The notes: a model not told the origin generated them from the letters alone. Positions 1 to 32,521 are shown, counted from the first letter of the stretch. The stretch is DNA of 32,521 nt from Candidatus Cloacimonadota bacterium (GCA_030154085.1 JASKKR010000025.1:1-32521); one strand, 5' to 3'. Translations and numbers: made by a program.

Positions 1-362
1 CTTTGGATTCATAAATACCAACGTCAATTGAGCAAGCATGACATCGTGATTACCAAAGATGTGATTGTAGACAAGTTATCTTTATGGGTCTTATTTTGCA
101 GCTATAAAAGCGCCTTCTATAATAATGCAATAAGAATCCTTACTCGTGTGCTTCTTAACATTGCATTTCAATTTTACAAATAGAGCAACTGGTCGTTTGA
201 CCTTAGATAGATTGTGTTTAACTATGCCGATATAATGCTCCAAAGAATCATAAGAAGCAATGAGTTGGTATTTACGCCAACATTTGATACTCAACAAGGT
301 TGTGGTTATCCCAAGCATCACTCTTCTGATAGTGTGAATTTCGGGAATAAGGTCACCTTAGT
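1..362. other. Left edge, no confident gene
   Basis: No gene can be assigned with confidence. On the plus strand a frame is open from the window edge to a TAG at 181-183 (60 codons) and could be the C-terminus of a gene starting outside the window; its first 30 residues are mixed charged and hydrophobic, the rest looks random. It overlaps a minus-strand ORF listed separately. I recognised neither. A truncated or decayed gene at a recombination boundary is possible. Confidence 0.3.
91..321 (-). CDS. Hypothetical small ORF, 76 aa, doubtful
   Basis: An ORF of 76 residues that starts with two Met codons and lies 41 nt downstream of the minus-strand hypothetical gene ending at 363. It is lysine-rich, has no signal peptide or membrane segment, and matches no family I know. 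The ribosome-binding site is weak (AGAAGAG directly before the start). Codon choice is not obviously unlike that of its neighbours, which is the only argument for it being real. It overlaps a plus-strand open frame at the window edge, so at most one of the two is coding. Confidence 0.22.
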   Translation of the reverse strand: MMLGITTTLLSIKCWRKYQLIASYDSLEHYIGIVKHNLSKVKRPVALFVKLKCNVKKHTSKDSYCIIIEGAFIAAK

Positions 363-1034
363 TTAGTTGTAGATAGTATCATTAATGCGCAAACTGGTCA
401 CATAAATGATCTCGCAAGCTCCATCGCCTATATCATCCCGTTGCATACTTGTGCTCCAGCTAGCAGTGTATCGATCATCTTGAGTGGCGAATACATCCAC
501 CAAAAATCCATCAATTTGGATTAAGTCTCCCTTCCTCGCCTTTGCCATGGCTTTGCGTAGATTTTTAGTGGCAGGAATAAGATGGTTATTGGACATATGC
601 CCTTGCACATACCCAACATCTATGTCAGCACCCTGCTTATTAGTGAAAATGCAATAACGAATTACCTGGCGATATTTTATTTTGTCGTGCATTTTAGGGA
701 GTTCTCCCCAAATCAAAGCAAAGTCATATGGAGATACTGAGCTCATAAAGCCACTTCTATAGCGCTTCTTCCCCACTAATTGTCCCTGGATTTGGTAGGC
801 AGCTTTGGACTCCATCCGAAACATTGTTTTGCCCAAAAAGAGCAGGGGTAAGGTTTTGAGAGCTGCTTCATCCTGAATTGGCTCTACCTCTGATAAGAGT
901 GGAAATTCTTCCACGGCTTGGTATCCCAGAGCTTGATTTAACCAAAGGTGAACTATCAGGACAGCAAGAATGACCAAGATAGCGCAGCCAGTTAATATGA
1001 GCAAATCTGTTTTGCGCAAAGGACTTCTCCTCAT
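363..1034 (-). CDS. Membrane-anchored conserved hypothetical protein, 223 aa
   Basis: This 223-residue protein has a basic N-terminus followed by one hydrophobic segment (about residues 10-33), so it is probably anchored in the inner membrane with the rest outside. The soluble part has a Ser-Pro-Tyr-Asp-Phe-Ala-Leu-Ile-Trp-Gly motif, a Met-Ser-Asn-Asn-His motif near 148-152, a stretch Lys-Gly-Asp-Leu-Ile-Gln-Ile-Asp-Gly near 169-177, and an end rich in Arg-Asp-Asp and Gly-Asp-Gly-Ala-Cys-Glu. From memory this pattern (SNNH, then KGD..x.G, then DxGxGxCE) recurs in uncharacterised bacterial proteins, but I cannot name a function. A TTGACA lies about 40 nt before the start (1075-1080, minus strand); no good Shine-Dalgarno is visible. 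No terminator follows directly. Confidence 0.8.
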   Translation of the reverse strand: MRRSPLRKTDLLILTGCAILVILAVLIVHLWLNQALGYQAVEEFPLLSEVEPIQDEAALKTLPLLFLGKTMFRMESKAAYQIQGQLVGKKRYRSGFMSSVSPYDFALIWGELPKMHDKIKYRQVIRYCIFTNKQGADIDVGYVQGHMSNNHLIPATKNLRKAMAKARKGDLIQIDGFLVDVFATQDDRYTASWSTSMQRDDIGDGACEIIYVTSLRINDTIYN

Positions 1035-1159
1035 GTGTGGCGTTTAATACAAATTGCTTTTATTTACTCCGTGATGTCAAGATATAGTTTTTTCGAGAGC
1101 CGATAGACTTTGAAAAAATTCTGTATTATATCTACCATTATCGAACAGTAGGAAAATTA

Positions 1160-1190
1160 AGAAAAAGCCCACAGGGGATCTGTGGGCTTA
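1160..1190 (-). terminator. Intrinsic terminator of the 85-aa membrane protein gene
   Basis: A perfect 10-bp inverted repeat (AAGCCCACAG at 1165-1174, CTGTGGGCTT at 1180-1189) with a 5-nt loop is followed on the minus strand by a run of T. It lies 23 nt past the stop codon of the small membrane protein gene and ends its transcript before the next minus-strand gene. Confidence 0.85.
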
Positions 1191-1212
1191 GAACATAGCA
1201 TTTAACAGATTT

Positions 1213-1470
1213 TTACAACCCGGAGTACATACCCAGTATGAGTACAAAAATCAGCACATAAAGCACAATTCCAATCGCCCACAAGATTAACATAGCCAAA
1301 GCCATATTTTTGCGGTTTGGATTTTCAGTCTTGCTTGTCGCCCATACGATAAGCATGACGAGATTGACAACAGGGATGATCATGAGGATCATGGTGATGA
1401 TCCAATCTTTGAGAGTCATAATGGGTGCCATGGGACGTTCATCAACAAAATTCTGTGGTTCTTGATTCAT
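1213..1470 (-). CDS. Small two-span membrane protein, 85 aa
   Basis: This 85-residue protein has a hydrophilic N-terminus of about 20 residues, two hydrophobic segments (about 25-45 and 57-82), and between them a polar loop with Thr-Glu-Asn-Pro-Asn-Arg-Lys-Asn. Short proteins with this plan (Asn-Arg-x-Asn between two helices) are common uncharacterised bacterial membrane proteins; no reaction can be inferred. The start is well supported by AAGGAG at 1478-1483, seven nucleotides upstream. A TTGACA-like -35 lies on the minus strand at 1522-1527. It stands alone, divergent from the EF-G-like gene and closed by its own terminator, so it is a single-gene transcript. Confidence 0.75.
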   Translation of the reverse strand: MNQEPQNFVDERPMAPIMTLKDWIITMILMIIPVVNLVMLIVWATSKTENPNRKNMALAMLILWAIGIVLYVLIFVLILGMYSGL

Positions 1471-1498
1471 CTTTCATCTCCTTGGTAAGCTTTTTTAC

Positions 1499-1527
1499 TA
1501 AATTGCGAAGTAGTTCAATAATGTCAA
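1499..1527 (-). promoter_or_regulatory. Possible promoter of the small membrane protein gene
   Basis: On the minus strand TTGACA (1522-1527) is followed after 17 nt by AATTTA (1499-1504). The -35 is perfect, the -10 is poor. It sits 29 nt upstream of the start codon of the 85-aa protein. Confidence 0.3.
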
Positions 1528-1541
1528 GCAAAACAAAAGCA

Positions 1542-1569
1542 TTGACACCTACTTGGGAATAAAAATCAT
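1542..1569 (+). promoter_or_regulatory. Possible promoter of the EF-G-like gene
   Basis: TTGACA at 1542-1547 is followed after 16 nt by AATCAT. The -35 is perfect, the -10 weak. The site is divergent from the promoter of the small membrane protein gene, and the start codon of the EF-G-like gene follows 55 nt downstream. Confidence 0.3.
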
Positions 1570-1624
1570 GGTTTAATTGGATTTAAATGTCTATTACTAA
1601 TGAGATAAATACACGAGGAAAAAC

Positions 1625-3682
1625 ATGAAAGAATACTCAATGAAGAAGTTACGCAACCTGATGCTTGTCGGTGCAAGTGGTGCTGGAAAAACAACCTTGG
1701 CCGAACAAATCTTTTATCTTACAAAAAGTTCAACCCGTTTGGGAAAGATTGATGAAGGGAATACTGTATTGGATTTTGATCCTGAAGAGATCGCCAAGAA
1801 GATGTCTTTGGGACTCTCAATCGGCTACGTAGATCATAAAGATCATAGGATAAACATCCTCGATGCACCAGGATATCCTGATTTTGTGGGAGACACCGTT
1901 GTGGCACTTCCTGCCGTGGAAAACGTTGTCGTGGTTGCAAATGCTGCTGGCGGCTTTGAAGTGGGTCTTGAACTTGCTTTGGAACAACTCGAAGGCAAAT
2001 CTAAGAGCAAAATTATTCTAGTAAATCGCATGGACAGCGAACATGCAGATTATGATAAGACTCTGGAAACTATCCACGAAAATGCAGATATCCGCCCCGT
2101 AAAGGTGCACATCCCCATTGGTAAGGAAGGATCTTTTGAAGGTGTTATAGACCTTGTCCGCCAAAAAGCCTATACCGCATCAGGTGAAAGCGAGATCCCG
2201 GCGAGTATGACTGACATAGCCGAAGAAGCTAGATTGCAGCTTATGGAGGCAGTAGCAGAGACTGATGAGGCTCTTCTCAATGAATTTTTGGAAAACATGG
2301 AGCTTTCAGAAGAAAGCCTGACTGGTGGTCTTAAGAAAGCTATCGCCTCTGGTGAAGTGATACCAGCCTTTGTGTGTTCAGCTGGTACCGGCGTAGGGGT
2401 GATGCCGTTTTTGCAAAGTGTCATCGACTATCTGCCATCCCCTGCTGATAGACCCGCAGTCGAATTGGTTGAAGGCGACCAAACCAAGGAATTTATAGCA
2501 TCTCCCGATGGCGAGATTTTGGGCTATCTTTTTAAACTTTATGCAGATCCCAGCATGGGAGACATTGCCTACGTCCGGATGTTCTCTGGCACTCTTAAAC
2601 CCGGAACAGAATTTTATACTCCCGAGAAAGAAGCCAAGGACAAAGCCGGAAACATGTATTATATGTTTGGCAAAAACCGTCATGACTGTTCTGAGATCAG
2701 AGCAGGCGAGATTGGTGCAGTGGTGAAGCTAAAAAATGCTCGAGTGATGAGCAGTATCGTTGCGATGAATGCTCGCCATGCCATCAAGCCTGTAGAGCTA
2801 CCATCTGCCACTACCTGGCAAGCGATCAAAGCCATAAATCAGTCTGATGAAGATAAGATCGGGACAGCTCTATATCGCGTTATCGCCGAAGATCCTACAA
2901 TTCGCTATGATCTAAATACAGAGACCCACGAGAATGTGCTTTCCGGAATGGGCGATCAGCAACTTTCACTAGTGCTCAAGAAGCTCAAAAATCGCTACAA
3001 AGTTGAAGCTGAGCTCAAAACTCCACGCATCCCCTACAAAGAAACCATTACTGCAAGCGCAGAAAGTAACTACAAGCACAAAAAGCAGTCTGGTGGAAGA
3101 GGTCAATATGGAGAAGTATACTTCCGCATCAGACCAACTGAGCGTGGACATGGTTTTGAGTTTATAAATTCGATCGTGGGCGGGACTATCCCATCGAACT
3201 TCATTCCAGCCATTGAGAAAGGTCTTATTGAGACCATGGAAAAAGGTATTATCGCCGGATATCCAGTTGTAGACGTGGCAGTCGAAGTTTACTATGGCAG
3301 TTATCATGATGTGGATAGTTCTGAGATGGCATTTAAGATTGCTGCCTCTATGGCTCTTAAAGAAGGCTTCAAAAAATGTAAACCAATCCTTTTGGAACCG
3401 ATTCACAATCTGGTGATCATCGTTCCAAGTGAATATATGGGAGATGTGATGGGTGATATATCGACCCGTCGTGGCCGCATCATGGGCATGGAACAACGCG
3501 GTAAAAAGCAGCATCTTTCTGCACAGATGCCTCTAGCTGAGATGTTTGGCTACTACACCGCGCTGAAATCCTTTACTCAAGGAAGAGGTCGTTTTACTCA
3601 AGAATTTTCCCACTACGAAAGAGTCCCGGAAGATATCGCCCAGAAGGTGATAGCTGCCTGGCAGGATAACGATATTCAGTAA
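1625..3682 (+). CDS. EF-G-like translational GTPase (non-canonical EF-G paralogue)
   Basis: A 685-residue GTPase with the five-domain plan of elongation factor G: G domain to about residue 270, domain II about 285-375, then domains III to V, the last ending near 675. Visible motifs are the P-loop Gly-Ala-Ser-Gly-Ala-Gly-Lys-Thr-Thr (about 16-24), Asp-Ala-Pro-Gly-Tyr-Pro-Asp-Phe (G3), Asn-Arg-Met-Asp (G4) and Cys-Ser-Ala-Gly (G5). The switch I region lacks the Arg-Gly-Ile-Thr-Ile of true EF-G and instead reads Lys-Lys-Met-Ser-Leu-Gly-Leu-Ser-Ile. This resembles the EF-G-like group (such as the Thermus 'EF-G-2' protein), not the main translocase, so its exact role is unsettled. GAGGA lies just before the ATG; an in-frame ATG five codons later is an alternative. 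It heads the run leading into yebC, 15 nt downstream. Confidence 0.9.
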   Translation: MKEYSMKKLRNLMLVGASGAGKTTLAEQIFYLTKSSTRLGKIDEGNTVLDFDPEEIAKKMSLGLSIGYVDHKDHRINILDAPGYPDFVGDTVVALPAVENVVVVANAAGGFEVGLELALEQLEGKSKSKIILVNRMDSEHADYDKTLETIHENADIRPVKVHIPIGKEGSFEGVIDLVRQKAYTASGESEIPASMTDIAEEARLQLMEAVAETDEALLNEFLENMELSEESLTGGLKKAIASGEVIPAFVCSAGTGVGVMPFLQSVIDYLPSPADRPAVELVEGDQTKEFIASPDGEILGYLFKLYADPSMGDIAYVRMFSGTLKPGTEFYTPEKEAKDKAGNMYYMFGKNRHDCSEIRAGEIGAVVKLKNARVMSSIVAMNARHAIKPVELPSATTWQAIKAINQSDEDKIGTALYRVIAEDPTIRYDLNTETHENVLSGMGDQQLSLVLKKLKNRYKVEAELKTPRIPYKETITASAESNYKHKKQSGGRGQYGEVYFRIRPTERGHGFEFINSIVGGTIPSNFIPAIEKGLIETMEKGIIAGYPVVDVAVEVYYGSYHDVDSSEMAFKIAASMALKEGFKKCKPILLEPIHNLVIIVPSEYMGDVMGDISTRRGRIMGMEQRGKKQHLSAQMPLAEMFGYYTALKSFTQGRGRFTQEFSHYERVPEDIAQKVIAAWQDNDIQ

Positions 3683-3697
3683 AAAAAAGAGGTATGT

Positions 3698-4447
3698 ATG
3701 TCCGGACACAATAAGTGGAGCTCTATTAAGCATAAAAAAGGCGCGGTCGATGCAAAGAGAGGTAAGATTTTTACCCGCATCGTGAAGGAGATCATTTTAG
3801 CTGCCAAAAGTGGAGGAGGAGACCCTGAAGCTAATCCTCGTCTACGCACGGCGATACTTACAGCAAAAAATGCAAATATGCCCCGGGAAAATATTGAACG
3901 CGCGATTAAGCGTGGTACCGGCGAAATTGAAGGAGTCAACTACGAAGAAATCACTTATGAGGGCTATGGGCAAAACGGAGTCGGCATAGTGATTGACGTA
4001 ATGACAGATAACAAAAATCGCACTGTGGCAGAATTGCGCCATGTACTATCCAAATATGGCGGCAGTCTCGCAGAAACCGGAGCAGTTTCTTGGAATTTTG
4101 ATCTTAAGGGCTTTTTTAATGTCCCCGTTGCCGGGTTGGATGAGGAAGAATTCATGTTGCAAGCCTTGGAAGCTGGTGCAGATGATGTTGAAATGGGAGA
4201 TGAATATTTTGATGTCTATACATCACCCACAGATTTCCATACCGTCCTCGGGAATATGGAAGCTGCCGGATTCCCCGTGGAAAATGCAGAACTAATAAGA
4301 GTTCCTAAGACCACAATAAATGCTGATGAAGTAGCACCCAAGCTGCTAAAGCTGATTGAAGCGTTGGAAGACTTGGACGACGTTCAAAGAGTCTATGCCA
4401 ATTTTGAACTTTCAGACGAGGTGATGGCAGAATTATCACAGGAATAA
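3698..4447 (+). CDS. yebC: YebC/PmpR/TACO1 family protein
   Basis: A 249-residue YebC family protein of the usual length. The N-terminus Met-Ser-Gly-His-Asn-Lys-Trp-Ser-Ser-Ile-Lys-His-Lys-Lys is the family hallmark, followed by Asp-Ala-Lys-Arg-Gly-Lys, the Asn-Met-Pro-Arg-Glu-Asn-Ile-Glu-Arg-Ala-Ile-Lys-Arg-Gly block (about 61-74) and Tyr-Glu-Gly-Tyr-Gly. Family members have been described as DNA-binding regulators and, more recently, as factors that help ribosomes through difficult sequences; the mitochondrial relative is TACO1. AAAGAGG lies 6 nt before the start. It directly precedes ruvC, an arrangement common in bacteria, and follows a translational GTPase, which fits the translation role. 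Confidence 0.95.
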   Translation: MSGHNKWSSIKHKKGAVDAKRGKIFTRIVKEIILAAKSGGGDPEANPRLRTAILTAKNANMPRENIERAIKRGTGEIEGVNYEEITYEGYGQNGVGIVIDVMTDNKNRTVAELRHVLSKYGGSLAETGAVSWNFDLKGFFNVPVAGLDEEEFMLQALEAGADDVEMGDEYFDVYTSPTDFHTVLGNMEAAGFPVENAELIRVPKTTINADEVAPKLLKLIEALEDLDDVQRVYANFELSDEVMAELSQE

Positions 4448-4451
4448 ATCC

Positions 4452-4937
4452 ATGATGATAATGGGTATTGACCCTGGTAGCCGCTATTGCGGTTATGCGC
4501 TCATCCAAACATCTCGGAGCAAAGTGTTGGCGGCGGGTTGCGATGTTTTTGACGTGACCCGCGAATCGACTCTGGGAGCGCGCCTAGCTCTGCTTTATAG
4601 TCATCTTATAGATATTCTTGTAGAATACAAACCAGATTGTGTGGCTATTGAGACGATGTTTTTTCAAAAGCACATCAAGAGTATCTTTACTTTAGGGCAT
4701 GCTCGTGGCGTCTTGCTCCTGGCATTTGCACAGAAGGGAATTCCGGTGATCGAATATAGCCCACGCGAAGTCAAGAAAGCAGTAGTGGGCAATGGTAATG
4801 CAACCAAAGAACAAGTTCGTTTTATGATCCAGAAGATCTATCATTTACAAGAAAAGGAACTTCGAGATGATGCTTTCGACGCTCTGGCTATTGCTACCAC
4901 CCACTATAATAGAATCAAATGGACACAAGAACCATGA
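4452..4937 (+). CDS. ruvC: Holliday junction resolvase RuvC
   Basis: A 161-residue RuvC, the endonuclease that cuts Holliday junctions in symmetric pairs together with RuvAB. The RNase H-like fold's four acidic residues are present: Asp7 (Gly-Ile-Asp-Pro-Gly), Glu67 (Ala-Ile-Glu-Thr-Met), Asp140 and Asp143 (Asp-Asp-Ala-Phe-Asp-Ala-Leu-Ala-Ile-Ala). The C-terminal tail is somewhat short compared with the E. coli protein. Two consecutive ATG codons (4452 and 4455) could start it; AGGAAT upstream fits either. The gene follows yebC by 4 nt and its stop codon overlaps the ruvA start in an ATGA, indicating translational coupling. Confidence 0.96.
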   Translation: MMIMGIDPGSRYCGYALIQTSRSKVLAAGCDVFDVTRESTLGARLALLYSHLIDILVEYKPDCVAIETMFFQKHIKSIFTLGHARGVLLLAFAQKGIPVIEYSPREVKKAVVGNGNATKEQVRFMIQKIYHLQEKELRDDAFDALAIATTHYNRIKWTQEP

Positions 4938-5536
4938 TCCACTATATAAATGGAATCTTGAAGCATAAAAGTCCTGTCGCAGCTATTATAGACGTTCATG
5001 GGATTGGAATCGAGCTTAGGATCCCGGTTTCTACTTATGAGAATTTGCCCAAGCTAGAGGAGAAATGTTCTCTGTATACTGAGCTTAATATCTCTCAGGA
5101 TGATCTTCGCATCTATGGCTTTGCCACTTTAGCTGAGCGGGAGCTGTTTAATCGCTTGGTCAAGATCAGCGGAATTGGACCTAAAATAGCCATCTCAATT
5201 CTTTCAACCTTAAGTATCCCTGCATTTGTAAAAAGTATTCGCAGCGGTGAGGAAGGGCTCCTTACCCGCGTGCCGGGGATCGGGAAGAAGAGCGCACAGC
5301 GATTGATCGTGGAACTAAGGGACAAGGTGCATACTATCCTTGATTTTGTTGAAGAAGGGCAAGAGATGAGCTCTGAAGGGCATCTCCAAGAAGTGGAAAC
5401 AGCGCTTTTGGCACTGGGCTTCAATGCATCTGCCATATCGCGAGAACTAAGACTGCTTAATGAAGACGATCTGTCTTTGGCATCTGAGCAATTAATAAAA
5501 GAAATCATAAAGAGACTTTACCAGAGGGCAAAATGA
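4934..5536 (+). CDS. ruvA: Holliday junction branch migration protein RuvA
   Basis: A 200-residue RuvA, which binds four-way junctions as a tetramer and loads the RuvB motor. The start is placed at 4934, where ATGA overlaps the ruvC stop, because RuvA proteins begin Met-Ile-x-x-Ile-x-Gly; an in-frame ATG at 4919 would add five unlikely residues. The N-terminal OB domain covers about 1-64. Two helix-hairpin-helix motifs are clear: Ile-Ser-Gly-Ile-Gly-Pro-Lys and Val-Pro-Gly-Ile-Gly-Lys-Lys-Ser-Ala-Gln-Arg. The C-terminal RuvB-binding domain (about 145-200) is complete. ruvB is not next to it; rsmB follows, overlapping by ATGA. Confidence 0.96.
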   Translation: MIHYINGILKHKSPVAAIIDVHGIGIELRIPVSTYENLPKLEEKCSLYTELNISQDDLRIYGFATLAERELFNRLVKISGIGPKIAISILSTLSIPAFVKSIRSGEEGLLTRVPGIGKKSAQRLIVELRDKVHTILDFVEEGQEMSSEGHLQEVETALLALGFNASAISRELRLLNEDDLSLASEQLIKEIIKRLYQRAK

Positions 5537-6849
5537 GCTTTCGTCAAGAAGCATACAACACCATCCTTAAAGTGCTAAAAAACGGAGATTTCTCAGATAA
5601 CCTATTACATCAGCGTGCTAAGAAATTAAAGGGTAGAAGCGAAGATATAAGCCTGTTTTACACTACCGTCAAGGGCGTGATCAAAATGCGCCAGAAACTG
5701 GATTTCATCATTTCACACTATACAGATGCAGAAAAATATAAGAATACTGATCTCAAGATCAAAATCATGCTATATCTGGGATTATATCAGATCATATATC
5801 TCGATAGCATTCCCAATCATGCCGCCGTGAACGAAACGGTAGAGCTCGCCAAAATCAATCTTTCCGCGCAAGCAGCAGACTTTGTGAATGCTATACTCAG
5901 AGCATATCTTAGGGAAGACAAGACCAAATATCCCCAGGATCCAGCTCTGAGGATTGCCTATGAACACTCCTATCCCCCTGAGTTGATTAAGACTTGGATC
6001 TCCCTTTTTGGAGAAGAAGATACAGAATATCTAGCCATGTATTTCAACGAAAACCCCGCTTTGCACATCCGCGTAAACTCAACCGCGACAACAGGGGAAA
6101 AACTGCAAAACTACTTTAACCGCCGGGACATCCAGATCACTGCTTGCCCCGCTAGCAAGATGATGTATGTCACTCATCAAGCAGCTGCTGTCTTGGAAGA
6201 TGTTGCTTTTTCAGAGGGCTATTTCTCAGTGCAAGACACCTCTGCTGCTCTGGTCGTGGAGCTCTTGGATCCTAAACCTGAACAATCTGTATTGGATCTT
6301 TTCGCTGCCCCAGGAGGTAAATGCACGTATATATCCGAGCTCATGAAAAACACCGGGGAAGTCATCGCGGTTGACAAGATTCCAACGAAGATGAAACTCC
6401 TTAAGCAGGCTGCCGACCGCCTTCAGCTTACAAACATCATCCAGATCACAACTGATGCTCTGAAATATGGACCAGTTGCCCCCGCCTACGATCGAGTATT
6501 GGTGGATGCTCCATGTTCAGGATGGGGAGTATTCTCCCGTAAAGCAGATCTGAGATGGCAGGCCCACAACAATATTCCAGAACTCATTAAATTGCAGGAA
6601 AAAGCATTGGATCATGCTGCTAATTTTGTGAAACCAGAGGGCTTTTTAGTTTATTCTACTTGTACAATGAATCCTCAAGAAAATGAAGAACAAGTGCAGC
6701 GCTTTTTAGAGAAGAATCCAAAGTTTGAGCTAGTCCCGGCTGAAAGATATATCCCCAAAGACTATACAGATAAAGGATTCTTGAAGACAGTCCCATTCAA
6801 GCACCATATGGATGGCGCCTTTGCCGCCAAGATGCAAAAGAAAAAGTGA
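5533..6849 (+). CDS. rsmB: 16S rRNA cytosine-5 methyltransferase RsmB (Sun/Fmu)
   Basis: A 438-residue protein of typical RsmB length. Residues 1-130 are a NusB-like RNA-binding domain (Asn-His-Ala-Ala-Val-Asn-Glu-Thr-Val-Glu near 95-104). Residues 170-438 are the SAM-dependent methyltransferase: motif I Leu-Asp-Leu-Phe-Ala-Ala-Pro-Gly-Gly-Lys at 254-263, Asp-Ala-Pro-Cys-Ser-Gly at 325-330 and Tyr-Ser-Thr-Cys-Thr at 374-378. Cys377 is the expected nucleophile and Cys328 the residue that releases the product. In E. coli the enzyme makes m5C967 of 16S rRNA. The ATGA overlap with ruvA at 5533-5536 and AGAGGG upstream fix the start and suggest coupled translation. Confidence 0.95.
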   Translation: MSFRQEAYNTILKVLKNGDFSDNLLHQRAKKLKGRSEDISLFYTTVKGVIKMRQKLDFIISHYTDAEKYKNTDLKIKIMLYLGLYQIIYLDSIPNHAAVNETVELAKINLSAQAADFVNAILRAYLREDKTKYPQDPALRIAYEHSYPPELIKTWISLFGEEDTEYLAMYFNENPALHIRVNSTATTGEKLQNYFNRRDIQITACPASKMMYVTHQAAAVLEDVAFSEGYFSVQDTSAALVVELLDPKPEQSVLDLFAAPGGKCTYISELMKNTGEVIAVDKIPTKMKLLKQAADRLQLTNIIQITTDALKYGPVAPAYDRVLVDAPCSGWGVFSRKADLRWQAHNNIPELIKLQEKALDHAANFVKPEGFLVYSTCTMNPQENEEQVQRFLEKNPKFELVPAERYIPKDYTDKGFLKTVPFKHHMDGAFAAKMQKKK

Positions 6850-6858
6850 GGCTAAATC

Positions 6859-7443
6859 ATGAATAAGCACAAAGTTCAAAAGGGCTTTTATGCCATAGGA
6901 ATAGGACTGGGAATTATCTTCGTAACCGCCTTTTTATTTGGACAAGTGCTACTGCCTTTCGCTATCGGTCGACCCGAGAAGGTAAAAATACCGGATGTAG
7001 TAGGCATGAGCCTTGCTCAGGCTAAACGGGTATTAGCAGAGGACAAGTTACATGTAGTGATCAGAGACTCTTTATACAGTGAGACTGCCAAGATAGATCA
7101 TGTTCTGGAACAAACTCCGTCAGCAGGATCACTTCTCAAAGAGGAAGGTACAGTATTTTTAGTTGTCAGCAAAGGTAGCAAGATGGTCACAGTTCCCGAT
7201 ATCTTGGGCACCAGTTTCCAGGATGCCATGATTATATTGCGAAACCATAATTTACGTAGCACAGTCGTCGACTCAGTGTACAGCGACAGTGTGGCTCGTA
7301 ATGCTGTTTTGCGCTCTGTCCCCGCCCCAGGTACTAAGGTAGAACGACAAACTCTCGTGCGTCTTAGCCTCAGCCGAGGTCCGGAAATAATCCCAGACAG
7401 TCTGGATGCAATAGATCGCTACTTTCAGGACTGGGAATATTAA
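6859..7443 (+). CDS. Membrane-anchored protein with two PASTA domains
   Basis: A 194-residue protein with a short basic N-terminus, one membrane segment (about 9-33) and two PASTA domains in the periplasm: about 42-106 (Lys-Ile-Pro-Asp-Val-Val-Gly-Met-Ser to Val-Val-Ser-Lys-Gly) and about 109-173 (Val-Pro-Asp-Ile-Leu-Gly-Thr-Ser to Leu-Ser-Arg-Gly). PASTA domains bind muropeptides or peptidoglycan in penicillin-binding proteins and Ser/Thr kinases; here there is no kinase or transpeptidase, so a stand-alone cell-wall sensing or scaffolding role is the most that can be said. It lies 9 nt after rsmB with GTGAGG before the ATG and is probably the last gene of the yebC-ruvC-ruvA-rsmB run. No strong terminator follows. 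Confidence 0.9.
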   Translation: MNKHKVQKGFYAIGIGLGIIFVTAFLFGQVLLPFAIGRPEKVKIPDVVGMSLAQAKRVLAEDKLHVVIRDSLYSETAKIDHVLEQTPSAGSLLKEEGTVFLVVSKGSKMVTVPDILGTSFQDAMIILRNHNLRSTVVDSVYSDSVARNAVLRSVPAPGTKVERQTLVRLSLSRGPEIIPDSLDAIDRYFQDWEY

Positions 7444-7650
7444 TACTTAAAAACCGTTCGGTAAATTCCTGCTGGTTTCGCATTCAAAAGAGGTTCTATA
7501 GGCTTTTTACAATGCAATATTATCTATTTTATCCTTTATGGTAAAAGTGCCAGAAACAAGCTGTGAACAAAGCGACAAGAGCTGCCCAACCAAGAGATAT
7601 TAGTCATGAAATGGTAAGCATACAAAGTCACCGACGAGGAATTTGCGCAA

Positions 7651-7682
7651 AATAAAAAAGGACCAATCCCTTGGATAGGTCC
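7651..7682 (-). terminator. Terminator of tRNA-Ala
   Basis: On the minus strand, 7 nt past the tRNA 3' end, GGACC-T-ATCC pairs with GGAT-T-GGTCC across a short loop (7660-7682), followed by six T and then ATTTT. This is a typical intrinsic terminator and shows that the tRNA is transcribed alone. Confidence 0.85.
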
Positions 7683-7688
7683 AAATTA

Positions 7689-7764
7689 TGGTGGAGCATA
7701 GCGGGATCGAACCGCTGACCTCATGACTGCCAGTCATGCGCTCTCCCAGCTGAGCTAATGCCCC
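7689..7764 (-). tRNA. tRNA-Ala (anticodon GGC)
   Basis: A 76-nt cloverleaf on the minus strand with the CCA end encoded. The acceptor stem GGGGCAT/ATGCTCC contains the G3-U70 wobble pair that identifies alanine tRNAs. The anticodon loop is CTGGCAG, giving anticodon GGC for GCC and GCU codons. The D arm is GCTC...GAGC and the T arm AGCGG-TTCGATC-CCGCT. It lies alone between two plus-strand protein genes and ends in its own terminator. Confidence 0.97.
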
Positions 7765-7998
7765 ACGCGCTAAGTCATTTTGTTTGATCAAAGTCTTCAG
7801 ATAGCCGATTGTTGTCAAGTAGAAAAAGCGTAGATGATTTCACTGTTGTGCCAAGATACTAATATATATCGACTTATGCAGTGCCATATTCTCTGTTCCC
7901 CAGAAGATCGTGGCATGATAAAAAAAATAACTTGTATAAAATCACACTCTTGGAAAACTGACTCCCTAAATGAAATTACGATCCAAGTGGAGGATATA

Positions 7999-9786
7999 AT
8001 GCTCGATAGCCTGAGAAAGAGACAAAAGGTCATCATTTATTTCGTGGTAGTGATTTTCATCCTGGGAATGGGTGCCATAGGAATCGTGGAGATATTTACA
8101 CCAAAGCCTTATGTTGGCAAGGTGGAAGGTACCAAGATCACACTTGATATGTACCAATCTAAGATCCAAGATATGTACGCGCGTTTTAGCGAAGCCAACC
8201 CCAACCAACCCATTGACGAGAATTTGCGTCGCAACCTAGAAAACTCTGCCTGGCAGGAACTTGTCGATGACATACTCTGGGAAAAGCAGATCAAAAAGCA
8301 TAGAATCAAGGTCACCGATAGTGAGATTCTGACGGAAATGCAAAATAATCCTCCGCAGGAGCTTATGCAAAATGAATCATTGCAAGTCAATGGCAGATTT
8401 GATCCCGCATTGTACCTGACTGCCCTGAAAAACAATCCTGATTTCTTTTTGATCATGGAGGACTATGTCAAGAGCTATCTTCCCCGCAAGCGTTTGCAAG
8501 AAAAGATCAAGGCAGAAGCTGGTATCACTGTGGACAGCCTAAGAGCTGCCTATATCAAAGATAACGACCTCATGACCGGTAAGATGCTATTCTTTGATTA
8601 CAATAACATCACAGATGTCGAGATCAGCGACGAAGAAATCCGTGCTTATTATGAAAAAAACAAAGAGGATAAATATAAAAAGGGTCCTGCTACGCGGGTT
8701 AAATATCTTGCGTTTGAGCGTAAGCCTTCCGATGCTGATTATGAAGCAGTTCGCATCACCGCCAATCAATTGCGTGATCGAGCTTTGGCAGGAGAAAGTT
8801 TTGCAGATCTAGCTCGGGACTACTCGGATGATCCCGGTTCTGCGCAAAATGGCGGATCCCTGGGAGTATTTGGCAAAGGTCAGATGGTACCGCCCTTTGA
8901 AGAAGCAGCTTTTGCTTTGGAAGAATGTGAGATCTCCGAACCTGTGAGAACCAATTTTGGATGGCATATCATCCTCTGTGAGCGGATTGTGAGTCGGGAT
9001 CCTGAAAAACCTCAGATTGAAGCCAGCCACATCTTACTCAATGTTGAGCCCAGTAACGCGACAATTAGAGCCATCGAAGATAAAGTAGAAACTGCCAGAG
9101 ACATGCTGCGCCGTCAAGACATCGAAGAAGTGGCAAAAAACTTTGATTTGGAAGTTCAAGATACAGATTGGGTTGCGCATGATACTGTGTACATTCCCGG
9201 CATTGGTCAAAATCCCCAAATGCTTAATTGGATGAAAAAAGCAAAAGCTGGAGATGTTTCAGATGTATTTACTGACCAACAGCAACGCTTCATCGTGGCA
9301 AAAGTGGTGGATAATGTAAAGTCCTATTATGAAGATTTTGAAAAAGTACGCCTGCGCATCAAGTATGAATTGGAACGAGATGAGAAGATAGCTCGTGCCA
9401 GAGTTAAAGCAGATGAATTTGGTAAAAAATATAGCCCTGAAGAATATTTTGAAAAAGCTGAAGCTGAAGGGTGGAAGGTCTTTGACGTGACCAACTACAA
9501 ACGCGGCAATAGCGCTCCTGGAATCGGAGTATCCGATATCTTTGCAGACCATGCTTTGGCATTGGAAGAAGGCGAAATGAGCGAGATCATTCACGATCCC
9601 AAAGGGAGCTATGTAATCCTGGTAACTGAGCGGCGGAAACCAGATATGGAGGCTTTCGAAAATGACAAACAAATCCAGGAAGACCTGCGCAATCGTTTGG
9701 AGACGCAAGCTTGGAACAGATGGTATCAGAATATGAGAGCTAATGCCAAGATTATTGATCGCCGGGCTGAATTGGGCTTATTATAA
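7999..9786 (+). CDS. Membrane-anchored peptidyl-prolyl isomerase/chaperone (SurA/PpiD-like)
   Basis: A 595-residue protein with an N-terminal membrane anchor (about 11-33), a SurA-N-like chaperone region (about 35-215) and two parvulin-type domains. The first (about 230-330) carries Phe-Ala-Asp-Leu-Ala-Arg-x-Tyr-Ser-Asp-Asp-Pro and Gly-Gly-x-Leu-Gly-x-Phe-Gly-Lys-Gly-Gln-Met; its usual first His is replaced, so activity is uncertain. The second (about 340-445) begins Ala-Ser-His-Ile-Leu-Leu but is divergent afterwards. The plan is that of PpiD, which helps newly exported proteins fold at the periplasmic face. The start at 7999 is chosen because GTGGAGG lies 5 nt upstream and the membrane anchor follows at once; the frame is open back to 7834, but that extension has no ribosome-binding site. 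A terminator follows. Confidence 0.88.
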
Positions 9787-9811
9787 TACAAATCTAGATT
9801 AAGATTGGATT

Positions 9812-9852
9812 ATGGATGCGAAGGCTCGTGCTTTTCGCATCCATTTCTTTTT
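9812..9852 (+). terminator. Terminator between the PpiD-like gene and the phosphohexomutase gene
   Basis: A perfect 11-bp inverted repeat (ATGGATGCGAA at 9812-9822, TTCGCATCCAT at 9834-9844) is followed by TTCTTTTT. The strong hairpin ends the PpiD-like transcript. Its T-run directly adjoins the AAAGGAG of the next gene, so the next gene either has a promoter very close by or is read through. Confidence 0.88.
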
Positions 9853-9865
9853 AAAGGAGTGTATA

Positions 9866-11221
9866 ATGAGTAAACTGATGGCAAGTGTTAGTGGAATTCG
9901 TGGCATCTTTGGAGATAGTCTGACTCCACCTATTGTTATGAAATATGCTGCTGCTTTTGTGCTCATGCAAATGCAAGAATATGGACAAGGAACTATCGTC
10001 CTCGGTAGAGATAGTAGAACCACTGGGGAGACTATGATGCACACCATTGTGGGCACTTTGACTGGAATGGGCTTAAATATACGATATCTGGACATTGCTT
10101 CGACTCCGACCATACTGTTGGCTGTGGAATCTTCTGATGCTATCGGAGGAATCGCAATCACCGCTTCACATAATCCACCTCAATGGAATGCAATGAAGTT
10201 TGTCGACGCAGATGGCATGTTTTTGGCTCCTGATAAAGCCCAGAATTTCTTAAGTAACGCAGAAAGGCAACCGGCTTGGGCAGATTGGCAAAACATCGGT
10301 AAGCTTAGCTTTGATGATACTGCCATAGATCGGCATATTGAGAAGATCCTCTCAGTTAGTTATCTTCCTGTGGAAAAAATACAGAAACTGGGACTCAAAG
10401 TGGTTTTGGATAGTGTAAATGGAGCTGGGGCAGCTACATCTGAAAAACTGCTAAAAAAATTAGGCTGTCAAGTGATTAGTATCAATAGTGAGCCAACCGG
10501 CATCTTTGCCCACCCTGCTGAACCTCTCAACGAAAATCTGAAACAACTCGAAGAAGCAGTGCGCAAACACAATGCTGATCTGGGATTTGCTACTGACCCG
10601 GACGTGGATAGACTTTCAATCGTTTCGGATGAAGGACGTTGCATCGGCGAAGAGCTAAGTGTCGTTCTCAGTCAACTCTTTGTTTTACCTAAAAAACGGG
10701 GTGACATAGTTGTGAATCTATCCTCATCTATGCTATCCGACTATGTAGCCCGCAAGTACAATGTGCAGGTACATCGCTGCAAAGTCGGTGAAATCAATGT
10801 CGGTAAAAAGATGAAAGAGATCTCCTCACCTATTGGAGGCGAAGGAAATGGCGGAATCATCTGCCCAGAAGTGCACTACACTCGCGACGCTCCAGCCGGA
10901 ATGGCTTTGATTCTCGGACTCATAGCTGAAAGCGGGAAAAAAATATCTGAACTGGTCTCTGAATTGCCTAAATACTATTTTGCGAAAGACAAACTGAGCT
11001 TAGAACCTGGAGATATGGATGCAGCAATGAGTAAGGTGCCGAAGATTCTCGAAGGTTATGAAATAGATGATCAGGATGGGATAAAAGGCACGAAGAATGA
11101 CCACTGGATCCACATCCGCAAATCCGGCACAGAACCCATCATCCGGGTCTATGTTGAAAGTGATTCACAGCAAAAAAGTGATACGCTTTGTCAGGAAACG
11201 ATTCGCGCCCTTAAATCTTAA
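9866..11221 (+). CDS. glmM: Phosphoglucosamine mutase-type phosphohexomutase (archaeal-type)
   Basis: A 451-residue alpha-D-phosphohexomutase. The phosphoserine loop is Thr-Ala-Ser-His-Asn-Pro-Pro (catalytic Ser101), the metal loop Asp-Pro-Asp-Val-Asp-Arg (Asp244, Asp246, Asp248), the sugar loop Gly-Glu-Gly-Asn-Gly-Gly (325-330) and the phosphate loop Arg-Lys-Ser-Gly-Thr-Glu-Pro (418-424). The Gly-Glu-Gly-Asn-Gly-Gly loop resembles the archaeal-type enzymes rather than the bacterial GlmM (Gly-Glu-Gln-Ser-Gly-His). The likely reaction is glucosamine-6-phosphate to glucosamine-1-phosphate for UDP-GlcNAc; phosphomannomutase or phosphoglucomutase activity is possible. The start at 9866 is fixed by AAAGGAG; an upstream in-frame ATG at 9812 lies in a terminator stem and is rejected. 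Confidence 0.9.
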   Translation: MSKLMASVSGIRGIFGDSLTPPIVMKYAAAFVLMQMQEYGQGTIVLGRDSRTTGETMMHTIVGTLTGMGLNIRYLDIASTPTILLAVESSDAIGGIAITASHNPPQWNAMKFVDADGMFLAPDKAQNFLSNAERQPAWADWQNIGKLSFDDTAIDRHIEKILSVSYLPVEKIQKLGLKVVLDSVNGAGAATSEKLLKKLGCQVISINSEPTGIFAHPAEPLNENLKQLEEAVRKHNADLGFATDPDVDRLSIVSDEGRCIGEELSVVLSQLFVLPKKRGDIVVNLSSSMLSDYVARKYNVQVHRCKVGEINVGKKMKEISSPIGGEGNGGIICPEVHYTRDAPAGMALILGLIAESGKKISELVSELPKYYFAKDKLSLEPGDMDAAMSKVPKILEGYEIDDQDGIKGTKNDHWIHIRKSGTEPIIRVYVESDSQQKSDTLCQETIRALKS

Positions 11222-11233
11222 AAACACTTTGTG

Positions 11234-11272
11234 GCAGGTTCTCAATTAAGGTTGAGACCTGCTATTTTTTTT
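11234..11272 (+). terminator. Terminator of the phosphohexomutase gene
   Basis: GCAGGT-T-CTCAA pairs with TTGAG-ACCTGC (one bulged T), followed by eight T. It lies 13 nt past the stop codon. Confidence 0.9.
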
Positions 11273-11344
11273 ACATCGGAAAATAGATTATAGGGATAGT
11301 TTATATTTGCCATCATCCTGGGAGATTTCTGTTATTTTTAGCTT

Positions 11345-11457
11345 GCTAAATGCTTGATATTGTAGCTCACTTGATGCCTCCCTCGTTTCACGCTCATTTG
11401 CGAAGTGAGCAAGAAACGAGAAAATAAGGAGTTACAGCTTTGTGAAGTGCGTTCTGT
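11345..11457 (+). repeat. Dispersed 113-bp structured repeat, copy A
   Basis: This 113-bp segment matches, in inverse orientation and without gaps, the segment 24372-24484; I counted 94 of 113 identical positions, with 48 bp at the 3' side (11402-11449) differing at one base. Inside lies a hairpin: CTCGTTTC (11382-11389) pairs with GAAACGAG (11413-11420), and GCTCA with TGAGC within it. Neither copy carries an evident ORF. It sits between the terminator of the phosphohexomutase gene and the end of the RNA methyltransferase gene, a space between convergent genes. It could be a small non-autonomous mobile element, an intergenic repeat family or an RNA element. Confidence 0.8.
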
Positions 11458-11518
11458 AAACACTGCTTGGCTACAACCAAGATGACTAAAAATAACCATG
11501 ATAAACAAAGATTTTCCC

Positions 11519-12256
11519 CTAATCTATGATTGTCGAAAGGTGATATGCTAAGATTGCAGAGCACATAGCTACATTCAAGGACTCCATCTCCCCCACCATC
11601 GGAATCCGCAAACGAATATCTGCTAAAGCCAATAGATGTTGATCCACACCATGAGCCTCACTACCAAGGATGTAGATTGTGGCTTTATCCTGCTTTCGAT
11701 ATTCTGGCAAGGAAATCTCTCCTGCCATATCTAATACCACTTTTGTGCTCTTTTCGTAAGAGAGTGCCTCTAGATCCATGATCATATGGGGCACTTTATA
11801 GACTGCACCCATGGAAGATCTAATAACCTTGGGATTTGCTATCTCGCAGCTTCCCTCCGAAATGAATATCTGCTCAATTGCAAAAGCAGCAGCAGTGCGA
11901 AAGATAGTCCCCATATTCCCCGGATCTGCAATTCTATCAAGATACAATGCTGTGTGATAGTCCAACTTCCGTGGCAAAGGAATATCATATAGTGCAGCCA
12001 GCTCAGATGGATGATCACTTTCGCAAATCCGAGCCATAGCCGCCGGCGAAAGTTCTATTGATAGGCTGGAAGGGCAAAACTCAGGAAGTTCATTTTGGAA
12101 ATAAATTTCGTGCGGATTAATGCCATAAGCAGCAAGCTGTTTGATAAGACGATATCCCTCAACCACTACCTGCCCTCTTTCTTGACGATACTTCTTTTGT
12201 TTAAGCTTTGCCAACTCTGAGATTTTAGCTTTGCTCAGTGGCTGGTTTTTGTTCAT
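11519..12256 (-). CDS. TrmH/SpoU-family RNA 2'-O-methyltransferase
   Basis: A 245-residue SPOUT methyltransferase. An N-terminal substrate-binding domain (about 8-95, with Lys-Tyr-Arg-Gln-Glu-Arg-Gly and Val-Val-Glu-Gly) precedes the knotted catalytic domain with the three SpoU motifs: Asp-Pro-Gly-Asn-Met-Gly-Thr-Ile-Phe-Arg-Thr-Ala (111-122), Leu-Gly-Ser-Glu-Ala-His-Gly (197-203), and Ile-Pro-Met followed by Glu-Ser-Leu-Asn-Val-Ala (218-230). Such enzymes methylate ribose 2'-OH groups in rRNA or tRNA; the length and N-domain resemble the RlmB / TsnR-like group, but the target base cannot be read from the sequence. AAGGAG lies 9 nt before the start. Its upstream region is the DnaA-box cluster. 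Confidence 0.9.
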   Translation of the reverse strand: MNKNQPLSKAKISELAKLKQKKYRQERGQVVVEGYRLIKQLAAYGINPHEIYFQNELPEFCPSSLSIELSPAAMARICESDHPSELAALYDIPLPRKLDYHTALYLDRIADPGNMGTIFRTAAAFAIEQIFISEGSCEIANPKVIRSSMGAVYKVPHMIMDLEALSYEKSTKVVLDMAGEISLPEYRKQDKATIYILGSEAHGVDQHLLALADIRLRIPMVGEMESLNVAMCSAILAYHLSTIID

Positions 12257-12278
12257 CTTATAGCTCCTTAAATTTCAG

Positions 12279-12398
12279 TTATCTACGGACTTATCCACCA
12301 AAATCAGTGGATAAGTTATCAGAGCTAACAAATTGTATGACAGCATATAAGGCATATGTTGACAGCATTCCACAATAGTTATCCACAACTTATCCACA
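12279..12398. promoter_or_regulatory. Cluster of DnaA-box-like sites
   Basis: Within 120 bp there are two exact consensus DnaA boxes TTATCCACA in direct orientation 11 bp apart (12379-12387, 12390-12398), two 8-of-9 boxes in inverted orientation (TTATCCACC at 12291-12299; TTATCCACT on the minus strand at 12306-12314) and a weak TTATCTACG at 12279. The inverted pair forms a palindrome CTTATCCAC ... GTGGATAAG (12290-12315). Between the two groups is a direct repeat TGACAGCAT at 12338-12346 and 12360-12368, 22 bp apart. It separates the RNA methyltransferase gene from the end of the C11 protease gene. The sites are seen directly; whether they form an origin, a titration site or a promoter control region is not known. 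Confidence 0.65.
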
Positions 12399-12416
12399 TA
12401 CCGTAAAATAGCTCCG

Positions 12417-14093
12417 CTAGTACATGACAGTCAGTTTCTTGCAGATGGATTTCCCGCGAGATTTTATTTCTAGAATATAGACACCTTTACTTAATTTGGC
12501 AAAACCAGATAGTTCACTAAGTTTAAGCATTCCTCTATTATCCGCGCTCCCTATAACTTGTTTTGCTGCAATCTTCTGACCTCGAATATTATAGAGAGAG
12601 ACCTTCACAACTTGGTTCTCTGAATCTTGCAAAAACCATTGCGAATATGCTAAGCGACTATCGATGATAGGATTGGGGTAGATTTGCAATGTGTTTTGGG
12701 GCTGAACATAAAAGTAGTTTCTCCTCAGAGGCTCAGAGACATTGCCAGAACGGTCTATAGCAAATATCTCATACATACCATCACTATCGATAGGGAAATC
12801 CAGATGAAATTCGCTTGCGTACGCAGGTGGGAAGATCTCGCGATTGACATGATCACCGGAGATCCGATAATAAAGCGAATCTACATCAAGCGGAGTAGAA
12901 ACGGTTAGCCAAAGTTTGCCTAAGCTTTGATATTCGGAGATGATCTGGGGAGCAGCAGGTGGATTTGTATCCTCACCCAGAGCATGATTTACCACGCTCA
13001 ACCAACCGCTCTGGGCAAAACCAAGCTTCATGTAGATCTGCCATGCCCAGTCTAGATTGATCCTTATATCAGGATACCACAGGGCGATGCTGACGAGATC
13101 CGTCTCAATCCAAGGCAAAGTATATGAAGATGCCAGAATCATCTCATCCAGCATAGCTCTCAGTTGAGTTGTCGTCATTACAGCACTATTTTCCAAACGA
13201 GTTAGCAACTGATTGATATCCACATCTGCATAACCAGAATTCATCTCAAAGAGGTTTTTGCGAATAGGAGCAAGCTGATCTGCCTTTTGCCAAAGCTCAT
13301 CCGAAAACTGACTCCATGCCTGGTAGAAATCTGTTAGAGATTCGGTTTTCACGGCTGAGCAAGTAGTAATCAGATATCCCAGAGAAGGGTTGTTGTCCGT
13401 GCCCGGAAGATATGAATCAGTATACATGCTAGGGATTTGCCCAGCAAGCTGTTCTGCCCCTCCGGAAATTATGGGAATCATCTCTTCATAGGGAAATCCA
13501 TGAACGGGCACCTGATCTGCAGATCCGATGATAATGCTAGCTATGTTACGCATTTCGTAAAGGATCTCTATGCTTTGCATGCTGCAAGCATCAAAGAGCA
13601 AAATATCCAAATGCGGAGCATCGCTAAGAGCATCCAGAAGCTCTCCATTCGCAACACCTATCATATTCTCGGTATCTTCATCCGGAGCAATGTATTTGGA
13701 ATTCTTGTACCAGCTGTCAGCATGCGACCAGATGATCAACATCTTCTTTTGTGCAGGATAGCGATTAAAACCCCAACGAATGAAGTCTTTGAGAGTATCT
13801 GGATCGCCACTGTCGATGTTACCCAGATCTTGCACAATAGGTGAGTTTATCCCAGAAGCAGGACGCTCTTCGATCTTATAACGTCTGCCCCCTGTTATAG
13901 GTAAATCAACTTGAACGATCAAATTCAAGCCCTCAGCTTGAACAGCTCTCTCCATCTCGACGATGTTTTGCTCTGCATAGCTTGCCAGATCATTGTCTGC
14001 TGCCATATATACGAGGACTGTCCACTCTCCAGCATGGATTATTCCAAAGAGTGTACAAAGCAGGAAGATGGTGAGTAGGAGGCGTTTTTTCAT
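12417..14093 (-). CDS. Secreted clostripain-like (C11) cysteine protease with T9SS-type C-terminal domain
   Basis: A 558-residue protein with a signal peptide (about 1-21, ending Ile-His-Ala-Gly) and a peptidase C11 domain (about 22-380). The expected catalytic pair is visible as His124 (Ile-Trp-Ser-His-Ala-Asp-Ser-Trp) and Cys170 (Leu-Phe-Asp-Ala-Cys-Ser-Met). After a fibronectin-like segment (about 390-475) the C-terminus has Ile-Tyr-Pro-Asn-Pro (near 479), a beta-rich module with Tyr-Asn-Ile-Arg-Gly-Gln-Lys and Gly-Val-Tyr-Ile-Leu-Glu-Ile-Lys, as in type A sorting domains of the type IX secretion system. It is therefore probably secreted or attached at the cell surface, cutting after basic residues like clostripain. 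A hairpin separates it from butyrate kinase upstream; no strong ribosome-binding site stands out. Confidence 0.88.
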   Translation of the reverse strand: MKKRLLLTIFLLCTLFGIIHAGEWTVLVYMAADNDLASYAEQNIVEMERAVQAEGLNLIVQVDLPITGGRRYKIEERPASGINSPIVQDLGNIDSGDPDTLKDFIRWGFNRYPAQKKMLIIWSHADSWYKNSKYIAPDEDTENMIGVANGELLDALSDAPHLDILLFDACSMQSIEILYEMRNIASIIIGSADQVPVHGFPYEEMIPIISGGAEQLAGQIPSMYTDSYLPGTDNNPSLGYLITTCSAVKTESLTDFYQAWSQFSDELWQKADQLAPIRKNLFEMNSGYADVDINQLLTRLENSAVMTTTQLRAMLDEMILASSYTLPWIETDLVSIALWYPDIRINLDWAWQIYMKLGFAQSGWLSVVNHALGEDTNPPAAPQIISEYQSLGKLWLTVSTPLDVDSLYYRISGDHVNREIFPPAYASEFHLDFPIDSDGMYEIFAIDRSGNVSEPLRRNYFYVQPQNTLQIYPNPIIDSRLAYSQWFLQDSENQVVKVSLYNIRGQKIAAKQVIGSADNRGMLKLSELSGFAKLSKGVYILEIKSRGKSICKKLTVMY

Positions 14094-14097
14094 TTAA

Positions 14098-14136
14098 AGA
14101 ATATGATCCGGGCAAGATAACTCAAGACCCGGATCA
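14098..14136 (-). terminator. Probable terminator of the butyrate kinase gene
   Basis: A perfect 9-bp inverted repeat (TGATCCGGG at 14104-14112, CCCGGATCA at 14128-14136) with a 15-nt loop is followed on the minus strand by TATTCTTT. It sits between the butyrate kinase stop codon and the protease start. The T tract is interrupted, so termination may be partial. Confidence 0.65.
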
Positions 14137-14151
14137 TTAAGAATGTATAAT

Positions 14152-15234
14152 TTATTGATAAGGATATTCCATGGCTTCTTCGACGCCTTTGAGGACTCTG
14201 ATGCCCCCCTGGCACAAAGCTTCCATTTCCTTTTCTCCGGGATACAAATAGACATCCGCAATAAACGAAACTCTTTCTTTGACCCAAGAAACGATCAAGT
14301 CATTGTACGCCAAACCTCCGGAGAGGAAGATGGCATCTACTTTACCGTGTAATACGGCAGCAGAAGCGCCAATCTCCTTGGCTACTTGATAGCACATAGC
14401 TTCCATGATCAAGCGTGCTTTTTCATCGCCTTCTTGGATACGTTTATTGACCTCAATGCCGCTGTCAGTACCCAAGTATGCCATAAAACCGGCAGTCTTG
14501 GAAAGATATGTAGTCAGTTCTTTCTTGGTGTATTTACCACTGTATGCCATTTCAACAAGATCTCCGATAGGCAGCGCTCCGGCACGTTGCGGGGAAAATG
14601 GTCCCATGCCCAATAAGGCATTGTTTACGTCCACAACTCGTCCTCCTTTGATAGCAGCCACAGAAATACCACCGCCCATATGCACTCCGATAAGATTGGT
14701 TTGATTCAGATCCTTGCCAAGTTTTTTGGTCATAAGTCTGGTGATGTAGCGGATATTGAGAGCATGAAAGAGGCTTTTTCGCTCAATTTCCGGAATGCCG
14801 GAGATTCTGGCGATGTCATCAAACTCGTCCACTACTATTGGATCTACGATAAAGCCGGGTATATTGAGTTCCTCAGATATAGCTTGAGCTATGAAAGCTC
14901 CTAGATTGGATGCATGAATTCTACCCCAAAGGGAGGTATCTTGTAGATCTCGGAGAAGTGCGGGACAGATCTTCATAGTACCACCGCTTACTGGGCGCAT
15001 GAGCCCGCCTCTACCAACAACGGCATTTAGGGTTTTGGGGTCTACATTGTTCTCTTTCATGGCCTCCATTACTAAGCCTTTGCGAAAGTCATGTTGTTCA
15101 ATGATACCATCAAAAGGTTCAAGTTCTTTGGGACTATGACGCAGTGTTTTTTCAAATAGGGGATTGTCGTCTTCATAAACAGCGATTTTGGTTGATGTGG
15201 AGCCAGGATTGATCGCGAGAACGCGGTAGCTCAT
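14152..15234 (-). CDS. buk: Butyrate kinase / branched-chain fatty acid kinase
   Basis: A 360-residue acetate/butyrate kinase family (ASKHA fold) protein. The N-terminal phosphate loop Asn-Pro-Gly-Ser-Thr-Ser-Thr-Lys (9-16) and the central His-Met-Gly-Gly-Gly-Ile-Ser-Val (near 199-206) are typical, as is the late Leu-Ser-Gly-Gly-Leu-Ala-Tyr. The length fits Buk rather than the longer acetate kinase. It converts butyryl phosphate (or a branched acyl phosphate) and ADP to the acid and ATP, the last step of a fermentation giving ATP. The partner phosphotransbutyrylase gene is not adjacent in the window. GGAGGT lies 6 nt before the start; TTGACA lies on the minus strand about 60 nt upstream. Confidence 0.93.
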   Translation of the reverse strand: MSYRVLAINPGSTSTKIAVYEDDNPLFEKTLRHSPKELEPFDGIIEQHDFRKGLVMEAMKENNVDPKTLNAVVGRGGLMRPVSGGTMKICPALLRDLQDTSLWGRIHASNLGAFIAQAISEELNIPGFIVDPIVVDEFDDIARISGIPEIERKSLFHALNIRYITRLMTKKLGKDLNQTNLIGVHMGGGISVAAIKGGRVVDVNNALLGMGPFSPQRAGALPIGDLVEMAYSGKYTKKELTTYLSKTAGFMAYLGTDSGIEVNKRIQEGDEKARLIMEAMCYQVAKEIGASAAVLHGKVDAIFLSGGLAYNDLIVSWVKERVSFIADVYLYPGEKEMEALCQGGIRVLKGVEEAMEYPYQ

Positions 15235-15402
15235 TTTACCTCCAAGGTTTATTAATTATTTGTTTAATGCAGCATCTCAGATTTGGCATTTCTGTCAATG
15301 ATTTTCAGCCCAGTTTTGAGAGAATTGGGAATCCGCTCCATTCATCATATACACTGCCAAGGCAGTAATCATCAGGGCTTAAAGAACTGTACGATTTTTA
15401 GC

Positions 15403-15430
15403 TTGCCAGAATATGCCGCTTATTTATAAT
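15403..15430 (+). promoter_or_regulatory. Promoter of the DUF1292-like gene
   Basis: TTGCCA (15403-15408) and a perfect TATAAT (15425-15430) are separated by 16 nt, 24 nt before the start codon. A symmetric ACTGCC-AA-GGCAGT at 15353-15366 upstream may be a protein-binding site. Confidence 0.55.
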
Positions 15431-15453
15431 GGCAAAAACAATGGGAGATAATC

Positions 15454-15870
15454 ATGACAGAAAAGAATAATATAGCAAATCCTGAAGAGCATCTGCACGA
15501 CTGTGAAGGCGAAGATTGCGATTGCATGGACGATGAAAACTCCAGAATCATTACTCTGGACATGGAAGACGGAAGTCAAAAAGACTTCGTAGCTCTTGAC
15601 ATCCTCAATCATAAGGGGCAAAACTACATCGCTTTATCTGAAGTCGGCTCAATGGAATATGACGTTCTACGCTTTGTCGAAGTAGACGATAGCCTTGAGC
15701 TCAGCATCATCGATGATGATGATGAATATGAACAAATCGCCGAGATTTTTAACAAGCACTTTACTAAATTGGCAGAGGAAGAAGGCGACGAAGACGTTGA
15801 TGAAGACATTTACGAAGGCGACGAAGACGTTGATGAAGACATTTACGAAGACGACGAAAAAGAAGACTAA
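15454..15870 (+). CDS. DUF1292-like acidic protein with duplicated C-terminal tail
   Basis: A 138-residue, very acidic protein. Residues 31-78 fit the DUF1292 (YrzB-like) pattern: Ile-Thr-Leu-x-x-Glu-Asp-Gly, then Phe-Val-Ala-Leu-Asp and Lys-Gly-Gln-Asn-Tyr-Ile-Ala-Leu, then an acidic strand. The N-terminus has a cysteine pair region His-Asp-Cys-Glu-Gly-Glu-Asp-Cys-Asp-Cys that might bind metal. The C-terminal tail after residue 108 is an almost pure Asp/Glu run made by an exact 33-bp tandem duplication. Function is unknown. GGGAG lies about 10 nt before the ATG, a good promoter lies upstream and a terminator follows, so it is a single-gene transcript. Confidence 0.82.
   Translation: MTEKNNIANPEEHLHDCEGEDCDCMDDENSRIITLDMEDGSQKDFVALDILNHKGQNYIALSEVGSMEYDVLRFVEVDDSLELSIIDDDDEYEQIAEIFNKHFTKLAEEEGDEDVDEDIYEGDEDVDEDIYEDDEKED
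15781..15846 (+). repeat. Exact 33-bp tandem duplication in the acidic tail
   Basis: Positions 15781-15813 and 15814-15846 are identical over all 33 bases and encode an 11-residue acidic unit (Glu-Gly-Asp-Glu-Asp-Val-Asp-Glu-Asp-Ile-Tyr) twice, with the first bases of a degenerate third unit after it. The duplication keeps frame. Its exactness means it is recent or under exchange. Confidence 0.95.
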
Positions 15871-15894
15871 AACTTCCCCAAAACCATTCATAAC

Positions 15895-15922
15895 AAAGCC
15901 GGGAAACCGGCTTTATCTTTTT
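15895..15922 (+). terminator. Terminator of the DUF1292-like gene
   Basis: AAAGCCGG and CCGGCTTT (15895-15902, 15907-15914) pair perfectly around a GAAA tetraloop and are followed by ATCTTTTT. It lies 24 nt past the stop codon. Confidence 0.92.
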
Positions 15923-16089
15923 ATGTGCAAAATCTTGAGACCAGCAACTGACTCGCTATTCGGATGCATGATACATATTTTTTACTTGACCTGATCAGCA
16001 TCTCAATAGTCTGTCTCATAAATATAGTTATCGATCTATAATATTTTGAGCACAAATCCATTGATAAAGATATACAAGAGGTAAATAAA

Positions 16090-17976
16090 GTGACAAAAAC
16101 TGATCTTATAAGCCGGATTTCAAAACAAGCGAATACCGCCAGAGGGGCAATCCTGCATATGACTACCCTGGCTGGCAGCGGTCATCCCGGTGGTTCAATG
16201 TCCAGCATAGATATTATGCTTTGTGTATATAACACTATGAAACACGATCCCCAAAATCCCACATGGCCAGAACGCGATCGCATGGTCGTCTCCATCGGTC
16301 ACATATCCCCTTGCGTATACAGTTGTTTGGGTTTGCAGGGTTATTTCCCTTTGGAAGACGCCATCATCCAGTATCGCCAGTATGGTGGATTGTTTGAAGG
16401 GCACATTGAGCGACAGGTTCCCGGAGTTGAATGGAGCACAGGGAATCTCGGTCAGGGTCTGTCTGCAGCAGTCGGTTTTGCAATGGCTTCCCGGATCAAT
16501 GGTATAGATAATCACACTTACGTCCTGATGGGCGATGGAGAACAGCAAAAGGGACAGCTTTCCGAAGCTCGCCGTTTTGCAGCCAAATTCAAGCTTGCCA
16601 ATCTCACTGCCATAGTGGATTACAACCAATTACAGATCTCCGGATCCATCCACGACGTGATGCCCCAAAGAATCCGGCAAAATTGGGAATCTGATGGTTG
16701 GCAAGTAATGGAAGTAAACGGTCATGACATCAGCCAGATTTTGGACACTCTTGACGAAGCAAAGCGGGATCCCCGTCCAGTGATGATCCTGGCACACACT
16801 GTCATGGGCAAAGGCGTAAGCTTCATGGAAAACAAAGCTCAATACCACGGTACTCCGCTTTCGGAAGAGCTCCTCAAACAAGCTTTGCAAGAGCTTGATT
16901 TGCCTGATGAGCTGGAGAAATATCGGCAACTGCGAAATGAGTTTCAGCCCAGTGAACTAAGCCAAGTGGATTCCTTCCATCCGCATTATGATCTTGCCCC
17001 TGGGAAACCGCTTTTATATACATCCGAAAGTGATTGTCGCAGTGCCTGGGGCAAAGCCTTGGCGGATCTGGGCAATTTAAATAAGGACAAGAAAAATCCT
17101 ATCGTAGTCGTTGATTGTGACCTCAGCTCCAGCGTCAAAACAAACGAATTTGCCCAAATATTGCCTGAGCGATTCCTGGAAAGCGGGATCATGGAGCATC
17201 ACGCGGCAGTGATGAGCGGAGCTATCTCCACAACTGGCATCCAATGCTTCTGGTCTGATTTTGGTGTATTTGGCATTGATGAAGTCTACAATATGCAGCG
17301 CTTAAATGACATCAATCACACCAATCTCAAGACTGTTGTTACCCATGTTGGCATGGATGTGGGCGGTGATGGCAAGACTCATCAATGTATTGATTATATC
17401 TCGCTTGTCCGCAATCTGTTTGATTCCCGCATCATCTGCCCCGCTGATGCAAACCACACTGATCGCATCATCCGCTGGCTTATCAACAAACCTGGAAATT
17501 ACTTTATAGCCATGGGACGCTCCAAGTTGCCCATTATCAAGGACCAAGATGGCGAGATTTTCTACGACTTGGAATATTGTTATGAATATGGCAAATCAGA
17601 TATCCTTCGCCCTGGAGATCAGGGAACAGTTTTTGTAACCGGTACACCTGTGGGTAGAGCGCTTAAGGCAGTAGATGCTCTTCGCGAGGAAGGCATCTTT
17701 GTAGAACTTGTCTACATCTCCAGCCCACTCTTTATAGATTTTTCTCTGATTCAGAATGCTATCAAACGTGGGCTGATATTTACTATTGAAGATCACAGCA
17801 TCCATGGTGGACTGGGCACTACGATTGCCGAAGCCATCGTTGAGGCAGAGCAAAAGGTGAAACTTGTCAAGATTGGTGTCCCGGATTACTCCGTCTCTGG
17901 AGACCCTGTGGATCTCTTCAAAGCTGCTGGGATGGATACCGCCTCCCTCATCAAACGAATCAAAGAGGAGCTCTAA
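16090..17976 (+). CDS. tkt: Transketolase
   Basis: A 628-residue transketolase in one chain. N-terminal thiamine diphosphate domain: Gly-Ser-Gly-His-Pro-Gly-Gly-Ser (His32), Gly-His-Ile-Ser-Pro (His71), Gly-Asp-Gly-Glu (148-151) and Asn179, which together bind the cofactor and its metal. The pyrimidine-binding domain begins near 312 and has the catalytic Glu369 in Gly-Ile-Met-Glu-His-His-Ala-Ala. A C-terminal domain follows from about 500. It moves two-carbon units between sugar phosphates in the non-oxidative pentose phosphate pathway. The start is GTG, preceded by AGAGGT. TATAAT is seen at 16037-16042, with a poor -35. The gene is slightly shorter than the E. coli enzyme (663 residues). Confidence 0.94.
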   Translation: MTKTDLISRISKQANTARGAILHMTTLAGSGHPGGSMSSIDIMLCVYNTMKHDPQNPTWPERDRMVVSIGHISPCVYSCLGLQGYFPLEDAIIQYRQYGGLFEGHIERQVPGVEWSTGNLGQGLSAAVGFAMASRINGIDNHTYVLMGDGEQQKGQLSEARRFAAKFKLANLTAIVDYNQLQISGSIHDVMPQRIRQNWESDGWQVMEVNGHDISQILDTLDEAKRDPRPVMILAHTVMGKGVSFMENKAQYHGTPLSEELLKQALQELDLPDELEKYRQLRNEFQPSELSQVDSFHPHYDLAPGKPLLYTSESDCRSAWGKALADLGNLNKDKKNPIVVVDCDLSSSVKTNEFAQILPERFLESGIMEHHAAVMSGAISTTGIQCFWSDFGVFGIDEVYNMQRLNDINHTNLKTVVTHVGMDVGGDGKTHQCIDYISLVRNLFDSRIICPADANHTDRIIRWLINKPGNYFIAMGRSKLPIIKDQDGEIFYDLEYCYEYGKSDILRPGDQGTVFVTGTPVGRALKAVDALREEGIFVELVYISSPLFIDFSLIQNAIKRGLIFTIEDHSIHGGLGTTIAEAIVEAEQKVKLVKIGVPDYSVSGDPVDLFKAAGMDTASLIKRIKEEL

Positions 17977-18015
17977 GGAATAAGTATATGATTTTGGGAT
18001 AATCTTCCCGGTTCA

Positions 18016-19503
18016 ATGATGAATAATGACTTCCTGAAGCCCGCGCTGATTCTCGTGCTGGCAGCCATTCTTACAGGACTTGTTGCTTGGATTATTCCTG
18101 CTTATCATAATGATTTTTTCCCGATTCGCAAGATGCGGTGGTTTTCAGCGCTTTTAGAGCCTGCCAAAAAAGATAGCGTCTATACCCTGCCCAAGCCTCA
18201 CCCATATCAGCAGCCTGCGCTTAGACCATTTCTGGAAAAACTAAGCGCTATGCCTACTGTTGCAGGGAAAAGAGGGCTCATTAGCTCGGTTCATGATAGT
18301 CTGAGCTCTGTTGCCTCACCAAAGACTTTGCGTATAGCATATTATAGCGATTCTATAATCGAAGGTGACCTCATCACGGCGCCCCTTCGCCATGCTTTGC
18401 AAGAGACCTACGGCGGACATGGAGTGGGCATGATGCCGATCACCTCGATCGTCTCCGGATTTCGTCAGACTATCCGCCATAGCTTTTCCAAGAATTGGGA
18501 GAGCATCTCTTTCATGGACATAGATTCCAATCACATCTCTTTAGGTATCACCGGCTATACCTTTATTCCTCGCCCTTACTATCTGGAAGAAAAAGCCATC
18601 GATCCCCATGCTGCCGATAGCCTTTTTTTGGCTGATAGCCTTTTTTTTGAGACAGATGAAGCATGTTCTGCAGGCGAGAGTGACAGTTTGACCCGCTATT
18701 ATGTTGATGAAGATCCTTGGGTTGAGTATCGTGCTGTAAATATTGCTGGTGGAGCTGATAGTTTCCGGAAGATACGTCTTTTTTACAGCCATGCTTCTGA
18801 CAGCTCATACGTGCGAATCATTCATGATGCTCAAGAGCCTATAGTGATGAACCTCACATCTTCTGATAGCTTGCAGGTCTTGGACATCAGTCCCAGCTCA
18901 CCTACAAAACGGCTTCGCTTGGAATTTTGCAAAGACGACCCCATCCATGTTTATGGTGTCAGTTTTGACGATAGTGAAGGAGTCTATGTGGATAATTTCC
19001 CAATTCGCGGATACTCCGGTCTGTATTTTCAGAGAATTCACAGCCAATTGTTGAGGGATTTTGTGCAGGCTTTGGACTATGACCTCATCGTTCTGCAATA
19101 CGGCGGGAACATCACGCATCCGGATAATACTGACTACCGGGGCTACACCTCTGCCCTCATCCGCACGATTAAACACATTCAAGCGGCAGCCGGAGATGTC
19201 CCCATCTTGATCGTCAGCATGCATGACAGAGCTGTCAAGATGGGTTCACGATTCCAATCTTCACCCGATATCCCTCTCTTAATTGCTGCGCAAAGGGAAG
19301 CTGCAGAAAAGACAAATGTTGCATTCTGGAATGTTTACACGGCAATGGGCGGGGAAAATTCTATGCTTGACTTTGTAAATCACAATCCCCCGTGGGCTGG
19401 GAAAGATTACACCCATTTCACTCGTCGGGGTGCAGAACGTATTGCGGAGCTTTTTTTGGAATTTATCCAAGCTGAGAGTCAAGCTCCCCTCAAGGAAGAG
19501 TGA
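18016..19503 (+). CDS. Membrane-anchored SGNH/GDSL-family hydrolase, partner of the MBOAT protein
   Basis: A 495-residue protein with an N-terminal membrane segment (about 8-30) and a periplasmic SGNH-hydrolase-like domain. Block I is Tyr-Tyr-Ser-Asp-Ser-Ile-Ile-Glu-Gly-Asp (109-118, nucleophile Ser113), block III Tyr-Gly-Gly-Asn (362-365), block V Asp-Tyr-Thr-His (464-467). A beta-rich insert (about 165-330) separates block I from the rest. Its stop overlaps the MBOAT gene region, a pairing known from alginate and peptidoglycan O-acetylation, where the MBOAT protein carries an acyl group across the membrane and the SGNH protein transfers or removes it. Two ATG codons (18016, 18019) could start it; no clear ribosome-binding site is visible. 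Confidence 0.85.
   Translation: MMNNDFLKPALILVLAAILTGLVAWIIPAYHNDFFPIRKMRWFSALLEPAKKDSVYTLPKPHPYQQPALRPFLEKLSAMPTVAGKRGLISSVHDSLSSVASPKTLRIAYYSDSIIEGDLITAPLRHALQETYGGHGVGMMPITSIVSGFRQTIRHSFSKNWESISFMDIDSNHISLGITGYTFIPRPYYLEEKAIDPHAADSLFLADSLFFETDEACSAGESDSLTRYYVDEDPWVEYRAVNIAGGADSFRKIRLFYSHASDSSYVRIIHDAQEPIVMNLTSSDSLQVLDISPSSPTKRLRLEFCKDDPIHVYGVSFDDSEGVYVDNFPIRGYSGLYFQRIHSQLLRDFVQALDYDLIVLQYGGNITHPDNTDYRGYTSALIRTIKHIQAAAGDVPILIVSMHDRAVKMGSRFQSSPDIPLLIAAQREAAEKTNVAFWNVYTAMGGENSMLDFVNHNPPWAGKDYTHFTRRGAERIAELFLEFIQAESQAPLKEE
18613..18648 (+). repeat. 18-bp tandem repeat with T7 and T8 runs inside the SGNH gene
   Basis: Two imperfect 18-bp units (starting at 18613 and 18631) encode Ala-Asp-Ser-Leu-Phe-Leu and Ala-Asp-Ser-Leu-Phe-Phe. 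The first contains seven T in a row (18623-18629), the second eight (18641-18648). Both runs are in frame here. Confidence 0.85.
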
Positions 19504-19505
19504 AT

Positions 19506-20969
19506 ATGGAACACATCATCCACAGCATCCTCTCTGCGCTCGCCTACGACCCCAACAATCCGCTGCTTTTCAATAGCGTCTTCTTCCTTTTCTTCTTTAT
19601 CGTAGTTACTTTATTCTACCCTCTGGTCGTGCATAAAAGTCGCATCAGAGTCTGGTATCTGCTGCTCGTATCGCTTTATTTCTATTACAAGACGAGCGGT
19701 AGCTTTGTGCTGCTTTTGCTTATAACTGCCGCAATAAATTTTGCTTTGGGCTCGGCTATCTTCCGTGCCAAATCGGTTTCCCAAAAAAGATTCTGGCTAA
19801 TCTTGAGCATCGTTTGGAATCTGGGCAGTTTGGGCTATTTCAAATATACCAATTTCATCATTGATACCATCAACCATCTTTTTGGGGGCTCCTTGCCCAT
19901 GATGGATATCTTTTTGCCTGTAGGCATCAGCTTTTTTACTTTCCAGACTTGGAGCTACACGCTGGATATCTATTTTAAAAAGATTGAGCCCATAACCAGC
20001 TTCAGAGATTTTGCTTTCTTTGTCTCCTTTTTCCCACAACTCGTTGCAGGTCCAATCGTTCGAGCATCCTATTTCATCCCTCAAATCCATAAAAAGCTCC
20101 ATTTGGATGAAGATACAATTGCTCGAGCAATGATCCTGATCTTTGCCGGTTTGCTTAAAAAGGGAGTCATCGCAGATTACCTCTCAATCAATTTTGTAGA
20201 TCGAGTTTTTGAAAGTCCTGCCCTGTTTTCCGGAGTGGAAAACCTCATCGGAGTTTATGCATACGCCATTCAGATTTACTGTGATTTTAGTGGCTATTCG
20301 GATATTGCGATTGGTCTGGCAGCCCTTTTGGGCTTTAACCTCCCGATCAATTTCAACAGCCCCTACAAAGCTCATAACATCACGGAATTTTGGCGACGTT
20401 GGCACATCTCTCTGTCCTCCTGGCTACGTGATTATCTCTATATCCCTTTGGGTGGCAACCGCAAGGGCAAGCCCAGGCAATATCTGAATCTTGCTGCAAC
20501 GATGATTTTAGGCGGTCTTTGGCATGGCGCAAGCTGGAACTTTGTCTTTTGGGGAGCCCTACACGGAGTTGCACTGATAATCGATAAAGCGTGGCTTACT
20601 CTAAAAGTTGCCCAATACAGGATAGTCAAGATTTTGGGTGTAATTGTCACCTTCCATTTCGTTTGCTTTGCCTGGATCTTCTTCAGAGCGCCAACTTTTC
20701 ATGACGCTTGGCTGATCATCCAACGCATCACAACCGCCTTCAATGCCAATCTCTTGCCCCTTTGGCTACATGAATACCCAATCGTAGCGATTGTCATCCT
20801 CATTGGGTTTTTGTCACATTGGCAACCGGATAGCTGGCAAAGATTCTATGAAAGACTATTCCGGCAAATGCCTCTCCCGATAAAGTCCTTGACCATTGCC
20901 CTGATCATTTGGATTCTGTACCAAGTGCGCAGCGCGGATCTGCAGCCCTTTATATACTTTCAGTTTTAG
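19506..20969 (+). CDS. MBOAT-family membrane O-acyltransferase
   Basis: A 487-residue polytopic membrane protein of the MBOAT family (AlgI/DltB/PatA type) with about ten hydrophobic segments. Family signatures are Tyr-Cys-Asp-Phe-Ser-Gly-Tyr-Ser-Asp (258-266), Trp-Arg-Arg-Trp-His-Ile-Ser-Leu (296-303, His300), and Gly-Gly-Leu-Trp-His-Gly-Ala-Ser-Trp (336-344) with the expected catalytic His340. It probably moves acetyl or other acyl groups across the membrane to an envelope polysaccharide or peptidoglycan, with the SGNH protein. The ATG at 19506 is preferred because AAGGAAG lies at ideal distance; a GTG at 19500 overlapping the upstream stop (GTGA) would be two codons earlier. Followed 8 nt later by manA. 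Confidence 0.93.
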   Translation: MEHIIHSILSALAYDPNNPLLFNSVFFLFFFIVVTLFYPLVVHKSRIRVWYLLLVSLYFYYKTSGSFVLLLLITAAINFALGSAIFRAKSVSQKRFWLILSIVWNLGSLGYFKYTNFIIDTINHLFGGSLPMMDIFLPVGISFFTFQTWSYTLDIYFKKIEPITSFRDFAFFVSFFPQLVAGPIVRASYFIPQIHKKLHLDEDTIARAMILIFAGLLKKGVIADYLSINFVDRVFESPALFSGVENLIGVYAYAIQIYCDFSGYSDIAIGLAALLGFNLPINFNSPYKAHNITEFWRRWHISLSSWLRDYLYIPLGGNRKGKPRQYLNLAATMILGGLWHGASWNFVFWGALHGVALIIDKAWLTLKVAQYRIVKILGVIVTFHFVCFAWIFFRAPTFHDAWLIIQRITTAFNANLLPLWLHEYPIVAIVILIGFLSHWQPDSWQRFYERLFRQMPLPIKSLTIALIIWILYQVRSADLQPFIYFQF

Positions 20970-20977
20970 GAGTCAGG

Positions 20978-22138
20978 ATGAGATACATCACACCTTCGTT
21001 TCAAGACTATAACTGGGGATCAAAAGACTTTATTCAAGATCTACTGAGCCTCCCCAAAACGAGGATAATCGCTGAAGCATGGTATGGGGCACATCCCAAA
21101 GCGCCCGCTACTATTGATGGTGTTTCTCTGGCAGAGCTGGTGCACCGTGATCCTGAGTTTTGGTTGGGTCCCCGCTGCAAAGATTTCCCCTATCTGATGA
21201 AAATCCTCGCTGCCGAACAAGCTCTTTCTATCCAAGTTCACCCCAATAAAAAACAGGCAGAGCAGGGCTTTGCCAGAGAAAACTCACAACAGATACCTCT
21301 GGATAGCCCTCAAAGAAACTATCGTGATCCCAATCACAAACCAGAATTGCTCCTCGCACTCTCCAAATTCTCTGCTCTTTGCGGATTCCGAGATTTTGAG
21401 GATATGCGTAATATCATCCTACACTACGATCTTGATAGGTTTTTTGCCAAGTTCAGTCCATTCGCAAAACAGCCCAATCCTGACACCTTTCTGGACTTTT
21501 ATCATGAAACCATATCCCGTTCCAGCCTCCCCGGACTGAGTGAACACCTCGCCAAGCTCAGCCCCCGCCCTCCCTATGAACAAGAGCTCCGCTGGGCTCA
21601 AAAACTTTTAGAGCAGTATCCGGCTGACCGCAGCATAATCTCACCTTTTCTACTCAATTTGATAGAGCTGACTCCATATCAAGCCATCTATCTGGAAACG
21701 GGAATTGTGCATGCCTATTTAGGTGGCGCGGGAATCGAAATCATGGCAGCAAGCGATAATGTACTGAGAGCTGGACTCACTCAAAAGCACATGGATACTC
21801 ATGAGCTGCTTAAAATCCTGAAACCCAATCCCTACTTCCCAAAGCTGTTATCCTTTACTTCTGTTCCAGATACATGGCAATCTTTCCCTCTTGAAGTTCA
21901 AGATTTCTCTCTTTGGAGACTTGAGCTGCACCATGAAACTGCCATTCCCAAGATTGATGGGGCCAAGATCATTCTGTGTCTGAATGGTGATGCCCTTCTC
22001 AAACGCCAGAGTCAGTCCTTACCTATAAAACGCGGGGCAAGCATCATCATCCCACATTCTGAAAAGGGCGTCATCGCGATCGGCAAGGCAGAGCTGATCA
22101 TGGCAGCTCCGGGATGTACTGCCGCTTTCCTGAATTGA
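20978..22138 (+). CDS. manA: Mannose-6-phosphate isomerase, class I
   Basis: A 386-residue type I phosphomannose isomerase that interconverts fructose-6-phosphate and mannose-6-phosphate. Zinc ligands are visible: Gln86 and His88 (Ser-Ile-Gln-Val-His-Pro-Asn), Glu123 (Asn-His-Lys-Pro-Glu) and His245 (Gly-Ile-Val-His-Ala-Tyr-Leu). The catalytic-site Arg264 lies in Asn-Val-Leu-Arg-Ala-Gly-Leu-Thr. The start at 20978 has AGGAG six nucleotides upstream and gives the usual N-terminus; an in-frame ATG at 20909 lies inside the MBOAT gene and is rejected. Being the third gene after the SGNH/MBOAT pair, it may supply mannose precursors for the polysaccharide that the pair modifies. Confidence 0.94.
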   Translation: MRYITPSFQDYNWGSKDFIQDLLSLPKTRIIAEAWYGAHPKAPATIDGVSLAELVHRDPEFWLGPRCKDFPYLMKILAAEQALSIQVHPNKKQAEQGFARENSQQIPLDSPQRNYRDPNHKPELLLALSKFSALCGFRDFEDMRNIILHYDLDRFFAKFSPFAKQPNPDTFLDFYHETISRSSLPGLSEHLAKLSPRPPYEQELRWAQKLLEQYPADRSIISPFLLNLIELTPYQAIYLETGIVHAYLGGAGIEIMAASDNVLRAGLTQKHMDTHELLKILKPNPYFPKLLSFTSVPDTWQSFPLEVQDFSLWRLELHHETAIPKIDGAKIILCLNGDALLKRQSQSLPIKRGASIIIPHSEKGVIAIGKAELIMAAPGCTAAFLN

Positions 22139-22300
22139 TTCAAACAGCCCCGAGCTAATAGCCTACTTTCCCCCGCCCCGTATTATCCTCAGCTGGTCTA
22201 CAGCCCTGTTGTGGATGATTTCAAACCACGCTGAGCAAAGCCTTCAGCCGTGTCTGCCAGGGATTATTTTCCTATGGGTTAGCACCAAGCTAAACGGTTC

Positions 22301-22329
22301 TTGACAAAAGAACAATCATTCTATTTTTG
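22301..22329 (+). promoter_or_regulatory. Promoter of the pruA leader
   Basis: TTGACA at 22301-22306 is followed after 15 nt by TATTTT. The same place also reads TTG, 18 nt, then TATTTTTG, which fits the Bacteroidota-type -33/-7 pattern (TTG ... TAnnTTTG) perfectly. Transcription would start near 22334, giving a leader of about 180 nt before pruA. Confidence 0.5.
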
Positions 22330-22343
22330 GTATTATTAATGTC

Positions 22344-22486
22344 GAACAACCGATGTCATCCGTGTGGGATAGTTGTTCTTTGTTTGGGCATATCGCGCAA
22401 TAGATATGCCGTCCAGGTTAAAAAGGTGATATGCAAGCACAATTGCTGTTTTTTGGGGAAAGAGTGCGGTGTGTCTCCTTTTTAAC
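22344..22486 (+). promoter_or_regulatory. Structured pruA leader RNA, candidate cis-regulatory element
   Basis: Three consecutive inverted repeats fill the leader. H1: GAACAAC/GTTGTTC (22344-22350, 22372-22378) with an inner ATCC/GGAT, followed by TTTGTTT. H2: perfect 8-bp GGCATATC/GATATGCC (22387-22394, 22403-22410). H3: perfect 10-bp GTTAAAAAGG/CCTTTTTAAC (22417-22426, 22477-22486) closing a 50-nt region with six T in it. The left arm of H2 could instead pair with a second GATATGC at 22428-22434, which lies inside H3, so two exclusive folds are possible. The AGGAGA of pruA follows 16 nt after H3. It matches no riboswitch class I recognise. A 48-codon Cys-rich frame also runs through it (22339-22485) without a ribosome-binding site. 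Confidence 0.45.
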
Positions 22487-22513
22487 TGAAATTACTAAGT
22501 ATAGGAGATAAAG

Positions 22514-24133
22514 ATGTTTTTCAACGTACCAACACCCAAAAACGAACCCCAAAAAACCTACGCTCCAGGTTCAGCAGAAAGAGCCTCCTTGCAGGCTAAG
22601 CTACATGAACTCGGCAGTCAGGTCATGGAAATACCCGCTATTATTGATGGCAAAGAAGTCTATAGCGGAAACACCACCAATTGCATAGAGCCCCATAACC
22701 ACCAACACATCATCGCCAAATACCACAAGTGTGGTGAACCAGAGATAAATCTGGCTATCCAAGCAGCTATGAAGGCACACAAAGATTGGGAACAGATGCC
22801 CTTCAACCATCGCTCTGCCATCTTCCAAAAAGCTGCTGAACTACTTTCCACCAAATACCGCGATCTATTGAATGCCGCCACGATGATGGGACAAAGTAAA
22901 AGCGTACACCAAGCTGAAATTGACTCCGCTTGTGAGCTGATTGACTTTTTGCGTTTCAATTCCTATTTTGCACAACAGATTTATGAACAACAACCTCCCA
23001 TCTCACCTAAAGGGGATTGGAATATCATGGAATATCGTGCTCTGGAAGGCTTCGTCTTTGCCGTCACTCCCTTCAATTTTACCGCTATTGCGGGCAATCT
23101 GCCCACTTCTCCAGCCTTAATGGGAAACACCGTGGTGTGGAAACCCGCTGGTACTGCCGTTTATAGCGGATACTTCTTCATGAAAGTATTGATGGAAGCC
23201 GGATTGCCTGCTGGCGTAATCAACTTCGTGCCTGGCTCTGGAGCTCAGATGGGAGACCTCATTACCGATTCACCTCACCTTGCCGGCATCCATTTCACCG
23301 GAAGTACGGAAGTATTTAGACACATCTGGCAACGCGCTGCCAATAATCTTAACCTCTACAAATCATATCCCAGAATCGTCGGTGAAACAGGCGGAAAAGA
23401 CTTCATCGTTGCACACGCATCCGCAGACATCAAAGCCTTGGCTGTGGCATGTTTACGTGGAGCGTTCGAATATCAGGGTCAAAAATGCAGCGCCGCTTCC
23501 CGTCTTTACATTCCTGATAGTATTTACGACAAATGGTTGCAGGAAATGACCTCTATGCTGGAAACAGTCAAGATGGGCGAAGTGCAGGACTTCTCCAATT
23601 ACATTAATGCCGTAATCGATAAAAATAGCTTCCAAAAAATAAAAGATTACATCGACTATGCTCGTTCCACATCAGATGCTGAGATTATTTGGGGCGGAAA
23701 ATGTGACGACAGTCACGGCTACTTCATCGAACCGACCATTATCAAAACCACAAACCCGCAATTCCGCACCATGCAGGAAGAAATTTTCGGTCCTGTCTTA
23801 ACCGTTTATGCCTATCCCGAAAAGAACTATGTGGAAACTTTGGAGCTTTGCGACAAAACTTCCCCCTATGCTCTCACAGGTTCTATTTTTGCTCAGGATA
23901 GAACCGCTATCTACACAGCATTCGAAATGCTGAGACACAGTGCCGGTAATTTCTACATAAACGACAAACCCACCGGAGCTGTGGTCGGTCAGCAGCCTTT
24001 TGGCGGAGACAGAGCTTCCGGTACCAATGATAAAGCAGGATCTGCCTTGAACTTGCAAAGATGGATTTCAGCAAGAGCAATCAAAGAAACCTTTGCTCCA
24101 CCTACAAATTACAAATACCCATTCTTGGGCTAA
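22514..24133 (+). CDS. pruA: L-glutamate gamma-semialdehyde dehydrogenase (delta-1-pyrroline-5-carboxylate dehydrogenase)
   Basis: A 539-residue aldehyde dehydrogenase of the single-domain P5C dehydrogenase type (like mitochondrial ALDH4A1), not the bifunctional PutA. Visible are Thr-Pro-Phe-Asn-Phe-Thr (Asn188), Trp-Lys-Pro (cofactor binding), Phe-Thr-Gly-Ser-Thr-Glu-Val (261-267), Gly-Glu-Thr-Gly-Gly-Lys (Glu291 base) and Gly-Gln-Lys-Cys-Ser-Ala-Ala-Ser-Arg with the catalytic Cys325. It oxidises glutamate semialdehyde to glutamate with NAD+, the second step of proline (and part of arginine) breakdown. No proline dehydrogenase gene is adjacent. AGGAGA precedes the ATG. Its long structured leader suggests regulation at the RNA level, and a terminator closes the transcript. 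Confidence 0.95.
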   Translation: MFFNVPTPKNEPQKTYAPGSAERASLQAKLHELGSQVMEIPAIIDGKEVYSGNTTNCIEPHNHQHIIAKYHKCGEPEINLAIQAAMKAHKDWEQMPFNHRSAIFQKAAELLSTKYRDLLNAATMMGQSKSVHQAEIDSACELIDFLRFNSYFAQQIYEQQPPISPKGDWNIMEYRALEGFVFAVTPFNFTAIAGNLPTSPALMGNTVVWKPAGTAVYSGYFFMKVLMEAGLPAGVINFVPGSGAQMGDLITDSPHLAGIHFTGSTEVFRHIWQRAANNLNLYKSYPRIVGETGGKDFIVAHASADIKALAVACLRGAFEYQGQKCSAASRLYIPDSIYDKWLQEMTSMLETVKMGEVQDFSNYINAVIDKNSFQKIKDYIDYARSTSDAEIIWGGKCDDSHGYFIEPTIIKTTNPQFRTMQEEIFGPVLTVYAYPEKNYVETLELCDKTSPYALTGSIFAQDRTAIYTAFEMLRHSAGNFYINDKPTGAVVGQQPFGGDRASGTNDKAGSALNLQRWISARAIKETFAPPTNYKYPFLG

Positions 24134-24157
24134 TCATAACTAAACTGCCTCTTATGA

Positions 24158-24190
24158 CGGGATGACATAGTCGTCCCGCCTTTTATTTTA
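24158..24190 (+). terminator. Terminator of pruA
   Basis: CGGGATGAC (24158-24166) pairs with GTCGTCCCG (24170-24178) over nine positions including one G-U, followed by CCTTTTATTTTAT. It lies 25 nt past the stop codon. Confidence 0.88.
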
Positions 24191-24259
24191 TACAGTTCAT
24201 TTTAGTACTGCAAAAGACCTTTGCTCATAGGCTCTCTTCTCTGTCTTTGGAATATACGG

Positions 24260-24397
24260 TCAGAGGGCGACACAGTGTATGCAGACAAAGGCTATCTCTC
24301 CGGAAAGGATCAAGATATCCTTCTATCTTCAGATGCCGGCATCTCTACATCATTCTCCTTTTTGGATGGCAACAAAATACACTTCACAAAGCTGTAA
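24260..24397 (+). pseudogene. Remnant of an IS5-type transposase
   Basis: One frame in this otherwise empty region reads Ser-Glu-Gly-Asp-Thr-Val-Tyr-Ala-Asp-Lys-Gly-Tyr-Leu-Ser-Gly-Lys-Asp. The Val-Tyr-Ala-Asp-Lys-Gly-Tyr block resembles the conserved segment around the second catalytic Asp of IS5/IS1182-type DDE transposases. The rest of the frame is unlike a transposase, has no start and stops at 24395-24397, just inside the dispersed repeat. Only about 45 codons remain. No terminal inverted repeats or target duplications were found, so this is a decayed piece. The motif is short and chance is not excluded. Confidence 0.4.
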
Positions 24398-24484
24398 CTC
24401 CTTATTTTCCCGTTTCTTGCTCACTTCTCAAAGGGGAGAGAAACGGGGGAGGCGGCAAGTGCCCTACTTTTGCAAGCAGTTAGC
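24372..24484 (-). repeat. Dispersed 113-bp structured repeat, copy B
   Basis: The inverse-orientation partner of 11345-11457 (94 of 113 positions identical, no gaps). The hairpin arms here are CCCGTTTC and GAAACGGG instead of CTCGTTTC and GAAACGAG, so one base pair has changed on both sides (T-A to C-G), which keeps the stem. The inner GCTCA/TGAGC stem of copy A is not kept. It overlaps the end of the transposase remnant frame and lies upstream of the defence genes. Confidence 0.8.
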
Positions 24485-24692
24485 CAGGCTGGAATGCGCA
24501 AGGATCCGATAGAGCAGATTATGGGGATAAGATAATTGAGGGTCTGGCTGCTTTGAGTTCCTTCGGCATCATGCTCTGTACCCAGGGTTGATCAGGATTG
24601 ATCTTTAAATGCAAATAGTCAGTCAGCATATGCCCAGGCTTTACGATTCATTATTAAGTTCTATAAAAAGTAAACAAAAATCTGCTTTCGGC
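24485..24692. other. Gene-free stretch before the defence locus
   Basis: Between the dispersed repeat and the promoter of the PLD-helicase gene I see no gene, tRNA or terminator. The whole space from pruA (24133) to the helicase (24798) is 664 bp and holds only the pruA terminator, the transposase remnant, repeat copy B and a promoter. Short open frames here (for example 24247-24483 and 24279-24512) have no ribosome-binding sites and low-complexity, Ser/Arg/His-rich products. Confidence 0.6.
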
Positions 24693-24720
24693 TTGACAAC
24701 AAACCGTAAAATATTATTAG
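24693..24720 (+). promoter_or_regulatory. Probable promoter of the PLD-helicase / methylase operon
   Basis: TTGACA (24693-24698) is followed after 16 nt by TATTAG (24715-24720). The start codon of the helicase gene lies 77 nt further on, so the leader is about 70 nt. Surrounding sequence is AT-rich. The palindrome found before the HTH gene is not present here. Confidence 0.45.
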
Positions 24721-24797
24721 TACTTTTTTATTTGAAAGTAGCCAAAATAAGGAAGAATATGGTCTGCTATTGAAGACTATGCCCAAAGGAGCAGTTA

Positions 24798-27700
24798 ATG
24801 GATAGTGCATTCATTACAAATCAACAAGAGTTTCTTTCAAAAGTAATCAAGGATATATTGCCTGTTTCGGAAAAGCTCTATTTTTTGGTGGGTTATTTCT
24901 ATTTTTCTGGTTTTGAAGAAATCTATACGCAACTTGAAGACAAAGAGCTCAAGATCTTAGTAGGGATGAACATCGAAAGGGATATTTCCAATCACATCAA
25001 AGAGTTTTACATATTGCGCGAAGCAGAGCAATCCCGGCTGGAGATCAAAAAGCAGTACTATAGCTCCTTAGTAGATGTGTTCAACAATACGGATTTCTTC
25101 GATTCTGCTGCCAGGATCAAAGCCTTTGAGCTCTTCCTTAAAAAGATCCAGGATGGCAGCTTGCAGATCAAGAAAACGGCTGTCCCGAACCATGCCAAAA
25201 TGTACCTCTTTGAGCACAGCCCAATGTATACTCAGGGTGGGAAATTGCCGGGCACCATGATCACGGGATCCAGCAATCTCTCGCTTAGCGGCTTGAAATC
25301 ACAACATGAAATAAATGTGATACTCTATGATAAATTCAAGGCTGGTAAGGCGATATTTGATAGTTTGTGGGACACGGCGGTAGATATCATTTCTTTGGAC
25401 AATCTGGAAGATTTCACCGAGCTGGTGATCAAAAAGATCTGGTACCAAAAGCTTTATTCGCCGTATCTCTTTTATGTGCGGGTACTGGATGAATTCTTCT
25501 CGATCAAAGACCACCGCAGGGTGTCTTTGCCCTCACATATTACTGATGGCGCTTTTTTTGACCTTAAATATCAAACTGATGCGATCAAGAAAGCTCTGAA
25601 GGTAATCGAAGAACATAGTGGAGTAATGATCTGTGACGTGGTAGGTTTGGGCAAAAGCATCATTGCCTCCGCCGTGGCCTATAACCTCCACAAAAAGGTG
25701 ATTATCATTGCTCCGCCGCATCTTAAAGATCAATGGGATAAAGACTATCGCGTCCGTTTTGAGCTTAATGCCGTGGTATTTGGCTCTGGCTCCATTCACA
25801 AAGCTTTGGCATACCAAGCAAATTTCCCCGATGAGGAATTTGTTATCATAGTAGATGAAGCGCATAAATATCGCAATGAATATACCGATGATTACATCCT
25901 TTTGCATAGGCTCTGTCAGGGAAATAAAGTAATGCTGCTCACCGCTACTCCTTTTAACAACCGTCCGCAAGATGTCTTTGCCATGATCAAGCTCTTTCAG
26001 ATTCCGTCCAAATCCACTATCCGCAGTGTGGACAACCTAAGCTACCACTTTGCGGAAGCGGTAAAAGAATATAAGGAAATCAACAGCAGACGAAATAAAA
26101 AGACCATCAGCAAGAATGAATTGGAACGCAGGGTAAATGAACTTGCCCGCAAGATTCGCTTCATTTTGGATCCGGTGGTAATTCGCAGGTCACGTCTGGA
26201 CTTGGAAAAAATCGCATCATACCGAGCCGATCTGCAGAAACAAGGCATCCGCTATGTATTTGCCGAGCCGCCCATTCTCAAGGAATATTCCTTGGGAGAT
26301 TTGGCCGGGCGGTATATGAAGACGCTGAAGCTCATATCCCAAAATAGCAAGGACATTAGCGCTGATTCGGGCGAAATCAATGCGGATACCGGATACATCG
26401 GGGCTCGTTATAAACCGGCAAATTACATCATTGATCTGGAAAAATTCAAGAACAATATTACCAATGAAAATGCCGATGTGGAATCCATTGGGATTGCACA
26501 AACAAACCTGGCCAACTTCATGCAAAAGCTCTTGGTAGGTCGCTTTGAGAGCTCACTCAATGCGTTTAAAAAGACCCTGGAATCCATGATCAATTCCATG
26601 CAAATCATCAAAGGATACTACACCAAACTGGGGAAAGTGCCCATTTATAAAAAAGGGAAACTGCCCTCTGCGGACGAGCTCTTGGAAGATCTCGATGATG
26701 ACACCATGGCGCAGATCAATTCCTATGCTTTTGAAGAAGAGCTGAAAAAGCATTATGAAAAGGGTTTGGTCTTTATTCCCAAAGATGATCTTAAGGCATC
26801 CTTCATCATCCATTTGGAGCACGATCTGGAGCTCTTGGGTAAGATTCATCAAGAGTGGTTTGCCAAGGGCATCGAAAAGGATCCCAAGCTGGAGAGCTTC
26901 AAACACGAGATCAAGCGGCAGCTTAGTGAAGATCCCAGCCGTAAGATAGTAATGTTTAGTGAATATACAGATACCGCTTCCTATGTCTATGACCGCATTT
27001 CCCAGGACCCCCAGATCCGCGCGCTATATTACTCCAGCCAGGAATCTGCCAAAATACGCCGGATAATCAAAGCCAATTTTGATGCTTCTGCCTCCAACCA
27101 AAAAGATGATTATGACATCATCATCAGCACTGACGCACTTTCGGAAGGCATCAACCTAAACCGCGCAGGAACGGTCTTTAACTATGACATTCCCTACAAC
27201 CCCACCCGCGTAATCCAAAGAGTGGGCAGGATCAATCGCATTGGCAGGATGCTCTTTGATAAACTGTATATCTATAACTATTTCCCTACCGATATTGGCG
27301 AAGGTCACATCCGCAAAAAAGAAATCTCTACCCTCAAAAAAGCCATGATCGATGTGCTTTTGGGTGAAGATACCAAAGTGCTTACCAACGAAGAGAAATT
27401 GGTTTCATATTATCATGAGCAATACCAGAAAGCTTTAGCGAATCAGGAAGCCGAATCCTGGGATGCAAAATTCATCAATGAATATGATCAGATCCGCAGC
27501 GGTAAAGCCGATCTGCTCAAAAAAGCCAGAGCCATGGAACACCGCAGCAGATTGCGCCGCAATGTGCAAAAAGAACAATCCGGAGTGCTCGTCTTTGGCA
27601 AAAAAGGAGATGATTTCAGCTTCCGGCTTGGTGAAGATGCACAGAAGTCCTACGCCCTAACTCCGGAAGAAGCTTTAAATCTTTTTAAGGCAAGTCAATT

Positions 27701-28076
27701 GGAAAAGCCCATGGCAGTATCTGCTGCATTTGATGCCATATATCAAAATGTAAAAGCCAATATGTATGTTTCCCAAAGTATCACTGCTACCAGCGGGAAA
27801 AGAGCGGAATACTTAAACAAGATCAAAGCCATGATCAAAGAAGAAACTCCTTATAAAGACTATCTGCAGGATCTTTTCACCGTCGCCAAAGAGCTGAATT
27901 CCCTGCCCGATGGGGCCTATCTTGCCATCAAAGATGTCCATAAAGATAGCTTGAACGACGATATTCAAAAGCTGATGGAGCTTATCCCGCATAGATATCT
28001 AAATACCATTATCAACAATGCCCGCAAGATTGAAGAAGGTGCCGAAAGCTTGATTCTTGCCGAAGAATTAATATAG
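24798..28076 (+). CDS. PLD-nuclease-like / SNF2-type helicase fusion protein
   Basis: A 1092-residue protein. Residues 1-200 are a phospholipase D-like nuclease domain with one HKD-type motif: His132-Ala-Lys134 and Gly-Ser-Ser-Asn-Leu-Ser (157-162) then Glu171-Ile-Asn. From about 250 follows a superfamily 2 helicase of the SNF2/HepA type: motif I Gly-Leu-Gly-Lys-Ser (283-287), motif II Asp-Glu-Ala-His (353-356), motif III Thr-Ala-Thr-Pro (382-385), a long helical insert (about 420-700), then the second RecA domain with Ser-Glu-Gly-Ile-Asn-Leu and motif VI Gln-Arg-Val-Gly-Arg-Ile-Asn-Arg-Ile-Gly-Arg (807-817). About 240 residues of unknown type end the protein. The fusion resembles the 'PLD N-terminal, Snf2-like' domain family. 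A single HKD motif suggests dimerisation to form an active site. AAAGGAG precedes the start. The methylase gene follows after 8 nt, so both are likely one system. Confidence 0.9.
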   Translation: MDSAFITNQQEFLSKVIKDILPVSEKLYFLVGYFYFSGFEEIYTQLEDKELKILVGMNIERDISNHIKEFYILREAEQSRLEIKKQYYSSLVDVFNNTDFFDSAARIKAFELFLKKIQDGSLQIKKTAVPNHAKMYLFEHSPMYTQGGKLPGTMITGSSNLSLSGLKSQHEINVILYDKFKAGKAIFDSLWDTAVDIISLDNLEDFTELVIKKIWYQKLYSPYLFYVRVLDEFFSIKDHRRVSLPSHITDGAFFDLKYQTDAIKKALKVIEEHSGVMICDVVGLGKSIIASAVAYNLHKKVIIIAPPHLKDQWDKDYRVRFELNAVVFGSGSIHKALAYQANFPDEEFVIIVDEAHKYRNEYTDDYILLHRLCQGNKVMLLTATPFNNRPQDVFAMIKLFQIPSKSTIRSVDNLSYHFAEAVKEYKEINSRRNKKTISKNELERRVNELARKIRFILDPVVIRRSRLDLEKIASYRADLQKQGIRYVFAEPPILKEYSLGDLAGRYMKTLKLISQNSKDISADSGEINADTGYIGARYKPANYIIDLEKFKNNITNENADVESIGIAQTNLANFMQKLLVGRFESSLNAFKKTLESMINSMQIIKGYYTKLGKVPIYKKGKLPSADELLEDLDDDTMAQINSYAFEEELKKHYEKGLVFIPKDDLKASFIIHLEHDLELLGKIHQEWFAKGIEKDPKLESFKHEIKRQLSEDPSRKIVMFSEYTDTASYVYDRISQDPQIRALYYSSQESAKIRRIIKANFDASASNQKDDYDIIISTDALSEGINLNRAGTVFNYDIPYNPTRVIQRVGRINRIGRMLFDKLYIYNYFPTDIGEGHIRKKEISTLKKAMIDVLLGEDTKVLTNEEKLVSYYHEQYQKALANQEAESWDAKFINEYDQIRSGKADLLKKARAMEHRSRLRRNVQKEQSGVLVFGKKGDDFSFRLGEDAQKSYALTPEEALNLFKASQLEKPMAVSAAFDAIYQNVKANMYVSQSITATSGKRAEYLNKIKAMIKEETPYKDYLQDLFTVAKELNSLPDGAYLAIKDVHKDSLNDDIQKLMELIPHRYLNTIINNARKIEEGAESLILAEELI

Positions 28077-28084
28077 GAGAGCTC

Positions 28085-31000
28085 ATGAATAGCCTGCTTG
28101 ATTCTGCCTACAACCGCGCAGCCTGGATAGATTTTCTGCAAAACCGACTTTTACCCGATGATTTCAAGCTTAAAAGACAAACTGTAAACATAACATTCAA
28201 ATCCAAATACATCAAACCGCAAGCTTATTGGATTGGTGATTGCTCATCCCTGGATGACCTGGCTATTATCGAGATCTCCCACTGCTCCGAAAATGACCCC
28301 CGCATAAGTGTATCCCGCGATGCCTTCCGCTTGATGGCTGAACTGAATCTCGAAAGCGCTCTGTTTTTCTTTGTCTCAGAAAATTCCGATAACTACCGCT
28401 TTTCCCTGATCACGCTCAAGCTGGAACTTGAAGGCACCGGTGTGAAATATAAGTTCTCCAATCCCAAACGCTTTTCGTTTTACTTGGGACCAGATGCCAA
28501 AACCAAAACCCCCGAGCTCTTTCTCTTCCAAAAAGGCAGGATATCCGACCTTGAGGATTTGCAAGGCAGATTCTCTATCGAAGTAGTAAACAAGGAATTT
28601 TACCAGAGAATACAAAAGAGCTTCTATAGCTTGGTGGGTGGTAAATTGAAGCAGGGTAACAAAGAAGAGGAATTCCAATCTCAGCTCAAGCTGCCCGGAA
28701 ATCCCGATACCAAGACCAGGCAGGAATTTGGCGTGCGCTTGATCGGCCGCATTGTCTTCTGCTGGTTTCTAAAGAAAAAGCTCTCGGATAAGGGCAATCC
28801 TCTGATTCCGGATGATGTGCTATCCTCGGCAGCAGTGAAGAATTCTTTTTACCACCATGTAATGGAGCCGCTCTTCTTTGAAGTGCTCAATACGCCTCTG
28901 GAGCAACGGCATCAGGACTTTCGCTCGCCACTTTACGACGCTATCCCCTTCCTCAATGGTGGACTCTTTGACCCCAATATGCATCAGGATTTTTACATCC
29001 CAGCCAGCCCCACGAAGCCGGCACAGCCCGCCTGGCATCTGAAAATTCCGGATCAATGGTTCAAAGAGCTCTTTGGCATCCTGGAGACATATAACTTTAC
29101 CATCGATGAAAATACCTCCATCGATATCGACCTCTCTGTAGATCCCGAAATGCTGGGACGCATCTTTGAAAACCTGCTGGCAGAGATCAATCCGGAAACC
29201 GGACAAAACGCAAAAAATGCCACCGGTAGCTTTTATACACCCCGCGCAATCGTGGAATATATGGTGGATGAAGCCCTGATCCAATATCTGAAAAGCAAAA
29301 CGGATATTGATGAATCTGCCATTCGTGATCTACTGGATTTCAATATTGAAGAATGCGAGCTGCCGAAACACCAAAAGATTGCAGTCATCGATGCCTTGGA
29401 CGAGATCAAAGTCCTTGATCCCGCCTGTGGCTCCGGCGCCTTCCCCATCGGAATGTTACAAAAAATGCTGCTCATCCTCCAAAAGGTGGATCCGGAATCA
29501 ATCGAATGGGTTGTGCGCCAACTGAATAAAATTCCCAATAAGCTGGTGCGTGATGCGCTGGAAGAAAAGCTAATGGATGAAAACTGGCAATACCAGCACA
29601 AAATGGGCATCATCAAAAACGCCATCTATGGTGTGGATATCCAAACCATCGCTACTGAAATTACCAAACTAAGGCTCTTCCTTACCTTGATCGTGGATGA
29701 CAAGGTGCTGGACGATAAACCTAACAAAAACATCCACCCCCTGCCCAATCTCTCCTTTAAATTCGTGACCGCAAATAGCCTTATCCCCCTTGGCGAAAAG
29801 AAGGAAACACAACTGCTTTACAAAAAATACATTCGGAAATACGACGGTATTCGAGATCGATATTTTCATGCCCACTTTGTAAAAGAGAAGGAATCTATCA
29901 AGTCAGATTTTGCAGCTGTACAAAAAGAGCTCGTAGCTAAGTATTTTGAACCCACCTTTAGCCAGGCAGATATATTAGGTGAACCTGAAGAAAAGCCGCT
30001 GACAATAAAAAAAGAAAAAGAATACATTTTTAAACTTGTAGAATGGAATCCATTTGAAGATAAGGTATCGTCTTGGTTTGAGCCCAAGTGGATGTTTGGC
30101 ATCAAAGAGGGCTTTGATATCGTGATCGGGAATCCGCCTTGGATACAATCTTCCGTTTTGCCAATCGAGTATAAAGAGCAGTATAAGAAGCTCTATGTAC
30201 TGGCAAAAGGTCAGTATGATATATTTTGCTTGTTTATAGAAAAGTCACTTTCACTGCTTTCAAAACAAGGGTCCATAGTGTTTATAACCCCAAATAGATT
30301 TATCACTAACATCGAATACACTTCCTATAGATACTTCCTGCTTAGTTCAACTACCATTAAGCAAGTGATTGATTTGGGTGATGGAGTTTTTTCAGATGTT
30401 AACATGCCGTCTGCGATACTAATTTGCACCAACGAAGATAACAGAAGTAATTGTTTAAGCTTTAGTTTGGGGATTAATGATAAGTTGAAGTTCAAGAGAC
30501 AATCAGATATTATATCTATTGAGAACCATGTATTCCCCCTGTTTGGCGACGAGATGTATACACCAGTGCTTGCAAAAATAAACTCAATGTCTGTGCAATT
30601 GAAGGATCTACTTCACAATGCCAGAGGAGTTGAGATTGGCAAGAAATCAAGTGCAATATCAGAACGAATGGAGCCGGGTAGCGTTCCACTGCTAAGGGGA
30701 GAGGACATTGATAGATATAGGATCAAGAAACAGGTTTATCTTCGAACAAATATTGAGGGAATCAATTACAAATCCCCCCAGATATATGAAGGCGAAAAAA
30801 TACTGATTCGGAAAACAGGAACCGGTGTTGCCGCAACTATTGACTATGAGTTTCGGTATGTTTTGCAAGTAGTGTATGTGTTCAAGCTTCGGAATGGGAT
30901 AGACTGCTCACACGAGTTTGTGTTAGCTATTTTAAACAGTACTCTGCTTGGTTTCTGGTATCACAACACGTACGGGGAAAAGGGTCGTAAGACGTTCCCT

Positions 31001-31312
31001 CATCTTACCCAAGGGAAAGTGAAAACATTCCCTATCCCGAAGAACTACTCATCTGCTAAGGCATTGTTTACGTCAATGGTCAAAGAGATACTCTCATCTA
31101 CAAATGAAATGGATAGAATGTCACTCGAATCCCAAATCGACCTCATGGTTTATAAGCTTTATGAGCTTAGCTATGCTGAAGCTAAGTTGATTGATCCGGA
31201 TTTAGATAAGGTATTGGGCACTTTTGGTTTGAGTAAAGCAGAATTTGAGCGGATGACGATGGAGCAAATAGCTGAGATTGATGTCAGCGGAAGGCCTAAT
31301 GTGATAATCTGA
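28085..31312 (+). CDS. Eco57I-type adenine-specific DNA methyltransferase with target-recognition region
   Basis: A 1075-residue protein with the motif order of Eco57I / type IIG methylases. Motif I is Val-Leu-Asp-Pro-Ala-Cys-Gly-Ser-Gly-Ala-Phe (443-453); motif IV is Asn-Pro-Pro-Trp (683-686), typical of N6-adenine methylation. About 230 residues separate them, as is usual in this group. The part after about 840, with Leu-Leu-Arg-Gly-Glu-Asp-Ile and Ile-Leu-Ile-Arg-Lys-Thr-Gly, resembles a TaqI-like target-recognition domain. The N-terminal 200 residues resemble the front part of type IIG enzymes, but near 63 the sequence is Glu-Ile-Ser-His, lacking the Glu-x-Lys of a nuclease, so cleavage would depend on the PLD-helicase. 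GC content falls from about 44% (29041-29340) to about 35% (30181-30480). AGGAG precedes the ATG, 8 nt after the helicase stop. Confidence 0.9.
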   Translation: MNSLLDSAYNRAAWIDFLQNRLLPDDFKLKRQTVNITFKSKYIKPQAYWIGDCSSLDDLAIIEISHCSENDPRISVSRDAFRLMAELNLESALFFFVSENSDNYRFSLITLKLELEGTGVKYKFSNPKRFSFYLGPDAKTKTPELFLFQKGRISDLEDLQGRFSIEVVNKEFYQRIQKSFYSLVGGKLKQGNKEEEFQSQLKLPGNPDTKTRQEFGVRLIGRIVFCWFLKKKLSDKGNPLIPDDVLSSAAVKNSFYHHVMEPLFFEVLNTPLEQRHQDFRSPLYDAIPFLNGGLFDPNMHQDFYIPASPTKPAQPAWHLKIPDQWFKELFGILETYNFTIDENTSIDIDLSVDPEMLGRIFENLLAEINPETGQNAKNATGSFYTPRAIVEYMVDEALIQYLKSKTDIDESAIRDLLDFNIEECELPKHQKIAVIDALDEIKVLDPACGSGAFPIGMLQKMLLILQKVDPESIEWVVRQLNKIPNKLVRDALEEKLMDENWQYQHKMGIIKNAIYGVDIQTIATEITKLRLFLTLIVDDKVLDDKPNKNIHPLPNLSFKFVTANSLIPLGEKKETQLLYKKYIRKYDGIRDRYFHAHFVKEKESIKSDFAAVQKELVAKYFEPTFSQADILGEPEEKPLTIKKEKEYIFKLVEWNPFEDKVSSWFEPKWMFGIKEGFDIVIGNPPWIQSSVLPIEYKEQYKKLYVLAKGQYDIFCLFIEKSLSLLSKQGSIVFITPNRFITNIEYTSYRYFLLSSTTIKQVIDLGDGVFSDVNMPSAILICTNEDNRSNCLSFSLGINDKLKFKRQSDIISIENHVFPLFGDEMYTPVLAKINSMSVQLKDLLHNARGVEIGKKSSAISERMEPGSVPLLRGEDIDRYRIKKQVYLRTNIEGINYKSPQIYEGEKILIRKTGTGVAATIDYEFRYVLQVVYVFKLRNGIDCSHEFVLAILNSTLLGFWYHNTYGEKGRKTFPHLTQGKVKTFPIPKNYSSAKALFTSMVKEILSSTNEMDRMSLESQIDLMVYKLYELSYAEAKLIDPDLDKVLGTFGLSKAEFERMTMEQIAEIDVSGRPNVII

Positions 31313-31510
31313 TCTTGCGTATGAGATTGTATCTAAATACGATAGCAAGTATTCTTTCGCACAGCGAAAATAAAGCTTGACCCTATAGCCAGTTGGCTAT
31401 AGCTTGTGGTCGTGAGATAAAGAAAAAGTATTCTCCAGAAGAAATTAGACTCTCTCAAACTGAATTTCCGTTGGTCGGGGAAATTCACACAATCCAGATT
31501 TTGTGGGTTT
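31313..31510 (+). other. Gap between methylase and HTH genes with decayed frame
   Basis: No clear gene. One frame starts with ATG at 31321, meets TGA at 31378-31380 and continues to TGA at 31516; after the first stop it reads like protein (Leu-Ala-Ile-Ala-Cys-Gly-Arg-Glu-Ile-Lys-Lys-Lys-Tyr-Ser-Pro-Glu-Glu). It may be a short decayed gene. Hairpin TTTCGC-ACA-GCGAAA lies at 31355-31369, without a T tract. Confidence 0.3.
31377..31403 (+). promoter_or_regulatory. Palindrome inside a promoter before the tandem-HTH gene
   Basis: TTGACC (31377-31382) and TATAGC (31398-31403) are 15 nt apart. A perfect 8-bp inverted repeat CTATAGCC-AGTT-GGCTATAG (31383-31402) fills the space between them and covers most of the -10, so a bound dimer would block polymerase. 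A second inverted repeat, TGGGTT/AACCCA (31504-31509, 31518-31523), spans the first ATG of the HTH gene. Confidence 0.45.
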
Positions 31511-32188
31511 ATGTATGAACCCATAACTCGTAAAGAAAAGCTAAAAGGCGAGGATTACAAAGAAAGAAAGATGGCAAAGTCGGAAAAGCTCTGGCTACAT
31601 AAACATAACGAATCAGCGCAAGAGCCGGATAAAGATTTTCCCTCGATCCCCAGATGGGGAAGGGATCTGATCGATATCATTTCTGATCTCACGGCAAAAC
31701 GAACCAGACTGGAAATGACTCAGGATGAACTGGCAAAAAAGATGGGTGTCTCACAGCCGGTGGTAGCAAGATTTGAGAATATGGGCAGAATCCCTTCAAT
31801 AGAGTTTATTTACAAGGTAGCCGACGGACTGGGAGTAGAGCTGAAACCGCTTAGAATGATATCGCCCAAACTGGCTACAGATTCTGAAGATGATGAGCTG
31901 GATATGCCCAAACCTGATATTCCCCGGTGGCAGCAAAATATTTACGAGATTATAGCAGATCTGACGGTGTGCAGACTAAGACAAAGAATCAGTCAGGCTG
32001 AACTGGCCAGGCGCATGGGCACCAGTCAATCCGTGATTACGAGATTCGAAAGAATGGGCCGAATGCCCACTCTGGAATTTATTTACCGCGTAGCCGACGC
32101 CCTGGGAGCAGAGCTGGAGCCCATACAGATCCTGCCTGAGCTAACATACATTGGTTTTTTGAACATGCGAAAGGTACAGAAAACATGA
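31511..32188 (+). CDS. Regulator with two tandem Cro/C1-type HTH domains
   Basis: A 225-residue protein built from two similar HTH_XRE units: about 46-115 and 137-206, each starting Ile-Pro-Arg-Trp and reading Leu-Ala-(Lys/Arg)-(Lys/Arg)-Met-Gly-x-Ser-Gln-x-Val-x-x-Arg-Phe. The units are 91 residues apart, joined by an acidic linker (Asp-Ser-Glu-Asp-Asp-Glu), so one chain could bind a palindromic operator as a built-in dimer. Function is likely as transcription regulator of the methylase/helicase operon or of itself. The start is uncertain: ATG at 31511 lies in an inverted repeat, and the ATG at 31571 (20 codons later) is an alternative; neither has a good ribosome-binding site. The stop overlaps the next small ORF by ATGA. 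Confidence 0.85.
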   Translation: MYEPITRKEKLKGEDYKERKMAKSEKLWLHKHNESAQEPDKDFPSIPRWGRDLIDIISDLTAKRTRLEMTQDELAKKMGVSQPVVARFENMGRIPSIEFIYKVADGLGVELKPLRMISPKLATDSEDDELDMPKPDIPRWQQNIYEIIADLTVCRLRQRISQAELARRMGTSQSVITRFERMGRMPTLEFIYRVADALGAELEPIQILPELTYIGFLNMRKVQKT

Positions 32189-32352
32189 GTTTGGAAGATT
32201 TTTTGAGAAATAACGCTCCGGCTTCCCTTATCCCTTACCTACGGGAAAGCCTTTCTGCTATGTGTCTGAAAGCAGGACTGCCGGCAGTGTATCTTCCTCC
32301 AATCAACATTATAGCTTTGCTTGAGCAAGGCGGTAAAGACACAAATAAATAA
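32185..32352 (+). CDS. Small unknown protein, 55 aa, coupled to the HTH regulator
   Basis: A 55-codon frame whose ATG overlaps the stop of the HTH gene (ATGA at 32185-32188), which argues strongly for translational coupling. The product begins Met-Ser-Leu-Glu-Asp-Phe-Leu-Arg-Asn-Asn-Ala-Pro-Ala and ends Glu-Gln-Gly-Gly-Lys-Asp-Thr-Asn-Lys; the middle has Pro-Ala-Val-Tyr-Leu-Pro-Pro-Ile-Asn-Ile-Ile-Ala-Leu-Leu. It is amphipathic, with no signal peptide, no Cys cluster and no known motif. It could be a small partner of the regulator. A weak hairpin TGGC-AAAA-GCCA follows soon after. Confidence 0.6.
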   Translation: MSLEDFLRNNAPASLIPYLRESLSAMCLKAGLPAVYLPPINIIALLEQGGKDTNK

Positions 32353-32392
32353 AAATAGCAGTGGCAAAAGCCATTGTGATGGGTTTGAAAGT

Positions 32393-32521
32393 ATGCTGGT
32401 AGAGAATGATATTTTGGTACGTGAAGTTATAACCAAAAAAGAATTGCGAAAATTCGTCAAGTTTCCTCTAAAATTATATCAGGGAAACAAGTATTTTGTT
32501 CCGCAATTAATTAGCGAAGAG
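32393..32521 (+). CDS. GNAT-like acetyltransferase family protein, N-terminal part
   Basis: The frame is open to the window edge, so only the first 43 residues are seen. They read Met-Leu-Val-Glu-Asn-Asp-Ile-Leu-Val-Arg-Glu-Val, then Thr-Lys-Lys-Glu-Leu-Arg-Lys-Phe-Val-Lys-Phe-Pro and Leu-Tyr-Gln-Gly-Asn-Lys-Tyr-Phe-Val-Pro-Gln-Leu. This opening (Thr-Lys-Lys-x-Leu-x-x-Phe-x-x-Phe-Pro then Tyr-x-x-Asn-x-x-(Phe/Trp)-Val-Pro) is typical, from memory, of YghO-like proteins annotated as N-acetyltransferases. The true function cannot be tested here because the catalytic part is outside. No strong ribosome-binding site is visible. Confidence 0.6.
   Translation, partial: MLVENDILVREVITKKELRKFVKFPLKLYQGNKYFVPQLISEE

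Follow-up and report, generated by a model that had tools for sequence, protein, structure and literature searches.

A predicted PLD-SNF2 helicase and Eco57I-type methylase restriction-modification pair beside a decayed toxin-antitoxin-chaperone module in Candidatus Cloacimonadota

The window analysed here, a 32,521-nt stretch of DNA from a Candidatus Cloacimonadota bacterium that makes up all of contig 19 in a 1.95-Mb draft genome, carries a compact pair of genes, for a PLD-SNF2 helicase and an Eco57I-type methylase, that on the evidence of their sequences form an intact, widespread and little-studied two-gene restriction-modification system. We consider it likely that this pair simply stands side by side with an unrelated, dead toxin-antitoxin-chaperone (TAC) module. 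The initial annotation of the locus was right about the core pair, but that finding had already been made: the pair has been known in print since 2018 (PMC6098607) and is in itself no new architecture. The further claim of a novel four-gene system is wrong. The pair is almost unstudied though it has at least 550 relatives, and it would make a clean two-protein case in which the methylase has given up cutting to a metal-independent PLD nuclease carried by the helicase.

The helicase-methylase pair

The first gene (24798–28076, + strand; 1092 aa) is full length in comparison with its relatives. Its product has the Pfam domains PLDc_2, SNF2/ResIII, and Helicase_C, with the PLD domain at residues about 104–191 and the helicase lobes at about 257–471 and 705–816; these domains, together with a 91-sequence alignment, suggest a PLD-nuclease/SNF2-type helicase, to which we assign the putative role of restriction/translocation subunit. 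In this alignment of homologous helicases, the PLD residues His132, Lys134, Gly157, Ser158, and Asn160 are invariant or nearly so, Gly157-Ser-Ser-Asn160 being the second PLD motif stretch beside His132-x-Lys134, and the helicase residues Lys286, Asp353, Glu354, Arg808, and Arg811 are invariant in 91/91. The “HKD” nuclease of the initial annotation thus stands as to its histidine, its lysine, and the Gly-Ser-Ser-Asn stretch, but not as to its third letter, which is Glu139 in the window helicase and falls at a position that varies among the 91 homologues. Alignment of the upstream regions of four helicase genes revealed nothing clearly conserved that would mark a shared promoter, and a search of a phage collection for the helicase gave only one match, distant and partial.

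The second gene (28085–31312; 1075 aa) follows on the same + strand after a gap of 8 nt (28076 to 28085) and is likewise full length relative to its relatives. It is predicted to encode an N6-adenine DNA methylase of the Eco57I type with a TaqI-like recognition domain, an assignment drawn from its Pfam domains (Eco57I, N6_Mtase, and TaqI_C), its NPPW motif, its sequence relatives in the PDB (7lni, BseCI, BrxX, and TaqI), a structural model, and motif conservation, the NPP being present in 73/73 homologues that cover that region. At its N-terminus, Glu63-Ile-Ser65 is found where Asp/Glu-x-Lys would stand, and the PD-(D/E)xK nuclease active site of a single-chain type IIG enzyme is accordingly incomplete, as the initial annotation had noticed in reporting no Glu-x-Lys there. 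Only 17/81 methylase homologues have the Glu-x-Lys lysine, one of them being L042. In the model of the N-terminus, helices and strands appear, by our reading, in an order like that of the PD-(D/E)xK fold, and Glu63 falls on strand three; compared with solved structures in the PDB, the model gave no significant match. This may be a nuclease-like domain that has lost its catalytic lysine and probably has a structural role. Because the PLD residues are invariant and the methylase lysine is missing, we infer that the cutting role most likely resides in the PLD domain.

The initial annotation had staked its reading on the two large genes recurring together elsewhere, and they do. A scan of genome contigs found at least 557 helicase relatives, of which 80 loci were kept for the neighbour count (a few of these contigs being the same as order-level loci). 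A methylase gene lies within 2 kb downstream of the helicase gene and on the same strand in 66 of the 80, in most of these with a 4-nt overlap or only a few nucleotides between the genes; it lies within 2 kb upstream in four more, the contig ends before the methylase in seven, and in the remaining three it is further away or absent. Order-level contigs with enough room also have a methylase beside the helicase, and the pair spans many phyla, from Patescibacteria to Bacteroidota and Pelagibacteraceae. The two proteins co-diverge: over 66 loci, helicase and methylase identities are correlated with r = 0.74, a value that none of 999 permutations reached. The window locus has the same composition, a PLD-SNF2 gene adjoining an Eco57I-type methylase gene with TaqI_C.

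L027, the closest relative whose methylase is complete, is 75% identical to the window in the helicase and 77% in the N-terminal part of the methylase, as against only 23% in the recognition region. Replacement of the recognition region between such close relatives is what an exchange of specificity would produce, and points to a specificity swap. Both pairs stand behind relatives of the same genes (18016–22138 in the window), so the pair has probably occupied this site for a long time within the genus. Another, distant copy of the pair lies at C10 (L037) in the window's own genome.

In the mechanism that we favour, the C-terminal TaqI-like domain of the methylase would recognize an asymmetric site, and the enzyme would place N6-methyladenine on host DNA, marking it as self. 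The SNF2 motor, probably guided by contact with a methylase sitting at an unmodified site, would then translocate along the DNA, and the PLD domain, which has a single motif and would need pairing with a second copy, would cut it. The initial annotation had proposed essentially this division of labour, with the methylase marking self, the helicase translocating, and the PLD domain cutting, and the features described above support this model.

The decayed TAC module

Beyond the pair, the initial annotation had listed two further open reading frames, 31511–32188 and 32185–32352, overlapping by ATGA; both are present on the DNA as described, as are the two large ones, and Pfam likewise agrees with the domains first read in the large products and with the two HTH_3 domains of the third. 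The identity given to the two smaller frames has to be revised, since both are TAC remnants. The HTH gene, taken for the regulator of the system, is the antitoxin of the TAC module, and its true start is 31571, common to the homologue L016, rather than 31511; the codons from 31511 onward are read-through of a toxin remnant. The HTH protein has relatives in two other genomes, antitoxins of 293 aa in G009 (L016) and 323 aa in G008 (L017/L036). Each of their genes is flanked by a small toxin-like gene on one side and by a complete SecB-like gene (142–165 aa) on the other, a toxin-antitoxin-chaperone layout known from earlier work (PMC5105189, PMC9519451, PMC11618068). The window antitoxin (31571–32188, + strand; about 205 aa) consists of the tandem HTH_3 part only: its match to the antitoxin profile (269 bits, positions 1–190) stops after position 190, and the C-terminal chaperone-addiction tail, present in L016 and L017, is lost. 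With this tail deleted, the window copy is a remnant rather than a working TAC.

The small coupled ORF is not a gene of its own. Its 55 codons score 28.5 bits against Pfam SecB (cut-off 26) and match PADLOC PD-T4-9_C, and it is nested in a fragment (32138–32352, + strand) that the family profile and a frame comparison with L016 also identify as the C-terminal part of a SecB-like chaperone. Against the SecB profile of the TAC relatives, the window frame matches positions 86–144 only (82 bits), whereas the chaperone gene is full length in L016, L017, L040, and L041. The HTH ORF itself ends in ELTYIG, which is SecB sequence (EITYIG in the L016 counterpart); a T6 run at 32155–32160 is one base short and shifts the frame, and SecB resumes in the -1 frame as FFEHAKGTENMSLEDFL. 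The apparent ATGA-coupled ORF thus arose when a deletion fused the antitoxin to the chaperone and a frameshift then split the fusion, so that the small ORF is the C-terminal third of the chaperone and its coupling a by-product of the frameshift within the SecB frame. Since the window comes from a draft genome, faulty assembly could account for the T6 frameshift, but is unlikely to account for the large deletions. The outcome is a caution, in that a neat ATGA-coupled “new gene” proved to be a chaperone fragment.

The 200 nt preceding the HTH gene contain a promoter/operator and a broken toxin gene. The surviving TAC promoter/operator (31377–31405, + strand) is predicted from a -35 box, TTGACC, a palindrome, TATAGCCA-GT-TGGCTATA, at 31384–31401 that overlaps the -10, and DNA alignment to L016, to which 68 nt with the -35 box and palindrome TATAGCCAGTTGGCTATA align closely. 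A like palindrome lies between -35 and -10 in all five of the intact or partial TAC loci examined (L016, L036, L039, L040, and L041). In relatives, the toxin gene is directly upstream of the antitoxin gene, and at this place the window has a broken remnant only (31393–31548, + strand), matching positions 1–24 and 94–123 of the toxin profile, colinear and in one frame. ATA at 31417 replaces the ATG start, about 70 codons are gone internally, and there are stops at 31516 and 31531. Three intact toxins were used to test the score of the remnant: against two of them it was reached by 0/500 and 2/500 shuffles, while against the nearest taken alone, that of L016, it was reached by 123/500 and is not significant. 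The remnant is weak by sequence, and its identification as toxin depends partly on its position and on the promoter alignment. Neither Pfam nor PADLOC gives a match to the L016 toxin; the leading structural matches of its model belong to the RelE/YoeB/HigB superfamily, at weak E-values (best 9.7e-4, TM about 0.4–0.5).

The ancestral module would thus have comprised a HigB/RelE-like ribonuclease toxin, a tandem-HTH antitoxin/autorepressor with a chaperone-addiction tail, and a SecB-like chaperone. In the decayed form, the toxin is dead, the antitoxin has lost its tail and the chaperone at least its first half by deletion, and at most an autorepressor may still act at its own operator.

Relation of the two modules

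Juxtaposition of unrelated modules has to be weighed against readings that would join them, or that would join the pair to something larger. It is unlikely that the locus descends from a composite defence, in which the TAC was recruited to guard the restriction pair or serve as its second line, its SecB sensing phage proteins and its toxin halting growth if restriction fails, and that the window copy has lost this second line. Three TAC neighbours of the pair have been seen, compared with about 0.15 by chance in the sets searched (our estimate from SecB density), and it has been proven that TACs defend against phage (PMC9519451, PMC11618068). In G008 (L036), an intact TAC stands about 150 nt behind the methylase of a distant pair, and among the 80 loci, a different TAC, with a Gp49/HigB-type toxin, an HTH antitoxin, and SecB, stands directly upstream of the helicase in a Bacillota contig (L091). 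Against this reading, there are three cases only; SecB occurs in 14/80 genomes that have the pair and adjoins it in one, and SecB of the window's kind occurs in 13 places among 107 genomes of the order, two of which (the window and G008) adjoin a pair. TAC and helicase relationships also disagree, since the window antitoxin shares 64% identity with the stand-alone G009 copy but only 53% with that of G008. Defence genes cluster in defence islands, which accounts for the adjacency without a shared function. A TAC beside the pair thus recurs, with two intact cases, but rarely, and a single composite system is possible though not shown. The intact cases (L036 and L091) offer a lead for layered defence. 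We think it quite unlikely that the stronger generalization holds, in which toxin-antitoxin modules that depend on SecB have been recruited repeatedly by PLD-SNF2/Eco57I pairs, giving a composite restriction-plus-abortive-infection system with a chaperone-sensing second line that the window copy has lost.

We give little credence to the idea that the pair is a reduced form of DISARM or of a BREX-related system, dependent on a partner (DrmA/B, a YprA helicase, or a DUF499 ATPase) encoded elsewhere in the genome. The best NCBIfam matches are indeed DrmD for the helicase (144 bits) and PglX for the methylase (90 bits), and an SNF2 helicase also accompanies a PglX-like methylase in ARMADA and BREX-related systems (PMC12458937, PMC12839542); yet both scores are far below the curated cut-offs, 610 for DrmD and 500 for PglX, the pair recurs as a pair across phyla, and BREX-related helicases have not been described with an N-terminal PLD domain.

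A four-gene system as in the initial annotation, in which the HTH protein would serve specifically to control the helicase-methylase operon, the small ORF would be a coupled accessory, and the two together would make a new subtype, now appears very unlikely. All of the genes are closely spaced on one strand with an ATGA overlap, and controller proteins are frequent in restriction-modification systems. However, the conserved predicted operator is found once in the window (0.07 matches expected at ≤3 mismatches) and stands before the TAC remnant, with none before the helicase operon; homologues of the HTH protein belong to toxin-antitoxin-SecB modules that have no helicase-methylase pair beside them (L038, L040, and L041); and most helicase-methylase pairs are without such genes. 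The small ORF as an accessory is refuted by its SecB identity. It is scarcely credible that the antitoxin-SecB-tail fusion works, -1 frameshifting at T-TTT-TTG (32155–32161) yielding a chaperone-free autorepressor, for although the heptamer fits X-XXY-YYZ and the -1 frame runs straight into SecB, no relative with this arrangement occurs among the 107 genomes of the order, the N-terminal strands of SecB are absent, and the toxin to be controlled is dead.

Comparison with known systems

If the locus is read as a restriction-modification pair beside an unrelated dead TAC, each part has its own known counterparts. Mycobacterium tuberculosis HigBA-SecB, MqsRAC, and CmdTAC (PD-T4-9) resemble the relatives of the window module (L016, L036, L040, and L041) in having a toxin, a tailed HTH antitoxin, and a SecB-like chaperone in the same order. 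The present family differs from known TACs in that the tandem HTH lies within one antitoxin and the toxin is matched by neither Pfam nor PADLOC, and the window copy is decayed.

On the side of the pair, ARMADA and BREX-related type 1 systems likewise combine an SNF2 helicase and an N6 methylase, PglX-like or related; the window differs in having no YprA helicase, DUF499 ATPase, or GajB-like gene, and its nuclease would be of the PLD kind. Assignment to BREX, BREX-related, or ARMADA systems was rejected on the PglX score (90 of 500 bits) and because PglZ, BrxC, the DUF499 ATPase, and YprA are absent from 24134 to the contig end at 32521. DISARM class I shares the activities of an SNF2 helicase, an adenine methylase, and a PLD nuclease, whereas in the window the PLD domain is fused to the helicase and there is no DrmA/DrmB. 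Membership in DISARM was rejected on the DrmD score (144 of 610 bits), with DrmA, DrmB, and a separate DrmC not adjacent. The initial annotation had reached the same verdict, neither DISARM nor BREX, in noting that DrmB, PglZ, BrxC, and HsdS are absent, and no such gene is present.

Closer counterparts of the pair have been described individually. The Prevotella intermedia methylase Pin17FIII, with an upstream SNF2/RAD54 helicase, was found by SMRT sequencing to produce m6A at GGYGAB in Escherichia coli (PMC5608340). Its likeness to the window pair is one of gene arrangement, taken from the published description and not from sequence, and the passages of that report that concern the enzyme describe it as type IIG and do not mention a PLD domain (PMC5608340). 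Lactococcus pJM1F (L159) has a like pair, though its helicase is distant, with 251 bits to a window-based profile as compared to 1143 for a Parabacteroides copy, and close to this pair pJM1F also encodes an extra recognition domain and an invertase, both absent at the window. Closest in published description is Lactococcus pLd8 orf33-orf34 (van Mastrigt 2018, PMC6098607), which has the same architecture, a PLD plus SNF2/DEAD helicase gene adjoining that of a IIG-type N6-adenine methylase (pfam12950) without an evident nuclease; its authors proposed that the PLD domain cuts and compared the system to DISARM class I.

Gene content at and around the pair

The genome that holds the window carries a second, distant PLD-SNF2/methylase pair (L037, G000:C10:8001-27000, at 6791-13628), whose helicase is about 31-35% identical to that of the window; no toxin-antitoxin-chaperone (TAC) module adjoins this second pair. 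Other genes occur inside or near the pair elsewhere: a DUF1016/YhcG-type nuclease gene separates helicase from methylase in genome G050 (L042, 1319-2335), and a TIR-domain gene lies immediately 3' of the pair on a Parabacteroides distasonis plasmid (L160, 16651-17568). On the Lactococcus plasmid pJM1F, an extra TaqI-like specificity domain, encoded on the opposite strand, and an Mpi-type DNA invertase adjoin the pair (L159, 8703-10170); this spare domain with an invertase alongside suggests a specificity switch of the invertible type.

Tandem-HTH genes and the window remnant

At the frame break in the window's antitoxin-SecB remnant sits the heptamer T-TTT-TTG (32155-32161), which matches the -1 slippery-site form, and slippage there could in principle reunite the antitoxin with the SecB tail. 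The stand-alone tandem-HTH gene of genome G002 is adjoined by repeats (GTATTCCCCACAGGCGTGGGGGTGAACCG; L039, about 8050-8330) that look like a CRISPR array.

Intact TACs adjoining the pair

In genome G008, helicase, methylase, toxin, tandem-HTH antitoxin and SecB-like chaperone form an unbroken five-gene run on one strand throughout (L036, 5351-14059), the best test case found in nature for a composite system, in which the TAC would have been recruited as a second line behind the restriction pair. A Bacillota contig has a TAC directly upstream of the helicase-methylase pair (L091, 6063-14012), but of another kind, comprising a Gp49/HigB-type toxin, an HTH antitoxin and SecB.
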